39,203 nucleotides of DNA from Hyphomonadaceae bacterium (GTDB lineage: Bacteria > Pseudomonadota > Alphaproteobacteria > Caulobacterales > Hyphomonadaceae): NCBI GenBank assembly GCA_947478925.1, contig CANJXY010000012.1, positions 1 to 39,203 on the forward strand. The letters are read 5' to 3'. Below are positions 1-39,203 of the stretch, piece after piece (the first letter of the stretch is position 1; the number at the start of each line of letters is the position of its first letter). The position numbers were made by a program, and so were the translations under genes. The notes under the pieces are model-generated. The model did no database searches, was not told the DNA's origin, and worked only from the letters and a program-made list of their open reading frames with translations.

Positions 1-57
1 CGCAGCGAAAGTCGCCACGCCTGCATAGTCGAGCACCGAAAGCAGGCTGATCGCCAT
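1..57 (-). CDS. TRIC-like (UPF0126) membrane protein, N-terminal fragment
   Basis: Only the first 19 codons lie in the window; the gene continues beyond the left edge. Reading the minus strand from the ATG at 57 gives MAISLLSVLDYAGVATFAA. This closely resembles the start of the first membrane helix of the TRIC / UPF0126 (YicG-like) channel family, where an LLDxxGxxxFAxSGA pattern is usual. Members of that family are inner-membrane proteins with two three-helix repeats, related to trimeric intracellular cation channels. I see no strong Shine-Dalgarno sequence. The gene diverges from the small exported protein that follows. The call rests on 19 residues, so another membrane protein is possible. 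Confidence 0.5.
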   Translation of the reverse strand, partial: MAISLLSVLDYAGVATFAA

Positions 58-145
58 CCTGGCACACACCCTCAATTGCCAATTCGTCACGGAGCGGCAT
101 AGCCTCTGACATCGTCGGGAAGCCAGTACCCAGGGAGAAAAGGCC

Positions 146-565
146 ATACGCCTGATCCACGCGATCGCAGGCCTCCTTGTCGCCGCTACAGCCGGCGCGG
201 CGGGGTTTTGCGCTGTGGGTTTGGCGCAGACGGCCGCGATGCCCGGAAACAAGATCGAGGCGAAGTTTGCCGGGGGTTTCCGGCCCGACGCCTGCCGCTG
301 GCCCCGCGCGGCGCGACAACAGCAGCTGTCCGGATGCTGCCAGATGGATCTCGATATCGACGCGGCCGGCAACATGGTGCGTGGCGATGGCGTCTGCAGC
401 GATCCCATGTTCCTCGAGCCGACGCTGCGCTGCCTCGCCGCTCAGACCTTCATACCCGCCCGCCGCAACGGCCAGACAGTCGCCGACCAGCACCACATGG
501 AATACGAATGGCGCGCGACAACGCCGGCGGGCCGTGACCTGTGCAACAAGCTCAAGACAAGCTGA
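146..565 (+). CDS. small exported protein with TonB-C-like domain; start codon apparently ATA
   Basis: The frame is open from 110 to the TGA at 563-565. From 146 it reads a short basic start (IRLIHAIAG) and a hydrophobic Ala/Gly/Leu stretch typical of a signal peptide, then a mature part with CCQMDLDIDAAGNM, two further Cys and a TFIPARRNGQ motif, resembling the C-terminal TonB-like domain of small periplasmic energy-transducer-type proteins. The first ordinary start in frame is GTG at 215, which would delete nearly all of the signal peptide. A purine-rich Shine-Dalgarno stretch (AGGGAGA, 132-138) sits about 7 bases before an ATA codon at 146, exactly where an ATG would be expected. CTG at 152 is another option. 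Either a rare start is used, or a start-codon mutation has weakened the gene. No partner genes are adjacent; the function is unknown. Confidence 0.5.
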   Translation: MRLIHAIAGLLVAATAGAAGFCAVGLAQTAAMPGNKIEAKFAGGFRPDACRWPRAARQQQLSGCCQMDLDIDAAGNMVRGDGVCSDPMFLEPTLRCLAAQTFIPARRNGQTVADQHHMEYEWRATTPAGRDLCNKLKTS

Positions 566-599
566 CGCGACGGGTGGAGACCTTTAAGGAAGTCGGCAA

Positions 600-1154
600 G
601 TGTCGCGAGGGAGTGGTTCGGTGGATTTTGTCTCCAGGTTTGCAGCAAGCGGCGATGCGGCGCTCTACTGGTCGGAGCTGGCGCGCAATTGGGCCTCGGC
701 CTTCACATTCGTAGCGGCGCTGCTCGCCGGCATCTTCGGCCTGTTCCGCTACCTGCGGTCCGAACGTATGCGCCAGACCGAGCAGATCCGCGAACTCTAC
801 AAGAGCTTCTTCGAGTCCGAGAAATACCGCCGTGTCCGCTTCGTGCTCGCTAATCCCGAAGCCCCGGAATTCTCCGTCTTGAAGGCCGAGCTCGCAACGC
901 CCGGCATGCCCAAGCCGCTCGAGGGCGAGCTGATCGACCTGCTCAATTTTCTCGAATTCGTCTCCGGTCTCACCCGGCGTGGTCTGGTGTCCCGCAGCGA
1001 CATCGACTGGATGTTCGCCAACTATATCGAGCGCGTCATCGCCGTCGATTTCGTCCGGGAGTACGTCAAGCGCCAGGACTTCGACGAACTCAACGGCGCG
1101 GTCCGCAAGGCCGAGCGCGCAAAAGCCAGGGCGGACGCAGCGAAAGCGAGATAG
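600..1154 (+). CDS. one-TM hypothetical protein
   Basis: A 184-residue protein that I do not recognise with confidence. It has a short N-terminal stretch, one hydrophobic helix at about residues 31-52 ([18 protein letters not shown]), then a charged, mainly helical cytoplasmic-looking part rich in Arg, Glu and aromatic residues, ending in a Lys/Ala/Arg-rich tail. The layout resembles DUF4760-like small membrane-anchored proteins, but the match is weak. The GTG at 600 follows AAGGAAG (588-594). A GTG at 621 (residue 8) follows GAGGGAG and is an equally good start. Third-position G/C bias supports real coding. It lies 34 bases after the preceding gene and 109 bases before recR, so co-transcription is possible but not shown. 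Confidence 0.6.
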
Positions 1155-1263
1155 CGCCTGTGGACGGGCGTCCTTGCGCGCCGGGACGATGCCGCACCCG
1201 CACAGGTGTTTGCGCGAACCGCGAGGACGACTATGTCCGGTGGAGCAACGCAGCAGGCGCCCC

Positions 1264-1863
1264 ATGAACAACCGATCGGCCGGTCCTGAAATCATCCGTC
1301 TGATGGACCTCCTGTCCAAGCTGCCGGGACTTGGGCCCCGCTCAGCCAGGCGCGCCGCCCTGCACCTGCTCAAGAAGCGCGACCAGCTTCTCTCGCCCTT
1401 AGCCGCCGCCATGGCGGATGCCGCCGCCAAGGTCGCGATCTGCAGCCAGTGCGGGAATTTCGACACCGTGAACCCGTGCTCAGTTTGTGCCGCTCCGGGA
1501 CGGGACAGCGGCATCATCTGCGCGGTCGAGGAGGTCGGCGATCTCTGGGCGATGGAACGCACCGGCGTGTTCCGCGGGCGTTATCACGTGGTCGGCGGAA
1601 CCCTGTCGCCGCTGGACGGCGTCAGGCCCGAAGATCTCAACATTGCCGGACTTGTCGAACGGGCCAGCAATCCAGATGTGCGCGAAGTAATCCTTGCGCT
1701 CAATGCGACTGTGGACGGGCAGACGACTGCGCACTACATCACCGACAGGCTTGCTCATCTTCCGGTGAAGGTGACGCGGCTGGCCCACGGTGTGCCGGTG
1801 GGGGGGGAACTCGATCACCTGGACGATGGCACGATCGCGGCTGCTATGGCATCGCGCAGGTAA
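1264..1863 (+). CDS. recR: recombination mediator protein RecR
   Basis: RecR acts with RecO (and RecF) to load RecA on SSB-coated single-stranded DNA at gaps. The product is 199 residues, the usual length. It shows the N-terminal helix-hairpin-helix region ([15 protein letters not shown], about residues 15-30), the four-cysteine zinc finger (CSQC...CSVC, about residues 60-75) and a Toprim domain with [15 protein letters not shown] and [15 protein letters not shown]. The frame is open further upstream, but the ATG at 1264 gives the family-standard N terminus, so the upstream extension is not counted. In many bacteria recR follows dnaX and ybaB; that context is absent here. A small membrane protein starts 21 bases downstream. 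Confidence 0.96.
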
Positions 1864-1884
1864 CAATTACGGCTGGGGCGTCCC

Positions 1885-2133
1885 ATGGTGAAACGCAATC
1901 ATGTTCCGGTTCTGCTGACGGTCGCCGCCGTTGGCGTCGGTGTCGGCATTGGCATGTGGCTGATGCGCGACCAGATCAAAGCGGCCGCCCAGAAAGCCCG
2001 CAAGGCCAGCCGCAACTTCCGCGACCCGCTTGACGTGTTCAGCGCCGATGTTCCGGATGCCGCCTTCGAAGGCGTCGCGAATTTCCCCTACATGCCCGAA
2101 GGCTGGCGCCCCAAGCGCGGCGTGCGGGACTGA
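1885..2133 (+). CDS. small one-TM hypothetical protein
   Basis: An 82-residue protein of unknown function starting at an ATG 21 bases after the recR stop, so probably in the same transcript. Residues 8-26 (PVLLTVAAVGVGVGIGMWL) form a Gly/Val-rich membrane helix. They are followed by a basic Ala/Lys/Arg helix and a C-terminal part with DPLDVF and ending in PEGWRPKRGVRD. The N-in orientation and basic juxtamembrane segment would place most of the chain in the cytoplasm. I do not recognise a family. Codon bias and position support a real gene. Confidence 0.65.
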   Translation: MVKRNHVPVLLTVAAVGVGVGIGMWLMRDQIKAAAQKARKASRNFRDPLDVFSADVPDAAFEGVANFPYMPEGWRPKRGVRD

Positions 2134-2271
2134 CGCCGATCTCGCGGGTGCACCGCTCCGTTCGCAGCTGAAGCGGTTCTTCCCGGAGCCCGTTCGCGCG
2201 ATAGGAGAATCGGGCAACCGTCCGACGCCCTCTGGTTGATCGGAACAAATAATGAACGTATGGTCGCGGGC

Positions 2272-3684
2272 ATGACACTCGATATCGTGCACATCATCCT
2301 GGGCCTGATCGCGCTTGCTGCTGCCGCCGCGGCCTTCGTGTTCTCGCAGCGCAAGCCGCCTGATACCGCCCATCTTTCGGCTGAGCTGGAAGAGCGCAAG
2401 CGCGAGGTCGGGTCGCTGAAGTCCGAGCGCGATGAACTCCGCCGCCGGGCGGAGACAGCCGAACGCGCTCACGCCGCCGACGTCGCCAAGATGGCCGAGC
2501 GTGACGCCAGCATGGTGCGCGAACGCGAACAGCTGGCGAAAATGCAGACCGACAGCGAAGGGCGTTTCAAGCAGCTCGCCGAAGCCGCGTTGCTGAAGTC
2601 GCAGCAACAATTCGTGCAGATCGCCGACGAGACGCTGAAGAAGCACAAGGAAGGGGCCGAGGGCGAATTCGGCAAGATGCTGAAGCCGATCCAGGAAACC
2701 TTCGGCCAGTTCCGCGAGAAGGTCGAAGCGATCCAGAAGGTCAGCGCCGAAGATCGCGCCAAGCTGGAAGAACAGATCCGTGGTGTCAGTGAAAGCGTGC
2801 GCAAGACGGAGTCCGCTGCCGGCAAACTGGCCAATGCCTTGTCCACCACCCGCCATGGCGGACGGTGGGGCGAGGAGACCCTGCGCAACGTGCTCGAGAT
2901 GGCGGGCCTGTCGCCCTATGCCGACTTCACCGAGCAGAACTCCTCCGAGACCGAGAAAGGCCGCATCCGGCCCGACGTCATCATCCGCATGCCTGGCGGG
3001 CGCGAACTGGTGATCGATTCCAAGGTATCGCTGGACGATTATCTCGCCGCCTCTAGCGAGCCGGATCCAGCGAAGAAATCAGACTTCCTCGCCGCCCACG
3101 CCGCAAAGGTCCGCGCACACGTCACCAACCTTGCACGCAAGGATTACTGGAAGGGCTTTTCCGACCGGGTCGATTTCGTCGCCATGTTCATGCCGGGCGA
3201 GAATTTCTACGCCGCCGTGCTGGAATACGACCGGGACATATTCGACTTTGCGTCGAAGAACTCCGTGATCATCGTGACACCCTCGACGCTCATCGCCCTC
3301 GCCAAGGCTGTCGCCTATGGCTGGCGGCAGGAGCAGGCGGCCCGCAATGCCGAGCAGGCGGTTGAACTGGGGCGCGAGCTCTACCAGCGCCTGTCTGTCA
3401 TGACCGAGCACATGGGCAAGGTCGGCTCCAACCTCGACAAGGCGGTCGACAGTTACAATTCCATGGTCGGTTCCTACGACCGAAAAGTGATCCCGCAGCT
3501 ACGCCGCTTCGAGGACTTGCAGATCCCAACCGAGAACAAGGCGATCGAGTCGCCGCCCGAACTCTCAGTAAAGGCCCGTAGCCCGCAGGCCCAACTCACC
3601 GAGGTGAAGGAGACAAAGACGGCGGATGCGCCGCTGTTCGACGCCCTCCCGCCCGCCGCTGCATCCAGCGCGAAACGCAAATAG
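2272..3684 (+). CDS. rmuC: DNA recombination protein RmuC
   Basis: RmuC-family protein (PF02646 type). RmuC limits inversions between short inverted repeats in E. coli and has a nuclease-like core. The product has an N-terminal membrane helix (IVHIILGLIALAAAAAAFVF), a long Glu/Arg/Lys-rich coiled coil (about residues 30-150), then the conserved core containing GGRWGEETLRNVLEMAG, IRPDVIIRMPGGRELVIDSK and SLDDYLAA, with PGENFYAAVLE and ILVTPSTLIAL-like VTPSTLIALAKAVAYGWRQE. A Pro/Lys tail ends the protein. The ATG at 2272 gives a normal N terminus of 470 residues; ATG 2260 and TTG 2236 in the same frame would add 4 or 12 residues. There is no clear Shine-Dalgarno sequence for any of the three. 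Confidence 0.93.
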   Translation: MTLDIVHIILGLIALAAAAAAFVFSQRKPPDTAHLSAELEERKREVGSLKSERDELRRRAETAERAHAADVAKMAERDASMVREREQLAKMQTDSEGRFKQLAEAALLKSQQQFVQIADETLKKHKEGAEGEFGKMLKPIQETFGQFREKVEAIQKVSAEDRAKLEEQIRGVSESVRKTESAAGKLANALSTTRHGGRWGEETLRNVLEMAGLSPYADFTEQNSSETEKGRIRPDVIIRMPGGRELVIDSKVSLDDYLAASSEPDPAKKSDFLAAHAAKVRAHVTNLARKDYWKGFSDRVDFVAMFMPGENFYAAVLEYDRDIFDFASKNSVIIVTPSTLIALAKAVAYGWRQEQAARNAEQAVELGRELYQRLSVMTEHMGKVGSNLDKAVDSYNSMVGSYDRKVIPQLRRFEDLQIPTENKAIESPPELSVKARSPQAQLTEVKETKTADAPLFDALPPAAASSAKRK

Positions 3685-3711
3685 CGCCATCCCTGCGCCG
3701 AACCGTCACGG

Positions 3712-4049
3712 TCAGCAGACCGACTGCGGTCCCGGTCCTGCGCCTTTTAGCGATTGGGGGCCGGGCAGCGGTTCGCAGCGCTGAAAGGGTTGAGGCTCAG
3801 GCTCGCCGGGGCCGTGGTCTTCTCCCACATCGCGCAAGCGAGGGGTCCCGGCGTCCATGGCGGCCACGCCGTCTGGCTCGACCAGGCCGGTGAAGCCGCC
3901 GCGTTTGTCTTCGTCGCCATCACTCTCGGACAGGTTCCCCCGGAATTCATGCAACAGGTGGTCGAACGCCCGTTCATGGCGCGAGGGGCGCGGCTGGCCC
4001 GCACGCGGCCCCGACCTGCAGGTGTCGCGTGACCCAAGATTCTAAAGGG
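3712..4049 (-). CDS. uncertain acidic ORF in the rmuC-def interval
   Basis: The 427-base stretch between rmuC and def has no recognised gene. The best candidate is this minus-strand frame, open from a stop near 4050 down to 3712. It has strong G/C third positions and an even composition (FDHLLHEFRGNLSESDGDED, then acidic and Pro-rich segments). It lacks an ATG near its start; TTG at 3954 would give an 80-residue protein. A plus-strand frame at 3754-4032 overlaps it and also looks plausible (SHIAQARG, FVAITLGQVPPEF). Neither resembles a known family. This may be a decayed gene. Just upstream of def, TTGACC at 4077-4082 is a possible -35 element with only a weak -10 (TAGCTA at 4100). Confidence 0.2.
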
Positions 4050-4111
4050 TTCAATGCTTCTGTTACGCGCGCTCACTTGACCTTCAGCGCCCCTCTTCAT
4101 AGCTAGCCATC

Positions 4112-4627
4112 ATGGCCATCCGACCCATCCTCACCGTTCCAGACCCCGTGCTGAAGCAGGTCTCGAAATCCGTCGACAAGGTCACGGATGACACCCGCCG
4201 CCTTATGGATGACATGCTGGAGACGATGTACGCGGCCCCGGGGATTGGGCTTGCCGCCGTGCAGATCGGCGAGCCCGTACGCGTGATCGTGATGGACCTC
4301 GCCAAGGAAGGCGAAGCGCCCGAGCCACGCCATTTCGTAAACCCGGAAATCCTCGAGACCGATGGCGACAAGCAGGCCTACGAGGAAGGCTGCCTGTCAG
4401 TGCCGGATTTCTACGACGAGGTCGAAAGACCCAAGCGCGTGAAACTCCGCTATCTCAATTACAAGGGAGAGCAGGTCGAGGAGTGGGCGGAAGGCATGTA
4501 TGCCGTCTGCATCCAGCACGAGATGGACCACCTGCAGGGCACGCTCTTCATCGACCACCTGTCGCGCCTCAAGCGCACTTTCGCGATCAACAAAGTCAAG
4601 AAAGCCAAGAAGCGCGACGCGGCCTAG
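4112..4627 (+). CDS. def: peptide deformylase
   Basis: Removes the N-terminal formyl group from nascent proteins using a ferrous (or zinc) ion. The product of 171 residues has the usual length and all three family motifs: [10 protein letters not shown] (44-53), EGCLSVP (92-98, metal ligand Cys94) and QHEMDHLQG (135-143, ligands His136 and His140, catalytic Glu137). The C-terminal tail is Lys-rich ([11 protein letters not shown]), common in alphaproteobacterial type I enzymes. The ATG follows the stretch TAGCTAGCCATC, with no good Shine-Dalgarno sequence. def is often followed by fmt; here it instead ends 6 bases from the convergent flgH. Confidence 0.97.
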
Positions 4628-4633
4628 GTCATC

Positions 4634-5368
4634 CTAGAACGGCGTGATCTGGTCGTAGATCAGCTTGCCGTACTTGTCGCGCTGCACGGCGGAGATGTCG
4701 CCGCGACCGCCGTACGAAATGCGCGCCTCGGCGATCTTGGTGTGTGCGATCGTGTTGTCTGAGGCGACATCCTCCGGACGGATCACGCCCGACACCAGAA
4801 GTTCACGAAGCTCGTTGTTGATCTTCACTTCCTGGCTGCCGCCGATCACCATGTTGCCATTGGGCAGGATGTCGGTGATCACCGCCGCCACCGTGAGGTT
4901 CACGGTCTCCTGACGGTTCACCGAACCGGTCCCGTTCGACGCCGAAGTCGACCCGAAGTCCACGCCCGGCGAGAGCGAAGGGGTGCCGGGCAAAGCTTTG
5001 GTGATCATGTCCTCAAGACCTAGCGCTGCGTTGAGGCTGGTGTCGGTCGAGCTGGTACGACTGCGCGCCGAAGTGTTCTTGAGCTGCGCAGAATCCGCGA
5101 TCTCGATGTTGACCGTCAGGATGTCGCCGATCTTGCTGGCGCGCTGGTCGTTGAAGAAAGAGCGCGCACCCGTGCGCCAGAGCGAGTTCGGCGCCGCAGT
5201 TTCGACGATCGGGGTCGGCAGCGGCATCGATACGCGCTGCGAGCTTGCAAAGGTCGCGGGATTCTGGATCGCGGTCAGCTGCGGCGGCGCAACCGCCTCG
5301 CTAAGACCGGCGCATCCGCCCAGCATCAAAGCGGCAAGACCGGCGCCGGTCGTGATCGTTTTCTTCAT
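4634..5368 (-). CDS. flgH: flagellar L-ring protein FlgH
   Basis: FlgH forms the L ring in the outer membrane around the flagellar rod. The product is a lipoprotein: MKKTITTGAGLAALMLGGC ends in a lipobox with Cys at residue 19. The family core is clear, with SLWRTGARSFFNDQRASKIGDILTV, NTSARSRTSS, VNLTVAAVITDILPNGNMVI, GVIRPEDVASDNTIAHTKIAEARISYGGRGDIS and a C-terminal YDQITPF. I chose the ATG at 5368 because GGGGTGA lies 6 bases upstream and it gives a normal signal peptide. An ATG at 5395 overlaps the flgA stop as ATGA and would add nine residues, so coupled initiation there cannot be excluded. It is the last gene of the flgF-flgG-flgA-flgH operon. Confidence 0.95.
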   Translation of the reverse strand: MKKTITTGAGLAALMLGGCAGLSEAVAPPQLTAIQNPATFASSQRVSMPLPTPIVETAAPNSLWRTGARSFFNDQRASKIGDILTVNIEIADSAQLKNTSARSRTSSTDTSLNAALGLEDMITKALPGTPSLSPGVDFGSTSASNGTGSVNRQETVNLTVAAVITDILPNGNMVIGGSQEVKINNELRELLVSGVIRPEDVASDNTIAHTKIAEARISYGGRGDISAVQRDKYGKLIYDQITPF

Positions 5369-5394
5369 CGCAGTCACCCCAGTTGGGAGTCGCA

Positions 5395-6123
5395 TCAGTT
5401 GACGCTGGCTTCGCCATGGCCGATGGCCACCGCGTCGATCGAGCGTTTGGAATAGCTGTTCAGAACGCGTACGGGCTGGCCCATCGCTGCCTCGTTCTGT
5501 GCAACGCCGTCCACAGACAGGCGCACGCCCGGCGCAGTGTAGACGATGGCGACCGGGTCGCCCTTGCGGATCACGGACGCCGCCTTGATGTCTGATGCCT
5601 GCACGGGCTGGCCAGCCTTCAGTGTGCGCCGCGCTTCCGTCCCGATGGCTGTATCCATGTCGACGCTGCGCAGGGTGCGGCCTGCCGGCTGGGCCTGCAG
5701 TTCAACGTCGTTGGCGGTGATCACCTCACCACGCGTTATGTCGCGCACAAGGACGAGGATTTCGGCGCCCGCCTGCGCCGGCTGGCCGATCTGCCGAGCA
5801 GGATTGGCGGGACGCGCGACATTTGCAGGCGGCGCGACCGTCGCGTTGCCGGCAGAGCGTGTCACCATGACAGGCTGGTCGAGCGGAATTGCGAGGATAA
5901 CGCCCGCACCCTTGGCCGTGGCGATCAGGAAGGCAGGGTCGAGCGACAGCGTCTGTCCCGCCGGCGGTGTGGGCCCGATCAGTATCCCCGCGGCCGTGCC
6001 TGTCACCGGCGCAACGTCGCCCAGCGTGATCCAGTCGCCGCTCACCGGCTTTGGCGCGCGCTGCGCCGTGGCCGGTGCAGCCAGCATGACGAGACCAAGT
6101 GAAAGGGCTACGATGCGGATCAT
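5395..6123 (-). CDS. flgA: flagellar P-ring assembly chaperone FlgA
   Basis: FlgA is a periplasmic chaperone needed for P-ring (FlgI) assembly. The 242-residue product starts with a signal peptide (MIRIVALSLGLVMLAAPATA) and carries an SAF-type domain in its second half: LVRDITRGEVITANDVE, then RTLKAGQPVQASDIK, RKGDPVAIVYTAPG and LSVDGVAQNEAAMGQPVRV, ending with SKRSIDAVAIG. These are standard features of FlgA C termini. The ATG is 5 bases after the flgG stop and follows AAGG. Its TGA overlaps a possible upstream start of flgH. The position between flgG and flgH matches the Caulobacter order. Confidence 0.93.
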   Translation of the reverse strand: MIRIVALSLGLVMLAAPATAQRAPKPVSGDWITLGDVAPVTGTAAGILIGPTPPAGQTLSLDPAFLIATAKGAGVILAIPLDQPVMVTRSAGNATVAPPANVARPANPARQIGQPAQAGAEILVLVRDITRGEVITANDVELQAQPAGRTLRSVDMDTAIGTEARRTLKAGQPVQASDIKAASVIRKGDPVAIVYTAPGVRLSVDGVAQNEAAMGQPVRVLNSYSKRSIDAVAIGHGEASVN

Positions 6124-6128
6124 GTGCC

Positions 6129-6914
6129 TTATCGCAGGTTGGCGGTGGAGCGCAGCATCTCGTCGGTCGTGGTGATGACCTTGGAGTTCATCTCATAAGC
6201 GCGCTGCGCCGTGATCAGCGCCGAGATTTCAGTCACCGCATTGACGTTGGATGTCTCCAGAAAGCCCTGCTGCAGCGTGCCGAAGCCCACTGAACCCGGC
6301 ACGCCGCGATTGGCCGCGCCCGAAGCTGGCGTCTCGAGGAAGGAGTTGTCGCCCATGGCTTCAAGGCCCGCCGGATTGACGAAGCGGGCCAGTTCCAGCG
6401 CGCCAACATCCTGCGGCGCCGAGCCATCGGCCATGATCGCCTGCACCGTACCCTGACGGTTGATCGAGACGCCTACCGCATCCGCCGGCACGCTGATGCC
6501 AGGCGCGACGACGAAGCCGTCCTCGGTCACGATCTGGCCATCCGGCGACAGCGAGAAATTGCCGGCGCGCGTGTAGGCATCGCGCCCGTCGGGAAGCTGC
6601 ACCACGAAATAGCCATCGCCCTGGATGGCGACGTCGTAGAGGTTCTGCGTCTGCGTGACCGAGCCCTGTTCGGTGACGCGATAGACCGACCCGGTCTTGA
6701 CGCCCACGCCGACCTGAACGCCGGTTGGGACGATCGTGCCCGCGTCCGACGAGGTCACGCCCATGCGCTCCACGTTCTGGTACAGCAGATCCTGGAATTC
6801 GGCGCGCTGGCGCTTGAACCCCGTCGTATTCATGTTCGCGATGTTGTTCGCGATCACCTCGACGTTGAGCTGCTGGGCCTGCATGCCCGTGGCGGCGGTG
6901 TTCAGTGCGCGCAT
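6129..6914 (-). CDS. flgG: flagellar distal rod protein FlgG
   Basis: FlgG builds the distal rod that crosses the periplasm and outer membrane. The product has 261 residues, the standard length. It begins with the family N terminus MRALNTAATGMQAQQLNVEV followed by IANNIANMNTTGFKRQRAEF, contains the LYDVAIQGDGYFVVQLPDGR and YTRAGNFSLSPDGQIVTEDG motifs, and ends with the rod-type heptad helix (NVNAVTEISALITAQRAYEM, then NSKVITTTDEMLRSTANLR). GAGGAG sits 8 bases upstream of the ATG. It follows flgF by 19 bases in the same operon. Confidence 0.98.
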   Translation of the reverse strand: MRALNTAATGMQAQQLNVEVIANNIANMNTTGFKRQRAEFQDLLYQNVERMGVTSSDAGTIVPTGVQVGVGVKTGSVYRVTEQGSVTQTQNLYDVAIQGDGYFVVQLPDGRDAYTRAGNFSLSPDGQIVTEDGFVVAPGISVPADAVGVSINRQGTVQAIMADGSAPQDVGALELARFVNPAGLEAMGDNSFLETPASGAANRGVPGSVGFGTLQQGFLETSNVNAVTEISALITAQRAYEMNSKVITTTDEMLRSTANLR

Positions 6915-6933
6915 GTGAGCGGCTCCTCAGACA

Positions 6934-7665
6934 TTATCCGACTTTGGCGAGTTTATCGATCGACGCGCCGCGCAGTTCATCCGCCTGCGACAGCATCTTG
7001 GCGACCGACGTATAGGCGCGGCTGATGTCGATCATATCTGTCAGTTCAAGCACGGCGTTGACGTTCGAGCCTTCGACCATGCCCGCCGCGATGCGGACGT
7101 CGGTCGCCGGCTGCGGTTGTTCGTCCGTGGCTTTCCACAGGTTCGACCCCATGCGCTCCAGCGCGCCCGGGGTCTGGAACTTCATCACCTTGAGTGCGCC
7201 GAGGATCACGCCATCCTGGCTGATCGATCCTTCACGCGAGACAGAGAGAGGACCGCCCGCCGGGTTCACAGTGATCGGGCCACCTTCACCCATCACCGGA
7301 TCGCCATTGTGGGTCACCACTTCGCCCTTGTCGTTGAGACCAAAGCGTCCATCGCGCGTGTAGGCCGTGCCAGCCTGCGATTGCACTTCGAAGAAACCGT
7401 CGCCCTCGAGCGCGAAATCCAGCGGGTTGCCGGTCTGCTCGAGCGGGCCAGTGGAAAAATCGCGCTGCAACGTCCAGGCGTCGGCAAACGACACTTCCTG
7501 CGGCTGGTCAGACGCTGCCGCCGGCTTCTCGGTCAGCGCGCGCGACACCACATGCTCGACCTTGAAGCCGGACGTGGTGAGGTTCGCCAGATTGTTAGCG
7601 GTCGTGTCCATCCGCTTTTGCAGCACTTGCTGCGCGGACAGGCCGACCATGAATGAATTGTCCAT
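6934..7665 (-). CDS. flgF: flagellar proximal rod protein FlgF
   Basis: FlgF is a proximal-rod subunit. The 243-residue product opens with MDNSFMVGLSAQQVLQKRMD and TTANNLANLTTSGFKVE, has the NPLDFALEGDGFFEVQSQAG and YTRDGRFGLNDKGEVVTHNG motifs and a C-terminal helix (VEGSNVNAVLELTDMIDISR). It is the first gene of the minus-strand flagellar operon and is divergent from fliL, so its promoter lies in 7666-7925. Two G/C-rich inverted repeats lie in its upstream region, one with arms at 7722-7727 and 7738-7743. I found no convincing sigma-54 GG-N10-GC element there, although flgF promoters in Caulobacter are sigma-54 dependent. Confidence 0.96.
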   Translation of the reverse strand: MDNSFMVGLSAQQVLQKRMDTTANNLANLTTSGFKVEHVVSRALTEKPAAASDQPQEVSFADAWTLQRDFSTGPLEQTGNPLDFALEGDGFFEVQSQAGTAYTRDGRFGLNDKGEVVTHNGDPVMGEGGPITVNPAGGPLSVSREGSISQDGVILGALKVMKFQTPGALERMGSNLWKATDEQPQPATDVRIAAGMVEGSNVNAVLELTDMIDISRAYTSVAKMLSQADELRGASIDKLAKVG

Positions 7666-7925
7666 GGGCCGCCGTTCGTCTCCACGCTGCGGTTTTGCGG
7701 CGGTGGATCCAGGCTGGGCAGGTCCGCGTTTTCTGCGGCGGACGCGAAAGTCAGCCTGCAGAATGGGCCGCTGGGGTTAACGGTGTATTGCCAGGCGGCC
7801 CCTCCCGGCAGGCTTTCACCCGGCAGGAATTGCCCATCTCCACTAATCCTTAACCTTCCGCGGACGAATTTGCCGGGTGGCCCGGGCTGTCCGGACCTCA
7901 ACTGATTCACCGGGATTGTCTGTCC
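7666..7925. promoter_or_regulatory. divergent flgF / fliL promoter region with TTAAC half-sites
   Basis: This 260-base region must contain the promoters of both flagellar operons. It has TTAAC at 7777-7781 and TTAACC at 7850-7855. In Caulobacter the master regulator CtrA binds TTAA-N7-TTAA(C) sites and TTAACCAT half-sites and drives fliLM. Here only half-sites are visible, without a second arm at the right distance. The one at 7850 is about 75 bases upstream of the fliL ATG. Several G/C inverted repeats lie on the flgF side. The regulatory role is inferred from position and resemblance only. Confidence 0.3.
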
Positions 7926-8645
7926 ATGTCCAAGAAGGACAAACCGAAGAAATCCGAAGCGCCCGCCGCCGATGCGGCCGGTGCTGAAGGCGCTGATGGC
8001 GCCCCCGCAAAGAAGAAGTTGGCCGGAAAGACGCTGGTCCTCTTCGTGATCCTCCCCGCTGTCCTTGTTCTTGGCGGCGGCGGCGCGGCTGCGATGATGC
8101 TGATGGGCGGTGGCGGCGCGGCCGCAGCGCCTGCCGAGGCCGGCGCAGACGGGCATGCGGTCCCCGAGGAAGGTCACGAGGAAGCCGCAGGGCATGAAGC
8201 AGCTGGCGAGCATGGTGCAGAGCCTGCCGCTGGCGGCGAACATGGCGGCGAACATGGTGGCGAGCATGGCGCTGAAGGAGCTGAGGCCGGCGGGGACGCC
8301 GCCGACGTTGGCCGCGTCATGCCATGCGAGACCGGTAACCCCTGCTATTATGCGATGCCCAAGCTCATCGTGAACCTCGCGAGCACGGGTGGTGCGCGCG
8401 CCACCATGATGGAGCTCGAACTTTCGCTTGAAGCGTCGGCGACAACGACCTTCAACCGCGTGCCTGAACTGATGCCGCGCCTGAAAGACACGCTGAATTC
8501 GTTCCTGCGTGAACTACGGGTCGAGGATCTCAACGGTTCGGGCGGCACCTACAGCCTGCGTCGCGAACTGCTCAAGCGGTTCAATACGGTGATGGACCCC
8601 AAGAAGCTCGATGCGGTCCTCATCGAAGGCATGCTGATCCAGTAG
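7926..8645 (+). CDS. fliL: flagellar basal-body protein FliL with His/Glu/Gly-rich linker
   Basis: FliL is an inner-membrane protein next to the stator that supports torque and, in Caulobacter, rotation. The product has 239 residues: a charged cytoplasmic N terminus (1-30), one membrane helix (about 36-60), a low-complexity periplasmic linker rich in Gly, Ala, Glu and His (about 64-125; seven His between 77 and 114), two Cys (134, 140) and the FliL domain (YAMPKLIVNLAS, MELELSLEA, RLKDTLNSFLREL, KRFNTVMDPKKLDAVLIEGM). The linker contains three tandem near-copies of a 12-base unit (8232-8267). The domain itself is normal, the linker is unusually long. fliM follows 11 bases downstream. Confidence 0.94.
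   Translation: MSKKDKPKKSEAPAADAAGAEGADGAPAKKKLAGKTLVLFVILPAVLVLGGGGAAAMMLMGGGGAAAAPAEAGADGHAVPEEGHEEAAGHEAAGEHGAEPAAGGEHGGEHGGEHGAEGAEAGGDAADVGRVMPCETGNPCYYAMPKLIVNLASTGGARATMMELELSLEASATTTFNRVPELMPRLKDTLNSFLRELRVEDLNGSGGTYSLRRELLKRFNTVMDPKKLDAVLIEGMLIQ
8232..8267 (+). repeat. three tandem 12-base repeats in fliL
   Basis: The unit GGCGGCGAACAT occurs twice exactly (8232-8243 and 8244-8255), then once with two changes (GGTGGCGAGCAT, 8256-8267). It encodes the repeated tetrapeptide Gly-Gly-Glu-His in the FliL linker. Since the unit is a multiple of three, changes in copy number would keep the reading frame, so linker length could vary between strains by slippage. Confidence 0.85.
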
Positions 8646-8656
8646 GACATCCAGGC

Positions 8657-9805
8657 TTGGCGAGCGACACACCCTCTGACGAAGATCTGGCGGCGAGCTG
8701 GGAGGCGAGCGTCTCCGGTGGTGATCAATCCGCCGCCGACGACGCGTGGAACGCCGAGATTCCGGGCAGCGGTGGCCCTCCGGCCGATGCGCCGCAATCA
8801 ATCGCCCAGCAGGCCGCCGGCTCCGAGCGCATCCTCAACCAGGACGAAATCGACAGCCTGCTCGGCTTCTCGATGGACGAGGATGCGAGCGCCAAGAAGA
8901 ATGGCATTCGCGCCCTCATCAATTCCGCGCTGGTATCGTACGAACGCTTGCCCATGCTGGAGGTCGTCTTCGACCGCCTCGTGCGCCTGATGACGACAAG
9001 CTTGCGTAACTTCACCTCCGACAACGTCGAGGTGTCGCTGGATGCCATCCAGTCCATGCGCTTTGGCGACTATCTCAACTCGATCCCGCTGCCGGCGATC
9101 CTGGCCGTGTTCAAGGCCAAGCAGCTCGACAATTTCGGACTGCTGACGGTTGATTCCAACCTGATCTACTCCATCGTCGACGTGTTGCTCGGCGGCCGTC
9201 GCGGCACGATTGCAATGAGGGTAGAGGGCCGCCCCTACACCACGATCGAACGCGTGCTGGTCACCCGCCTCGTCGAAGTCATACTGCTTGACGCCCGCAA
9301 GGCCTTCGATCCGCTGACGCAGGTCGATTTCGAACTTGATCGCATCGAGACCAACCCGCGCTTTGCCGCCATCGCCCAGCCAGCCAACGCCGCCATTCTC
9401 GTGAAACTGCGCATCGACATGGAGGACCGCGGAGGCCGCTGCGAGCTTCTGTTGCCCTACGCCACGCTCGAACCGATCCGGAAGATGCTGTTGCAGAACT
9501 TCATGGGCGAGAAGTTCGGACGCGACAACATCTGGGAAGGCCACCTCGCGACCGAGCTGTGGTCGGCCCCCACGACGCTGCGCGTCGTGCTCGACGAGTT
9601 CAAGCAACCGCTCGGCAAGATGATGAACCTGGCTGTCGGCGACACACTGGTGATGAACGCCACGCCCGATTCCAAGGCGCAACTGATGTGCGGCGATATC
9701 CACCTGACAACTGGCCAGGTCGGCCGCATCGGCCAGAAGGTGGCGATGCGCGTCGAAGCGCCGATCACACAAGCGGCCAAGCGACAGCTATTGGAGACAA
9801 GATGA
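8657..9805 (+). CDS. fliM: flagellar motor switch protein FliM
   Basis: FliM forms the middle of the C ring and binds phospho-CheY. The product has 382 residues. The CheY-binding-type motif LNQDEIDSLLGF is at 60-71, preceded by an acidic, Ala-rich extension that enteric FliM lacks. The middle domain follows (YERLPMLEVVFDRLVRLMT, SMRFGDYLNSIPLPAILAVF, FKAKQLDNFGLLTVDSNLIY, DVLLGGRRG) and then a C-terminal SpoA-type domain (VVLDEFKQPLGKMMNLAVGD, GQVGRIGQKVAMRVE). The only suitable start is the TTG at 8657; no in-frame ATG or GTG precedes the CheY motif at a sensible place. The TGA overlaps the next ATG as ATGA, suggesting translational coupling. Confidence 0.96.
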   Translation: MASDTPSDEDLAASWEASVSGGDQSAADDAWNAEIPGSGGPPADAPQSIAQQAAGSERILNQDEIDSLLGFSMDEDASAKKNGIRALINSALVSYERLPMLEVVFDRLVRLMTTSLRNFTSDNVEVSLDAIQSMRFGDYLNSIPLPAILAVFKAKQLDNFGLLTVDSNLIYSIVDVLLGGRRGTIAMRVEGRPYTTIERVLVTRLVEVILLDARKAFDPLTQVDFELDRIETNPRFAAIAQPANAAILVKLRIDMEDRGGRCELLLPYATLEPIRKMLLQNFMGEKFGRDNIWEGHLATELWSAPTTLRVVLDEFKQPLGKMMNLAVGDTLVMNATPDSKAQLMCGDIHLTTGQVGRIGQKVAMRVEAPITQAAKRQLLETR

Positions 9806-10140
9806 GCGGTATCTACTCACTGGCGTTCGAGGGCTTTCTCGCCGTCCTCCTCCTCATCGCGATCCTTTATTGCATCCGTCTCGACGGACAGCTCAAGGCG
9901 CTGCGTACCGGCAATAATCGCATGCTCGAAGCGGCGCGAGAGCTGCAGTCCTCTGTCGTGCACGCCGACAACGCCGTGACCGCGCTGCGCCGCTCCGCCG
10001 ACGCTGCCGGCCGTGATCTTCAGAACAAGATCGACGAAGCGCGCGCCATGGCGACAACCCCGCTCATTCGCGACGAGATGATCTCCGAAAACTCCGTCCG
10101 CCCCGTCGACTTCTCACTGCGTCGCCGCAGCGTGCTCTAG
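9802..10140 (+). CDS. DUF6468-like one-TM protein of the flagellar operon
   Basis: A 112-residue protein starting in an ATGA overlap with the fliM stop. It has one membrane helix near the N terminus (about residues 8-26, FEGFLAVLLLIAILYCIRL) followed by a helical, probably coiled-coil segment (LDGQLKALRTGNNRMLEAAR) and a basic C terminus (FSLRRRSVL). The arrangement matches the DUF6468 family found next to flagellar genes in Alphaproteobacteria. In Caulobacter a bitopic protein encoded just after fliM, PflI, affects where the flagellum is placed; I infer that this may be its counterpart but have not been able to align them. motE-like follows by 9 bases. Confidence 0.7.
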   Translation: MSGIYSLAFEGFLAVLLLIAILYCIRLDGQLKALRTGNNRMLEAARELQSSVVHADNAVTALRRSADAAGRDLQNKIDEARAMATTPLIRDEMISENSVRPVDFSLRRRSVL

Positions 10141-10149
10141 GGATACGCC

Positions 10150-10917
10150 ATGACGCTCAAGGTCATAACGCCGAAGGTCGGGGTCTTCTCCGCCGTGATC
10201 GCCGTGTCGATCGGCGCGCTTGCGTTCAAGGGCGTCGACATTGCGCAGGCCGCCTTCGCCGTCGAGGCCGATCCGGCAGCTGCAGCGGCGCCCGCCGATA
10301 CGTCTGACCTCACCGCGGGTGAGGCGGCGCCTGCGCCCGACGGGGCTCCGCCCGCCGCCGACGCCGCCGCGCCGACGCCTGAACAATGTCTCACGACGCT
10401 CAACTCTGCGGCCGAAGAGATGGGCCTCTCCTCGCAGGAGATCGTGGTTCTGCGCTCGCTCCAGGCCCGTCGCGAAACCCTCGACCAACGCGAATCCGGC
10501 ATCGCCACGCGCGAAGCCGCCGCCGCCGCTGCTGAAGGCCGCTTGCAGGAACAGATCGCCCAGCTGAAATCCGTCGAGTCTGACGTCCAGACGCTGCTCG
10601 ACAAAATGGACGCCAAACGCGACGAGCGTATGGCCGCCCTGGTCAAGACTTACGAGTCGATGAAGCCGAAGGACGCCGCGCGCATCTTCAACGGCATGGA
10701 CGATGGGATCCTCGTCGATCTCGCCAAGACGATGAAGCCCGCAACACTCGCCGCCGTAATGTCGTCGATGGAATCCAAGCGTGCCGAGGCCCTCACGCGC
10801 ATGCTGGCTGATCTGTCCAAGCCGCCCGCTAGCCTCACGCCCGCAAGCGCGACGCCAGCCGCCGCGATCCCGCCTGCCTCCGCAGCAAAATCACCAGCGG
10901 CGAAAACGCCGGCATGA
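10150..10917 (+). CDS. MotE-like flagellar protein (MgtE-N-type domain)
   Basis: A 255-residue membrane-anchored periplasmic protein. Domains in order: N-terminal hydrophobic helix (about 8-26), Ala/Pro-rich linker (40-78), coiled coil with QARRETLDQRESGIATREAA (about 95-160), and a MgtE-N/FliG-like helical domain (about 163-223: LVKTYESMKPKDAARIFNGM, DDGILVDLAKTMKPATLAAV, MSSMESKRAEALTRMLADLS), then an Ala/Pro tail. This is the layout of MotE, a chaperone for the MotC periplasmic motor protein in rhizobia. There is no motC here, so the role may differ. The TGA overlaps the next ATG as ATGA. Confidence 0.8.
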   Translation: MTLKVITPKVGVFSAVIAVSIGALAFKGVDIAQAAFAVEADPAAAAAPADTSDLTAGEAAPAPDGAPPAADAAAPTPEQCLTTLNSAAEEMGLSSQEIVVLRSLQARRETLDQRESGIATREAAAAAAEGRLQEQIAQLKSVESDVQTLLDKMDAKRDERMAALVKTYESMKPKDAARIFNGMDDGILVDLAKTMKPATLAAVMSSMESKRAEALTRMLADLSKPPASLTPASATPAAAIPPASAAKSPAAKTPA

Positions 10918-13900
10918 GCGTGTTGCGCCCTCCTTCGGGTTGGGCAATTCGCCTCTCCATGGCTGGAGCGGCGGCGATCACGTTTGCTGCGCCCGCCTTC
11001 GCCGACAGACCTGTTCAACTCAGCTTCTCGGAAGCGACAACCTATGCACGCATCACGGCGAAATGGGCCGATGGCGACGAGGTAGCGCCGCGCATCAGCG
11101 CGCAGGTCAACAACCAGGTTCTGATCCTGACCTTCGACCAGAAAGTGAAGATAAATCTCGAGAAGCTGAAGGAAGGTCTGCCCAACTGGGCCGCCGTCAC
11201 CTTCATGGATCCGGACGGCATGACCGCCCGCATCGGCCTCAAGCAGGTCCCACGCCTTGCCGTCTCTACCTCCGCCGATCTTGTCGCCGTCGATCTCATT
11301 CCCGAAGCCTCCAGTGTGAAGCCACCCAAACTGCTCTCGCCACTGGTCGCGAAACAGAAGGCTGTCGCAGAAGCCAAGCGCATTGCCGCCCTGCCGCCGC
11401 CCGTGGCGCTGGAGCCGCTCGAAGTACGCGGCAGCCAGTCCGGCGACAGTTCGCGGATCGCCTTCTACTGGGACAACAAGACCAGCTATAAGGTTGTCTC
11501 GCAAACCGATGGCGTGATGAAGATCCAGTTCGCCAAGCGCGCCAAGCCGGATCTCGCCTACCTGCACATTACGCCGCCCGCGAACCTCGCCGATTTCCAG
11601 GGTGAGAATTCCGATAAGGGCTATCTCGTCACCATCGCCTCGAAGGACAAGCTGCCGATCAAGGCCTTCCTCGAAGGCGACACGCTCGTGGTCGACATCT
11701 CGAAGCCGCTGCCGCCGGAGGCGCCGGCAGAGAAGGGCGCCAACGCGCCCAAGGTCACGCCTGCGCCTGCCGCAAAAACCGTCAAGACCGACGATACGGG
11801 CGCGATCATGCTGACCCCGCCGCGCGGTCAGGCGCAGTCCGCCGACCTGCCAACCCCGCCCGCCGCCACGGATGTGATCGGTGGCGCCGAGCGCGTCACG
11901 TCGATGGCGAAAAGCTGGAACGATCCGGCGCCACGCAATGGCGTTGTTATCGTCAAGGCCTCCCCTCTGCCGAACGGCATCGCGCTGTCCTTCCCGTTCG
12001 CAGCGCCGGCCCCCGCCGCCATCTTTGCGCGTGGTCCTGTCACCTGGGCCATCTTCGCTGCGAACGCCGATCTCAAACTCGACCCTTCGCTTCTGCCTAT
12101 GGGCTACCGCGCCCGTACCTTCCGCGTAAAGAACGCCACCATCCTGCGACTTGAAACGCCCAAAGGTCTCAGCGTCTCGGCCCGGATGGATGAATCGACC
12201 TGGACGCTCAAGGTTGCGTCCACCGCTGACAAGCCCGAGCGCTTCGTCAAGGCAGATCGCAAGGCCGGGGAAGATGGCCGCTCCCGCATCGAGGCGATGC
12301 TGATCGGCGCCAGTGGCATCGTCTGGTTCGAGGATCCGGTGATCGGCGACCAGCTTGCCGCGGCCGTTTCCTACGGCCCCTCAACCGCCTCCGCTACGCC
12401 GCGCGACTTCGTGGAGGCCTCGCTCCTCGCCACGGCTCACGGCATCGCAATAGTCCCGAAGTCGGACGACGTGCAGGTAACGATGGAAGGCGAGCGCGTT
12501 GTCGCTTCCATGGCATCGAACCTACAGACGTTGCCTGACGCCTCGGTCGGGACCGGTAGTTTGACGCCGAGCGAGATCAATCCCGCCTTCATCGACTTTG
12601 CCGCCTGGGGGGGCGCCCGCGGCGCCCAGTACACCAAGCAACTCGTCGCGCTCGAGGGCAAGGCAGCCGATGTCGTACCTTCAACGCCCGCTGGTGGTGA
12701 AGCAGCGCTCAACCTCGCGCGCTTCCATCTCGGCCACGGCCAGGCACAGGAAGCGCTCGGCGTACTTCGCGCTGCAGCCGCTGGCCGGCCTGAACTCGAA
12801 CAGGACCCCAACTTCCTCGGTATGCGTGGCGCCGCCAATTACATGTCCGGCCGTCTCAAGGATGCCGAAGCAGATCTCTCGCGCGGCCTCCTGCGCGCCG
12901 ATCCGTCTGCCGCCCTCTGGCGTGCGATGGTCGCAGCAGGCAAGGGTGAATGGGATCGCGCCATCGAATTCTTCCGCGCCGCCGAACGTCAGCTCTATCT
13001 CTATCCAACCGTGCGCGGCGCCGAATTCTCCGCCGTGTGGGCCGAAGCCGCCCTGCGCGCAAACGACTACGACACGGCCCGCCGCCAGGCCAATCTTGCC
13101 GTCTCCAATGGCGAGCGCGAGGTGAAGGAACGCGGACAGCTGGTACTCGCCAATCTGCGCGCCACTATTGATGGTCCCGCCGCCGCCTGGCCCGAACTCG
13201 ATCGCCTGTCAAAATCCGCCGTCGAACCTGTGGCCGTGCGCGCCGAACTGCGCCGGCTCGAACTCGCCGTGCCGGCCGGCAAGATGAGCGCCAATGAGGC
13301 CGCTGAACAGCTTGAGGCGCTTCGCTTCCGTTGGCGTGGCGACGAAGTCGAAATGGCGACCGTCGGTATTCTCGCCGACCAGTACATGCGTGTCGGTCGC
13401 TTTCGTGATGCGCTGCTGCTCGCCCAGTCCACGGCTATGCGCGACACAAACGCGCCCGGCGCGCGCGAGCTGCGGCTCAAGCTAGCAGACTATTTCCGCC
13501 GCCTGTTCCTGACTGGCGAAGCCGACCGCCTCGATCCGATCCAGGCCGTCGCGCTGTTCTACGAATTCGACGACTCGCTGATGCCGATTGGGCCTGATGG
13601 CGACCAGATGGTACGCAAGCTCGCCCAGCGCCTCGTTGCGTTCGATCTGCTCGAACCGGCTTCGGCCCTGCTGCAATACCAGGTCGACAACCGTCTGCGC
13701 GGCGTCGGCAAGGCAGCCGTCGCAGTTGACCTTGCCTCGATCTATCTGTGGGACAAGCGGCCGGACAAGGCGCTCGCCGCCCTCAACTCGACGCGCATTC
13801 CCTCATTGCCCAAGCCGCTCGCACTTGAACGTCGCCTGCTCGAAGCCGCTGCCTATCGCGACCTCGGCCGGTTCGACCATGTCATCGAACTCGTCGAACC

Positions 13901-14285
13901 GCTCGAAGGGGTCGAACCGAAATCCCTGATGGCTGACGCCTACTGGCGCGACCGCAAATGGACCGAAGCAGGCCGCGCGCTGCTCGCCATGCTGCAAGGC
14001 ACGGCTCAGGTCACGACCAAGGATGCCGACCTCGTCTTCAAGACCGCCATCGCCGCTCGTATGGCAAAGGACCCCGGGATGATTGCGCAGATCCGTGGCT
14101 ACGCGAAAGCTATGGAAGGCAACGCCAACAAGGCCTCGTTCGATCTCATCACCGCGCAGACCGATGTCACGGGCGCCAGCCTCACCGAAGCCGTCCGCCG
14201 GCTCGCCGACGCCCCGCGTGTCGACGCATTCGCCACGGCCATGAAGAAGCGCTTCGACGCGCCCAAGGCCACGCCCGCTGGTTAG
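10914..14285 (+). CDS. 1,123-residue exported TPR protein ending the fliL operon
   Basis: A very large exported protein with a signal peptide (MAGAAAITFAAPAFA near residues 16-30). An N-terminal part of about 560 residues is rich in beta-type sequence with repeated short domains (for example LSFSEATTYARITAKWADGD and VVVDISKPLPPEA-like segments, reminiscent of AMIN-type periplasmic modules). From about residue 590 to the C terminus it is helical with tetratricopeptide-like repeats (ALNLARFHLGHGQAQEALGV, NYMSGRLKDAEADLSRGLL, GKGEWDRAIEFFRAAERQ). It starts inside the stop of the motE-like gene (ATGA), so it is made with the flagellar proteins. Proteins of this kind sit at this place in Caulobacterales, but I know of no defined function. 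It probably acts as a periplasmic scaffold. Its stop overlaps the convergent flavoprotein gene by four bases. Confidence 0.82.
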   Translation: MSVLRPPSGWAIRLSMAGAAAITFAAPAFADRPVQLSFSEATTYARITAKWADGDEVAPRISAQVNNQVLILTFDQKVKINLEKLKEGLPNWAAVTFMDPDGMTARIGLKQVPRLAVSTSADLVAVDLIPEASSVKPPKLLSPLVAKQKAVAEAKRIAALPPPVALEPLEVRGSQSGDSSRIAFYWDNKTSYKVVSQTDGVMKIQFAKRAKPDLAYLHITPPANLADFQGENSDKGYLVTIASKDKLPIKAFLEGDTLVVDISKPLPPEAPAEKGANAPKVTPAPAAKTVKTDDTGAIMLTPPRGQAQSADLPTPPAATDVIGGAERVTSMAKSWNDPAPRNGVVIVKASPLPNGIALSFPFAAPAPAAIFARGPVTWAIFAANADLKLDPSLLPMGYRARTFRVKNATILRLETPKGLSVSARMDESTWTLKVASTADKPERFVKADRKAGEDGRSRIEAMLIGASGIVWFEDPVIGDQLAAAVSYGPSTASATPRDFVEASLLATAHGIAIVPKSDDVQVTMEGERVVASMASNLQTLPDASVGTGSLTPSEINPAFIDFAAWGGARGAQYTKQLVALEGKAADVVPSTPAGGEAALNLARFHLGHGQAQEALGVLRAAAAGRPELEQDPNFLGMRGAANYMSGRLKDAEADLSRGLLRADPSAALWRAMVAAGKGEWDRAIEFFRAAERQLYLYPTVRGAEFSAVWAEAALRANDYDTARRQANLAVSNGEREVKERGQLVLANLRATIDGPAAAWPELDRLSKSAVEPVAVRAELRRLELAVPAGKMSANEAAEQLEALRFRWRGDEVEMATVGILADQYMRVGRFRDALLLAQSTAMRDTNAPGARELRLKLADYFRRLFLTGEADRLDPIQAVALFYEFDDSLMPIGPDGDQMVRKLAQRLVAFDLLEPASALLQYQVDNRLRGVGKAAVAVDLASIYLWDKRPDKALAALNSTRIPSLPKPLALERRLLEAAAYRDLGRFDHVIELVEPLEGVEPKSLMADAYWRDRKWTEAGRALLAMLQGTAQVTTKDADLVFKTAIAARMAKDPGMIAQIRGYAKAMEGNANKASFDLITAQTDVTGASLTEAVRRLADAPRVDAFATAMKKRFDAPKATPAG

Positions 14286-15463
14286 GCGTTCTGCCCGGCA
14301 GCCCAGCCCGAGCTCCACGCCCACTGGAAGTTATACCCGCCAAGCCATCCGGTGACGTCGACACACTCGCCCACGAAATAGAGACCCGGCACAGACTTCG
14401 CTTCCATCGTTTGCGAGGATAGCCCGGCCGTATCGACGCCACCGACCGTCACCTCCGCCGTCCGCCAACCCTCGGTTCCGCTCGGCGTGACCCGCCACGC
14501 ATTCACCGCATCGGCCACAGCCCGCAGCTTCACATCCGACAAATCCGCCAGCCGCGATGTCGCAAACGTCCGCGCTGCAAGCTGGTCCGCCAACCGTTTT
14601 GGCAGGATCAGCGCGAGCGCGTTATCGAGCTGCAGCCGTGGCCGCTCCTTCCGCTCCCGCTTCAGCTCTTCGAAAGCATCCCGCCCGCGCGCGAGATCGA
14701 TCACGATCTCATCGCCGTCTCGCCAGTAGGACGAGATCTGCAGAATGCTCGGGCCAGACAAGCCCCGATGCGTGAACAGCATCCCTTCATCGAAACGGAT
14801 TTTGCCGCAAGTTACGCGAGCCGCTACTGAGATACCCGCCAGCTCCGAAATCGGCTCGATGTCAGGCGAGCCAAACGTGAACGGGACAAGGGCAGGGCGC
14901 GGCTCGACAATCTTCAGCCCGAACTGCTCAGCAATGTCATACGCGTACCCAGTCGCGCCCATCTTCGGAATCGACTTGCCCCCCGTCGCAATCACCAGCG
15001 AGGCACACGCAATCGCGCCAGACGAAGTCTCGACCACAAACCCATCGGCAGTCCTTGTCACGGCCCCCGGCTCGACCTCCAGCCGCAACTCTCCACCCGC
15101 CGCGCGCAGATCCTCGAGCAACATGTCGATGATCTGCCTGGCGGATCCGTCGCAGAACAGCTGGCCGAGTGTCTTTTCATGCCAGGCAATCCCCTTTGCA
15201 TCGACGCGCGCAATAAAGTCCCCGGCCGTGAACCGCTTCAGCGCCGACACGCAGAAGTACGGGTTTTCCGACAGGAACTGTTTCGGGCTCGCATCACGAT
15301 TGGTGAAATTGCATCGGCCCCCGCCCGAGATCCGGATTTTCTCCGCAGGTTTGTCGGCATGATCGATCACCAGGACGCGCCGGCCCCGCCGACCCGCTTC
15401 GATCGCACACATCAGACCGGCAGCCCCGGCCCCGATCACCAGTAGGTCGGTCGCTTCGCTCAT
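14282..15463 (-). CDS. HI0933/YhiN-like FAD-dependent oxidoreductase
   Basis: A 393-residue flavoprotein of the HI0933/YhiN family (also called aminoacetone-oxidase-like). It has the dinucleotide-binding start LLVIGAGAAGLMCAIEAGRR, the family signature ISGGGRCNFTN, an internal GGKSIPKMGATGYAYDIAEQ, FTHRGLSGPSILQISSYWRD and a C-terminal FAD contact region (VGECVDVTGWLGGYNFQWAW, then SSGWAAGQNA). The length is normal. The physiological substrate of the family is unclear. The ATG is at 15463; the gene reads toward the flagellar operon and overlaps the giant TPR gene's stop. It diverges from the enoyl-CoA hydratase gene. Confidence 0.93.
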   Translation of the reverse strand: MSEATDLLVIGAGAAGLMCAIEAGRRGRRVLVIDHADKPAEKIRISGGGRCNFTNRDASPKQFLSENPYFCVSALKRFTAGDFIARVDAKGIAWHEKTLGQLFCDGSARQIIDMLLEDLRAAGGELRLEVEPGAVTRTADGFVVETSSGAIACASLVIATGGKSIPKMGATGYAYDIAEQFGLKIVEPRPALVPFTFGSPDIEPISELAGISVAARVTCGKIRFDEGMLFTHRGLSGPSILQISSYWRDGDEIVIDLARGRDAFEELKRERKERPRLQLDNALALILPKRLADQLAARTFATSRLADLSDVKLRAVADAVNAWRVTPSGTEGWRTAEVTVGGVDTAGLSSQTMEAKSVPGLYFVGECVDVTGWLGGYNFQWAWSSGWAAGQNA

Positions 15464-15612
15464 GCGGCCTGATGCGTTGCCCTAAGGTGATTTGCCAGCG
15501 AATTCGTCACAGCCCGAAATTGCAGGTTACTCAACGTCACCCAGTCACAACGCTACTGGCAGAGACGTAACGCGCGCGTAAGGTGGCCGGACAGTGCAGT
15601 CGAGGAAGCGCC

Positions 15613-16401
15613 ATGGCCTATACAAAGATTGAGCTCGAACGGGACGGCAATGTCGCGATCATCCGCCTCAACGATCCCGCCACGCTGAACGCCGTCACGG
15701 TCCAGACCCTCGAAGAGATCGACGCGGCCCTGAGCGAAATCAGCGGCTGGGCCCGCGCCATGGTCCTCACCGGAGCAGGCCGCGGCTTCTGCTCCGGCGC
15801 CAATCTCACCGGCGGCATGGGCGTTGGACAGGCGGAAGGTCCGCCCGACGGCGGCCGTGTCCTCGAAACACACATCAACCCGTTGATGCTCCGCCTCCGC
15901 GACCTGCCGATCCCCTGGGTCTCGGCGATCAAGGGTAGCGCCGCCGGCGTCGGATGCTCCTTTGCGCTCGCCGCCGACATCGTGGTGGCAGGCGAAGGCG
16001 CCTTCTTCCTGCAGGCCTTCGCGCGCATCGGTCTCGTGCCGGACGGCGGCTCGAGCTGGCTGCTCGCCCGCGCCATCGGCCGCCAGCGCGCCATGGAGAT
16101 GATGCTCCTCGGCGAGCGTATCCCCGCCGCGAAGGCATTCGAGTGGGGCATGGTCAATCGCCTTGTGCCCGACGACAACGTCATGCCCACGGCGCTTGAA
16201 CTCGCGCACAAGCTCGCCGCCGGACCTACCAAATCCCTCGCCATGATCCGGCGCATGGCCTGGTCCGCGTCCGACGCCACGTTCGAAGACGCCATGAAGA
16301 CCGAACGCAACAACCAGCGCGACGCTGGCCGCACCGCAGACCATCGTGAAGGCGTCGTCGCCTTCATCCAGAAACGCCCCGCCAACTTCACAGGCGCCTG
16401 A
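15613..16401 (+). CDS. PaaG-like enoyl-CoA hydratase/isomerase
   Basis: Crotonase-superfamily enzyme of 262 residues acting on acyl-CoA thioesters. It shows the two oxyanion-hole segments, GRGFCSGANLTGG (57-69) and GSAAGVGCSFALAADIV (108-124), and the downstream FARIGLVPDGGSSWLLARAI (136-155). In classical hydratases two glutamates do catalysis. Here the second position is Asp144 within GLVPDGG, which is typical of PaaG-type isomerases rather than crotonase. I therefore prefer an isomerase or an unusual hydratase. The ATG at 15613 follows GAGGAAG; the frame upstream to 15583 is not counted. The thiolase gene starts 55 bases downstream, consistent with a fatty or aromatic acyl-CoA degradation pair. 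Confidence 0.88.
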   Translation: MAYTKIELERDGNVAIIRLNDPATLNAVTVQTLEEIDAALSEISGWARAMVLTGAGRGFCSGANLTGGMGVGQAEGPPDGGRVLETHINPLMLRLRDLPIPWVSAIKGSAAGVGCSFALAADIVVAGEGAFFLQAFARIGLVPDGGSSWLLARAIGRQRAMEMMLLGERIPAAKAFEWGMVNRLVPDDNVMPTALELAHKLAAGPTKSLAMIRRMAWSASDATFEDAMKTERNNQRDAGRTADHREGVVAFIQKRPANFTGA

Positions 16402-16456
16402 CCTAAACGCCGCCTGAGCCATCCCCATCATCCCTTTCCGCCCCCGGAGATCTGAC

Positions 16457-17695
16457 ATGACGGAAGCCTGGATCATCGACACCACCCGAACGCCGCGTGG
16501 CATTGGCCGTGTCGGAAAAGGCGCCTTGGCTGACATGCACCCGCAGCATCTCGGCGCCACCGTCCTGAAGGCGCTTGCCGAGCGTAACGACGTCAACACG
16601 GCCGATGTTGACGACATCATCTGGGGCACCTCGACCCAGACCGGCAAACAGGGCCGCGACCTCGGTCGCATGGCCGCGCTCGACGCCGGTTACGACGTAC
16701 GCGCTTCGGGCGTGACCATCGACCGCTTCTGCGGCTCGGGCATCACCTCGGTGAACCTCGCCGCCGCGACCATCATGTCGGGCATGTCCGATCTCATGAT
16801 CGCAGGCGGCACCGAAATGATGAGCTACACGGCTGCCTCCGCCGATCCGAAAGCGCCGCCATTCATCGACGCCGGCAACCTCCGCCTGCGCGCTCGCCAT
16901 CCGCAGAGCCATCAGGGCGTCTGCGCCGATGCGATCGCCACGCTCGAAGGCATTTCACGTGAAGACCTTGATGCGCTCGCCCTTGAAAGCCAGGTACGCG
17001 CCGACAAAGCCATCAAGGATCGCCGCTTCGACAAGAGCCTCGTGTCTGTCCACAAGGCCGACGGATCTCTCGCCCTCGACCGCGAGGAATTTCCGCGGCC
17101 GCAAACCACCGCTGAAGGCCTCGCCGGTCTGAAGCCCGCCTTCGAGATGCTGGCTGAAGTCCCGCTCAACGAGCAGGGCGAAACCTATGGCGGTCTTATC
17201 CGTCAGGTTTATCCCGACCTGAAGATCAAGCATGTGCACCACGCCGGCAACTCGTCCGGGGTCGTAGACGGCGCCGCCGCGATCCTGCTGGCCTCGCCGG
17301 ACTATGCGAAGAAGCACGGCATGAAGCCGCGTGCCCGTGTCCTCGCCATGGCCAACATGGGCGACAGCCCGACATTGATGCTCAACGCGCCAGTCCCTGC
17401 CGCGCTGAAAGTGCTCGCGAAAGCGGGTCTCACTGTTGACGATATCGACCTCTTCGAGATCAACGAAGCCTTCGCAGTCGTCGCCGAGAAATTCATCCGC
17501 GACCTCAAGCTCGACCGCAACAAGGTCAATGTGAATGGCGGCGCCATGGCCCTCGGCCACCCGATCGGCGCGACCGGCTCCATTCTCATCGGCACGATCC
17601 TCGACGAGCTCGAACGCCGCGACCTCAAGCGCGGCCTCGTCACAATGTGCGCCGCCGGAGGCATGGCGCCCGCGATCATCATCGAGCGCATGTGA
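16457..17695 (+). CDS. acetyl-CoA C-acyltransferase (thiolase)
   Basis: Thiolase of 412 residues that cleaves 3-ketoacyl-CoA to acetyl-CoA and a shortened acyl-CoA, or condenses acetyl-CoA. The nucleophile Cys92 lies in IDRFCGSGITSVNLAAA. The catalytic His368 lies in GGAMALGHPIGATGS, and the second Cys398 lies in VTMCAAGGMAPAIII. FEINEAFAVV is also present. The CAAGGMAPA form, in place of CxGGGxG, is common in degradative thiolases. GGAG precedes the ATG by about nine bases. Together with the upstream hydratase/isomerase it probably forms a beta-oxidation-type operon; no dehydrogenase is encoded beside them. Confidence 0.94.
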   Translation: MTEAWIIDTTRTPRGIGRVGKGALADMHPQHLGATVLKALAERNDVNTADVDDIIWGTSTQTGKQGRDLGRMAALDAGYDVRASGVTIDRFCGSGITSVNLAAATIMSGMSDLMIAGGTEMMSYTAASADPKAPPFIDAGNLRLRARHPQSHQGVCADAIATLEGISREDLDALALESQVRADKAIKDRRFDKSLVSVHKADGSLALDREEFPRPQTTAEGLAGLKPAFEMLAEVPLNEQGETYGGLIRQVYPDLKIKHVHHAGNSSGVVDGAAAILLASPDYAKKHGMKPRARVLAMANMGDSPTLMLNAPVPAALKVLAKAGLTVDDIDLFEINEAFAVVAEKFIRDLKLDRNKVNVNGGAMALGHPIGATGSILIGTILDELERRDLKRGLVTMCAAGGMAPAIIIERM

Positions 17696-18023
17696 TGTGA
17701 GGTCTGAGCTGGATTGCAACGACCGGGCACGGTCACTTGAGACCGCGAGCGCTGCGCGTGTCCAAAGCTCTCTCAGTTCAGATCAACCTGCAGGCGAAAT
17801 CGTTGCCATGCTAGCGATCTTGACCGCGCGGGTGAGGAGCCGGATGCTGTTGTCGCTACGCGTGTGATCACCGCCGAACCGGCTGGACGCACGTTTGGTG
17901 CAAATGCGCGTTCGCGGATGGCGCCTCCCTGTCCATCCCCGTGAGCCGAATACGGCCTACGCATGTTTGCTGAGACACCTGCTGGCAAAGAACCGGCGGG
18001 AGCGGGAAGCAAGGGAGGAAGTA
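17696..18023. other. intergenic region upstream of the TonB-dependent receptor
   Basis: About 330 bases between the thiolase and the receptor. The receptor's reading frame is open back to 17895, but that upstream part (WRLPVHPREPN...) does not look like protein of this family and precedes a better start. I see no tRNA, strong terminator or clear promoter. It probably holds the receptor's promoter and 5' leader. Confidence 0.5.
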
Positions 18024-20585
18024 GTGAACATCAAGCTGCATCTGGCGGCGAGTCTGATCGCGATCAGCATCGCCCTGCCAGCATTCGGACAAGAGACACC
18101 GCAAACAGAGCAGGCCGATCGAGGCCGCGATGTGGTCGTCGTTACCGCCAACAAGCGCGAAGAGACTGTCCAGGATATCGCCGTTGCTGTTACGGCCATC
18201 ACGGCCGAGAACAAGCAGGAGCTCGGCATCATCACGGTGACCGACCTCACCAACGTGACGCCGGGCCTGTCCTATACGCCCGGCAATGAGCGCGTGACGT
18301 TGCGCGGTATCGGCCGCCTCACAAACTCCTTCGGCGCGGATCCCGGAGTTGCGAACTATAATGACGGTATCTACACCGCATTCGCCGTTTTTGCCGGCAA
18401 GGACCCCTTGATGATTGATCGCGTCGAGGTGCTGCGTGGGCCGCAGGGCACGCTGTATGGCCGTAATGCCATCGGCGGCGCCATCAACACCATCTCGAAG
18501 CGCCCGTCCGACACCTTCCAGGTCGACGCAGTCGTCGGCGGGGGCAGCTTCGGGTACCAGAAGTTCGGTGTTGCGGTGACGGGTCCGATCAACGACTCGC
18601 TCCGCTATCGGGCTACGGGCTTTCGTGAGAAACGCGAAGGCATCGATCCCAACTACGGCTCCAGCAGCAAGGAAGGATGGGGCATCGATGATACCTATCT
18701 CGAACTGCAGCTCGAAGGTGATTTCGGCGACCGATTCAACTGGTGGCTCAAGGTTGCCGACTACGAATTCAACAAGGCCGGCCCTCCGGGCGGCCGCACC
18801 GCATCCTTCAGCACGGCGCCGTTCGTCACGAAGGTCCCGTCCGAAAACTTCTTCCTAACCGGATCGCTGACGCCGAACCCGGCCTTCGCCTTCACGGGTG
18901 ATCCCTCGGTCACAGGTTTCACGCAGACCGGCAACCGCCGGGACAACCCGTTCGCCACCAATCGCGAGCACGCCTACAACGAAAACATCCCGGCCGTGGC
19001 TCATCTGCCCAAGTATGACGAGGCGATCCTCGAAGCGACGTATTCGATGGATACGTTCGATATCAAGTATACGGGCGGGTACACATTCTACGATTACCTG
19101 CTTGATGGCGATGCTGACGGTACGCCGGTCACGTCGGTGACCTACAACGCCGTGACGGACATCGCGCCGTTCGAAGGCTGCGAGGCGGTACCGATCGGCG
19201 CACCGACATCCGTGGCTGGCCCGTGCGCTATCGGCAGTGCGTCCAAGACGCTGCATCCCAATGTGCGCAACCTCTATCGCGAGAGCCGTTCGTTCTTCTC
19301 GAACGAGATCAACCTGATCTCGACCACGACGGGCCCCCTGCAATGGCTCTTCGGCGCCTACCAGTATCAGGAAAACTCGGACCAGCCTGGCCAGATCCAG
19401 ACACTGGACGACGAGCCGCTGGCGGATTTCTATGTTGATCCGACGCTGGGCGTGGTCGCCAACCCGAACCGCTATCTGCAGTACTTCCGCAACACGAGCC
19501 TGTTCAACGCTTACGGCGTCTATGGACAGATCGACTACGACATCAATCAACAGCTCAAGGTCACAGGCGGCCTGCGCTGGTCGAAGGATGTGAAGGAGTC
19601 CAAGGAAGAGGGGTTCCTCGCCTGCTACGTCATCTGCGGGTTCGATTATCTCAACTTTACGCAGATCGCTTTCGGTGGCGTGCCGAATACAACCTTCGAC
19701 GATCGTGGCTTTGCTGTTCGCCGGCTCAACGGATCGTGGGAGGCCGTCACAGGCACGGCTGGCCTCGAATACCGGCCGTATGACGACACCATGTTGTTCG
19801 CGAAATACTCGCGCGGCTACAAGGCTGGAGGCTTCAATAACCTCGGCTTCGGCGCCGAACCCTATACCGCTCCGGAGTTTGTCGACGCGCTCGAGGGCGG
19901 CTGGAAGCAGACCTGGGCCGACTGGGGGCTTACGACCAACGCAGCCGTGTTCGCCTACAAGTATTCAGATGCCCAGGCGCCGTTGACCGTGGTCACTGTC
20001 GATCCGACCACCCAGGCCCAGACCGAGTTCTCCCGCTTCGTGAACCTGCCGGAAGTGCAGACCACGGGCTTCGAGCTCGAATCCAACTGGAATCCGATTG
20101 ATCCGCTGAACATCGGCTTCACCTATGCGTATCTCAACGCCGAGGTGACCAAATCGGATGAGTACGCTGACGCTTCGCGTGGCCCGGGTGACCCGCTCCG
20201 CGTCCGTTCGGTGAAAGGCAACACGCTGTCACAGACGCCGAAGGAGAAGGTCGCGCTCAACGCATCCTACCGCTTCGACATGGCGGACGGATCGTACTTC
20301 CTCCCGACGGCCTCCTACTCGTGGCGGGATGCGTTCTACGACACCTTCTTCAACAACCCGAAGGAGAGGGCGCCGTCCTACAGCAACCTCGATGCCCGCC
20401 TGAACTGGTACTCGCCCGACAAGAAGCTTTCGGTCACCGCCTGGATCCGTAACCTGACCGACGAAGACCAGAACACAAGCGTCTCGGCCGACACGTTCCG
20501 ACCTTCAGATGGCGTTGGCTACCAGACCTATTCCTACTCGATGCCCCGCATGCTTGGACTCGACGTGATCTTCCACTTCGAGTGA
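18024..20585 (+). CDS. TonB-dependent outer-membrane receptor
   Basis: Outer-membrane receptor of 853 residues that takes up a substrate with energy from TonB. It has a signal peptide (LAASLIAISIALPAFGQ), then a TonB-box/plug start DVVVVTANKREETVQDIAV, and plug motifs NVTPGLSYTPGNERVTLRGI and IDRVEVLRGPQGTLYGRNAI followed by GGAINTISKRPSD. The C-terminal barrel ends in the expected aromatic pattern (GLDVIFHFE). GTG at 18024 is the best start because AGGGAGGA lies just upstream and it gives the signal peptide. This subgroup in Caulobacterales and sphingomonads often imports carbohydrates, aromatic or terpenoid compounds rather than iron. A carotenoid-cleavage-type oxygenase is the next gene, convergent, which hints at, but does not prove, a hydrophobic substrate. 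Confidence 0.93.
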   Translation: MNIKLHLAASLIAISIALPAFGQETPQTEQADRGRDVVVVTANKREETVQDIAVAVTAITAENKQELGIITVTDLTNVTPGLSYTPGNERVTLRGIGRLTNSFGADPGVANYNDGIYTAFAVFAGKDPLMIDRVEVLRGPQGTLYGRNAIGGAINTISKRPSDTFQVDAVVGGGSFGYQKFGVAVTGPINDSLRYRATGFREKREGIDPNYGSSSKEGWGIDDTYLELQLEGDFGDRFNWWLKVADYEFNKAGPPGGRTASFSTAPFVTKVPSENFFLTGSLTPNPAFAFTGDPSVTGFTQTGNRRDNPFATNREHAYNENIPAVAHLPKYDEAILEATYSMDTFDIKYTGGYTFYDYLLDGDADGTPVTSVTYNAVTDIAPFEGCEAVPIGAPTSVAGPCAIGSASKTLHPNVRNLYRESRSFFSNEINLISTTTGPLQWLFGAYQYQENSDQPGQIQTLDDEPLADFYVDPTLGVVANPNRYLQYFRNTSLFNAYGVYGQIDYDINQQLKVTGGLRWSKDVKESKEEGFLACYVICGFDYLNFTQIAFGGVPNTTFDDRGFAVRRLNGSWEAVTGTAGLEYRPYDDTMLFAKYSRGYKAGGFNNLGFGAEPYTAPEFVDALEGGWKQTWADWGLTTNAAVFAYKYSDAQAPLTVVTVDPTTQAQTEFSRFVNLPEVQTTGFELESNWNPIDPLNIGFTYAYLNAEVTKSDEYADASRGPGDPLRVRSVKGNTLSQTPKEKVALNASYRFDMADGSYFLPTASYSWRDAFYDTFFNNPKERAPSYSNLDARLNWYSPDKKLSVTAWIRNLTDEDQNTSVSADTFRPSDGVGYQTYSYSMPRMLGLDVIFHFE

Positions 20586-20614
20586 TCGGGCCTATCAGTC
20601 TCAGGAACCAACAG

Positions 20615-20646
20615 CGCCGGCTCCCAAAAAGGGCCGGCGTTTTTTT
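20615..20646 (+). terminator. rho-independent terminator after the TonB-dependent receptor
   Basis: A G/C-rich inverted repeat, CGCCGG...CCC, loop AAAAA, then GGG CCGGCG (arms 20615-20625 and 20631-20639), is followed directly by seven T (20640-20646). It starts 30 bases after the receptor stop. The shape and T run are those of an intrinsic terminator for the receptor transcript. Confidence 0.88.
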
Positions 20647-20869
20647 GCCCGCTCGCAATGCACCAGTCCTCGTCCGGCGGCAGTCATGCACCTCTGGAAG
20701 GAGAATGGTCCCGAGTGGATGACTTCAACACCTGCACCCCGGAGAGCGCGACGCGTCCTCAAAGATCCTTGTGCTGCGGAGGCGCGAAGATGAGGGATGG
20801 GGTTCAGTGTCGATCCCGCATTCCAAGGCGCCATGGAAGTGCGATTCATCGGGCCGGACAGTCGGACAA

Positions 20870-22207
20870 CTAGGCCTGCAAGGGTATCCAGCTGCCGTGC
20901 GCGCCGTAGGGCACGCGCTCAGGCAGATGGATGGTCGCCACCGGCGGTGAACCGAATTTCTGCGCATCCACGATCACAAATTTCGACTTCCCGCTCGCTT
21001 CATCGTGGCAGATAGTCATGACCCAGCCTTCGTCCTCGCCCGCGCCACCGGGCACAAAAACGGGCTCCCCGCCGCGCACGTTCGCGCCAAGTTCATGGGT
21101 AACCCGCGAGCCATCGCGAAGGTCGTACTTGAAGAGCTGCGGGCCGTAGATGGGCTCCTCCGAGTTGCCTTCACCCTTGAGCGACATGAGATAGCCATAA
21201 CGGGCATTCAGCCCCACGCGACTTTCGTTCACACGCCCGAAATCACCGGCCCGGTCATCGATCTGGTCCTCCGTGACTGTTCCGGCGTCGAGATCGATGG
21301 TCCAGCGCCAGAGCCTGGCCACGTTTGAGTAGTCATTTGAATCTGCGCCAAAGGCGGACGCCATTTTCGAGACATGCATGACGATGCGGTTGCCATCCTC
21401 AAACGCATTCACCGAATGGAAAACATAGCAGGGCTCGATGGGGAACCACCGCACGTCGCGATTGCCGCCATTGCGCGGCATCACGCCCAGCCGCGCGCCG
21501 GCCGACGCATCAAACTTGTAGGGCATACCGGAGGCGATAAGCTCCCGCTTGAACAGCAAGGGCAGGTCCATGAAGATCACGTGGTTCCGGGTGATGCTGA
21601 AATCGTGCATCATGACCATGTTGGGGATGTCGATCCCCTCGATCTGCTTCAACTGTCCGTCAGCGCCCACGCGGATGTAGTGCAGGAATGGCGGCGCAAA
21701 CGCGAAATAGGAAAACGCCAGCAGTTCGCCAGTTTCCGGGCAGACCTTCGGGTGCGCTGTCATCGAGCAGGTTAGCGCGCCATTGTAGTTCTGGTAGCCC
21801 AGCGTGTTGAGATCCTGGTCGATCAACCAGGGCCAGGAGCTTTCGTTCAGGCAAAGGATCTGTCGCCCATGTGCAAGCACATGCGTGTTGCCCGTGCCGC
21901 GCGCCAGCTCGCGCGGCGCAGTCACCGGCCGTTCGATGGGGTCGGTTATGTTCGGGGTCTGCACAAACCGATTGCGATACCACTCCGCCTTGCCGTGCCG
22001 GAGGCGGATGCCGTGTACCATTCCGTCACCGAGGAACCAGTGCGGCGAGCTTCCCGATTTCGGATTGGGTCCGGTGCGGATGTAGGTGCCGCTCAGCTCG
22101 GGCGGGATCGACCCCTCGACCTGAAGCCCGGAAGCGGTTCGCTCCTGGAGAAGCGGCGCCCAGTTGCCTCTCAGGTGCCAGGGCAAGGTCGAAGCGGTGT
22201 CTGCCAT
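20870..22207 (-). CDS. carotenoid-cleavage-type (RPE65-family) oxygenase
   Basis: Non-haem iron dioxygenase of the carotenoid/lignostilbene cleavage family, 445 residues. The four iron-binding histidines of the seven-blade propeller are visible at His152 (TAHPKV), His201 (MMHDFSIT), His264 (YVFHSVNAFEDG) and His437 (YGAHGSWIP). The N-terminal VEGSIPPELSGTYIRTGPNP and HWFLGDGMVHGIRL are diagnostic. The ATG at 22207 fits the family start; the extra 24 codons upstream look non-coding. Substrate is not predictable: carotenoids, apocarotenoids and stilbenes are the known options. It faces the TonB-dependent receptor tail to tail. Confidence 0.94.
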   Translation of the reverse strand: MADTASTLPWHLRGNWAPLLQERTASGLQVEGSIPPELSGTYIRTGPNPKSGSSPHWFLGDGMVHGIRLRHGKAEWYRNRFVQTPNITDPIERPVTAPRELARGTGNTHVLAHGRQILCLNESSWPWLIDQDLNTLGYQNYNGALTCSMTAHPKVCPETGELLAFSYFAFAPPFLHYIRVGADGQLKQIEGIDIPNMVMMHDFSITRNHVIFMDLPLLFKRELIASGMPYKFDASAGARLGVMPRNGGNRDVRWFPIEPCYVFHSVNAFEDGNRIVMHVSKMASAFGADSNDYSNVARLWRWTIDLDAGTVTEDQIDDRAGDFGRVNESRVGLNARYGYLMSLKGEGNSEEPIYGPQLFKYDLRDGSRVTHELGANVRGGEPVFVPGGAGEDEGWVMTICHDEASGKSKFVIVDAQKFGSPPVATIHLPERVPYGAHGSWIPLQA

Positions 22208-22426
22208 ACGAGATCTAAGCCCCTTGTTGAAGACGATCGCTTTCGGGCCGAACCTAGACGCCCGATGTGCGCCGGACAAGGCAACCCAAGCCTGCCGCTC
22301 AACTGGTCCCGGTTGCGGGCGCTCGCCTTGGTTGGGTCGGGAGGAACCGTCGTGGACAAGAAGGCTACCGATGACTTGAGCACCTTGCCGGCCAGTAACC
22401 GCCGAATATTGGTGTCCGTTGCGGAC

Positions 22427-22948
22427 TCACAATCGTCGTGCAGCCACAGCCCTCGACATCAGGTTCTTGACGCCAAATCGGTGAAACGGGGCGATAAAGA
22501 ACAGATAGACCTTGCCTGCCAGGTTATGGACGGTGCAGACGGTCGATACCGTCACGCATGCGGCGTCATCGTCTGTGCGCTTCAGCACTGACAGCCTGAA
22601 GTCCAGGTGCCTGTTGTTTCGCCCAGCCACGATCTCATTTTGGCTGATGGAGAAGATCGGCCAGGGACCAATCCGATCACCGACGGCATAGGTACTGCGA
22701 ACCTCGGGATTCAAGATTTCTGCAACGGTCGGAACTTCCAGCCCCGCCAGCTTGGCGATGGCGTTGCGGGAGATCAGCGCTAGCTTTACGTAGAGCGGAG
22801 CGTGGCCGAAGAGGGCGAAGAAGACATCGACGATCCCAAGGTCCTGGCGGGAAAGAGGCGCGCGGTAAGAATCGCAAAAGTACGCTGCCTCGACCATGCG
22901 GCGACAAAGCGCGCTGTCCTTCGGTATGCCGCAGTCGATGATGGACAT
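22427..22948 (-). CDS. DUF2867-like protein
   Basis: A protein of 173 residues that fits the DUF2867 pattern by reading: DSYRAPLSRQDLGIVDVFFA, LFGHAPLYVKLALISRNAIA, KLAGLEV, then IGPWPIFSISQNEIVAGRNN, RHLDFRLSVLK and a C-terminal VHNLAGKVYLFFIAPFHRFG. It probably adopts a SRPBCC/coenzyme-Q-binding-like fold, as do related small proteins, but this is inference. GAGGGG precedes the ATG at 22948; the upstream open frame to 23086 is not counted. The function is unknown. It is the gene upstream of the oxygenase on the same strand, 219 bases away. Confidence 0.72.
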   Translation of the reverse strand: MSIIDCGIPKDSALCRRMVEAAYFCDSYRAPLSRQDLGIVDVFFALFGHAPLYVKLALISRNAIAKLAGLEVPTVAEILNPEVRSTYAVGDRIGPWPIFSISQNEIVAGRNNRHLDFRLSVLKRTDDDAACVTVSTVCTVHNLAGKVYLFFIAPFHRFGVKNLMSRAVAARRL

Positions 22949-23238
22949 GCCAATCCCCTCGGGTAGCGCTCCAACACCGCAGGTCCCGGCTGGTCGGTCA
23001 AGACCTTGCCGTTTTGGCGGTCCGATCAGCGGCAGGCGGGGACTACGGACGCCGCGCCAACCCAATCCACCAGAATGGACATCCACTTTGGAGCGGCCGC
23101 GCCGTCAGAGCCCGAAGTGCTGCGACCGGCCTCAATGAGGCGAAGAACGCCGTTCGAGCTGGCGGCGCGCGCGGGCTGTTCTGCAGCGCCGCCGCCGCTC
23201 GTTCATGCGTGCTGGCAGGGCAGAGGGCGGTCCATGGC

Positions 23239-25275
23239 TCAGAGCAGGTCGCGCGGGATGATTGTTGTCGAGGTGCGTGCGAAGACCTCGGCTCCCCGTT
23301 CCGTAGCGCGAAGCGATTCCTCCAACGTGAAGGATGCTCCATCTGACGTGAGACGGTAACTCGCTTCGACGGCGCAGTCCCAGTCGTCGCGGCGCCAGGT
23401 GCTGCGCTTGCGCTCGCGCCATTCGGGGGCGCCGCCAGCGGTCGTGATCCCGTTGTACGCATCACTGTCGGGCCCAAGTTCAATGTCCGCTGACTCGATG
23501 CGGAAGGGTACGCGGGGACTGGAGGTCGTGTGAACAAGGCGGCCAGAGGCATCGGCCGTGGGTGGCGCGTAAGGCGGCGGGGGCGCGCCCTCCCGACGCA
23601 GATCTTCGAGCGCAAGGGGCTCGGCTTCGATGGCGCGCGTGGGAAGATCGAGCGTGGAGACGCCAGTGTGGAGCGTGAGCGTAGGTTGAGCCGGCGTGGG
23701 CCACAGGACCGGCCATAGGCTCGTGGAGATCGCGACGCGGATGCGCGAACCTGGGTTGAAGCGGTGGGCGACGGCACGCAAGGAGATGGGGATGTCGTAG
23801 ATCTGGCCGGGCGTGAGCGGCGTTGGCGCGGACATGGACTCGCGGCGCGTGAGATTTAGAGCTGCCCATGTAACCAGCCAGCTTGTTCCATCAGGCTTCA
23901 CTTCGCAGAGCCGGAGCACAATCTGGGTAATGGGCGTATCGGATGTGAGACGTAGATGGGCTTTGGCCGTGCCAAGAACCTCCAGCGGGGCGTCGAGCTG
24001 CGCTGTATCGAAGGTCAGACACAGCCTGTCGTCAGCGGACTGATCGATCGGGGGAAGGTCAAGCCATTCGGGCTTGGTGGCGCCGACGATGGCGATATCG
24101 TGGTGAGTGAGTTGGGTTGCGGGCGCGGGTTTTGAATCCAGCGTCCGCAGATTGAGATGAAAGCGCTGCATTGCGGGCGTCGCGGGCCAACGCGGTTCGG
24201 CGATCCAGCGGCCAGGTATCGGGTTTGCACCGGTTTCGGCGACGGTGGCGTAGGGCATGAAGGCGCGAAGATCCGGCTCGTCCATGATGCCGGTAGAATC
24301 GCTCATCAACCACTGGCGCCACCAACGCACCTCCTCCCGCGCCCAGGCCAGACCGATGGGGCGCGCGAGGTTGGGATAGGTGTGACCCCACGGGCCGATG
24401 ATGGCCTTTGTCGGCGAGGTGAGGCTTGCAAGCAGGCGGAGGACAGGTTCGCAGTAGGTGTCGCTCCAACCGCTGGCCAGAAGGGCGGGGACATTGATGT
24501 CGGCATAGGAATTCGAGACGGAGCCGCGGCGCCAGTAGGCATCATCGCGCTGGTGTTGCGTCCAGGTGGCGAGTATGGGCGGCGTTGCATCGAGCCGCTG
24601 TTTCCACATGTCACGCCAGGCATCGCCGACAATGGCTGGATCGGGCGGGCCTGCCATCACAACCTTGAACAGGACGCCCCACTGGAAATTGGCGTGGGCG
24701 AGCGAGCCGCCGATGTAATGAGCGTCGTCGGTGTAGCGGGTGTCGCAGCAGCCCATGGGAACGATGGCCTTGAGCGCGGGCGGGCGGCGGGCCGCGACCT
24801 GCAACGTGTTGATGCCACCCCAGGAGAGACCGCGCATGCCTACGGCGCCGCTGCACCAGTCTTGACGGGCGATCCAGGCGATGGTCTCGACGCAGTCCTC
24901 AAGCTCGGTTTCGGAATACTCGTCGGTGATGACGCCTTCTGAATCGCCTGAGCCACGAACATCAACTCGCACGAAGGCGATGCCGGCTGCCCCAAGCGTT
25001 GCGCCCCAGATGTCATCATAGGCGCGATAGAGGTCACGTTTGCGATAGGGAATGCATTCGAGTACGGCCGGGCTGCCGGCGAGCGTTTCAGGCAACCAGA
25101 TGCGGGCGGAAAGGCGCTTCCCATCACGCATGGGAATCCAGGTGTGCTCGATAACGCGAAAGGGCTGCGGCGCGGGAAGTGTCCAGCCAGTGGAAGGGAT
25201 GGTGTGGCAGGCGGCAAGCAGCGGCGTCGCAGCCGCCGTGAGGAGGACACTGCGACGTGTTGGGGTGTGGGGCAT
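23239..25275 (-). CDS. CocE/NonD-family hydrolase, likely Tat-exported lipoprotein
   Basis: Alpha/beta hydrolase of the CocE/NonD (X-Pro dipeptidyl-peptidase S15) family, 678 residues; members hydrolyse esters, amides or acylated substrates such as cephalosporins and cocaine. The nucleophile Ser151 is in GLSWGG, with Asp272 (ASGWSDTYCEP) and His298 (IGPWGHTYP) completing the triad. DVRGSGDSEG and the C-terminal jelly-roll domain (about residue 350 on) also fit. The N terminus carries twin arginines (PTRRSVLLTAAATPLLAAC) and a lipobox with Cys23, so it is probably exported folded by Tat and lipid-anchored. The ATG at 25275 is well placed. Confidence 0.92.
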   Translation of the reverse strand: MPHTPTRRSVLLTAAATPLLAACHTIPSTGWTLPAPQPFRVIEHTWIPMRDGKRLSARIWLPETLAGSPAVLECIPYRKRDLYRAYDDIWGATLGAAGIAFVRVDVRGSGDSEGVITDEYSETELEDCVETIAWIARQDWCSGAVGMRGLSWGGINTLQVAARRPPALKAIVPMGCCDTRYTDDAHYIGGSLAHANFQWGVLFKVVMAGPPDPAIVGDAWRDMWKQRLDATPPILATWTQHQRDDAYWRRGSVSNSYADINVPALLASGWSDTYCEPVLRLLASLTSPTKAIIGPWGHTYPNLARPIGLAWAREEVRWWRQWLMSDSTGIMDEPDLRAFMPYATVAETGANPIPGRWIAEPRWPATPAMQRFHLNLRTLDSKPAPATQLTHHDIAIVGATKPEWLDLPPIDQSADDRLCLTFDTAQLDAPLEVLGTAKAHLRLTSDTPITQIVLRLCEVKPDGTSWLVTWAALNLTRRESMSAPTPLTPGQIYDIPISLRAVAHRFNPGSRIRVAISTSLWPVLWPTPAQPTLTLHTGVSTLDLPTRAIEAEPLALEDLRREGAPPPPYAPPTADASGRLVHTTSSPRVPFRIESADIELGPDSDAYNGITTAGGAPEWRERKRSTWRRDDWDCAVEASYRLTSDGASFTLEESLRATERGAEVFARTSTTIIPRDLL

Positions 25276-25369
25276 GGGGACGGCACTCGCGCGATGCAGG
25301 TGGCATCGGGTTTAGCGATGGCGCCGTAAGTGTAAACTGCGCTTGAACGACCAAGCCCGCGCGGGATAG

Positions 25370-25583
25370 TCCCCGGTGCGGAAGCGACATACGCTCGAGT
25401 GGAATTGGTCCGCGCATGCAGTCGAGATCGCCGCGGCACGCAGGTTGCCGGATACCCGAAGACGATGACCGACCTATCTTGGCGAAAACCTGCCGGGATC
25501 GTTAGGGCAGGAGGACTGGCCGCGATGGAGCGCCCCGGCAATTTGGCTGCAATCACCACGTCGGCGATTTTGGGCTTAGACAC
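25370..25583 (-). pseudogene. possible amidase C-terminal remnant
   Basis: In the 454-base interval between the CocE-type gene and the histidine kinase gene, the minus strand encodes KIADVVIAAKLPGRSIAASP followed by PALTIPAGFRQD (25583 to about 25479). This resembles the C-terminal GYPALTVPAGF segment of amidase-signature enzymes. About 30 bases on, the similarity seems to continue in another frame (GNLRAAAISTACADQF), as if after a frameshift. No catalytic part is present. The remaining interval holds no recognisable gene. The similarity is from memory and short, so it may be chance. Confidence 0.28.
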
Positions 25584-25729
25584 TCAGGGCAGATCAAATC
25601 TCTCAGGATCAATGCGTAAGGGCAGTCGCACAGATCGCTGAACGCCGGGACGCCGCCATGAGATAACACGCCAGCAGGCCAAGACCGCCCGACCAGTCCT
25701 TCGCGGACCGATCAGCCCGCTGGTCTCGC

Positions 25730-28165
25730 TCACAACTGCTCGATCGCGGCGAGCACGTCAGAGAGATCGATCTCGTCTTCCGTGACATCCGTTTGTCGTT
25801 CAGGTTGGCGTAACGCCCGTCGTTGGTCTTTGGTGTCAGGACTGGCGCTTCGAGGTGCTTGATTGACCAGCACCCGGGCCATTTCCAGAAGCAGTACATT
25901 TCGGTTCACCGGCTTGGAGACGTATCCTGACATCCCCATACCAAGGAACCGCTCACGATCGCCGCTCATCGCCTCGGCCGTCAGTGCAACAACCGGAATT
26001 CTTGACCAGATGTGCTCGCTCTGCCGGATGCGGCGAATGGTTTCAGGCCCATCCATGACCGGCATATGCGCATCCAGAAGTACCAGATCAAACTCCTGCT
26101 GCGCCAGCCGTGCCAATGCCTCGCGGCCATTCTCGGCTTCGGTAATTTCTGCTCCGAGATGTGACAACAGCATGCGCAGCACCTGACGGTTCACGGCGCT
26201 GTCATCCACGGCAAGCACGCGAACATTAGCGAGTGAAGAAAGGTCCGGACTGTACGCCCTTTCATCGTTGGGACGGTCGATAAGGTTCCCAAGTCGAGCC
26301 TTGATCGTCAGGGTGAACGTTGTGCCCTCACCCAACACACTCCGGACGGTCAGATCGCCGCCCATGAGGCGCGCCAGCGTTCTTGCGATGGCCAGTCCCA
26401 AGCCGGTGCCGCCGAACTCCCGCGTAGTGTTGCTGTCGGCTTGGGTAAACGGCAGAAACAAACGTCTGCACGTTTCCTCCGAGAGGCCGATGCCGGTATC
26501 GGTCACATCGCAGACGAGCAGGCGGTCGTCCCCGGCGAGAGGACGAATGCCGATACGCACCGCTACGGAACCCTTCTTTGTGAATTTAAGAGCGTTCGCG
26601 ACCAGATTGGAGAGGCACTGCTTGGTGCGGTGTTCATCGATCACAAGGTGACCCGGGACTTCCGGATCGAACGCCACCTCAAACCTCAGGCCCTTGGCGT
26701 GGGCGGTTGAGACATAGGCACGCTCCACGAAGCCTATTGCCTTTCGGATGTCGACTGTAGCGGCAACGATATCGAGCCTGCCTGCCTCTATCTTCGAAAG
26801 ATCGAGTATGTCGCCCAGAATAGTCACGAGGGTCTGGCCTGACTCCTCAATGGTCGTGACGATCTCACGCTGCTGAGGTCCCAATGGCATTTCCTTGAGC
26901 GCCTGGGCCATCCCGAGAACGCCATTCAGCGGGGTTCTGATTTCGTGACTCATGTTGGCAAGGAATGTCGATTTTGCGCGGTTCGCCGCTTCGGCTGCGA
27001 TGCGGTCGCTATGTGCCCGCAGGAAGGCCCTTACAAAGAAGCACGCAATAAATGCAAGCAAGGCAAGACCAGCGATAATGGCGAATCCAATCACCTTGAA
27101 CGTTCCGATGGACCGCGCTGCAGCACCCTGCAGGAATTCGGCCTCCGATTTCCCGAACCAAAGAATCCAGTGGCCCTCAGGGTCTTGTGCGGCAAGTGGG
27201 CGAGCGACAGAAAACGGCAGGTCGAGATCAGGGAGGCCCTGGCTCACGAATGTCGCCGAAGCCCGCTCGATTCCGCGTTCTTCCGGCCAGACAACATAGC
27301 CGTGTGTCTGATTGACAAGAGCGGCGCCGGACCTTGGCAGATAAGTAGCAAGGGCTCGGGTTCTGATGATTGCCGATATGGCGCCCCGTAATTTACCCTC
27401 GACGTCATAGAATGGGACCGAGAGCAGAATTCCAACGCGGTCGGCGTCGTTGTGCGTGTGGACAAACACCGTGTTGTCACAGGTAATGACCTCAGGCGTT
27501 GCAAGCATGGGCCTCTGGATGCCCTCGAATACGTCGCTCGTTGGAAAATAGGACAGCATACGCTGCATCTGAATCCTTAGAGCCCGGTATTCCTCGATTT
27601 CGACTTCCTCTTCCTCGAGCGCCTCGACCGATAGGTCCGTGCCTTGCTCGTGCGCTCTGGCTGCGGCGTTGACGATCAACTCGTCGAACATCAGAATCGG
27701 CTCTTGCGCTCTGCCGGTTTCCGGGTCGAATGCCTCCGGATCGAGGTCAACCGGCACAACGTAGACCTCTGAAACGTCCACACTTGCCTTCAGATTGTTG
27801 TAGATCTGCTGGATGGACTCGTGCGCGTCGGCCGTGATGTTTCGCCCGTGCCGGTCGATCCTGCGCACGTTCGGCAGCAGGCTGATTGTGCGTAGACCGT
27901 GGTTTATTTCTCTGAACTTGTCGTCGATGTCCCTGCGCGCGGTCTCCGCTTGCTGTAGAGATTCCTTGCGGAAATCGTCCCTCGCCAAGGCCCAGTCGGA
28001 ATTGGTCTTGCTCTCCACAAGGATGACGAGCGTTGCAGCCACGCATGCAATGGCGACAAGTGTAGTTGTCAGGTACAGCGTCCCGCGAGACACGTTCGGC
28101 AGTCGCCTTGAAGTCTCATCCAGAGACGCGGCGGGCGCACCATTGCGCCAGAGCTTCCGCCACAT
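25730..28165 (-). CDS. membrane-bound hybrid histidine kinase
   Basis: A hybrid sensor kinase of 811 residues. Order: short cytoplasmic start, TM helix (about 30-50), a periplasmic Cache-like sensor (about 55-350, with a very acidic stretch around 182-192), TM helix (about 357-380), HisKA with [15 protein letters not shown] (phosphorylated His407), HATPase with [18 protein letters not shown] and [11 protein letters not shown], then a receiver domain (648-768) with acidic VDD (654-655), phosphoacceptor Asp698 in [11 protein letters not shown] and Lys751. A 40-residue tail follows (ends [11 protein letters not shown]). It has no HPt domain, and no separate response regulator is adjacent. The ATG is at 28165. 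The winged-helix/TPR gene is upstream on the same strand. Confidence 0.95.
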
Positions 28166-28471
28166 CTGTTGCCCCCCTAGCTCAGCCGCGTGGTACGCAA
28201 CTCAACCATCCCTGAAATGAACAACGGTCATGCCGGACGAGAAGCGGCACGCGGCGTTCATTTTGTTGCATATGAAACATCAAGCCGCGTTAAGAATTGA
28301 TAAGCAGCGAGTCCGGCGGCGGTCTGATCGCCGCAATTCGGGTTACAGCGAACTGGGGCGGGGTGCCGATAGGGGCGCTACGCATTTGATTTCGCAGCAA
28401 GCCTCGGGATCCATTAGCAGCGCCTGTCCACACCTATTCGAGACAGCAATGCAGTTTCCTCGCGGTCCGAC
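28166..28471. other. intergenic region upstream of the hybrid kinase
   Basis: 306 bases between the kinase and the upstream winged-helix/TPR gene, both read leftward. It is the most A/T-rich interval nearby (around 28255-28310), which fits a promoter for the kinase. A plus-strand ORF (28230-28475) has no family resemblance. I see no terminator with a T run. The distance argues that the kinase can be transcribed alone. Confidence 0.45.
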
Positions 28472-30019
28472 TTAAAATCCCAGCCTGTCCAATGTTGCGG
28501 AGATGCGGGCCCGTGTCGGCCCATCGCGAAACGGAAAGGCGCGGAGGAAATCGGCCTTGTCTAAGTGTTCTGCGCGACGGCGTGCGGACTCGGCCCACGC
28601 CCTGGCCCGCGCGTCGCTCCCTTGGAGGGCATGAGCGACGGCCGCGATCATCTCGATAAATGCATGGGCCCCCGGTGTGCTCGCCGCGCGCTCGGCCCAC
28701 TCCGCTGCGAGCGCAGGCTCATCGCGCGTGAGGTGGGATAACGCGTTGACCCCCCGCATGGCGTAAGCGAGCGGATCAAGAGGGCTAAGAGCCAAGGCCT
28801 CATCTATGTTTGCCCGACTGGCGTCTACGTCTCCGATCAGGGCTTCTGTCCAGCCGCGTGAATACTTCGCCTGGGCATAGTTCGGGTTCAGGTCATTTGC
28901 GCGCTCCAGCCAGGGTAGACTGGTCTCCAGTTCGCCGCGCAGCCAATAGGCTCTACCCATTGTAAAATGACCGAAGGGGTCGAGCGGGTCACGTTCAAGA
29001 CTCATGGATGCATAATGCTCAGCAAGCCGTGCCGCTTCAGGATCGTTCACGTAGCGCAGAAAGGCGCTCTGAAAATGCGTGAACGAAAGCCCGGCATAAG
29101 CCCGCGCGAACTTTGGCTCTAAAGCAACTGCGCGCTCGAACAGGGAAGTTGCGGTCTCATTGTCCGCCTTGTTGAAGCGGTACATGTGATGCAGGCCAAG
29201 GTGGTAGCTCGACCACGCGTCAAGATTACTGGGCGATTGCAGCAGCGCCCGACCGGCCTCGTGCAGTGGAATCCTGACTTCAACCGCACTCGTGACAGCA
29301 TTGATTATCAGATCGCGGATTTCGTGAACCGCCCCAATGTCGGCGCGAAACCGTTCGCTCCATATCACGCCCCTGTCCTGAGTGTCGCTCAGCTCGACGG
29401 ATATGGCGAGTGCCTTGCCGAGGACTTCAACGCTGCCCGTCAGGCAATACCTCACTCCAAGCTTCTGGCGTACGTTTTCAAGCGTCGCCTGCTCGGCCCG
29501 AAAGCGGAATGAGGACCCCCTCGCGATCACAAACAGCCAACGCAGGCGCGAGAGGCCTGCTATGAGATCATGAGGCAAAGCCTCCGCGATCGGAAACTCC
29601 GTCTCAACAGACCCGACGAGCGTGAACGGCAAGACGGCGATGCTCGGGCGCGAATCCAGAACGGGTTCGAGTTTGGCTATATCGGTGGATGCGCCGATGG
29701 ATATGGCGAGACGCGTTGTCACTTCGGCGACGAATGAGAAGCCCATCCCATGGACAGTGCGGATGAGGGCCTGAGCCCGGCCATCATCTCCGATCGCCTG
29801 CCGAGCCGACTTGATCCGACTGGCGATAGCGGCGTCTGAAATGATCCTGCCGTTCCAGACCTTTTCGACGATCTCATCTTTGCCGACCATCCGGTCACGA
29901 TTTTCGATCAGCAGGCGCAGCAGCGCAAAGACCTGCGGTTCGACAGCGATGGCAGCGCCGTCTGCGCGCAGCGTCATCCTGTCCGTGTCGAGCTCGAATT
30001 GCCTGAATACGTAGATCAT
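28472..30019 (-). CDS. winged-helix / TolB-like / TPR regulator (CadC-like architecture)
   Basis: A 515-residue protein with an OmpR/PhoB-type winged helix (about 1-100: FELDTDRMTLRADGAAIAVE, PQVFALLRLLIENRD, VGKDEIVEKVWNGRIISDAA, ALIRTVHGMGFSFVAEV), a TolB-N/FlgO-like domain (about 125-250: PSIAVLPFTLVGS, LTGSVEVLGKALAISVELSD, IWSERFRAD) and a TPR region (about 265-500). CadC-like regulators carry a membrane helix after the DNA-binding domain; I see none here, so it should be a soluble regulator sensing through its TPRs. The start is the ATG at 30019. It diverges from the methyltransferase gene with 143 bases between the two starts, and may control that gene or the kinase. Confidence 0.9.
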   Translation of the reverse strand: MIYVFRQFELDTDRMTLRADGAAIAVEPQVFALLRLLIENRDRMVGKDEIVEKVWNGRIISDAAIASRIKSARQAIGDDGRAQALIRTVHGMGFSFVAEVTTRLAISIGASTDIAKLEPVLDSRPSIAVLPFTLVGSVETEFPIAEALPHDLIAGLSRLRWLFVIARGSSFRFRAEQATLENVRQKLGVRYCLTGSVEVLGKALAISVELSDTQDRGVIWSERFRADIGAVHEIRDLIINAVTSAVEVRIPLHEAGRALLQSPSNLDAWSSYHLGLHHMYRFNKADNETATSLFERAVALEPKFARAYAGLSFTHFQSAFLRYVNDPEAARLAEHYASMSLERDPLDPFGHFTMGRAYWLRGELETSLPWLERANDLNPNYAQAKYSRGWTEALIGDVDASRANIDEALALSPLDPLAYAMRGVNALSHLTRDEPALAAEWAERAASTPGAHAFIEMIAAVAHALQGSDARARAWAESARRRAEHLDKADFLRAFPFRDGPTRARISATLDRLGF

Positions 30020-30162
30020 TTCGGACGTTCATAGCGGATTTCACGACGATCTGCAGGGAATCTCCAGACCGTCTGCAAGCATCGCCAAGCCGGCAGGCCT
30101 AGATCGGGGACCTGAGGCTGGCCTCGCCGGCGATAACAGACTGATGATTGAGGCAGATGCCC

Positions 30163-30978
30163 ATGAATCCGAACAAGGCGCTTTGGGAAAAAGGTGACTT
30201 CACGCGCATTGCACGCAGCATGCGCGAGAGTGGCGAGTCGCTCGTTGGAAGGCTCGGTGTGACACCCGGTATGAAGGTTCTTGACCTGGGTTGTGGCGAT
30301 GGAACGACAGCGATTCCAGCTGCGAAGCTCGGGGCGAACGTTCTCGGGGTCGATATCGCAAGCAATCTGGTTGCTGCTGGAAGCAGGCGCGCCGCAGAGC
30401 TCGGTCTTACGAACCTTCGCTTCCAGGAAGGTGACGCATCCAACCTGCTCGAGGTCGAAAGCAGGTCCTTCGATCTGGTGGTCAGCATCTTCGGGGCGAT
30501 GTTCGCGCCTCGGCCAGCGGACGTGGCGAAGGAGATGGTCCGCGTCACCCGGCCTGGCGGGTGTGTCGTGATGGGAAACTGGATTCCCAATGACCCTACA
30601 CTGGTCGCGCAGATCCTGAAGACGAGTTCCGCTTACTCACCTCCGCCCCCCGAGGGCTTCGTCAGCCCGATGACATGGGGCATTGAGGACAATGTCGTCG
30701 AACGGTTCACCGCTGCCGGCGTGAAGAGAGAAAACATCTCCTTCGAGAGAGAGACCTACACCTTCAACCATTCCGGGACGCCATCAGACTTTCTGGACGC
30801 ATTCAGGAACTTCTATGGACCGACAATGAACGCCTACGACGCCGCCGAGAAGAGCGGCAAGATCGCCCAACTTCATTCGGAACTTGAGGCCCTTTTCAGC
30901 AGCCAGAACAGAAGTCTGGCTGCGGGCATCACATCGATTCCGGCAACATTCCTTCTCGTCATTGCCACTATTGGCTGA
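30163..30978 (+). CDS. class I SAM-dependent methyltransferase
   Basis: A 271-residue enzyme of the UbiE/Methyltransf_11-25 type that transfers a methyl group from S-adenosylmethionine. Motif I is VLDLGCGDGTTA (39-50), followed by the acidic residue in VLGVDIASNLV and by FQEGDAS, FDLVVSIFGAMFAPRPADVA and RVTRPGGCVVMGNW. The N-terminal NPNKALWEKGDFTRIA is typical of a subgroup whose substrates are not known to me. The ATG at 30163 is chosen because GAGG lies nine bases upstream; ATG 30157 and TTG 30148 are in frame. The following lipoprotein gene starts 87 bases downstream. Confidence 0.9.
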   Translation: MNPNKALWEKGDFTRIARSMRESGESLVGRLGVTPGMKVLDLGCGDGTTAIPAAKLGANVLGVDIASNLVAAGSRRAAELGLTNLRFQEGDASNLLEVESRSFDLVVSIFGAMFAPRPADVAKEMVRVTRPGGCVVMGNWIPNDPTLVAQILKTSSAYSPPPPEGFVSPMTWGIEDNVVERFTAAGVKRENISFERETYTFNHSGTPSDFLDAFRNFYGPTMNAYDAAEKSGKIAQLHSELEALFSSQNRSLAAGITSIPATFLLVIATIG

Positions 30979-31065
30979 ACCGGCCGAACCCGAACTGGGC
31001 CGCACCAGGTCACGTCTCCCAAGCAGCACTGTCCCTCGTGCAAGCGATTTCAAAGGATCAGAACG

Positions 31066-31689
31066 ATGCAAGTCACACACTCAAGGAATGTTCTTTACAC
31101 GGTTGGCGCAGCTCTCCTGGCAGCTGGTCTGTCGGCCTGCTCGCCCACAGAAAGTGCACCAGCGGCGGCGCCCGCGCCCACGACGCCTGCTGCAGCTCCG
31201 GCCACCGTGCCAGCCAGCCCGCTCGACGTGAAAATCGCGCGCGCGGTGTCAGCAGCGCCATCAGACGTTTCGGGCGCAGCAAAGATCGTCGACGTCGATG
31301 GGACGGTCCTGCGCGAAGGCGCCAATGGCTGGACCTGCATTCCTGGCATTCCGCTGATACCGGGCGACGAGCACCCGATGTGCAACGACGCAACATGGAT
31401 GAAATGGCTGGATGCGGCCAAGACCGGCAGCAAGTTCTCGACCGACGTCGTCGGCGTCTCCTACATGCTGCAGGGCGATGCGATGGTCCACAACATGGAT
31501 CCTGCGGCCTCGACGCCTGACCAGGGCGCCATGTGGGTGCAAGAGGGGCCGCACCTGATGATGTTGTTCCCGTCGCCTGCGATGATCGCCAGCCTTCCGC
31601 GCGATCCTCATGCGGGCGGCCCCTATGTCATGTGGGACAATACACCCATGGTTCACGTCATGATGCCGATCGAAACCAAGTCAAAATAG
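31066..31689 (+). CDS. conserved hypothetical lipoprotein
   Basis: A 207-residue secreted lipoprotein. The signal ends in LLAAGLSAC with Cys at residue 25, then an Ala/Pro/Thr-rich spacer and a compact domain with IVDVDGTVLREGANGWTCIP, HPMCNDATWMKWLDA, GVSYMLQGD, GPHLMMLFPSP and YVMWDNTPMVHVMMP. I recognise this as a domain seen in other uncharacterised bacterial proteins (the DGTVLREGxNGWTC and PMCxDxxW patterns) but know no function. AAGGA precedes the ATG by nine bases. It may be transcribed with the methyltransferase. Confidence 0.75.
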   Translation: MQVTHSRNVLYTVGAALLAAGLSACSPTESAPAAAPAPTTPAAAPATVPASPLDVKIARAVSAAPSDVSGAAKIVDVDGTVLREGANGWTCIPGIPLIPGDEHPMCNDATWMKWLDAAKTGSKFSTDVVGVSYMLQGDAMVHNMDPAASTPDQGAMWVQEGPHLMMLFPSPAMIASLPRDPHAGGPYVMWDNTPMVHVMMPIETKSK

Positions 31690-32010
31690 TGGTCCATTCG
31701 ACGGGCCTGGTTGTCGAAGTTTTGTATATGCCCGCTCGATTGTACAACGCCTCCAGCGGCGATGGCGTTGGTGGTGCCCCGTGATCTGTCCGCCTCAGGC
31801 ATTGCCGACCGGCCATGCGGGCGGCAGCGAAAGACTGGTTTTGGCCGAGGTCTTTCCTGAGCTGCGGGGCAGGAGCGATCGACAATTTACGGGCTCCCGC
31901 GTCATCGGGAACGCTAGGGCAGGCTGCGTGTGCTGTCGCGCTGGGACCACTTGCGTTCTCGATCGCTTGACGCACTCTCGCCCTTTATGTCGTGGCGGAG
32001 GGTCAGCAGC
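31690..32010. other. intergenic region upstream of the TfoX-C gene
   Basis: 321 bases with no gene I can support. Short frames exist on both strands (for example 31815-31970 plus and 31658-31975 minus) without recognisable similarity. It probably contains the promoter of the TfoX-C-like gene. I see no tRNA, terminator with a T run, or repeat. Confidence 0.4.
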
Positions 32011-32322
32011 ATGCCGACGAAATCCGGGACGGACGGGGTAGCCGAGTTGGCAGCGCTACCGTCACTCGGTCTGGCTTCGGCCCGGATGCTGGTAGAGGCC
32101 GGCGTGCCTGACGCCTCAAGTTTGCGCCGACTGGGCGCCATTGAGTGCTTTCGTCGCCTCAGATTTCACCACGGTAAGCGCGCCACACTCAACTTCGTCT
32201 ATGCGATCGAATGTGCTTGTCACGGCTTGGACTGGCGGTTGCTCGAAGAGGGACGCAAGGCCGAATTGCGTTCCGCCGCAAGGGCGGTCGCAGACGAACT
32301 TCAACGACAGCCGAAAGGCTGA
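32011..32322 (+). CDS. stand-alone TfoX C-terminal-domain protein
   Basis: A 103-residue protein that reads as the C-terminal domain of TfoX (PF04994 type): LAALPSLGLASARMLVEAGV, DASSLRRLGAIECFRRLRFH, LNFVYAIECACHGLDWRLL and KAELRSAARAVADEL. The fold is a helix-hairpin-helix-like module. TfoX regulates competence in Haemophilus and Vibrio, but stand-alone C-terminal domains are widespread and uncharacterised. GGAGGG lies about eight bases before the ATG at 32011; the upstream frame to 31930 is not counted. There is no TfoX N-terminal domain nearby. Confidence 0.82.
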   Translation: MPTKSGTDGVAELAALPSLGLASARMLVEAGVPDASSLRRLGAIECFRRLRFHHGKRATLNFVYAIECACHGLDWRLLEEGRKAELRSAARAVADELQRQPKG

Positions 32323-32522
32323 AGCTGGACGAAACCCGGCCTGCCTGATCGAGCCATCGCGCGCGGCGTCTGTTGCGCGGCCCGGATGTTCGTAAAAACA
32401 GGTCGGCTCTGACCGCGATGGACCCCGTTCGCCCCTTCGCCTTGACCCGCCACACGGCCGCAGCAACACTCATCGATCGGGTGATTGGGCTCAGTGACAC
32501 GTAAACATCGACGGGAGCTGCG

Positions 32523-34310
32523 ATGCAGGCGAAGCCAAGACGACTTTCACGGGTGTCGGCGCAGTTGGCTGCCGTGCGCAGTGTGGCCCTTGGCGCGGTA
32601 TTCGCCGTTGCTGTCACGTCGCTGGCAGGTTGTGGTAGTCCGCCGCTCTTGGCAGCACATCAGAGCAACGATGTGGTCGACGGTAAGGCGCAAAGCGCGG
32701 CGACGATCTACTACAACGCCGACGTCCTGACCCTTGTTGATGCCGCACCAACTGCAAACGCCATTGCCGTAAGGGACGGCCGCATCCTGGCCGTCGGCGA
32801 TTTCAAGGATGTACGTGCCGCCGCAGGCGGGCAGGCGGTACTGCGTAACATGAACGGCTCTACGATCGTGCCCGGCCTGATCGACGCTCACGGACATTTT
32901 GCGAGCGTCGCACGCGTCCTGTCGCTCGCCGACCTCCAACCTGCGCCGAGCGGCCGTGTCTCGAACATGGCGGAACTCCTTTTAGCCCTGCAGGCTTGGC
33001 GCGCCAGGAATCCAACCGCCGCCTGGATACAGGGGGTTGGCTATGACGACTCGCTGCTCGCGGAGCGCCGTCATCCAACGCGCGATGATCTGGATAGCAT
33101 CTCCAAGGACATCCCGATTGCGGTCACCCATGTGTCCGGACATCTCATGTCCTGCAATTCCGCCTGCCTCGCGGCGTCTGGGATTACTGCGACGACCGAG
33201 AACCCGAAGGGCGGGGTCATCCGGCGCAGGCCAGGCACACGCGAGCCCAACGGTGTTCTTGAAGAGGCTGCGATTCAGCTCGTGATCGCCAGGTTGCCTC
33301 AGCCAACGGCTGAGCAAACGCAGGCCGATCTGCGCAAGGCGCAGGACTACTATGCAAGCTATGGCATCACGACAGTGCAGGAGGGCGGCGCTTCACGACA
33401 GGACATCGCTGATCTGCGGGTCTTCGCCGGCGGGGGCGGTCTTCATCTCGATGTCGTCGCATACGTTCAGCACACACGACTGCCCGAGCTTGCTCCGGAT
33501 TTTGCGGCCTCACATACCTATGACAACCATTTCCGGATCGGGGGCATCAAACTCACCCTGGATGGTTCCCCGCAGGGCAAGACAGCCTGGCTGACCCAAC
33601 CTTATCTCATAGCGCCGGATGGCCTGCCCAAGGACTATCGCGGTTATGGCACGCTTGACGATACGCAGGTTGATCGCATCACTGGCGCGGCATTCGCACG
33701 CAACATTCAGGTTTTGATGCACGCCAACGGCGACGCCGCCATTGATCAGATGATCGGCGCCGTGTCGCGGGCAGAAGCGGCCAACGGCCCCGGAGATCGT
33801 CGGCCGGTCATGATACACGCGCAGACGGCGCGGGAAGACCAGCTCGATCACATGAAGGCGAAAGGGATCATCCCATCATTCTTCGTAACCCATACCTACT
33901 TCTGGGGTGACTGGCATAGGGATTCCGTGTTGGGCGAATCGCGAGCAGCGCGGATCAGTCCGCTGAAGTCAGCTGAGGCGCGCGGGCTGCACTTCACGAT
34001 CCACAATGATTCACCAGTGGTGCCGCCGGACATGATGCGCCTGATGTGGTCGGCGGTGAACCGGACGACGCGCAGCGGAAAGACGCTGGGTCCGGAACAA
34101 CAGATATCGCCGCTGCGAGCGCTGAAGGCGATTACAACGGACGCTGCCTATCAATACTTCGAGGAGGATCGGAAGGGCACGATTGAAGTAGGCAAGCTCG
34201 CCGATCTCACAGTCCTGTCCGGCGATCCGCTTCGCGTGCAGCCCGCGCTGATCAAGGACATCAGGGTTCTCGAAACAATCAAGGAAGGCGCGACCCTGTT
34301 TTCCCGTTGA
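32523..34310 (+). CDS. YtcJ-like amidohydrolase lipoprotein
   Basis: Metal-dependent amidohydrolase of the YtcJ / amidohydrolase-3 type, 595 residues. The signal ends in the lipobox TSLAGC (Cys37), so it should be secreted and lipid-anchored. The metal-binding DAHGH (121-125) follows the NADVLTL and IVPGLIDAHGH pattern, and later metal and active-site segments include IKLTLDGSPQGKTAWLTQPY, LMHANGDAAIDQMI, IHAQTAREDQL, FTIHNDSPV and a C-terminal KGTIEVGKLADLTVLSGDPL. Substrates in this family are poorly known (amides, ureido compounds). GGGAGC is upstream of the ATG at 32523. Confidence 0.93.
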   Translation: MQAKPRRLSRVSAQLAAVRSVALGAVFAVAVTSLAGCGSPPLLAAHQSNDVVDGKAQSAATIYYNADVLTLVDAAPTANAIAVRDGRILAVGDFKDVRAAAGGQAVLRNMNGSTIVPGLIDAHGHFASVARVLSLADLQPAPSGRVSNMAELLLALQAWRARNPTAAWIQGVGYDDSLLAERRHPTRDDLDSISKDIPIAVTHVSGHLMSCNSACLAASGITATTENPKGGVIRRRPGTREPNGVLEEAAIQLVIARLPQPTAEQTQADLRKAQDYYASYGITTVQEGGASRQDIADLRVFAGGGGLHLDVVAYVQHTRLPELAPDFAASHTYDNHFRIGGIKLTLDGSPQGKTAWLTQPYLIAPDGLPKDYRGYGTLDDTQVDRITGAAFARNIQVLMHANGDAAIDQMIGAVSRAEAANGPGDRRPVMIHAQTAREDQLDHMKAKGIIPSFFVTHTYFWGDWHRDSVLGESRAARISPLKSAEARGLHFTIHNDSPVVPPDMMRLMWSAVNRTTRSGKTLGPEQQISPLRALKAITTDAAYQYFEEDRKGTIEVGKLADLTVLSGDPLRVQPALIKDIRVLETIKEGATLFSR

Positions 34311-34445
34311 GAGCCTAACCGCGCAAAAATGCGACCTTTGCCGGGACCGCCGATGACAGTCTGGGGCGAGAACGCGCCGCACCCAAAGGAATGTGATCAA
34401 CGTCGCGATTGGGGCAGGGCGGTTGTCGAGGTACAAGCTGCCTGC

Positions 34446-34850
34446 ATGAGCAAAAGCCTCCGACGCGCTCTCTCCGTCACCGACATTCTTTTCCTGGCGT
34501 ATTGGGCGGCGTCCGCGCTCCATCTTGTGGGTCTGTTACCAATTCCGGCAGATTGGCTTTATGCCGACGCCAATGATGCGCGTGTTGTGGCGTGGAACTG
34601 GTCGTTTTTTCCTTTGGACCTGGCCTTCTCGGTGACTGGGCTCGCCGCTATTCGCTACGCACGACACGAAAATCCGCTTTGGAAACCCCTGGCGCTTGTT
34701 TCTTTGGTGCTGACAATGGTCGCTGGCGGGATGGCCGTGGGATATTGGACGCTGCGGGGCGAATTTGATCCCTTCTGGTTCCTGCCCAACCTGGCTCTGC
34801 TCATTTGGCCTCTGTTTTTTCTGCGCGGAGCAATTGCCCGGCTGCGATGA
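34446..34850 (+). CDS. YvaD-like (DUF5360) membrane protein
   Basis: A 134-residue integral membrane protein with four likely helices (about residues 10-30, 47-66, 75-95 and 105-125) and motifs SVTDILFLAYWAASALHLVG, WNWSFFPLDLAFSVTGLAAI and DPFWFLPNLALLIWPLFFL. This matches YvaD/DUF5360 proteins, whose function is unknown. The ATG at 34446 gives the family N terminus; the frame upstream to 34329 is not counted. It is 135 bases after the amidohydrolase and 165 bases before the nitroreductase start. Confidence 0.78.
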   Translation: MSKSLRRALSVTDILFLAYWAASALHLVGLLPIPADWLYADANDARVVAWNWSFFPLDLAFSVTGLAAIRYARHENPLWKPLALVSLVLTMVAGGMAVGYWTLRGEFDPFWFLPNLALLIWPLFFLRGAIARLR

Positions 34851-34973
34851 CGAGCTTGCCCATGACCGACTTTGGGCGACTCGGTGAGATCGCGACATCC
34901 CGGATTCATGTGAACGCCGGGCGGCCTCAACGTCTCCGACGGCTAGACGATTGGGTTCTGGCCGCATAAGCCG

Positions 34974-34986
34974 CCACCTGTGGTGG
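34974..34986. promoter_or_regulatory. short inverted repeat upstream of the nitroreductase gene
   Basis: Arms CCACC (34974-34978) and GGTGG (34982-34986) with a three-base centre TGT lie 29 bases before the nitroreductase ATG. The position fits an operator, but a five-base arm can occur by chance, and no regulator gene is beside it. Confidence 0.2.
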
Positions 34987-35015
34987 AACCAAGCCAGACT
35001 TCTCAGGGACACAAC

Positions 35016-35693
35016 ATGCAGTTTGACGATGTCATCCTCGGTCGCCGCAGCATCCGTGGTTACAAACCTGATCCAGTTCCCAAGGCGCTGATTGAAGAAA
35101 TCATCGCCCTGGCGATGCGGGCGCCGTCGTCGATGAACACCCAGCCATGGAATTTCTATGTCATCACAGGCGAACCCCTGAACCGGATCCGTGCGGGCAA
35201 CACCGAGCGAACGGTCGCGGGCGTCCCGCAATCGCGCGAGTTCCGAACGGGTCAGGCCTTTGCGGGCAAGCACCGCGACAGACAGGTTGGTGTCGCAAAA
35301 CAATTGTTTTCTGCAATGGGGATCGAGCGCGATGACAAGGACAAGCGCCAGGATTGGGTGCTGCGCGGTTTCCGCCAGTTCGACGCGCCTGTGTGTGTGA
35401 TCGTGACCTATGACCGCGTGCTGGACGGCAGCGACGATACGCCCTTCGATTGCGGTGCGGTGACGACCGCCCTGGTAAACGCGGCCTGGTCTCGCGGCCT
35501 TGGCGCGGTGATCAACAGTCAGGGCATAATGCAGTCCCCGGTCGTGCGTGAGCACGCCGGAATAGCCGACGATCAGATCATCATGAAGAGCATCGCGCTC
35601 GGCTGGCCCGACGAAACGTTTCCGGCAAACGCAGTCGTGTCCGAGCGCAAGCCAGTCGAGGAGGCGACCGTGTTTGTCGGTTTCGACCACTAG
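35016..35693 (+). CDS. nitroreductase-family flavoprotein
   Basis: FMN-dependent nitroreductase-type oxidoreductase, 225 residues, using NAD(P)H. The N-terminal ILGRRSIRGYKPDPVPKALI is the FMN phosphate-binding motif and APSSMNTQPWNFYVITG follows. The C-terminal part has AWSRGLGAVINSQGIMQSP, SIALGWPDE and FPANAVVSERKPVEEATVFVGF. The ATG at 35016 follows AGGG; 12 upstream codons to 34980 are not counted. A short inverted repeat, CCACC-TGT-GGTGG (34974-34986), lies just before the gene and could be an operator. It is convergent with the TIR-domain gene. Confidence 0.92.
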   Translation: MQFDDVILGRRSIRGYKPDPVPKALIEEIIALAMRAPSSMNTQPWNFYVITGEPLNRIRAGNTERTVAGVPQSREFRTGQAFAGKHRDRQVGVAKQLFSAMGIERDDKDKRQDWVLRGFRQFDAPVCVIVTYDRVLDGSDDTPFDCGAVTTALVNAAWSRGLGAVINSQGIMQSPVVREHAGIADDQIIMKSIALGWPDETFPANAVVSERKPVEEATVFVGFDH

Positions 35694-35771
35694 GCTTGCT
35701 CGAGCGTTGGTCGCGCTCCAACATGCGTGACTTACCTATCGCGCCCGATGCCGACATTCGCCTGGCGCCGA

Positions 35772-37421
35772 TTATGCCAGCGGGGTTTCGTCCCAGACTT
35801 TGCGAAAGGCCGTGTTCAAAGCCGTTGCCGCCCAAGGCGCCACCATCATGGTGGCGCGATTTTCGAAGCGCTCCGGGAGTGTCGACGGCTCGACCAAACG
35901 CAGTGCGCGGATGGACGCCCGAGCGTCGTCGCCTGCGCCAGCGAGGCTCTTCAGCGCCGCCCGCGTTAGAAGCGTCATGCTGTACTGCGGATTGAGGCGA
36001 AACGCCTTGTCGATCGCGTCTATTGCCGAGTCCTGCTCGTCCCGCAGGAAATGCGCTAACGCCTTGAGGTGCAGCGAGATAAACAAAAGACGGCTTCCCG
36101 GCGCGAGCCGCTCCCAGGAGCCGAGACTTGATAGAGCTTCATCACCCTGCCCAAGTCGAATGTGGATGAGAGAAAGCACGTGGAACGCCATGGGGTTGTC
36201 CGGCGTCAGGGCGAGCACACGATCGATATGATGAAGCCCATCATCCGGACGCCCAACGAAGACCAGAGCGCTGGCGCACCGCCAGATTGCTGCCGGGTCG
36301 TTCGGAGACAATGCCAGCGCCCGTCCGACCACTGTCAGGATTTCTTCATGCAGCGCCAGATCACTTCCACCCAGCTCGAGGAGCTGCATGCCTAGTCCGG
36401 AAGCAAGTACCGCGTGCGCGAAACCATGGTCCGGGGCGATTTCTACCGCGCGACGCGCTTCGGCGACCGCGTCGGTTAGTCTGCCCTGGAGCATCGACTC
36501 CGCGCGCAGCAAGATCTGGTGGACAGTCAGGTCTCCGGTCGCCTTCAGCGCGCGCTCGCCCTCCAGGATGCGCACTTTGACGTGAAGGTGCGCTGCAACC
36601 GCGGTGATGAGCTGCTCCTGAAGCGCCACCAGTTCTGCCAGAGGCTGGTCAAATTTCTGCATCCAGAGAACCGCTCCAGACTCTGCTTCGCTGAGCTGCG
36701 CAGTCACCCGCAGTGTATGCCCGATCCGCCGGACGTTTCCCTCCAGGACATAGCGCACGCCCAGCGCTTGACCCACTTCACGCAGGTCGAATGCCTTGCC
36801 GCGCCAGGCTGCAGCAGCGCCGGCGGCGAGAACTTTCAGATCCGGGCTGAATGCCAGGGCCGCTACAATGTCCTCAACCATGCCGTCGGCGAAGGCCTCG
36901 TCCTCTGGCAGGCCTGAGCGGTTGGTGAAGGGAAGCACTGCGAGCGACGGTGGCTCACCCCGTTCAGCGTGTCTTGCTGGTATCGGGGGCATGGTAGTTG
37001 GCGCCCACAGGACCTGTGCAGTTCCACGGTCCGCTGTCACGAACCTCTTCACATCACCAAGAAACGCCAACCAGGCCGTGTCGTCGGTCGCGCCCTGCCA
37101 GTTCCCTAAATCAGCCGTCTGCGTCAGTTCGAACATGATCGGTCGCTCGCAGGACTCGATCATCACCGGGAGCAGTGTCTTATTTCGGTCGGCAAGCGTA
37201 GCCTCGGCGCGCACCCAGCGCGACACAACAGACTTCTTCGACCAGAGTACGACGACGGCCTTCGCTGTCCGCAGCGCCGTCTCCGTCACCTCGTCGTAGG
37301 CTTCACCCGTCCGCAGGCCGACATCCCACCAGACCTTGAAGCCTTCGCGCTCGAAAGCCTCCGCGAATAGCTTCGCGCGCGCCTGGTCCTCGCGATTGTA
37401 GGAAAGAAAAATGTCCGGCAC
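35772..37421 (-). CDS. TIR domain / TolB-like / TPR protein
   Basis: A 549-residue protein. Residues 2-125 form a bacterial TIR domain (PDIFLSYNREDQARAKLFAE, GFKVWWDVGLRTGEAYDEVT, AKAVVVLWSKKSVVSRWVRA, with the conserved Glu73). Residues 158-280 form a TolB-N/FlgO-like domain (PSLAVLPFTNRSGLPEDEAF, DGMVEDIVAALAF, YVLEGNVRRIGHTLRVTAQL, VLWMQKFD). Residues 300-520 are TPR-like. TIR domains can cleave NAD or mediate contacts; neither is shown here. The start is GTG 37421, preceded by GGGG; the TTG at 37496 would add 25 unlike-looking residues. It shares its last two modules with the winged-helix gene at 28472-30019. Confidence 0.9.
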   Translation of the reverse strand: MPDIFLSYNREDQARAKLFAEAFEREGFKVWWDVGLRTGEAYDEVTETALRTAKAVVVLWSKKSVVSRWVRAEATLADRNKTLLPVMIESCERPIMFELTQTADLGNWQGATDDTAWLAFLGDVKRFVTADRGTAQVLWAPTTMPPIPARHAERGEPPSLAVLPFTNRSGLPEDEAFADGMVEDIVAALAFSPDLKVLAAGAAAAWRGKAFDLREVGQALGVRYVLEGNVRRIGHTLRVTAQLSEAESGAVLWMQKFDQPLAELVALQEQLITAVAAHLHVKVRILEGERALKATGDLTVHQILLRAESMLQGRLTDAVAEARRAVEIAPDHGFAHAVLASGLGMQLLELGGSDLALHEEILTVVGRALALSPNDPAAIWRCASALVFVGRPDDGLHHIDRVLALTPDNPMAFHVLSLIHIRLGQGDEALSSLGSWERLAPGSRLLFISLHLKALAHFLRDEQDSAIDAIDKAFRLNPQYSMTLLTRAALKSLAGAGDDARASIRALRLVEPSTLPERFENRATMMVAPWAATALNTAFRKVWDETPLA

Positions 37422-37649
37422 GCCCGACCCCGCTGGTATGGATGGCAGAGTTACAGGACAGAGGCCGAAAGGTCTAATCCCGTCGCAAACATCCAAAGAC
37501 TACGAATTGCGGGCTATGGGCAATCTCATGCCGCATCGCCGAACGGCGCGCCAGCGCCCCCTATCGTGCTCGGCGGGCATTCACGATAGACGAGCTTGGG
37601 CTAGTGTGTCCTGGGCGCACGATTCCGGCGCAGGCGGGGAGTTCCTCGA

Positions 37650-38117
37650 ATGAAGACGACACCCTTCTTGGGCACAGCCCTTTGCCTGGCGCTGGCTTCC
37701 TGCACGCAATTCGGCGCAGCGCATCGCATCGATGCGAAGAGATGCGATAACCGCCAGACGGTGCTCGACTTCTATCAGCAAAGCTTGATCGAGCTGCAAC
37801 CACGCAGGGCATTTGAGCGCTTTGTGTCTGCCGATTTCGTCGAACACAAGCCCGATGTGCCGCAAGGAAATCGCGAAGCAACCGCGACTTTCCTGGAGGC
37901 GCTGATCGCAAGCATGCCCAAGCCTCGGTGGGAGATCATCAGGACCATCGCCGAAGGAGACTTGGTCTTCCTGCATGCGCGCTTTAGTCCTGCTGATCGA
38001 GCGCCGCAGTATGCGATTGCCGACGTTTTTCGGCTGGAGGACTGTATGATCGTCGAGCATTGGGACGTCGTCGCAGGCCCCCCTGACTCGCCCATCAATC
38101 CAAACGATCGCTTTTGA
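37650..38117 (+). CDS. SnoaL-like (NTF2-fold) lipoprotein
   Basis: A 155-residue secreted lipoprotein: the signal ends in LALASC (Cys18). The mature domain reads as a SnoaL-like NTF2 fold, with QTVLDFYQQSLIELQPRRAF, ERFVSADFVEHKPDVPQG, EGDLVFLHARFSP and IADVFRLEDCMIVEHWDVV. SnoaL-like proteins bind small hydrophobic ligands or catalyse aldol-type reactions. The specific substrate is unknown. The ATG at 37650 follows GGGGAG at a distance typical for a ribosome site. It runs toward the DoxX-like gene, ending 58 bases before that gene's stop. Confidence 0.84.
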   Translation: MKTTPFLGTALCLALASCTQFGAAHRIDAKRCDNRQTVLDFYQQSLIELQPRRAFERFVSADFVEHKPDVPQGNREATATFLEALIASMPKPRWEIIRTIAEGDLVFLHARFSPADRAPQYAIADVFRLEDCMIVEHWDVVAGPPDSPINPNDRF

Positions 38118-38175
38118 CGTGCCTCCGGTTTCGATCCCGCGAGCGATCTCGCAAGGAGGAGAGCCGCGAACAGGC

Positions 38176-39203
38176 TTAAGCGCGCGCGGCTGATGTAGCC
38201 AATTGCTGACCTTGCGCGGACTTCGGAATCACGACGTCAGCGGCGGCTGTGACGAGGCGACCATCGATCACGATGGCGCGGTGGGTTGTCGACACCAGCA
38301 CTGCCGAAATCTGGTGCTGGCCAGGCGCAAGGCCTGCAATATCGACGGCGCCGATGCTGGACGTGTCATATTGCTGTCCGTCGACAAATACATGGATGTG
38401 TCCCGCCGAGGCCGAGACTGTGCCGCCCTGGCAAACGTCTGTCAGCTTGAAGTTCTGGGTGTCGATCAGCACGTGCACCCTACCACCGCTGTCCACGTTG
38501 GTCGCGACGTCCACCTTCGGAGCTTTTGACGCGTCCGCGAGACGCAGGAAGGAGACGTCGCCCAGATTGCGGGGCGCGATCGCAAGCCACACCGGCGGGA
38601 GGGCCAGGACAAGACTGGCGGAGACTGCGGCCAGGACGCCCGCGTCGAGGCGAAATACTGCTCGGCGAAACCCTTTGATTGATGACGGGAAGACCTCCCG
38701 CGGATTGAAAAGTCTGCCGCCACCCATGGCGAGCAGAGCCAGAGCATCGGCATAAAGGTGCGCATGCATGTGCATGCTCTCATGCATCGTGATCACGAAG
38801 ATCAGCATTGCGCCGAGAACTGCGAGTGCGACCGCTCGCGTCATTACGCCAACGACAAGCATCGCGCCCAGCGACAGTTCAACAGCCGCCATGACCAGCG
38901 CCACAAAGTCGACTGGGAAACCCAGGGTCGGAAAGTTCGTCGAAACGAGGACCTGGACCAAAAGATTGGTGTTGAGGATTTTGTCGAAGAAGGCGAGTGC
39001 GATGAAGTTGAGGCCAACGACAATTCGCAGAATGGAAAAAGCGCGAGCGGTTTGTTCCGGTTCGTAAGAATAGGAGTCGGGTGCGATGGCCACGCGACCC
39101 GATCCGATGATTGCCAGCAGAATGGCCGGGGCGGCCATGTGCCCGGCGTAGGTGAAGACGAGACCCGGATCGAACTGAATGAAGGCATAGCCGAGCAGGA
39201 GCA
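38176..39203 (-). CDS. DoxX-like membrane protein with C-terminal beta domain, 5' end outside the window
   Basis: The minus-strand frame is open to the right edge (39203), so the start is outside. The first visible residues (LLLGYAFIQFDPGLVFTYAG, then HMAAPAILLAII) are membrane sequence that precedes the ATG at 39138, so that ATG is not the true start. A DoxX-type four-helix unit follows (FSILRIVVGLNFIALAFFDK, VALVMAAVELSLGAMLVVGV), including a His/Met-rich MHESMHMHAHLYAD. After a further helix comes an extracytoplasmic domain with VHVLIDTQNFKLTDVC, GHIHVFVDGQQY, LAPGQHQISAVLVSTTHRAI. The fusion suggests a membrane protein whose domain may bind metal, but that is inference. Confidence 0.75.
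   Translation of the reverse strand, partial: LLLGYAFIQFDPGLVFTYAGHMAAPAILLAIIGSGRVAIAPDSYSYEPEQTARAFSILRIVVGLNFIALAFFDKILNTNLLVQVLVSTNFPTLGFPVDFVALVMAAVELSLGAMLVVGVMTRAVALAVLGAMLIFVITMHESMHMHAHLYADALALLAMGGGRLFNPREVFPSSIKGFRRAVFRLDAGVLAAVSASLVLALPPVWLAIAPRNLGDVSFLRLADASKAPKVDVATNVDSGGRVHVLIDTQNFKLTDVCQGGTVSASAGHIHVFVDGQQYDTSSIGAVDIAGLAPGQHQISAVLVSTTHRAIVIDGRLVTAAADVVIPKSAQGQQLATSAARA

Follow-up and report, generated by a model that had tools for sequence, protein, structure and literature searches.

Bacterial TIR enzymes have mostly been studied together with dedicated activators, for example in the Thoeris, retron and Argonaute systems, and many TIR domains are adaptors. CadC is a transmembrane protein with a membrane helix. 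For the TIR enzyme AbTir, one report (PMC11374754) describes that mutation of S140, D167, W204 or E208 inhibits NADase activity and that R151 is needed for activity. Kaur et al. (2020, 2021; PMC7159879, PMC8195603) describe conflict systems in which NTPase-TPR proteins carry TIR domains, and related ones with FGS domains. The window analysed here is a 39,203-nucleotide stretch from a Hyphomonadaceae bacterium, containing two genes (P0001, P0002) with the following features.

28472..30019, minus strand: P0001 gene, encoding a 515-aa HilA/CadC-like regulator with an OmpR-type winged helix, a TolB-like domain and TPRs
29732..29953, minus strand: winged-helix DNA-binding domain of P0001 (Trans_reg_C, residues 23-96, Pfam E 5e-14)
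29246..29653, minus strand: TolB-like domain of P0001
30050..30077, no strand assigned: putative operator upstream of P0001, a triple 11-bp direct repeat TCTSCA-N5
30148..30978, plus strand: methyltransferase ORF running divergently (start codon uncertain), probably a partner or target of P0001
35772..37421, minus strand: P0002 gene, 549 aa from GTG, TIR, TolB-like domain and TPRs
Start at 37496, minus strand: longer alternative of P0002, 574 aa from TTG
37092..37412, minus strand: TIR domain of P0002 (TIR_2), WxxxE motif from W69 to E73 at 37203-37217
36534..36974, minus strand: TolB-like domain of P0002, residues 150-296, as modelled alone
35787..36524, minus strand: TPR region of P0002, about residues 300-545
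37422..37510 (ends approximate), minus strand: conserved promoter-like or leader stretch upstream of P0002, core pattern at 37445-37476

Both ORFs lie where a preliminary description had placed them without giving the strand (28472-30019 and 35772-37421, minus strand). Its motifs were all found: PSIAVLPFT at residue 125 of P0001, PSLAVLPFT at residue 158 of P0002, and the pairs YCLTGSV/YVLEGNV and VIWSERF/VLWMQKF. The input domains it had named were recovered with Pfam (Trans_reg_C in P0001, E 5e-14; TIR_2 in P0002, E 1e-21), as were both TPR tails, and the Glu73 that it had singled out is the WxxxE glutamate of P0002 (W69-V-R-A-E73), lining up with the corresponding motif in AbTIR. Of the two possible starts of P0002, the GTG at 37421 is more likely, since the upstream DNA is conserved but shifted by 1 nt in one copy (L039_10652) and looks non-coding; a coding N-terminal extension from the TTG at 37496 was rejected, as this shift fits a non-coding stretch. 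No membrane helix is evident in P0002, nor in P0001 between the winged helix and the sensor domain (top 19-residue hydropathy 1.35). No known RNA was found in the window at gathering thresholds. On balance, we favour a reading in which P0001 would be a HilA/CadC-like regulator and P0002 would belong to a sparsely distributed family of cytosolic TIR receptors that has expanded locally, the two being kin through a modular TolB-TPR architecture.

The shared TolB-like domain and its N-terminal partners

P0001 and P0002 are 25% identical over 355 aa (BLASTP, E 2e-20). The preliminary description had them sharing a TolB-like domain and a TPR tail; the TolB-like parts are indeed similar (131 aa, 30.5% identity, 66.6 bits, E 6e-20), whereas the TPR parts score 28.9 bits, within the 21.9-37.4 bits that either gives against two further TPR proteins encoded in this genome. 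The shared middle of the two proteins matched no Pfam family at E 0.01, and among 30 TIR-TolB sequences scanned FlgO was detected in two and TolB_N in one. Modelled alone (pLDDT 88), the TolB-like domain of P0002 resembled FlgT (Z 14.7, rmsd 3.2 over 134), TolB (Z 11.3-12.6; best rmsd 3.0 over 122), PelC (Z 10.2-11.1), CsgG (Z 10.0) and the periplasmic domain of CadC (Z 9.9). CadC was absent from the best 50 rows when the whole protein was compared, although Foldseek lists it, and was recovered with the domain alone. As modelled, the shared domain of P0002 is a TolB-N/FlgT/CsgG-type fold.

N-terminal partners were surveyed in a class-wide sample of 43 TolB-TPR ORFs, of which 39 were used and four, having no N-terminal part, were left out. 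Among the best 25 of 32 domain families, class III cyclase was the commonest partner (21/39), followed by DNA-binding domains, with a winged helix in 6/39. The P0002-type TIR was found in none of the 43 ORFs using its own profile, and its absence rests on this profile because the survey lists 25 of the 32 families. One cyclase-TolB-TPR copy, its cyclase recognised by eye, lies on contig C343 of the same genome. Exchange of N-terminal domains before the TolB-like/TPR module is already common. The earlier interpretation is partly borne out: a single sensor-like module stands behind different outputs, and the TIR has residues expected of an NADase. The claim that the family is not well described holds for the TIR form, no earlier description of which was found in the open-access literature, but not for the cyclase-TolB-TPR and winged-helix-TolB-TPR forms, which are frequent and already carry names in public annotation.

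Spread, arrays and sensor replacement in the TIR-TolB family

The TIR-TolB family is sparse: of 199 genomes from the order, 4 (own genome counted) have a match at E 1e-80. Tandem copies of at least two genes occur at 13 of its 61 loci. The nearest near-full-length paralogues of P0002 (49-51% identity) are on contigs C153 and C208 of the same genome. When the first genes of these two arrays are compared, a 558-bp segment that includes the upstream stretch and the greater part of the TIR is 79% identical at the DNA level, and the TIRs are 89% identical as proteins, whereas the TolB and TPR parts have no DNA match and amino acid identities of 35% and 25%; DNA-level likeness (82%) resumes in the second gene. 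Such a junction requires replacement, and judging by the alignment the sensor half is replaced between these first genes, giving at least one clear case in the family. The upstream stretch is common to P0002 and some paralogues, and in the nine genomes searched its core pattern at ≤2 mismatches occurred only at TIR loci. Some TIR-TolB genes lack the stretch, namely the second gene of each of the arrays C153 and C208, one member of the C16 array of G013 and the gene on G013 C9; it is also absent in G009. Positions 37422-37510 may have promoter activity.

Across the 78 genes left after excluding duplicates, short domains and loci that had no genome label (labels were assigned from contig names), TIR and TolB identities were weakly correlated (r 0.27). 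A genome-mate exists for 51 of the 78, and the nearest TIR lies in another genome for 27 of these 51. For P0002, one and the same G013 gene carries both the closest TIR and the closest TolB domain, so P0002 itself carries no sign of exchange. TIR and TolB domains each fit better to the tree built from the other half of the same domain than to the tree of the partner domain. On the TIR side, the conflict (deltaL 456-791 versus 194-327 for same-domain control halves) is only about twice the noise, because the TIR control halves also disagree; AU p-values were set aside in favour of deltaL against controls, since the AU test also rejects same-domain control halves.

In six chosen pairs, some with high dS, dN/dS was 0.06-0.13 for the TIR, 0.04-0.13 for TolB and 0.12-0.43 for the TPRs. 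The TPR region is the fastest-evolving of the three domains of P0002, and because its dN/dS is below 1 this faster change may reflect relaxed constraint. Across the family the TIR is more conserved than the sensor half. Third codon positions of the TIR agree at 0.47-0.58 between P0002 and four TolB-bearing paralogues, so that the TIR likeness is mostly old constraint; gene conversion alone was rejected as its within-genome cause on the same values.

The sequences establish the architecture, the fold, the catalytic motif, the joint presence of upstream stretch and TIR in several copies, and one sensor replacement in an array. In this modular family a TolB/CadC-fold domain and TPRs sit behind exchangeable output domains. 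We propose that a ligand or partner is bound by the fast-evolving TPR/TolB half of P0002, whereupon its TIR domains may assemble and cleave NAD+, and this cleavage would lead to a nucleotide signal or cell arrest. Such TIR receptors would have one output and diversifying sensors, perhaps with an immune role. Tentatively, P0002 and its kin could form a repertoire of innate-immune-like receptors in Caulobacterales and Sphingomonadales, with a constant promoter-plus-TIR, replaced and diversified TolB-TPR sensors in tandem arrays, one NAD-cleaving output and many triggers, without the NTPase switch of NLRs. If true, a sensor module also used by CadC, HilA and cyclases would be replaced while the upstream stretch and the TIR before it stay constant, which would show how a signalling module can become a diversifying receptor set. 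The system is directly testable: the glutamate is defined, the protein has no evident membrane helix, and nature provides a pair with near-same TIRs and different sensors.

P0002 is neighboured by nitroreductase, SnoaL, amidohydrolase and DoxX genes. Near the TIR arrays (13 loci, 119 of 122 ORFs scanned), PADLOC matches at 1e-20 were found for at most 6 of 119 ORFs, and among ten window and array neighbours only the methyltransferase partly resembles mad2. No Thoeris match was found in eight window and two array neighbours, nor in the 119 ORFs near the other arrays (≥150 aa, 1e-20). The control scan (97 of 98 ORFs) gave 32 families (best 25 listed), mostly from two methyltransferases, so the array and control sets are not closely comparable. 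A defence island around the TIR-TolB genes found no support in these scans. As for carriage by mobile elements, there was no phage match and none of 384 plasmid records covers 80%; among the 20 plasmid records listed, those with a feature name are of winged-helix, cyclase or CadC type.

P0002 could also be a physiological, non-immune sensor, with the TIR standing in for the cyclase of the common cyclase-TolB-TPR proteins and producing a messenger from NAD in response to a metabolite or stress. The frequency of cyclases (21/39) and then DNA-binding domains as module partners, the metabolic neighbours and the lack of clear defence enrichment around the genes would agree with this, but we consider it somewhat unlikely, as sparse occurrence, tandem copies (13/61 loci), faster TPR evolution, sensor replacement, and close TIRs on AAA_16-type NTPase proteins would all be unexpected in a sensor with a housekeeping role.

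The TIR domain of P0002 and the neighbouring regulator

The TIR part of the P0002 model matched the SPARTA TIR with Z 15.7. By alignment, with the numbering mapped by us, AbTir S140, D167, W204 and E208 correspond to S7, D33, W69 and E73 of P0002, which are invariant in 30/30 aligned TIR sequences; the R151 position is K17, not invariant among them, and V193, R215 and Y238 of AbTir lie outside the mapping. The P0002 TIR has these residues of TIR NADases, namely the WxxxE glutamate and equivalents of AbTir S140, D167 and W204. That it serves only as a protein-protein adaptor, without NAD+ cleavage, is improbable given the invariance of these four residues and the low TIR dN/dS, even though many TIR domains are adaptors and a variable lysine replaces R151. 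Among ten chosen TIR proteins scanned, relatives of the P0002 TIR carry AAA_16 NTPase, WD40, FGE-sulfatase, FHA or MORN domains. P0002 gave no Pfam match to an NTPase domain at E 0.01, and no PADLOC or NCBIfam family covers its full length.

P0001 has the wHTH-TolB-like-TPR architecture, with an N-terminal Trans_reg_C, a TolB-like domain and TPRs, and the NCBIfam HilA/EilA model aligns to its residues 3-476 (E 7e-24). The TCTSCA-N5 triple repeat has a single genome-wide match at ≤2 mismatches, which is 30050-30077 itself with none; the reversed control pattern also has one. The repeat is conserved at the same place in five of eight P0001 orthologues (14-15 of 15 positions), and the divergent methyltransferase also adjoins P0001 in G011 and G012. 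P0001 looks like a local HilA/CadC-type regulator, and the repeat is likely its operator. P0001 would probably bind the three 11-bp direct repeats just upstream of its own gene, and probably controls that gene and the methyltransferase.

In a TolB-domain tree of 138 of 156 labelled rows (identical and short domains removed; few alignment columns, bootstrap not settled), P0002 falls in a TIR-only clade of 39 rows and P0001 in a winged-helix-only clade of 11, both supported and separate. P0001 scores higher against a cyclase-TolB-TPR protein (90.2 bits) and a TIR protein on C208 (77.6) than against its neighbour P0002 (75.4). No P0002-like gene was found near any of eight winged-helix orthologues with usable surroundings (tblastn, E 1e-15; 9.7-19 kb each); nine were fetched, G010:C64 being cut at a contig end and left out of this count, and a further P0001-like split match in G056 is outside the orthologue set. 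Clades, paralogue scores and linkage (0/8) rule out a recent duplication, and the preliminary reading of a local duplicate pair with exchanged input domains, drawn from the common TolB-like domain and a distance within 9 kb, is very improbable, as the two lie in separate clades, are not mutual best matches and are not linked in the orthologues. Clear domain exchange is located elsewhere in the genome, in the TIR genes of the C153 and C208 arrays. P0001 and P0002 are best interpreted as old, separate members of one modular family, distant cousins now adjoining.

Comparison with described systems

P0002 shares a TIR domain with Thoeris ThsB, but scores below the cut-off of the ThsB_TIR profile (19.8-19.9 versus 21.2 bits) and has a TolB-TPR tail. 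Unlike STAND/NLR proteins, it has no NTPase match between effector and repeats, its middle domain being a TolB fold. Recalling the conflict systems described by Kaur et al., relatives of its TIR occur in fusions with AAA_16 and FGE-sulfatase domains; compared with the NTPase-TPR proteins described there, P0002 lacks an NTPase match and has a TolB-like domain between TIR and TPRs. AbTir and SPARTA TIR-APAZ have the same TIR fold, WxxxE motif and further activity residues, but their partner domains differ, the R151 position is not conserved and the NADase of P0002 is predicted only.

P0001 shares the OmpR-type N-terminal domain, TolB-like domain and TPRs of the HilA/CadC family, although its score of 84.1 bits is below the HilA/EilA cut-off of 589 (NCBIfam PRK12370) and, unlike CadC, it has no evident membrane helix. 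The TolB-like domain of P0002 resembles the periplasmic domain of CadC (Z 9.9). The same TolB-TPR tail is found in class III adenylate/guanylate cyclase-TolB-TPR proteins, with the cyclase in place of the TIR or winged helix.

Relation of the two window genes

The two genes compared here and the repeat beside one of them lie as follows:

28472-30019, minus strand: P0001, a winged-helix, TolB-like and TPR protein, 515 aa
30050-30077: triple 11-bp direct repeat TCTGCAGGGAA TCTCCAGACCG TCTGCAAGCAT, just upstream of P0001
35772-37421, minus strand: P0002, a TIR, TolB-like and TPR protein, 549 aa from GTG or 574 aa from an upstream TTG

By Pfam, P0001 consists of Trans_reg_C (at 23-96), a stretch without a match and TPRs, and P0002 of TIR_2, an unmatched stretch of the same kind and TPRs. 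The likeness of the two proteins is real and seated in the middle domain. The preliminary description had extended it over the TPR tail; alignment upheld the TolB-like part (30.5% identity across 131 aa, E 6e-20), whereas the TPR parts were no more similar to each other than to two other TPR proteins. Calling the shared domain 'TolB-N/FlgO-like' was correct in fold, since the middle domain of P0002, modelled alone, resembled FlgT (Z 14.7) and TolB (Z up to 12.6) and also PelC, CsgG and the periplasmic domain of CadC (Z 9.9 for CadC). The P0002 model, built from a 30-sequence alignment, had a mean pLDDT of 88. No membrane helix was evident in P0002 (top hydropathy 1.55).

The pair is not a unit, and its reading as a duplicated, domain-swapped one was abandoned on three grounds. 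When 138 TolB-like domains were placed in one tree, whose deep forks are unsure because of few alignment columns, the P0002 domain fell in a 39-row clade made up solely of TIR proteins (98/96) and the P0001 domain in an 11-row clade of winged-helix proteins alone (100/98). Better matches lie elsewhere in the genome: the nearest near-full-length relatives of P0002 are tandem pairs on contigs C153 and C208, and the best scores of P0001 are 90.2 bits with a cyclase-TolB-TPR protein on contig C343 and 77.6 with a protein on C208, with P0002 behind (75.4). Finally, we compared the surroundings of nine P0001 orthologues (46-76% identity in related genomes), leaving out a tenth, split match in G056; one (G010:C64) was cut at its contig end. 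None of the eight with usable surroundings (9.7-19 kb each) had a P0002-like gene nearby (tblastn, E 1e-15), the matches in two of them being the P0001 orthologue itself. By eye, the window also holds a flagellar-looking cluster (4634-14285) with FlgF/FlgG-, FliL- and FliM-like proteins.

P0001 is probably a local regulator. OmpR/PhoB-type domains bind direct repeats of this 11-bp period. With the repeat unit derived from the site in the window and those of the two closest P0001 orthologues, the 3.94-Mb genome held a single match at ≤2 mismatches, the site itself with 0; the reversed control also gave one match. At the same place, five of eight orthologues (including both used for the pattern) scored 14 or 15 of 15, one 13 and two 12, conservation that may partly be plain relatedness because the five best-scoring share one genus. 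The repeat is retained in orthologues that differ in the divergent gene, which varies as follows: a methyltransferase in the window (Pfam) and G012 (by eye), a cupin with the methyltransferase behind it in G011 (Pfam), and a tautomerase in G009 (Pfam), G044 and G022 (by eye). G010 and G006 have cupin-like ORFs further out (by eye), and G052 showed no clearly recognisable divergent gene (by eye). The methyltransferase is kept (72-75% identity) in G011 and G012, the closest P0001 orthologues with intact surroundings.

Output domains of the TolB-TPR module

As a rule, this module exchanges its N-terminal domain. When 57 genomes of the class, including the source genome, were searched with a profile, 18 had the module, and the 17 apart from the source supplied 43 ORFs. 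Of these ORFs, 39 have an N-terminal part, which Pfam assigned to Guanylate_cyc in 21, Trans_reg_C in six and BTAD in two; the proposal of one module serving various outputs was borne out, with the cyclase commonest. TIR is a rare form, found in 0 of the 43 by the TIR profile made here. Among the 20 plasmid records listed, of 384 with similar proteins, the names given included 'adenylate/guanylate cyclase domain-containing protein', 'winged helix-turn-helix domain-containing tetratricopeptide repeat' and 'CadC-family transcriptional regulator'. An own-genome TolB-like/TPR protein (L036, 3069-4895) differs, by eye, in its N-terminal domain and contains a membrane-helix-like stretch. TIR joined TolB-type domains more than once, because supported branches of the TolB tree force at least four label changes (10 in the best tree).

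Searches of an open-access library turned up no previous account of TIR-TolB-TPR proteins. Scanning for close relatives of the TIR yielded 77 loci, whose record titles are mostly of Hyphomonadaceae, Caulobacteraceae, Sphingomonadaceae or Erythrobacteraceae relatives, plus MAGs labelled Gammaproteobacteria; 58 of the loci hold at least one TIR-TolB gene. With three own-genome loci added, 13 of 61 had two or more such genes, many contigs being short. The family is sparse: 4/199 genomes of the order matched at E 1e-80, the source genome included, one of them (G195) with a match that does not cover the TIR, and in the genus 4/15 genomes had a TIR-TolB match. Two genes (L090 4014-5703; L097 6995-8891) have TIR and sensor parts in separate ORFs.

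Constant TIR and exchanged sensor

Five own-genome copies shared 79-93% pairwise identity in TIR, 35-93% in TolB and 21-81% in TPR. The tandem arrays on C153 and C208 are the clearest case of a constant TIR with an exchanged sensor. The second gene of one array is colinear with that of the other, with 82% DNA identity. The two first genes share a 558-bp segment of 79% identity that runs from the upstream DNA to roughly the TIR end, with no match beyond and TolB domains in different clades. Across 78 genes, identity averaged 0.68 in TIR and 0.41 in TolB, with r 0.27 between them. The closest TIR came from a gene's own genome in 24 of 51 cases and the closest TolB in 15; for P0002 both were in one G013 gene. 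TolB halves placed on TIR trees cost 1736-1953 log units versus 111-126 for the other TolB half, and TIR halves on TolB trees 456-791 versus 194-327 in the control. In six pairs, dN/dS was 0.06-0.13 (TIR), 0.04-0.13 (TolB) and 0.12-0.43 (TPR).

An upstream stretch of ~85 bp is common to P0002, the first genes of C153 and C208, and gene copies in G013 and G004. Because its core pattern was drawn from these TIR genes, absence elsewhere is the test. The source genome had four matches at ≤2 mismatches, each before a TIR gene or truncated TIR copy; the reversed control had two at ≤3. Eight genus members gave seven at ≤1 mismatch (six G013, one G004), all before TIR-TolB genes, and their other matches came only at 3 mismatches, as in the controls. 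Several TIR-TolB genes lack the pattern upstream: the second of each tandem pair in the source genome, one in the C16 array of G013, the C9 gene of G013 and the gene of G009. At L037 (G000:C268, ~2965-3110), a truncated upstream stretch precedes a TIR start whose sensor half is missing.

Proposed function of the TIR proteins

In the simplest mechanism, a ligand or partner would bind the TPR/TolB part of P0002, and the TIR domains would then assemble and cleave NAD+. A metabolic signal is the less favoured role, although the window neighbours of P0002 are metabolic genes and PADLOC matches near TIR arrays (at most 6/119 ORFs at 1e-20) showed no clear excess over control. We favour an immune-like use because the family occurs sparsely and in tandem copies, its TPRs evolve faster, a sensor half has been replaced, and relatives of the TIR are fused to AAA_16 and other domains.

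In 10 chosen proteins, TIR relatives were fused to AAA_16 NTPase domains, WD40, FGE-sulfatase, FHA or MORN; AAA_16 was above cut-off in two, and nSTAND1 and MalT-type TPR matches were below it. Individual loci were as follows:

L093 2263-4866: long protein with this TIR type; nSTAND1 and MalT-type TPR matches, both below cut-off
L094 4430-7033: relative of the P0002 TIR on a long protein, equal in length to L093
L104 7010-10510: relative of the P0002 TIR on a long protein, with an AAA_16 match
L095 1005-4334 (Sandarakinorhabdus oryzae): 1110-aa frame running off the contig end; TIR, class III cyclase and AAA_16
L032 3195-4886, own genome: TIR with FGE-sulfatase (Pfam)
L033 4295-5863, own genome: TIR protein resembling L032 (by eye)
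L034 3698-6151, own genome: TIR with MORN repeats (Pfam)

The position of R151 of AbTir, a known bacterial TIR NADase, is not conserved in the family. The AbTir residues compared here are S140, D167, W204 and E208, and the W204 equivalent was dispensable in E. coli TcpC (PMC11374754). These four align with P0002 S7, D33, W69 and E73, invariant in 30/30 aligned sequences, and the TIR part of the P0002 model resembles the TIR of SPARTA, a TIR-APAZ system (Z 15.7).
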